Of a stretch of 16,356 bases of DNA, positions 1 through 16,356 are shown piece after piece; within the stretch, counting starts at the first letter, position 1; every line of letters starts with the position of its first letter. The translations under genes were made by a program, and so were the position numbers. The notes beneath the pieces were generated by a model. The model was not told the DNA's origin, searched no databases, and saw only the letters and a program-made list of their open reading frames with translations. The stretch is from Deltaproteobacteria bacterium (GTDB taxonomy: Bacteria > Desulfobacterota > Anaeroferrophillalia > Anaeroferrophillales > Tharpellaceae): the NCBI GenBank assembly GCA_030595135.1, contig JAUVDU010000004.1:1-16356 (forward strand), given 5' to 3'.

Positions 1-1113
1 AACACGTTCGTGGCTAAAGATGAGATCATCGAGATGCTGATTATCGGCGCTATCGCCCAGGAACATGTACTTCTGGCCGGCCCTCCGGGAACCGGGAAAT
101 CGGAACTCGTCAAACGTTTTGCCCATCTCTGTACGCCGAGAAAATATGATAATGAGCAAATCGTCCCCTACTTTGAATATCTTCTCACCCGCTTCACCGA
201 ACCGAATGAGCTCTTCGGGCCGGTCGACATCAAGACCTTTCAGGCCGGCGGCGGCTACCAGAGGATCGTCAAGGGGTTGTTACCAACAACTGAAATTGCC
301 TTCCTTGATGAAATTTTCAAGGCCAACAGTGCCATTTTAAATGCCCTTTTGACAATTCTCAATGAGAGAGTTTTTTATAACGGTGGGCAACCGGAAGATA
401 TCCCGCTGCTCTTTCTGGTCGGGGCCACCAATGAGGTTCCGGACGATCCTGATCTGGCAGCTCTCTACGACCGTTTTCCAATTCGCTTATGGTCGGATAA
501 CGTGGCTGACAACCGCTTTGCCGAGCTTATCCAATGTGGCTGGCAACAGGAGCGCCAAAAAATTCGCGACGGCCACCAGATCAGTTTAAACAATGTCGCC
601 AACTCCGACACGTTGCGCCAACTCCACCAGGCTTTAAATCAGGTCAATTTAGATGCAATCAACCACAGCTATCACGAAGCCGTTCGCCGAATTCGTTCGG
701 AAGGTATCGAGGTCAGTGATCGCCGGGCCATTAAACTCCTGAAACTGGTCGCGGCCGCCACCCTGCGTCGGGGTTCGTTAAATGCTGAAGAGCAAGATTT
801 TCACATCCTCAGACACTGCTGGAATACCAGGGAACAAGTGCCTCATTTAGAGGCGCTACTGGCCCCCTATCTTGAAAAGAGTTCATCGACAAATCGCTTA
901 CGCAGCCGTCACTTTGAAGCTCTGGCCGCCGAGATTAAGGTTCTTGAAAAACGGGCTCTTAAACTCTCAAATGATATTGATCTCGCTGACTTTCTTCATC
1001 AAGCCGAACGCTTGCGCCGGGAATTGATGGAACATCCGGAAATAGTTTTAGCTGCCCCTCACCTGCAACAACTTGAAGGTTTGATAAATGTAACCCTGGA
1101 AAATCTGGAGTAA
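1..1113 (+). CDS. MoxR/RavA-type AAA+ ATPase (5' end cut by the window)
   Basis: AAA+ ATPase of the MoxR class, a predicted chaperone-like remodelling motor that usually works with a von Willebrand A protein. Counting from the GTG at 10, the Walker A motif GPPGTGKS is at residues 24-31, the MoxR-specific stretch TRFTEPNELFGPVD at 60-73, Walker B EIAFLDE at 95-101, sensor 1 GATN at 138-141 and an arginine-finger region ALYDRFPIR near 151-159. A lid follows with DRRAIKLLKL, then a helical C-terminal region. The frame is open to base 1, and MoxR proteins normally carry about 20-30 residues before this point, so the GTG at 10 is probably not the true start. The last codon GAG and stop TAA are formed by the left end of an inserted element. 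Removing that element gives a pre-insertion end LENLDS, so the protein is altered by only one or two residues. First visible gene of the + strand cluster. Confidence 0.93.
   Translation, partial: NTFVAKDEIIEMLIIGAIAQEHVLLAGPPGTGKSELVKRFAHLCTPRKYDNEQIVPYFEYLLTRFTEPNELFGPVDIKTFQAGGGYQRIVKGLLPTTEIAFLDEIFKANSAILNALLTILNERVFYNGGQPEDIPLLFLVGATNEVPDDPDLAALYDRFPIRLWSDNVADNRFAELIQCGWQQERQKIRDGHQISLNNVANSDTLRQLHQALNQVNLDAINHSYHEAVRRIRSEGIEVSDRRAIKLLKLVAAATLRRGSLNAEEQDFHILRHCWNTREQVPHLEALLAPYLEKSSSTNRLRSRHFEALAAEIKVLEKRALKLSNDIDLADFLHQAERLRRELMEHPEIVLAAPHLQQLEGLINVTLENLE
1102..1109. repeat. Left copy of 8-bp target-site duplication
   Basis: AATCTGGA directly abuts the left inverted repeat of the element. 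The partner copy AATCTTGA is at 1298-1305. The single mismatch suggests that the insertion is not brand new or that one copy has mutated. Confidence 0.75.
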
Positions 1114-1297
1114 CTATTCAGCTATCGCTTAAAAACTGTCAGGATTGGGGTCATTGCTGGTACAAGGTGCGTCAGCACCCCAGGCTTCGCTGTGAGCGTA
1201 GCGAGGAAGCACTCTTGGGGTGTGACCCCGTTTATGTGGGCGAAGCAAAGTTCAACACAGTTAAATGTAGTTTTATGGTGGGTCGCTGAATAGTTAC
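1110..1297. mobile_element. MITE-like non-autonomous element, IS66-type ends
   Basis: A 188-bp segment bounded by perfect 13-bp inverted repeats, GTAACTATTCAGC at 1110-1122 and its complement GCTGAATAGTTAC at 1285-1297. The flanks are 8-bp near-identical direct repeats: AATCTGGA (1102-1109) and AATCTTGA (1298-1305), 7 of 8 matching. 5'-GTAA ends and 8-bp target duplications are characteristic of the IS66 family, so this is probably a MITE mobilised by such a transposase. It has no coding capacity. The interior is self-complementary: CACCCCA (1176-1182) pairs with TGGGGTG (1216-1222), and GCTT/CGCT (1184-1191) pairs with AGCG/AAGC (1200-1210). GGGGTCA (1147-1153) and GCTTCGC (1184-1190) have alternative partners at 1223-1229 and 1240-1246. 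It separates moxR from the rest of its cluster and may affect read-through. Confidence 0.85.
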
Positions 1298-1325
1298 AAT
1301 CTTGATTCATAAGGACAAAAGCAAA

Positions 1326-2114
1326 ATGTGTAATCCTCGTAAAGTCATGATCCATGTCGCTCAGAGTATTGAGGAGGCCTGGAGAAAAACGATCGTAGAG
1401 TGTACTACGGCCGAAGATGAGGTCAAGCAAATCGCCTCTATCTCAGCAAACATTGAACTCGACCGAGAGATGGGAGAGGCGGCTCTTGAGATGCTGGAGC
1501 GGGTTCTGGCCGGCGATTTTCCCGACCATGAAGCCTGGTCACGCAATGAAGATGGCGATTTTGTCAAGGCTCTTGAAGATATTACACTCTGTTACCAGCC
1601 CCGCACCCGGCAACTGACAATGACCGCCCATTTAGACCGCATGGTAAACGCTGAAGCCGAGGCGGCAAGCGAAGTCTGTGGAGTTACAAGCGGTGAAATC
1701 GCCTTTGAAGCCATCGGCCATTACTATGAAGACGGTTGGAAAGACCGCACCGAAGAACGCGCCCTGAAAGAGGCTCAACAACAGGTTGAAATTCGCCTGG
1801 CCCGGGCGCTGAACAAACTTCATGAAGAACAGCAGCAAAAGCAAACCGTAAGCAAAAGAGAAGATTTACAACAAGAGGCCCAAGCTCAAGCTTTGCTAAA
1901 GCTTGAGGAGAACAAAAAAGAAGTGCGCACGGCTCTGCGGCAACAACTCCAGTCAGAACTCGCCAACCGCCGCCAGGAAGCCTTTTACACAATCAACCGT
2001 GCCGTCGGTGAAGCCTATCGTCAAACTCTATGCAAGCTCGTCTTAGACAACGGCGGCCGCATCATCAGTGACCGCCAAAGCGGCAGCGTTATTGATCTGG
2101 AATTAGAGATTTAG
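1326..2114 (+). CDS. 262-aa MoxR-cluster accessory protein, possibly DUF1257/Ycf35-like
   Basis: Start taken at ATG 1326, preceded by AAGGA (1311-1315) with a 10-nt spacer. The longer TTG start at 1302 lies partly in the target duplication and lacks a Shine-Dalgarno site. The first ~150 residues are acidic with mixed alpha/beta character. Residues ~145-210 are rich in Q, E, K and R and probably form a long helix or coiled coil. The C-terminus (AYRQTLCKLVLDNGGRII...GSVIDLELEI) has the pattern of an alpha/beta end followed by a final strand. It resembles the C-terminal pattern of DUF1257 (Ycf35) proteins, which travel with DUF2997 proteins and AAA ATPases. That assignment is my inference from pattern memory only. 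The function is unknown; it is probably an adaptor or regulator of the MoxR-vWA complex. No signal peptide or membrane segment. Confidence 0.85.
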   Translation: MCNPRKVMIHVAQSIEEAWRKTIVECTTAEDEVKQIASISANIELDREMGEAALEMLERVLAGDFPDHEAWSRNEDGDFVKALEDITLCYQPRTRQLTMTAHLDRMVNAEAEAASEVCGVTSGEIAFEAIGHYYEDGWKDRTEERALKEAQQQVEIRLARALNKLHEEQQQKQTVSKREDLQQEAQAQALLKLEENKKEVRTALRQQLQSELANRRQEAFYTINRAVGEAYRQTLCKLVLDNGGRIISDRQSGSVIDLELEI

Positions 2115-2127
2115 AGGAAATGATAAA

Positions 2128-2382
2128 ATGAGTAATAAACGTCCTCCGGTAAAGATTAAATTCAAATATAACATTGAAACCGGAACTATTGAAGAGTTTA
2201 TCATTGATGATAACGCCGCCGGGGCCAGCGAGGAGTATCATGACCGGGTGGCCGAAAAAATCGCGGAACTTTTAGCCCGCAATCCGGAAATTTTCGATGC
2301 CGGCCCCCGCCGCCAAGCCGAAGCTCTGGCCGCCAGGTTAAACAAAAAAGATAAATTGAAACCGATCACAATTAAATCATAA
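2128..2382 (+). CDS. 84-aa small accessory protein, possibly DUF2997-like
   Basis: Strong Shine-Dalgarno AGAGGA (2113-2118) with a 9-nt spacer before ATG 2128, 13 nt after the preceding gene. The N-terminus is strand-like (KIKFKYNIETGTIEEFIID) and a charged helix follows (RVAEKIAELLARNPEIF). The order 'larger DUF1257-like protein, then very small beta-alpha protein' recalls the DUF1257-DUF2997 pairing seen beside AAA ATPases, and the opening strand-turn-strand fits DUF2997 loosely. The conserved cysteine of typical DUF2997 members is absent, so this is tentative. Translation of the next gene may be coupled to this one. Confidence 0.85.
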   Translation: MSNKRPPVKIKFKYNIETGTIEEFIIDDNAAGASEEYHDRVAEKIAELLARNPEIFDAGPRRQAEALAARLNKKDKLKPITIKS

Positions 2383-2393
2383 TATCTTTGCCT

Positions 2394-4211
2394 ATGACCT
2401 CTCTCAGCACCATATTAAGTGAACAGGCCGCCCAGATAACGCCGCGGGGCACGCCGGTACTCCACAGTGAAAGGGTTTACTGTGTCACTTTTTCGCCGGA
2501 TGGCCGTTATCTGGTTTCAGGTTCGGTCAATCGCCAGGTCAATGTCTGGGAGGTGGGTACGACCAAACTTTCAGACTACATGAAGGGCCACACCAAATTT
2601 GTCTGGTCACTCGCCTTTTCTCCCGATGGCAAAACTCTGGCTTCGGCCTCCGGTGACGGCACCGTATTTCTCTGGAACATGGAAAAACGCAGCCATTTCC
2701 GTATCGAAGAGAGTCACTACGCCATCGTTTTACCGCTCTACGGGGTCGCCTACTCTCCGCAAAATGACTATTTTGCCGCAGGCTGTGCCGACGGTGTTGT
2801 CCGTCTCTGGAGCACCACCTCTAAACGCCCGCCCTGGAAACTCAAAGGTCACAAGAGTGAGATCTACAGTGTTGCCTTCTCCCCCGATGGCCGTTTTCTG
2901 GCCTCTGGAGGCAATGATAGTACAGTTCGCATCTGGAATGTCGCAGATAAATGTGAAGAGGAGATTCTCTCCCGCCCCGGCTGCCGGGTCACCTCGGTCG
3001 CGTTTTCACCCAACGGTTGTTTGCTGGCCTACGCCTCGACCAATACCCATATCTATATTGTCAATCTGGCCGATGGTGAAAGTCAGATTTTAAGCGGCCA
3101 CCAAGATCTGGTCTGGAGTATCGCGTTCTCCCCCGACAGTCGTTTGCTGATCTCCGGCGCTAACGACCGCAGCGTCCGCCTCTGGGAGGTTGAGAGCGGC
3201 CAGCAAATTCAGATATTGGAAGGTCATCAAAACGATGTTAACAGCGTCGCTTTCTCTCCCGACGGCCTTTTGGCGGCTTCGGCTTCAGATGACCGAACGG
3301 TTAGAGTCTGGGATTTAAGTCTACTCAATGAACGGCCCGAAACCTATCTCCGTCTCGTAACTAAACAGAAAAAAGCGGCGGCTATTGAAAAAAATTCCGA
3401 CATACGCCCTAAAAAATATCTTGATAAATATCTCAATCCCGACCACCTGGCTGAAATAATCCCACCAGAAAGCCTGCCCCAGACGGTAACCGATCTCTAC
3501 AGCCAACTGCTAACCATGACCCCGAAACTTACATTTACCGATCATCGCGGCAGCCAGACCTACAGTTGCGGCGGCTATCATGGCCTGACTCATAAAGGCG
3601 GTCTGGATAATCTTGCTTTAAGTGAACATCTCTATCCGGAAGCCCTTTTACAGCATCGCATCTTAAACCGCGAAGCGCTCTATTACGGCCGCGAGGGAGA
3701 ACGTGAAAAACGTCGCCGGGTAACTTTGATTATCACGCAGAGCGGCCTCGAGATGAGGGGCACAACTAATCACTTGGCCCAGGCTCTAACCCTGGCCGCA
3801 ATCATCCGTTTGAGTAATCTCGGAGGCGATCTGCGCCACTCTTTTTTCGGCAGCGGCTGGACACCGCCGCTTGATCCCTTAAGCCCCGGCAACAGCCGAA
3901 AACTGCTCGATCGGCAAGACCATGAAGGTCTCAATCTTAAGGAAAATTTTACTTTACTAAAAGATCAGCTGCGTATCTGGCAGGAAAACTATCATCAAAT
4001 TGAGACTCTCTGGATTATCGACCGTCATTTTGCCGCTGACCGAAAAAGAAACTATCTTAAGCGAACCATACAAGAGATTCATAATTTGAGCCGACATCGA
4101 GCCTGGTTTATCAGCCTAAACCCCAACGCTTCGGCACCACCGTCGACATCCGACCTTTTTCATCAACATCGACAAATCGTGATGTCAAATGACAAAATCA
4201 CAATGCTCTAA
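2394..4211 (+). CDS. WD40 seven-bladed beta-propeller fused to a degenerate vWA domain
   Basis: Predicted core scaffold of a MoxR-vWA-beta-propeller ternary system. Residues ~25-310 hold seven WD40 repeats with clear 'VAFSPDG...LASGS.D.TVRVWD' signatures (for example VYCVTFSPDG, VWSLAFSPDG, IYSVAFSPDG, VNSVAFSPDG, each ending in a W-D/E/N dipeptide), enough for one closed propeller. After a basic linker, residues ~390-560 resemble the vWA of these systems: CGGYHGLTHKGGLDNLALSE, then RRVTLIITQSGLEMRG followed by a helix and SFFGSG. The DxSxS MIDAS is replaced by TQSGLEM, so metal binding is probably lost. The start is ATG 2394; a TTG at 2388 adds two residues, and neither has a good ribosome site, suggesting coupling to the gene 11 nt upstream. 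The protein should gather clients through the propeller and contact the MoxR ATPase through the vWA. Confidence 0.92.
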   Translation: MTSLSTILSEQAAQITPRGTPVLHSERVYCVTFSPDGRYLVSGSVNRQVNVWEVGTTKLSDYMKGHTKFVWSLAFSPDGKTLASASGDGTVFLWNMEKRSHFRIEESHYAIVLPLYGVAYSPQNDYFAAGCADGVVRLWSTTSKRPPWKLKGHKSEIYSVAFSPDGRFLASGGNDSTVRIWNVADKCEEEILSRPGCRVTSVAFSPNGCLLAYASTNTHIYIVNLADGESQILSGHQDLVWSIAFSPDSRLLISGANDRSVRLWEVESGQQIQILEGHQNDVNSVAFSPDGLLAASASDDRTVRVWDLSLLNERPETYLRLVTKQKKAAAIEKNSDIRPKKYLDKYLNPDHLAEIIPPESLPQTVTDLYSQLLTMTPKLTFTDHRGSQTYSCGGYHGLTHKGGLDNLALSEHLYPEALLQHRILNREALYYGREGEREKRRRVTLIITQSGLEMRGTTNHLAQALTLAAIIRLSNLGGDLRHSFFGSGWTPPLDPLSPGNSRKLLDRQDHEGLNLKENFTLLKDQLRIWQENYHQIETLWIIDRHFAADRKRNYLKRTIQEIHNLSRHRAWFISLNPNASAPPSTSDLFHQHRQIVMSNDKITML

Positions 4212-4238
4212 TGTAATATCTAAGGAACCAGCAACAAC

Positions 4239-4919
4239 GTGGAAAATATAGCGCAAAATCTTTTAAAAACAGAACTCTGGCGGCGGGCGGCCCGACATTT
4301 TACGCAAGCCGACCTCCACTCTGAGAGTGCTGCCGCCTGGCTCGCAGCCGGTCATAATGATGAGGCTATCAACGCCTTGCTTAAAACCGACGACCGAGCC
4401 CAGACAACTGCGCTGCTGCTTAAGGCGGGACACTATAAAGAGGCTGCGGAACAAGCCCGTCTCTGGCTTAAAGAGATTAAGCAAGAACCCAAGCGACAAG
4501 CTGAAGAAAAAATTCGGGCTCTTCTGCTTCTCGCTACAGCCCTTCATCTTGATCTGCAACCGAATCAGGCCCTTACGGCCTACGACAGCGCTCGTGAAAA
4601 ACTAAGCCAATTAAGCAAAGAGTTACCGCCTTTGACCAACGCCAAAAACTGGGAAGCCCTGGCCGCTTATGGAGTTATGGTCAAACGCCCGGATCTGGTT
4701 CGCTTAGGCTATGAAAAAGCTCTTGCCGCCTACGGCCAAACCTTAAATCTGCAAAGACTGCGCTGTCTCGAAGAATACCTTGAAAATGTCGCGGATGATT
4801 TTTATCTGAGTCAAGAGCTCAAAGAACGCCGGGCTGACTGGCAGCCAAAAAGCAACATGAAACGAGAGAGAGAACGCCTCTGGGAGGCTCTGACAGAGTT
4901 CGAGGATGATTTACGATGA
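4239..4919 (+). CDS. 226-aa TPR-like helical repeat protein
   Basis: GTG start at 4239 with AAGGA (4222-4226) 12 nt upstream, 27 nt after the propeller gene. The protein is almost entirely helical. Its first ~80 residues are short degenerate helix pairs of the form 'AARHF..ADLHSESAAAWLAAGHNDEAINALLK...TALLLKAGHYKEAAEQARLWL', typical of TPR/Sel1-like superhelices. A charged second half follows, and the C-terminus is acidic (FEDDLR). No signal peptide or membrane segment. Its stop overlaps the next start as ATGA, so the two proteins are probably made in fixed ratio. A similar helix pair forms the C-terminus of the next gene, suggesting shared origin or interaction. Likely a protein-interaction component of the ternary system; no enzyme motif seen. 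Confidence 0.85.
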   Translation: MENIAQNLLKTELWRRAARHFTQADLHSESAAAWLAAGHNDEAINALLKTDDRAQTTALLLKAGHYKEAAEQARLWLKEIKQEPKRQAEEKIRALLLLATALHLDLQPNQALTAYDSAREKLSQLSKELPPLTNAKNWEALAAYGVMVKRPDLVRLGYEKALAAYGQTLNLQRLRCLEEYLENVADDFYLSQELKERRADWQPKSNMKRERERLWEALTEFEDDLR

Positions 4920-6259
4920 CTAAAAACGAACAAAATATGGCCCTGTCCCGTCCTGAAATTTTTAAGGCGCAACTGTTTAAAGTCCCTCGACAACCATTGT
5001 CTAGTGCATACATCCTTTTCACCGAGGCACTCTTGCCCCTGATTGCCCGTTACCTACAGCGTCAACAGATACGTTTTAAAGTATCAGCCCTCCTGAACCA
5101 ACCAAAGGAGGGGCAAAAGAGGCTGATCCTTTTCGGCCCGGATTTTGAGGAGAACAAAAAAACTCTGCCCCGTTTTGTCCTCTCGTACCTTCAGAAATTA
5201 CCCCACTGCCGGCTTTTCTATCGACTCTGTTCGAAGAGCGATACGAACCAGAAAAACCCAAAAGATAGCGCCGGATTTCTGGTTGAATATGGTTTTCAAC
5301 ACCCTCTGTCGGCTTCTGAAATTAGCAATAATTTACAGGCTGAAACCCTCTACCTCATTTTCGGCGACCGCCAACGCCCGGCCCTGATTATCGAGCCAGC
5401 TCCAGCCCTGAAAAATGACTGCGACCTGAGTAAACCGGTCTCCGGCATCGAAAAACCGCAAATTCCTTTTGATTCGGATGAAACCGCTGCCCAACCGTTA
5501 CGCCTGCAGGTCAAATTGCGCCTTATTGTTGATCAGAAGGCTCCGGCTCCGACCCAAGCTCTCTACTTTGCCAGCCAGGAATTAAAATGGCTTGAAACCC
5601 TTTTACAACACCTGCCCGGCCCCCTGCTCGCCCACCTACGCTGGGCCGGAGACCGTGAACACGGAATTCTCCTCCTACCGGAAGATGAAACTATCTCTCT
5701 CTTTCCTTTTGCCGAACCACTTAAAAAAGTAAAAAACAATCTCTTTCTCCCGCTCGGACAAAGCTTACGCCCGCAATTGACCGACCCCCAACTAGATAGC
5801 ACCCTGGCTCTGATGCCTGAAAAACTGACGTTCCTCACCCGAAACTTACGTTTTGATATTGCGAAAAAAGATTTTCGGCCTCTAGACAAAATGATTACCG
5901 CGTCAATCGCACTCTCCACAACCTTGAAATTCTCCGACCCGGATGTTCCCTTTGATTTTGTCTGGCAGCATCGCGATTTAAGCGAGGAAGACAATCAATC
6001 GGTGGCTGTCACCGATAAAAAAACCGAGACACCCGATAAACCGACACCGTTAACCATCACCAGAAGAGAAGAAAACAACAAGCAAAACCGTATATCCCCC
6101 AGCAAGCAGGCAAACGCTCCAACTGAAACCTTAAAGGAATATGCCCTTTTACTACGCCGTCAAAACGATTTCCTCGGTGCCGCAACCTGTTTCTCTTTAG
6201 CCGAAGAGCCTCTACCCGCAGCTGAATGTTACCGCTTGGCGGCTCTCACTTTAGAATAG
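4916..6259 (+). CDS. 447-aa protein with probable bpX-type domain and C-terminal TPR-like tail
   Basis: Starts at an ATGA overlap with the upstream gene, with GAGG about 10 nt before the ATG. Residues ~20-160 hold an alpha/beta segment. Residues ~200-345 form a strand-rich region with GDREHGILLLPEDETISLFP, LFLPLGQSLRPQL, then LTFLTRNLRFDI and FRPLDKMI. The 'LPLG..L.P' stretch and the position beside the vWA-propeller gene recall the bpX family of domains defined for MoxR-vWA-beta-propeller ternary systems. I cannot say which bpX number. A low-complexity linker (~345-395, rich in T, K, E, P and N) leads to a helical pair FLGAATCFSLAEEPLPAAECYRLA, like repeats in the preceding protein. Catalytic activity is not evident. 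Its stop lies at a 12-bp tandem duplication. Confidence 0.87.
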   Translation: MTKNEQNMALSRPEIFKAQLFKVPRQPLSSAYILFTEALLPLIARYLQRQQIRFKVSALLNQPKEGQKRLILFGPDFEENKKTLPRFVLSYLQKLPHCRLFYRLCSKSDTNQKNPKDSAGFLVEYGFQHPLSASEISNNLQAETLYLIFGDRQRPALIIEPAPALKNDCDLSKPVSGIEKPQIPFDSDETAAQPLRLQVKLRLIVDQKAPAPTQALYFASQELKWLETLLQHLPGPLLAHLRWAGDREHGILLLPEDETISLFPFAEPLKKVKNNLFLPLGQSLRPQLTDPQLDSTLALMPEKLTFLTRNLRFDIAKKDFRPLDKMITASIALSTTLKFSDPDVPFDFVWQHRDLSEEDNQSVAVTDKKTETPDKPTPLTITRREENNKQNRISPSKQANAPTETLKEYALLLRRQNDFLGAATCFSLAEEPLPAAECYRLAALTLE

Positions 6260-6279
6260 CAAATGGAATAGCAAATGGA
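6256..6279 (+). repeat. 12-bp tandem duplication across a stop/start junction
   Basis: ATAGCAAATGGA occurs twice in a row (6256-6267 and 6268-6279). The first copy contains the TAG stop of the 447-aa gene and a spare ATG (6263) that reads only ATG-GAA-TAG. The second contains the start ATG (6275) of the 95-aa gene. It looks like a recent slippage duplication that moved the downstream start 12 nt further from the upstream stop. Confidence 0.9.
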
Positions 6280-6562
6280 AAAAACTGAACAGAGTATCAA
6301 TCGTGATTACTTAAAGGGCCTGATCAGCGAGTTTGACCTGGGCATGGCGGAAGATTCGAACGTTGCAGCACAAGATCAACCCTCACGAAAAGAGAGTGAG
6401 GATATTTGCCTGCCGCCGCTGCTGGTAAAGGCTTTTCAGAGCGGACTTGAAGAAGAGCTCAGAGATTGTAACTGCGGCTGCGGCGACGGTCAACATGACT
6501 GCACTCAAGCTGCCTCTTCGTCAGCTCATAATGGTTGCGGAGGTTGCAAACATCATGGCTAA
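6275..6562 (+). CDS. 95-aa protein with Cys/His-rich C-terminus
   Basis: The first ~60 residues are acidic and partly helical (DYLKGLISEFDLGM; LPPLLVKAFQSGLEEEL). The last 31 carry a dense cluster with Cys at 65, 67, 69, 76, 88 and 91 and His at 74, 85, 93 and 94 (CNCGCG...HDC...HNGCGGCKHHG), plus an isolated Cys45. This could bind zinc, copper or an iron-sulfur cluster, or be a redox or anchoring tail; it does not match a zinc-ribbon spacing I know. It starts at ATG 6275 in the second copy of a tandem repeat, without a strong Shine-Dalgarno site, and overlaps the next gene by 8 nt. Family not recognised. The context makes it a part of the MoxR-vWA-propeller cluster. Confidence 0.75.
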   Translation: MEKTEQSINRDYLKGLISEFDLGMAEDSNVAAQDQPSRKESEDICLPPLLVKAFQSGLEEELRDCNCGCGDGQHDCTQAASSSAHNGCGGCKHHG

Positions 6563-6785
6563 GGAAAAATCTTGCCCCATACCGATCAAGATTGTTACAA
6601 GCCTGCCCGATTTGATCCAACCGGAAGATTACCGGAACTGTACCGAACAGAAAAAAATTCGCCTGCGCATCTCAATCAATGAAAACGGAGTTGAAATCCT
6701 CGGTGACAGCCTCTATGTTGAACCGTTGGAAAAACTGCTGGCCTCCAGCGGAGCCAGATTACTGGAACGAAGTTTATGCGGTTAA
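6555..6785 (+). CDS. 76-aa small hypothetical protein
   Basis: Start chosen at ATG 6555, 8 nt before the end of the 95-aa gene. The frame extends upstream to 6447, but that part overlaps the Cys-rich gene and reads as an out-of-frame translation of it. The protein (MAKEKSCPIPIKIV...) has a basic start, a strand-turn-strand KKIRLRISINENGVEILG, then a helix EPLEKLLASSGARLL, ending in CG. No family recognised. It overlaps the next start by 10 nt, so it lies inside a translationally coupled block. Confidence 0.72.
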   Translation: MAKEKSCPIPIKIVTSLPDLIQPEDYRNCTEQKKIRLRISINENGVEILGDSLYVEPLEKLLASSGARLLERSLCG

Positions 6786-7918
6786 TAAGTGATGACAGCA
6801 ACCTGATCAGCACAATTCTGAGCGGCTTTTTAAATTTTTTGACAACCGACCGGAAAGCGGATTTCTTCGTCTTAAACACCCCTCTACTCTGCCCGGACGG
6901 TGAAATTATTCGTAATTTGAGTTCCTTACCTTCAACTGAGCTGAAACAAGCCTGGCAAAAGCAAATTGAGGGGGCAGCGGTTGATCAACTTTTACTCATT
7001 GAACCGGGAACAGTTATAACCGTTACTCCCGCGTTGACCGCTCTGGCAATAGTTACGTATAATTTTTTAAAACTTCATGCGCCAGCAATGCTGGAAAAAG
7101 ATAAAAAAGCGGTCCTTGACTACAACCTTCAACTTTGTCACACCATTGTCCCAGCCGAAAATCCCTTTCTCGGGATCATTTATGACAGCCTGATTGAACC
7201 CTGCTGTCAGCTGTGGCGAAAAAATCCACCTAAAACAACAGCGGAAAACCATTTACTGGCCGCCCTGCTCCGAACAAATCCCTTGAGCGAGCTTAAAAAT
7301 ATCGATCTTCTCCTACCGGCCCCACTCAAAAACCTGGCCGGCAGCTATCTGGTTCATCAACCGGAAGATCAAGAGAGTCATGATCGAACCAAGCCGGACG
7401 CGACCGCTAAAAACAACTATCAGCAGTGGTGGTTTCAGGCTGAGAAATTTATCCTCACCCCGCCGTTAAAAAGGCTTTTACGGGATCAATGGTTAAGCAT
7501 ACCGGAAAACAGCTTAAGCTGTATGGGACTGGGAATCTTTTTAGAAGAGTTACGACGCCGGGGGAAAAAGCAGTTTCGCACCCCGATACTTGAATTTTTT
7601 GAAGCCTACGACTACCTCCAGCATCACCAGGCCCAAAAGGAAGGCACCCTTTGCAGCTATAAAAAACTAACGATCATCCGTCATCTTCTGGAATCAAAAA
7701 ACCGTGAGCATAACCGGAAAGGCAATGAGTACTTCCTCAAATTCAGAGCTCTGCTTGAGATTGTTGCCGCAGAACAAGCAATTCCCAGAGAATTTCTTCA
7801 TCTAAGCCGCAAACTCTGCCTCCAACACCTAGCCCCCCTCTCAACCTTGGCCACCATCATCGGTGGTGAGCGCATAACCATGACACCGACATTCGGCACG
7901 ATTCAATTTTCCGATTAG
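6776..7918 (+). CDS. 380-aa hypothetical protein, last gene of the MoxR-vWA-propeller cluster
   Basis: ATG 6776 overlaps the preceding gene by 10 nt. The product is mostly helical with short strands (KADFFVLNTPLL; VDQLLLIEPGTVITV). Features include a moderately hydrophobic stretch ALTALAIVTYNFLKL near residues 85-100 (too short and polar to be a sure membrane helix) and an aromatic, basic central segment (NNYQQWWFQAEKFIL...PLKRLLRDQWL). A charged helical region with SYKKLTIIRHLLESKNREHN follows, and the C-terminus is strand-like (ITMTPTFGTIQF). No nuclease, NTPase or protease motif is visible. It could be the effector or the specificity part of the system, but that is only inferred from its position as a non-core gene. 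It converges on thpR 43 nt away. Confidence 0.83.
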   Translation: MRLISDDSNLISTILSGFLNFLTTDRKADFFVLNTPLLCPDGEIIRNLSSLPSTELKQAWQKQIEGAAVDQLLLIEPGTVITVTPALTALAIVTYNFLKLHAPAMLEKDKKAVLDYNLQLCHTIVPAENPFLGIIYDSLIEPCCQLWRKNPPKTTAENHLLAALLRTNPLSELKNIDLLLPAPLKNLAGSYLVHQPEDQESHDRTKPDATAKNNYQQWWFQAEKFILTPPLKRLLRDQWLSIPENSLSCMGLGIFLEELRRRGKKQFRTPILEFFEAYDYLQHHQAQKEGTLCSYKKLTIIRHLLESKNREHNRKGNEYFLKFRALLEIVAAEQAIPREFLHLSRKLCLQHLAPLSTLATIIGGERITMTPTFGTIQFSD

Positions 7919-7961
7919 TTTCAGATATCACGTTTGACCCATTTTCGTCCTGTGCCTTTAT

Positions 7962-8501
7962 TCATTCACTCAACAAATAGTCCGCCTCAAGCCGGTGCAA
8001 AGCCCCTTTTGGAGTCAGGACACTGGAATAAAGATAAAAATTGGCTACGGTAAATTCCGGCAGGCAAAAAAGGGCATGATCGCCAAGAAAGCGAGCTATT
8101 CTTTTCAAAGGGGTTTTGGGGGTGCGAGCCAGCGTGATGTGGGGTGAAAATTTACGCTGTTCAGGAGCGACGCCAAGTTTAGCGAGACAACTGTCCACTC
8201 TTTTTCGCAACGCCATAAGCTCAACCGACTCTTCTATCCCCACCCAAAGTACCTGAGGTGCCCGGCGCGGCGGAAAACAGCCTAACCCCTTTAAATACAA
8301 AGGGAAAGAGTTGCCGGTTACTGATTCCAGCGCACTCTTAAGCTCCTGAAAAAGAGCCCCGTCAACCTCTCCGATAAAACGCAAAGTCAAATGAATCTGC
8401 TCGGGTTTAACCCAACGGGCTTGGGGCAGGCCGAAACTAATCAAGGCGAGTTCGTCCTTAATCTTTTTCGGCAGATCGATAGCAATAAAGAGTCTCATCA
8501 T
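7962..8501 (-). CDS. thpR: RNA 2',3'-cyclic phosphodiesterase (ThpR/LigT family)
   Basis: 2H phosphoesterase superfamily protein; the E. coli homologue hydrolyses 2',3'-cyclic phosphate on RNA ends. It begins with the family's RLFIAIDLP strand and has both catalytic HxTL motifs: HLTL (about residue 37-40, in QIHLTLRFIGEV) and HITL (about 121-124, in FSPHITLART). Length (~179 aa) is normal. Three consecutive start candidates occur, TTG 8504, ATG 8501 and ATG 8498; an ATG is preferred. It begins about 11 nt after the dctM stop with no strong ribosome site of its own, so it is probably expressed as the last gene of the pyrK-to-dctM operon. No functional link to the transporter is evident. Confidence 0.92.
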   Translation of the reverse strand: MMRLFIAIDLPKKIKDELALISFGLPQARWVKPEQIHLTLRFIGEVDGALFQELKSALESVTGNSFPLYLKGLGCFPPRRAPQVLWVGIEESVELMALRKRVDSCLAKLGVAPEQRKFSPHITLARTPKTPLKRIARFLGDHALFCLPEFTVANFYLYSSVLTPKGALHRLEADYLLSE

Positions 8502-8512
8502 CAATTTTGATT

Positions 8513-9775
8513 CTACCCGGTGACAAAAATTTCAACCAGAAGCAGACTTAAGAGGGGAAAGTAGGTTATAATCAGAAGCGTTATCAAAAGAAGGCCGACA
8601 AAAGGCAGAGTGGCTCGATAGAGCTCGGCAATGGGCCGCTCAAAGCGATAGCTGGCGAGAAAAAGATTGAGTCCCACCGGCGGCGTACAGTAACCGATCT
8701 GGAGGTTGGTGAGAAAAATAATGCCCAGATGAATAAGGTCAACATCATAGGCTTGAGCAATCGGCACGATCAGCGGAACCACCAAAACCAGGGCGGAAAA
8801 GATATCGAGCAGAGCCCCGACCAGCAAAAGAAAAATGTTTAAAACCATCAGGAATGTATATTTATTGGTAATATACTCCCTGATCCACTCAAAGAGGCGT
8901 TGGGGAACTTCCTGATCGACAAGAAAATTGGTCGAAGCCATTGAAGCGGCCAGAACCACGAGGATGCCGCCGAAAAGAACCATACTATGAACCATGATTT
9001 TCGGCAGTTGAGACAGTGAAATATCCTTATAAATAAAGACTTCGACGACTAAAACATAGAGGGCGGTTACGGCTGCCGCCTCACCCACCACCAAAAAACC
9101 GCCATAGATTCCCCCGAGGACAACAACCGGCAGCGGCAACTCCCAGGCTACCTCCCTTAAAACCGCAACCAGCTCACGCCTCGAAGTTACCGCCGGAGAT
9201 TTTTTCACCCCTCTCCCCTGCTTAATACAATAACCGGCCAGCAACAGCAACATGACAAGTCCGGGCAGGATACCGGCCAAGAAAAGTTGATCGATCCGCG
9301 CCCCGGAGATGACCCCGTAAAGGATAAGCGGCAGACTCGGCGGAAAGAGAAGCCCTAAGCTCCCGGATGAGGTTAAGAGACCGAGGGAGAAACGTTCAGG
9401 ATAGTTATCTTTCAGCAAAGCCGGGAAAAGAATCCCACCGACGGCAAAAATCGTCACCCCGGAAGCTCCGGTAAAAGCTGTAAAAATCGCACAGACAAAT
9501 AGCGACACCACGGCCAGACCGCCGGGCAGCCAACCCAACAAGCCTTGCGAGAGTTTTAACAACCTTTGTGGTGTACCCGATTCCGAAAGCAGGCTCCCGG
9601 CAAAGATAAAGAGGGGTAGAGAGAGTAAAAGAGGGGTGTCAGCCAAACGCGACATCTCGATCACGACAACCGATAGATCGATGCCGACACCATAAAAAGA
9701 GATCAGTGCCAGAGCCGCAATCACCACAAACAGCGGGCTACCGAGCAGGGCCAAGGCAAAAACAATAAATTTCAT
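8513..9775 (-). CDS. dctM: TRAP transporter large permease subunit (DctM)
   Basis: Large integral membrane subunit of a tripartite ATP-independent periplasmic transporter, which moves a solute using a sodium or proton gradient. The 420-aa protein is highly hydrophobic, with about 11-12 predicted membrane segments. It carries family signatures: FTGASGVTIFAVGGILFP, LLTSSGSLGLLFPPSLPLILYG and, near the end, NLQIGYCTPPVGLNLF. Its ATG overlaps the dctQ TGA by one base (TGATG), giving translational coupling. The substrate cannot be read from the sequence. Confidence 0.97.
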   Translation of the reverse strand: MKFIVFALALLGSPLFVVIAALALISFYGVGIDLSVVVIEMSRLADTPLLLSLPLFIFAGSLLSESGTPQRLLKLSQGLLGWLPGGLAVVSLFVCAIFTAFTGASGVTIFAVGGILFPALLKDNYPERFSLGLLTSSGSLGLLFPPSLPLILYGVISGARIDQLFLAGILPGLVMLLLLAGYCIKQGRGVKKSPAVTSRRELVAVLREVAWELPLPVVVLGGIYGGFLVVGEAAAVTALYVLVVEVFIYKDISLSQLPKIMVHSMVLFGGILVVLAASMASTNFLVDQEVPQRLFEWIREYITNKYTFLMVLNIFLLLVGALLDIFSALVLVVPLIVPIAQAYDVDLIHLGIIFLTNLQIGYCTPPVGLNLFLASYRFERPIAELYRATLPFVGLLLITLLIITYFPLLSLLLVEIFVTG

Positions 9776-10299
9776 CAGGTTGATCCGGAGATTGGTCTTG
9801 AAGAGCTGCTTTGGGGGTGGAGCAGGGTATTGCCATGATCAAAAACTTTAGCCGAAAAACGCGCCGTCATCAAAGCAAAAGCGAACGGGAATATGAGGTT
9901 CCAGACCCAAACGGGAATACCGATAAGTTCTCGCCCACTGCCAAAAACGATCTCATTTTTGATAAATAAAAAGGCGGCCCAAGTAAGAAAACCGCAGACC
10001 ACTGCGGCAAAGAGATTGAGAACAAGGTTGAGCCAAAGAAGCCCTCGGGCCGGCAATAGATGAGAAAAAATATCGATCGTAATGTGTTTGCCATATCTGG
10101 TTGCCAGAGCCGCTCCGAGCATCCCGACCCAGAGGACAAGATGCCGTAACAGAGGATCGGCCCAAACAAAACCACTGTCAAAAAGAGTACGCATGAAGAT
10201 CTGGAGAGAAGCGAGAAAAATCATAGCCAGCAGAAGAAAAGAGATAAAAACCTCTTCGACCTGGTTAAAGCGGCGGCCAAGATTTTTCAGGATTTTCAA
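9775..10299 (-). CDS. dctQ: TRAP transporter small permease subunit (DctQ)
   Basis: Small four-helix membrane subunit that pairs with DctM and helps dock the binding protein. The 174-aa sequence has four hydrophobic segments and the family motif region WADPLLRHLVLWVGMLGAALATRYGKHITID (matched in parts: LRHLVLW, GAALATR, HITID). It starts with TTG (10299) preceded by AAGGGG and an 8-nt spacer, a strong ribosome site that supports the non-ATG start. It lies 20 nt after dctP and shares a base with dctM. The C-terminal tail is short, Ser-rich and cytoplasmic. Confidence 0.95.
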   Translation of the reverse strand: MKILKNLGRRFNQVEEVFISFLLLAMIFLASLQIFMRTLFDSGFVWADPLLRHLVLWVGMLGAALATRYGKHITIDIFSHLLPARGLLWLNLVLNLFAAVVCGFLTWAAFLFIKNEIVFGSGRELIGIPVWVWNLIFPFAFALMTARFSAKVFDHGNTLLHPQSSSSRPISGST

Positions 10300-10319
10300 G
10301 AGAGCTACCCCTTATGCCA

Positions 10320-11363
10320 TCACGGGTTGGATTTACGATAATTATTAAGAATAGTCATCAGTTCATTATAGATTTCGGCAGAAAAATATTTCCCGACACT
10401 CTCCTCCACAATCTGATCACGAAGCCCGATTAGAACCGGGTTGGCAGCAGGATCCGCCGCTATCACGGTAATCCCGTTGGCCTTTAGCGTCTCCAGAGCT
10501 TCGATATTGGTACGCCGGGTATCATCTTTAAGTTTTTCGGAAAAATATTTTCCAGCCGCCTGCTTGATGATAGCAAGATGGCTTTCAGGCAATCGATCAA
10601 GTGCTTTCTTGTCAAAAACCAGACCACCATAAGCATAAGCAAAGGGAACATCAGTGATATAGTTGATCTTGGTAAACCACTGCAGGATAATCGATCCGTA
10701 ATAACCGTTAAAAACCGTATTAACCATACCGGTCTGCAGAGAGACCAAAACATCCGGCAAAGAGAGCGGAATCGGAGAGATTCCGACCGCTTCCATAAAA
10801 GCAAGACTGATCGGGTCGCCTTCCGGAGCCCAGCACTTGCACTTTCTGAGATCTTCAATCGTGGAGATTGGAATTGTCGACATCGTATAGATGAAACCAA
10901 CTTCAGACATCGCAATAAGAACCATATTTTTCTTGGCAAAAGCTTCAACATAGCGCGGCATCAGTTTTTCCAGAACTTCATCAACCTCCTCGTAGGATTG
11001 AAAAAGATAGGGAATACCCATAACCCGAAAATCAGATACAATCTCACCAATGCCGGTCATCGTGAAACCGGCACCCTGTAGCTGACCGATCTTCATTTTA
11101 CGAAACATTGCCCGATCATCGCCCATAACGCCACCGGGATAGACCCTGAAACCGACTTCTCCCCCGCTCTGTTCTTTGACCTCTTGGGCAAACTGGTCAA
11201 AACGCAAAGCCCAGATACTGCCTTCGGGAGCCAGGCTAGCCATTTTAAAGAGATATTTCGGCCGTTTAGCCTCCACCTCACTAACAACCGTACAGAAATT
11301 TAAGAGGAAAATAAAAAGTAAACATAGGAGGCCGAAGCTATAACTATTTTTCCACAAACGCAT
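10320..11363 (-). CDS. dctP: TRAP transporter periplasmic solute-binding protein (DctP family)
   Basis: Extracytoplasmic solute receptor delivering substrate to DctQM. It has an N-terminal secretion signal (basic MRLWKNS, hydrophobic core to ~residue 27, probable cleavage after VEA32), followed by the DctP fold: KMASLAPEGS, YPGGVMGDDRAMFRKMKIGQLQG, FRVMGIPYLF, VSLQTGMVNTVFNG. In most DctP proteins an arginine in the 'GLKIRV' strand binds the substrate carboxylate. Here that place reads KCKCWAPEG (about 174-182), with Trp in the Arg position. This suggests a non-carboxylate or hydrophobic ligand, consistent with the TatT partner. ATG 11363 has AAAGGA 10 nt upstream. 347 aa is usual length. Confidence 0.95.
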   Translation of the reverse strand: MRLWKNSYSFGLLCLLFIFLLNFCTVVSEVEAKRPKYLFKMASLAPEGSIWALRFDQFAQEVKEQSGGEVGFRVYPGGVMGDDRAMFRKMKIGQLQGAGFTMTGIGEIVSDFRVMGIPYLFQSYEEVDEVLEKLMPRYVEAFAKKNMVLIAMSEVGFIYTMSTIPISTIEDLRKCKCWAPEGDPISLAFMEAVGISPIPLSLPDVLVSLQTGMVNTVFNGYYGSIILQWFTKINYITDVPFAYAYGGLVFDKKALDRLPESHLAIIKQAAGKYFSEKLKDDTRRTNIEALETLKANGITVIAADPAANPVLIGLRDQIVEESVGKYFSAEIYNELMTILNNYRKSNP

Positions 11364-11377
11364 AATTTAAAATTCCT

Positions 11378-12247
11378 TTAGAATATGTCGTCAATCCGCT
11401 CTAAAAGTTCCGCCGCCTTTTTCCAGGCCAATCGGTTGGCGGTTGCCATTTCATTATCAACCAGCGGCTGCGAGAGAACTTCCTTAAGTAGCGTTTCAAA
11501 GAGCTCTCGATTAAAAGTCTGCCGAGCATAACCATCAGCATAAGCAACCTGGGCCGGCCAAAATTGGCGCTGGCTCAAAGTCAAAGCTCGCTCAAAATGG
11601 CGGCGACCAACTTCCGGTTTACCTCCCAACATCGGCGACAAGGAACAATAGATACTCCCCAAGACAAGATGAGCCGAACCGAAATAGGTAGACTCATCAA
11701 GTTCAATCACCCGTAACATCATCTCTTCGACCTTCGGTAGATCGGCCATGGCCGCCGGAGTGCCTCCCTGCAATTTAATCCACAAAGCCCAGGCTTGTCC
11801 ACCCCAGAAGAGATCAACGGCATCAGCTTTGGTAAAAGATGACAAGGATTGTTTGAAAGCGGTCAGCGGTTGTTTGATGTTCTCCTTGAATTTTAGCTTT
11901 TGATCAAGCAGTTCAAAACCGTAAAACTTAGCTTTTTCACTGGCCAACCGAGCTCTTTCCGGTTTACTGGTTTCATCGAGTAAAATAGCATAAGCGCTGA
12001 AGGCTCGGGTTCCGGTTCTTAGCAGGGCCGGATTTCCGGGATCTGACTTGATAAACCCGTTGATCATCAAAAGCAGCGTCGGACTGCCGTCGACAAGCAG
12101 ATCGATATCGGTCTCTTGTTCCAACGAACGGCTCAGAGATTCAAGCAACGGATCAACTACAAGCGATGCGCAACCATTAAGGCCCAAGAGCAAAAAGAGG
12201 AGAACCAACCGGCAAAGAATTGCTTTTACAAACCTTCTTTTATTCAT
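11378..12247 (-). CDS. tatT: TRAP transporter T-component lipoprotein (TatT family)
   Basis: TPR-containing lipoprotein that partners with a TatP-type TRAP binding protein, as described for Treponema pallidum TatT. The signal peptide has a basic start, a leucine-rich core and a lipobox LNGC with the lipidated cysteine at residue 26. The rest is helical: ERARLASEKAKFYGFELL, a FWGGQAWALWIKL motif, then YFGSAHLVLGSIYCSLSPMLGGKPEVGRRHFERAL, typical of the family's TPR-like repeats. The order tatT-dctP-dctQ-dctM, with 14 nt to dctP, matches TRAP-T operons. It begins 19 nt after pyrD with no strong ribosome site. TatT is thought to trimerise and bind the solute receptor. Confidence 0.9.
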   Translation of the reverse strand: MNKRRFVKAILCRLVLLFLLLGLNGCASLVVDPLLESLSRSLEQETDIDLLVDGSPTLLLMINGFIKSDPGNPALLRTGTRAFSAYAILLDETSKPERARLASEKAKFYGFELLDQKLKFKENIKQPLTAFKQSLSSFTKADAVDLFWGGQAWALWIKLQGGTPAAMADLPKVEEMMLRVIELDESTYFGSAHLVLGSIYCSLSPMLGGKPEVGRRHFERALTLSQRQFWPAQVAYADGYARQTFNRELFETLLKEVLSQPLVDNEMATANRLAWKKAAELLERIDDIF

Positions 12248-12266
12248 ATTTCAACTTTGATGGTTT

Positions 12267-13178
12267 TTATGCTAGAGAACCGATAAAATCGGTTACTTTA
12301 ACGCACCCCTGTTCATCAAGATACTTTTCAACCCCTTCGGCAATTTCGATGGCAGCTCGGGGATTAATAAAGTTGGCTGTACCTACCTCAACGGCGGTGG
12401 CTCCGGCCAACAGAAACTCCAGGGCGTCACGGGCGTTTGAAATGCCGCCAATCCCGATGATCGGTATTGACACAACCTGGGCTACTTGATAAACCATGCG
12501 CAGGGCTACAGGTTTGATGGCGGGTCCGGAAAGGCCGCCGGTAACATTTCCCAGAACCGGGCGTTTTCGATCGAGATCGATGGCCATGCCAATTAAGGTA
12601 TTGATCAAAGAGAGGGAGTCGCTGCCAGCCTCCTCCACCGCTTTGGCAACCATGACAATGTCGCTGACATTGGGAGAGAGTTTGGTGATTAAGGGCAGTG
12701 ATGTTTTTTTACGCACCGCAGCTACCAGTTTTGCGGCGGCTTGAGGATCGATTCCGAACTGAATCCCTCCGGCCTTGACATTGGGACAGGAGATGTTGAT
12801 TTCAAGGGCGGCAATTCCGATAATTCCATCCAGTTTAGCAGCCAAGTTCGCATAATCATCCTGGTTGTTGCCGAAGATGTTGACGATTACAGTAGCGTTC
12901 AATTTTTGTAAAATCGGCAATTCGTCAGTAAGAAATCGTTCCACGCCAATATTTTCCAGACCGATGGCATTGAGCATGCCGCAGGCAGTTTCGGTAATTC
13001 TAACTCCCGAGTTACCGATTTTCGGTTGCCAAGACAGGCCTTTGGTTATTATCGCTCCAAGTTTAGATATGTCAAAATAGGGTGCATATTCACGGCCATA
13101 ACCAAAGGTTCCGGAAGCTGTCAGTACCGGGTTTTTTAAAGTCACTCCGGGGGCAATTTCGACTTTGAGATCTACCAT
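12267..13178 (-). CDS. pyrD: Dihydroorotate dehydrogenase class 1B, catalytic subunit
   Basis: Oxidises dihydroorotate to orotate in de novo pyrimidine synthesis, passing electrons through PyrK to NAD+. FMN TIM-barrel enzyme of 303 aa. LTASGTFGYG near residue 20, SGVRITETACGMLNAIGLEN near 57-76, NISCPN with the class-1 catalytic cysteine at 131, KLSPNVSDI, GGLSGPAIKP and the FMN phosphate site IGIGGISN are all present. The start is ATG 13178, which overlaps the pyrK stop by one base (TAATG). A longer frame to 13223 only covers pyrK coding sequence. Cytoplasmic heterotetramer with PyrK is the known form. Confidence 0.97.
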   Translation of the reverse strand: MVDLKVEIAPGVTLKNPVLTASGTFGYGREYAPYFDISKLGAIITKGLSWQPKIGNSGVRITETACGMLNAIGLENIGVERFLTDELPILQKLNATVIVNIFGNNQDDYANLAAKLDGIIGIAALEINISCPNVKAGGIQFGIDPQAAAKLVAAVRKKTSLPLITKLSPNVSDIVMVAKAVEEAGSDSLSLINTLIGMAIDLDRKRPVLGNVTGGLSGPAIKPVALRMVYQVAQVVSIPIIGIGGISNARDALEFLLAGATAVEVGTANFINPRAAIEIAEGVEKYLDEQGCVKVTDFIGSLA

Positions 13179-14017
13179 TAGAAAATCACCTGTCGGGCTG
13201 GAAAAACCGGCCCTTGAGTACACACTTTTGCCGTTTTTACGTTCGCGTCATCATCTTTGTTAATCATCGTTTGCACACATCCAAGACAGACACCAAAACC
13301 ACAAGCCATACGATTTTCCAGGCTTAGATAGCCATCACAGTCGGCCTCTAGTAAGACCTTCTGCACACTTTTCAGCATAGGTTCGGGCCCGCATGCAAAA
13401 ACCTGGCTTTGGGGCCGACTTTGCAACTCATGAGTCAGGAGTTGAGTTACCAAGCCCTGACGACCGCAACTACCGTCATCAGTAATTGTCTGGAGCTGTA
13501 ACCCAAAAGCGTCAGCGGCTGTCAGTTCATTGAGCAGGATCAGTTCGGAATAGTTTGCGGCCCCATAGAACAAAAATGTTCCGGCTAAAGATTGGTTACG
13601 GTCAAGAGCAGAAAAGAGGTATGAAGCGATAGATGCGATACCCATTCCACCGGCGACTAAAAAGAGAGTTTTTTGATCATTTTTTGGATTATTGTTCGGA
13701 TAACCATTGCCTAAAGGACCGTGGACGGCCACCGAAACTCCTTTTTCAAATTTGCTCAGCTGAGAACTCCCTCTACCAACAACCTTGATAATCACCTCAA
13801 ACCAGTCAGATCCCCAACGACAAATACCGAAGGGTCGTCGCAGGAGTGGATCAAAGAGGCCATCGTCGCTGCCGAGCATGACAAATTTACCCGGCGTTGC
13901 CGCCCGGCAAAAATCGTTTGCCGCCTTAAGGCGTAAGCGGAAAATATTTTGCGTCAGCTTCTGGTTCTTAACTACTTCGCTATTAAAAAGATACAAAATC
14001 AAGCACCTTGTTTTCAA
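13178..14017 (-). CDS. pyrK: Dihydroorotate dehydrogenase electron-transfer subunit (PyrK)
   Basis: FAD and [2Fe-2S] protein that carries electrons from PyrD to NAD+. The ferredoxin-reductase fold is clear: FAD-binding RRPF at residues 60-63, VVGRGSSQLSKF, the NAD site VAGGMGIAS near 121-129 and FACGPEPML near 207-215. The C-terminal cluster ligands are Cys239, 244, 247 and 266 (CGFGVCLGC...C). Start is uncertain: TTG 14017 gives the longest form, but AAGG at 14006-14010 could serve a TTG near 13996, which begins just before the conserved region. No ATG fits. First gene of the pyrK-pyrD-tatT-dctPQM-thpR operon. Confidence 0.93.
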   Translation of the reverse strand: MKTRCLILYLFNSEVVKNQKLTQNIFRLRLKAANDFCRAATPGKFVMLGSDDGLFDPLLRRPFGICRWGSDWFEVIIKVVGRGSSQLSKFEKGVSVAVHGPLGNGYPNNNPKNDQKTLFLVAGGMGIASIASYLFSALDRNQSLAGTFLFYGAANYSELILLNELTAADAFGLQLQTITDDGSCGRQGLVTQLLTHELQSRPQSQVFACGPEPMLKSVQKVLLEADCDGYLSLENRMACGFGVCLGCVQTMINKDDDANVKTAKVCTQGPVFPARQVIF

Positions 14018-14057
14018 GATCGATAAGTTTTAGACCAAATGTCAATCAATCAATCTG

Positions 14058-14087
14058 TTAATAACGGTATTTCACCCAAAAGGTCAA
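14058..14087 (-). promoter_or_regulatory. Candidate promoter for the pyrK operon
   Basis: On the minus strand TTGACC (14087-14082) lies 18 bp upstream of TATTAA (14063-14058), about 40 nt before the pyrK start region. It matches sigma-70 boxes at 5 of 6 and 4 of 6 positions. A second TTGACA (14045-14040) lies closer but has no convincing -10 box at proper spacing. No operator was recognised. Confidence 0.35.
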
Positions 14088-14102
14088 AATGTTTTTTTAA
14101 AG

Positions 14103-14116
14103 GTAACTATTCAGCG
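14103..14116. repeat. Solo terminal repeat of the IS66-like MITE
   Basis: GTAACTATTCAGCG is identical to the 14-nt outer end of the element at 1110-1297 (right end, read inward). No opposing GCTGAATAGTTAC is found nearby. A bare GTTAC occurs at 14128-14132, but the flanks show no duplication. Probably a relic or a truncated copy lying just upstream of the pyrK promoter region. Confidence 0.65.
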
Positions 14117-14142
14117 TAAGTAGAAAAGTTACAAACGCAATT

Positions 14143-14196
14143 AAAAAGCCACAAAAAACTCCCCCTTTATCAAGGAGAAATTTTTCGTGGCTTTTT
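14143..14196 (-). terminator. Rho-independent terminator, probably bidirectional
   Basis: AAAAAGCCAC (14143-14152) pairs perfectly with GTGGCTTTTT (14187-14196). Inside, CTCC (14159-14162) pairs with GGAG (14174-14177), and a run of A (14153-14158) faces T (14181-14185). Read on the minus strand the stem is followed by TTTTTAATT, so it ends the transcript of the 121-aa gene and insulates the pyrK operon. On the plus strand it also ends in TTTTTAATA. Confidence 0.85.
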
Positions 14197-14239
14197 AATA
14201 CTAAAAGGCTGTCCGCAGAACGGCAACCGGTTTGTTCGG

Positions 14240-14605
14240 TTAGCGGCCGGGAATGATGATCCGGGAGCTATCCATCTCTTTCTGTTTTTGCTGTTGCTGC
14301 ATCTCTTTGATCTTTTCAACCATCTCGGTCAAGGCCTGGCGCATGGCATCCGGGAAAAGGGTCATCGCTTCTTCAAGGTTGTTGGCCTCTAAAGGAGCTT
14401 GCAATGGCACTGGCCCTTCCGGCGACATCAACTGGGTGTGGCCGACATAGATCGCCGTGCGACTCTGGTCTGCGCTGCCGTCAAGGTTGATGGGCGTCAG
14501 CACCTTGATCGATGCGACCTTAAGATCTGTAATCGTCTCTTCACGATAAAGATGATTGTTATCAACCACAAATTCGGGCATCTGCCCTGGATCATTCGTA
14601 CTCAT
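14240..14605 (-). CDS. Conserved 121-aa 'cytoplasmic protein' of deltaproteobacterial type
   Basis: ATG 14605 is preceded by GGAG with an 8-nt spacer. The sequence has a strand-rich N-terminal half (FVVDNNHLYREETITDLKVASIKVLTPI), then AIYVGHTQLMSPEGPVPL, an acidic helix LEEAMTLFPDAMRQALTEMVEKIKEMQQQQ and a short tail ending RIIIPGR. I recognise the pattern from small uncharacterised proteins annotated as cytoplasmic protein in Geobacter- and Desulfuromonas-like bacteria. The biochemical role is unknown. It follows hemW by 41 nt and ends before a strong terminator, so it may share the hemW transcript. Confidence 0.85.
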   Translation of the reverse strand: MSTNDPGQMPEFVVDNNHLYREETITDLKVASIKVLTPINLDGSADQSRTAIYVGHTQLMSPEGPVPLQAPLEANNLEEAMTLFPDAMRQALTEMVEKIKEMQQQQKQKEMDSSRIIIPGR

Positions 14606-14646
14606 TCTAAAATCTCCAATGTTTTCAGGTTAAAATTGAAAACCGC

Positions 14647-15867
14647 TTATAGCAAATAAGAGAGGATCGTGTCACTTAAAAACATACCCTTGTCGGTTAT
14701 CCATAGATTATTCTCATCCCAATCGAGCAATCCATCGCCGCGTAACTTTTGCGCTCGAGGCATTATGGTATCAACTGTTTGCGAGCCATACTCGTCTCGC
14801 AAACCCGCAAGACCGACCCCTTGACGAAGCCTTAAACCCATCATCAGGGACTCGATAAAAGAGGTCTTACGATTAATAATCTCTTTTTCAAACCAAAGCT
14901 CAGGCCAGAGTTCGGAACTGCTGCTCCCGGCAGGCGGCGAGGCATTGAGCTGCTCAAGCCGCCGCATATATATGAAAGGGTCAGGCATGTTACAATAACG
15001 TTCAGCCCAATGCTCCAGATCTTTCCGGTAACGCCAGCCCCCGCAAGCGCCGGCCCCAAGCCCCAAATAATCGTAAAGCTGCCAGTAGGCTAGATTATGC
15101 CGGGCCCGAACCTGATGGTGACGGGCAAAATTGGAGATTTCATAGCGATGAAGACCGGCATTTTCAAAACCCTCTTCAACCAATTGCATCATCTCGGTTT
15201 GAACATCCTCAGCCACCACCTGCAGTTTTCCTGCGGCAACCGCTTGCGCCAGACGGGTTCCCGGCTCCAGGGAGAGGGAGTAAGCCGAGACATGTTCCGG
15301 CGCCAAAACTGCAAGTTTCTGCAAATCTTGGCTCAAAACGGCCGGGCTCTGCCCGGGCCAGGCATAGATCAAATCAAGGCTGAGATTTTCAACACCCTCA
15401 TTACGCAAAATATCGACTGCCTTTTCAACCATCAACCCATCATGACGACGGCCGAGAAGCTGCAACCCTTCAGGAGCAAAGGTCTGTACGCCAAGACTGA
15501 TGCGATTGATGCCGGCGGCCCGGTAACCGATGATTTTTTCCCGGCTGATATCGGCTGGATTAGCCTCAAGAGTCACTTCAGGCTCAGAGACAAAACCAAG
15601 TCTTTGAGCCAACGTATCAATGATCCGGGCATAGAAAGAAGGAGAAAAAAGGGATGGCGTCCCGCCCCCGAAATAGAGGGTGGCCAGAGGCAAAAAAGCT
15701 TGCGGCCAGCTCTTTAGACGATATTGAAACTCAACTTCAAGAGCGGCCAGATAAGCCTTTTCCGGAATCGTGTCAACCGCCACCGAGGGAAATGAACAAT
15801 AAGAGCAGCGAGAACGGCAGAAAGGAATATGGATATAAAGATGACCAACTGGTTGGAGAGAAATCAG
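14647..15867 (-). CDS. hemW: HemW-like radical SAM protein (CTG start inferred)
   Basis: Radical SAM protein of the HemN/HemW family; HemW is a heme-binding heme chaperone, distinct from true coproporphyrinogen dehydrogenase. The [4Fe-4S] motif lies at the very start: HLYIHIPFCRSRCSYCSF with Cys17, 21 and 24 when counted from a CTG at 15867. GGGTPS, LEANPADIS, GINRISLGVQTF, LSLDLIYAWPGQS, YEISNFAR and HNLAYW follow, and a C-terminal HemN-type winged region ends the protein. No ATG, GTG or TTG exists in frame between the upstream stop and the motif. The CTG overlaps the upstream TGA as CTGA and has AAGGG 9 nt before it. The GTG at 15783 would delete the cluster motif. The usual GxGAHSF-type site reads GLGAGACGG, without the His. 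Confidence 0.9.
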   Translation of the reverse strand: MISLQPVGHLYIHIPFCRSRCSYCSFPSVAVDTIPEKAYLAALEVEFQYRLKSWPQAFLPLATLYFGGGTPSLFSPSFYARIIDTLAQRLGFVSEPEVTLEANPADISREKIIGYRAAGINRISLGVQTFAPEGLQLLGRRHDGLMVEKAVDILRNEGVENLSLDLIYAWPGQSPAVLSQDLQKLAVLAPEHVSAYSLSLEPGTRLAQAVAAGKLQVVAEDVQTEMMQLVEEGFENAGLHRYEISNFARHHQVRARHNLAYWQLYDYLGLGAGACGGWRYRKDLEHWAERYCNMPDPFIYMRRLEQLNASPPAGSSSSELWPELWFEKEIINRKTSFIESLMMGLRLRQGVGLAGLRDEYGSQTVDTIMPRAQKLRGDGLLDWDENNLWITDKGMFLSDTILSYLL

Positions 15868-16356
15868 GAAGTGGAACCCTTCTCTTCAATATTAAGAGCC
15901 ACTTCATAACCGAGGCGCCGGGAGATTTCGGCCGCCGCCTGTTTAACCGCTGGCGCAATCGTCTCCTTGATTGATGCATCAGTCAAACGGAAAGAGGGAC
16001 CGGAAACACTAATACCGGCCACCACTCGTTTGGTATAGTCACGAATTGCTGCGCCGACACATTTGACATCAAGATCATACTCTTCATCATCAACGGCATA
16101 GCCCTGTTCCTGGATTAGCTCCAACTCTTTAAAAAAGAGATCCTTGTCGCGAATCGATTTCGGCGTACAAGCTTCCCACTCTTTAACCGGCGGCAGAATT
16201 TTCTCTAATTCGCCGACATTCATCGAGGCAACCTGAGCTTTACCAATGGCCGAACACCAAACCGGTAACTGCGAGCCGACCCGGGAAACAACCCGAACGG
16301 CTTGATCGGACTCTACGACATCGAGGTAGACGACATTATGATTACGGATAACCCCG
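15864..16356 (-). CDS. IclR-family transcriptional regulator, C-terminal effector domain (5' end cut by the window)
   Basis: The frame runs open to the window edge. It encodes the IclR ligand-binding domain: NHNVVYLDVVESDQAVRV, then AIGKAQVASM, DLFFKELELIQEQGYAVDDEEYDLDVKCVGAAI, VVAGISVSGPSFRLT and EISRRLGYE, all typical of the family. The DNA-binding helix-turn-helix lies outside the window. The ATG at 16223 is internal. The C-terminus ends LNIEEKGSTS, and its TGA overlaps the probable CTG start of hemW. Ligand and target genes cannot be read from this part. Confidence 0.93.
   Translation of the reverse strand, partial: GVIRNHNVVYLDVVESDQAVRVVSRVGSQLPVWCSAIGKAQVASMNVGELEKILPPVKEWEACTPKSIRDKDLFFKELELIQEQGYAVDDEEYDLDVKCVGAAIRDYTKRVVAGISVSGPSFRLTDASIKETIAPAVKQAAAEISRRLGYEVALNIEEKGSTS

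Follow-up and report, generated by a model that had tools for sequence, protein, structure and literature searches.

To which of the known MoxR-vWA systems does this locus belong, and what might the genes beside its MoxR and vWA genes be doing? The window, a whole contig of 16,356 nt, begins inside a MoxR open reading frame (ORF) that is open at its 5' end, and its positions 1-7918 are filled by nine plus-strand ORFs (Table 1). At seven of the eight junctions, neighbouring genes overlap or lie at most 27 nt apart, in agreement with the first-pass annotation of one plus-strand cluster of nine genes, most of them overlapping or within 30 nt of each other. As approximate dN/dS values against the related locus L010 range from 0.06 to 0.34 across all nine, all nine genes are maintained.

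Table 1. Features of the locus, in positions of the window, with the profile match or other basis for each.
Feature	Position	Strand	Basis
MoxR AAA+ ATPase	1..1113	+	PF20030 bpMoxR, 223.4 bits
MITE-like insertion, 188 bp	1110..1297		13-nt perfect terminal inverted repeats
fvmX2, 262 aa, N-terminus MCNPRKVMIH	1326..2114	+	PF20000, 128.7 bits, cut-off 27
fvmX3, 84 aa	2128..2382	+	PF19999, 65.7 bits, cut-off 27
WD40 propeller-vWA fusion	2394..4211	+	PF00400 in seven stretches; vWA by predicted fold
TPR226, 226-aa TPR-like helical protein	4239..4919	+	no Pfam family above cut-off
fvmX7, 447 aa	4916..6259	+	PF20005, 65.2 bits, cut-off 24
Cys95, 95 aa	6275..6562	+	no Pfam; aligned with 5 relatives
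pep76 (fvmRadSAM-pep), 76 aa, ending ...ERSLCG	6555..6785	+	PF20007, 80.3 bits, cut-off 27
p380, all-alpha, 380 aa	6776..7918	+	no Pfam family; 43 homologues

The annotated MoxR ATPase is borne out by its bpMoxR match and intact P-loop (GPPGTGKS) and Walker B (IAFLDE) motifs; its AAA_5 score in Pfam is 91.3 bits, and the protein, whose gene has lost its 5' end where the contig begins, has about 20 residues fewer than the MoxR of L010, with which it shares 89% identity. The annotated WD40-vWA fusion is likewise supported, its likely start being the ATG at 2394 in an ORF already open from a TTG at 2388. A seven-bladed WD40 propeller (residues ~28-313) is followed by a C-terminal vWA domain (~440-607) that is invisible to Pfam (no family at E up to 1 for residues 329-607) and was identified by AlphaFold2 and a fold search, with matches to the Midasin and NorD folds. 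Its DxSxS metal site reads TQSGLEM, and the metal-site aspartate is missing in 28 of 28 rows compared. The vWA homologues elsewhere carry PF03781 or PF07603 domains. An exchangeable domain on the vWA protein is also a feature, as described, of the DGR-linked MoxR ternary systems with vWA-lectin sensors (PNAS 2024; PMC10907252), from which the locus differs in that the vWA partner is a conserved WD40 propeller whose blades are not hypervariable.

The combination of MoxR, vWA and propeller is what the locus has in common with the MoxR-vWA-beta-propeller (bpX) ternary system, subsystem 4 in the survey of Kaur et al. (2020; PMC7159879), and the first-pass annotation had placed it there, a reading in which the extra genes would be optional linked genes of that system. 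The bpMoxR match speaks for this, as do a bpX2 match in the fvmX7 protein (16.7 bits, E 0.006, below the cut-off of 23.6) and the survey's view that a common ancestor with the FtsH subsystem is probable. However, the bpMoxR match is not discriminating, because the profile also matches in 12 of 14 control genomes, E. coli among them, and the protein that had been called bpX-like is fvmX7. The sub-threshold bpX2 match is the sole bpX match listed, and neither a bpX above cut-off nor DUF1257 and DUF2997, which the first-pass annotation had proposed to look for, is among the Pfam matches listed for the nine proteins (the best 25 of 28 families for MoxR and the best 25 of 59 for the WD40 protein); searches with pieces of the MoxR and WD40 proteins gave no bpX either, the last of four propeller pieces being represented by its best 25 of 30 families. 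Furthermore, the propeller lies N-terminal rather than C-terminal to the vWA, four fvm families score above cut-off (fvmX2, fvmX3, fvmX7 and fvmRadSAM-pep), and all 13 loci that have room for it carry an FtsH-type ATPase gene before MoxR. The third component described for subsystem 4, with a variable N-terminus, TPR and propeller and a membrane segment, has no counterpart in Pfam among the nine genes, the region upstream of MoxR lying outside the contig. We regard assignment to subsystem 4 as largely refuted and very improbable.

What stands of the earlier assignment is the MoxR-vWA ternary class with its predicted conflict function, and within it the locus almost certainly belongs to the FtsH ternary system, vWA-MoxR subsystem 3. 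As that system is described by Kaur et al., the shared features are MoxR, a divergent vWA, the fvmX2, fvmX3 and fvmX7 helper families, an FtsH-type double-AAA ATPase (here in relatives), a radical-SAM-associated peptide family and, for the complex type, a propeller N-terminal of the vWA. The window protein has the divergent vWA of this system, in which the metal-binding aspartates are described as sometimes missing. The P-loop variant GXXXTAKS, described as frequent in its MoxR proteins, is absent from the window MoxR and present in L009, L038 and L040. In the 12 FtsH-type ATPases of relatives that were checked, there is a single Walker A motif and HExxH is absent; the survey gives the third component as two FtsH-type AAA domains of which the first is inactive, a feature that rests here on that description because Pfam showed one AAA domain in each of the two proteins scanned. 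No FtsH-type gene was found in the window's own genome, which is 70.5% complete and whose contig begins inside MoxR, and the matches there were to distant AAA proteins. At the level of sequence, the core operon reads FtsH-type ATPase - MoxR - fvmX2 - fvmX3 - propeller/vWA - TPR226 - fvmX7, with the window cut before FtsH. TPR226 itself gives a weak TPR_2 match (E 0.19; its L013 homologue matches TPR_14 at E 0.008) and is found by plain phmmer in 10 loci including the window, all of this order's type; matches in L041, L042 and L051 from an earlier profile search were profile drift.

It was also correctly anticipated that the locus has more parts than a ternary core. Of the partners described as unrecognised, the 262-, 84- and 76-aa products belong to fvmX2, fvmX3 and fvmRadSAM-pep, and the label holds for the 226-, 95- and 380-aa ones, so that the locus singles out TPR226, Cys95 and p380 as proteins without a Pfam family. 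Cys95 and p380 are what it adds to the known FtsH ternary parts as described. In the survey, the propeller type comes with JAB, E1, Ubl-E2, E3, an EAD1-caspase effector and frequently also a peptide-processing system, and the simple type with an all-helical domain N-terminal of the vWA and with NEFF1 or a radical SAM protein with peptide. The present locus departs from the simple type in having a propeller in place of the helical domain, with the peptide family present, and from the propeller type in that fvmJAB_N and fvmX1 occur in 0 of the 6 fvmX2-holding genomes of this order (70-98% complete); both are present in the 2 fvmX2 genomes outside it, one from an Acidobacteriota and one from a Nostoc. 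Because the survey links peptide processing mostly to the ubiquitin-like type, a peptide does not in general exclude the ubiquitin branch. We think it reasonably probable that this compact form of the FtsH ternary system, where neither fvmJAB nor fvmX1 was found, represents a sub-type that has a peptide cassette but not the JAB/fvmX1 portion of the ubiquitin-like branch, and that it works by the mechanism proposed below.

Gene order and sequence comparison show that the overlapping genes Cys95, pep76 and p380 make up a cassette that can be separated from the core and co-occurs with it: the cassette shifts position between genomes yet accompanies the core in the genomes examined. The overlaps of pep76 are 8 nt with Cys95 and 10 nt with p380. 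The pep76 C-terminus is LCG in 34 of 34 homologues, and in the window part of its last Gly codon is constrained because it overlaps the start codon of the next gene. Cys95, whose N-terminal part resembles a leader and whose C-terminal tail is rich in Cys, His and Gly, evolves fastest of the nine (dN/dS 0.34, 55% identity to L010). The structure of p380, predicted with AlphaFold2 from the window protein together with 33 of its 43 homologues (mean pLDDT 84.6), has no significant match among solved structures. Pfam recognizes among the nine proteins no known toxic domain, no dedicated radical SAM protein and no metallopeptidase family; within the window, HemW is the one radical SAM family to be named. 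In L012, one of five close relatives, a related radical SAM gene adjoins the core; the family of this gene is present in all 9 genomes tested, including three without fvmX2.

One could suppose that the cassette is an independent RiPP-like peptide operon that merely sits beside the core, as its own tight overlaps and its occurrence in G193 (L085) without an adjoining core might suggest. This seems improbable given the distribution of its genes. Of 297 phylum genomes, six hold fvmX2, and pep76 occurs in exactly these six and in none of the other 291; p380 likewise occurs in the same 6 of 12 genomes as fvmX2. The co-occurrence of downstream genes and core, whose failure would have spoken against the original proposal, thus holds, with its weight lowered because five of the six genomes are of one genus and share descent. 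Functional coupling of cassette and core is, we believe, very probable.

How might such an assembly work? We propose that the propeller/vWA protein would be a sensor-scaffold, a sensing role for the propeller being about an even bet, and that its vWA would dock on the MoxR ring as in NorD or Midasin, with a protein contact replacing the metal. A signal bound by the propeller would lead MoxR and the FtsH-type unfoldase to remodel an assembly built on fvmX2, fvmX3, fvmX7 and TPR226, thereby releasing or exposing two small proteins, pep76 and Cys95, which p380 may hold or mature; pep76 would be modified or joined through its invariant Cys-Gly end as a handle, and the outcome would be growth arrest or death of the infected cell. 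An anti-phage role is conceivable at somewhat less than even chances, and the idea that the small proteins are effectors is more tentative still. Points against this overall reading are that no FtsH-type gene was found in this genome, that Pfam shows among the nine no known toxic domain, dedicated radical SAM gene or metallopeptidase family, that the PADLOC matches are weak, that the propeller blades are conserved, that the Cys-rich tail of Cys95 is lost in L009 and that there is no direct sign of mobility. Alternatively, the locus could encode a chaperone machine comparable to NorQD, RavA-ViaA or Midasin that inserts metal cofactors or assembles proteins, in which Cys95 would carry the metal and which would have no role in conflict. 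The fold matches of the vWA, the Cys- and His-rich Cys95 tail and the lack of an effector domain recognised by Pfam are in keeping with this. It is nevertheless unlikely: no metalloenzyme gene is common to the flanks of the five relatives as read by eye, the presence of the locus is patchy even in its genus (fvmX2 in 5 of 7 genomes), the metal-site aspartate is missing in all rows compared, and the Cys95 homologue of L009 has lost its Cys-rich tail. fvmX2 was not found in the phage, plasmid and viral-contig collections searched and therefore gives no direct sign of mobility. A full-text literature search found no experiments on FtsH ternary systems. In an FtsH ternary locus this compact, whose cassette changes place and stays with the core, the Cys-Gly tail is a testable feature, so that what such systems release, and how, is open to a small biochemical test.

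The same genomes contain another AAA ATPase cluster, Ycf46-type AAA - DUF1257 - DUF2997, which differs from the window locus in that no MoxR or vWA was seen in it. In 5 of the 10 such clusters read, a small protein with a Cys-Gly end adjoins the ATPase gene; it is not present in those of L045, L048, L051 and L052, and the L046 cluster is cut. Profile-profile comparison of the FtsH-type and Ycf46-type ATPases gave a probability of 99.3, which any two AAA domains would reach. For pep76 and the Ycf46-side protein, it gave a probability of 0.5 with 6 and 5 sequences without realignment. When 34 and 11 sequences were compared, the score was 19.64 (probability 11.8, E 0.0025), a level that 1 of 200 column-shuffled controls reached, and the Cys-Gly ends lay outside the local alignment; the evidence for kinship is suggestive only. 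In principle, pep76 and the 63-70-aa Ycf46-side protein could be two branches of one family of small proteins with an invariant C-terminal Cys-Gly, both of them produced next to an AAA ATPase gene or together with its system. Cys-Gly would then be a chemical handle for target joining or radical SAM modification, the cassette would take in this FtsH sub-type the part that the ubiquitin-like conjugation branch has in the other, and the conflict system would have borrowed from a Ycf46-like housekeeping machine. We consider this doubtful, weakened as it is by the presence of the Cys-Gly protein in only half of the clusters and by the pairing of peptides mostly with the ubiquitin-like type in the survey of Kaur et al. 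The DUF1257 and DUF2997 proteins have no profile similarity to fvmX2 or fvmX3: homologies plausible by eye were rejected at probabilities of 0.1 (fvmX2 with DUF1257) and 0.0 (fvmX3 with DUF2997; 0.2 in reverse).

For the locus, PADLOC returned only weak AAA matches, a weak match to TPR226 and a single candidate model; this model, HEAT-ARM_XIII (88.2 bits), matches the WD40 repeats with 129 of its 1972 positions. The one wide junction, 212 nt between MoxR and fvmX2 versus an 8-nt overlap in L010, holds the MITE-like element, with the MoxR stop codon inside its left end. Among 40 scored of 126 candidates in its own genome, the element has 38 matches, mostly fragments; six copies there, counting the one in the window, are nearly full length.

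Four subsystems of MoxR-vWA ternary systems have been defined (Kaur et al., 2020; PMC7159879); as that survey describes them, subsystem 3 carries an FtsH-type double-AAA ATPase and has a complex type with an N-terminal propeller, and in subsystem 4 the propeller lies C-terminal to the vWA domain and there is no FtsH. MoxR and fvmX2 occur in all 16 loci that we compared (the window, L009 and L029-L042). Three of these loci start at a contig end with an incomplete MoxR (the window, L034 and L036), and in the remaining 13 of 13 an FtsH-type ATPase is found upstream of MoxR, directly adjacent in 12 and separated by one gene in the Nostoc locus L042. As the ATPase is present wherever there is room for it, the best reading of the window, from gene order, is an FtsH system that lost its first gene where the contig breaks off. 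No FtsH-type gene was found elsewhere in the window's genome, which is 70.5% complete in 415 contigs; the window is itself one complete contig (G000:C35, 16,356 bases).

The operon comprises nine + strand ORFs, among which Pfam recognizes bpMoxR, fvmX2, fvmX3, WD40, fvmX7 and fvmRadSAM-pep (here pep76) above cut-off, with no family above cut-off for the 226-, 95- and 380-aa proteins (TPR226, Cys95 and p380); among the NCBIfam matches listed, none for the nine proteins exceeds its curated cut-off. The bpMoxR profile is not diagnostic, because it also matches in 12 of 14 control genomes. PADLOC yields weak AAA matches and a weak match to TPR226, and its candidate HEAT-ARM model falls on the WD40 repeats. 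In relatives, including L031, L029 and L009, the WD40-vWA protein comes in two sizes, about 600-620 or about 720-790 residues, and the L031 protein has an extra stretch, helical by eye, between propeller and vWA. Judging by what MoxR-vWA pairs are known to do and by how the parts are ordered, the system would work through sensor, remodelling and release steps, and these may serve a chaperone role in assembly instead of the putative anti-phage role.

The cassette Cys95-pep76-p380 is tightly packed, with overlaps of 8 nt (Cys95/pep76) and 10 nt (pep76/p380) that are identical in L010, the Tharpella aukensis locus. In seven loci pep76 adjoins p380: downstream of the core (FtsH-type ATPase through fvmX7) in the window and L030, upstream of it in L009, L035, L037 and L039, and alone on a separate contig (L085) in genome G193. 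A full Cys95 precedes the pair in six of the seven; in L009 a leader-like frame without the tail remains in its place. Among 297 genomes of the phylum, the same six have fvmX2 and fvmRadSAM-pep, an overlap for which random placement would give a chance of ~1e-12, a figure that is overstated because five of the six share one genus; p380 is in the same six among 12 tested. Relative to L010, approximate dN/dS is lowest for fvmX3 (0.06) and MoxR (0.07), 0.23-0.25 for TPR226, p380 and fvmX7, and highest for Cys95 (0.34); judged by these ratios, every gene of the nine is therefore maintained, and Cys95, fvmX7 and p380 are the most diverged (55-65% identity). MoxR and fvmX2 overlap in L010 and are parted in the window by a 188-bp MITE-like element. 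Of 126 candidate matches to this element within its own genome, 40 were scored; at least 38 are matches, and six of these cover almost its full length.

A genome search found fvmJAB_N and fvmX1 in none of the six fvmX2-bearing genomes of the phylum and in both genomes compared, Acidobacteriota and Nostoc. At the loci themselves, a ThiF-type E1 is present in L041, and fvmJAB and fvmX1 are present in L042; pep76 was not found at either with a profile built from close relatives. According to the survey, peptide processing goes mostly with the ubiquitin-like type (Kaur et al., 2020; PMC7159879), so that the peptide and ubiquitin-like branches are not exclusive in general. Two Nostoc proteins at or near the TPR226 position of L042 have a PF03781 (FGE-sulfatase-like) domain at the C-terminus. 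A convergent radical SAM gene (Pfam Radical_SAM), which we take to be AmmeMemo-like, lies next to the core in both L012 and L042; its family is present in 9 of 9 genomes tested, three of them without fvmX2.

The C-terminal residues are LCG in every one of the 34 pep76 homologues. Genomes with pep76 also have an AAA-DUF1257-DUF2997 cluster, in which DUF1257 is assigned by Pfam and the AAA gene and its other partner are presumably Ycf46 and DUF2997. A small protein on the Ycf46 side occurs in 11 of 297 genomes; all 11 have a CG end, which in 10 is LCG. In the five clusters where it was located it is 63-70 residues long and directly upstream of the AAA gene; four clusters are without it and one is cut. 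Its profile similarity to pep76 is weak and beats 199 of 200 shuffles. A literature search, in which the tail itself was not a query, found no description of the Cys-Gly tail. In L044, the cluster that was scanned, a 505-aa protein without a Pfam family and a HEAT-repeat protein are also present upstream; at L051, from another family of the phylum, a DUF1257 gene directly follows a radical SAM (Fer4_12) gene, with an FGE-like gene nearby.

Locations of features in the window and in related loci
Feature	Location	Strand	Remarks
MITE-like element	window 1110-1297		188 bp; 13-nt perfect inverted ends; between MoxR and fvmX2
WD40-vWA gene	window 2394-4211	+	
Named downstream genes	window 7962-16355	-	RNA 2',3'-cyclic phosphodiesterase, TRAP transporter, PyrD and its electron-transfer subunit, HemW, IclR-type regulator (NCBIfam)
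HemW-type radical SAM gene	window 14647-15783	-	NCBIfam TIGR00539
Ycf46-type AAA-DUF1257-DUF2997 cluster with 63-70-aa Cys-Gly protein	L043:4991-8930 (G000:C112)		also L044, L047, L049, L050
PF03781 proteins (Nostoc)	L042:7005-8510; L042:11139-12647		
Radical SAM-DUF1257 pair	L051:820-1912		
Restriction-enzyme-subunit-like gene	L010:3-2033		contig start
Integrase-like gene	L010:15972-16352		contig end

Downstream of the operon, the named genes are ordinary in type, and 3 of the 10 downstream genes have no NCBIfam match; the HemW-type gene was considered as a partner for pep76 and set aside as housekeeping. The genus of the window's close relatives, Candidatus Tharpella, appears by name in a paper on Auka vent sediments (PMC9213671). 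The contig of L010 begins with a restriction-enzyme-subunit-like gene and ends with an integrase-like gene, both judged so by eye.
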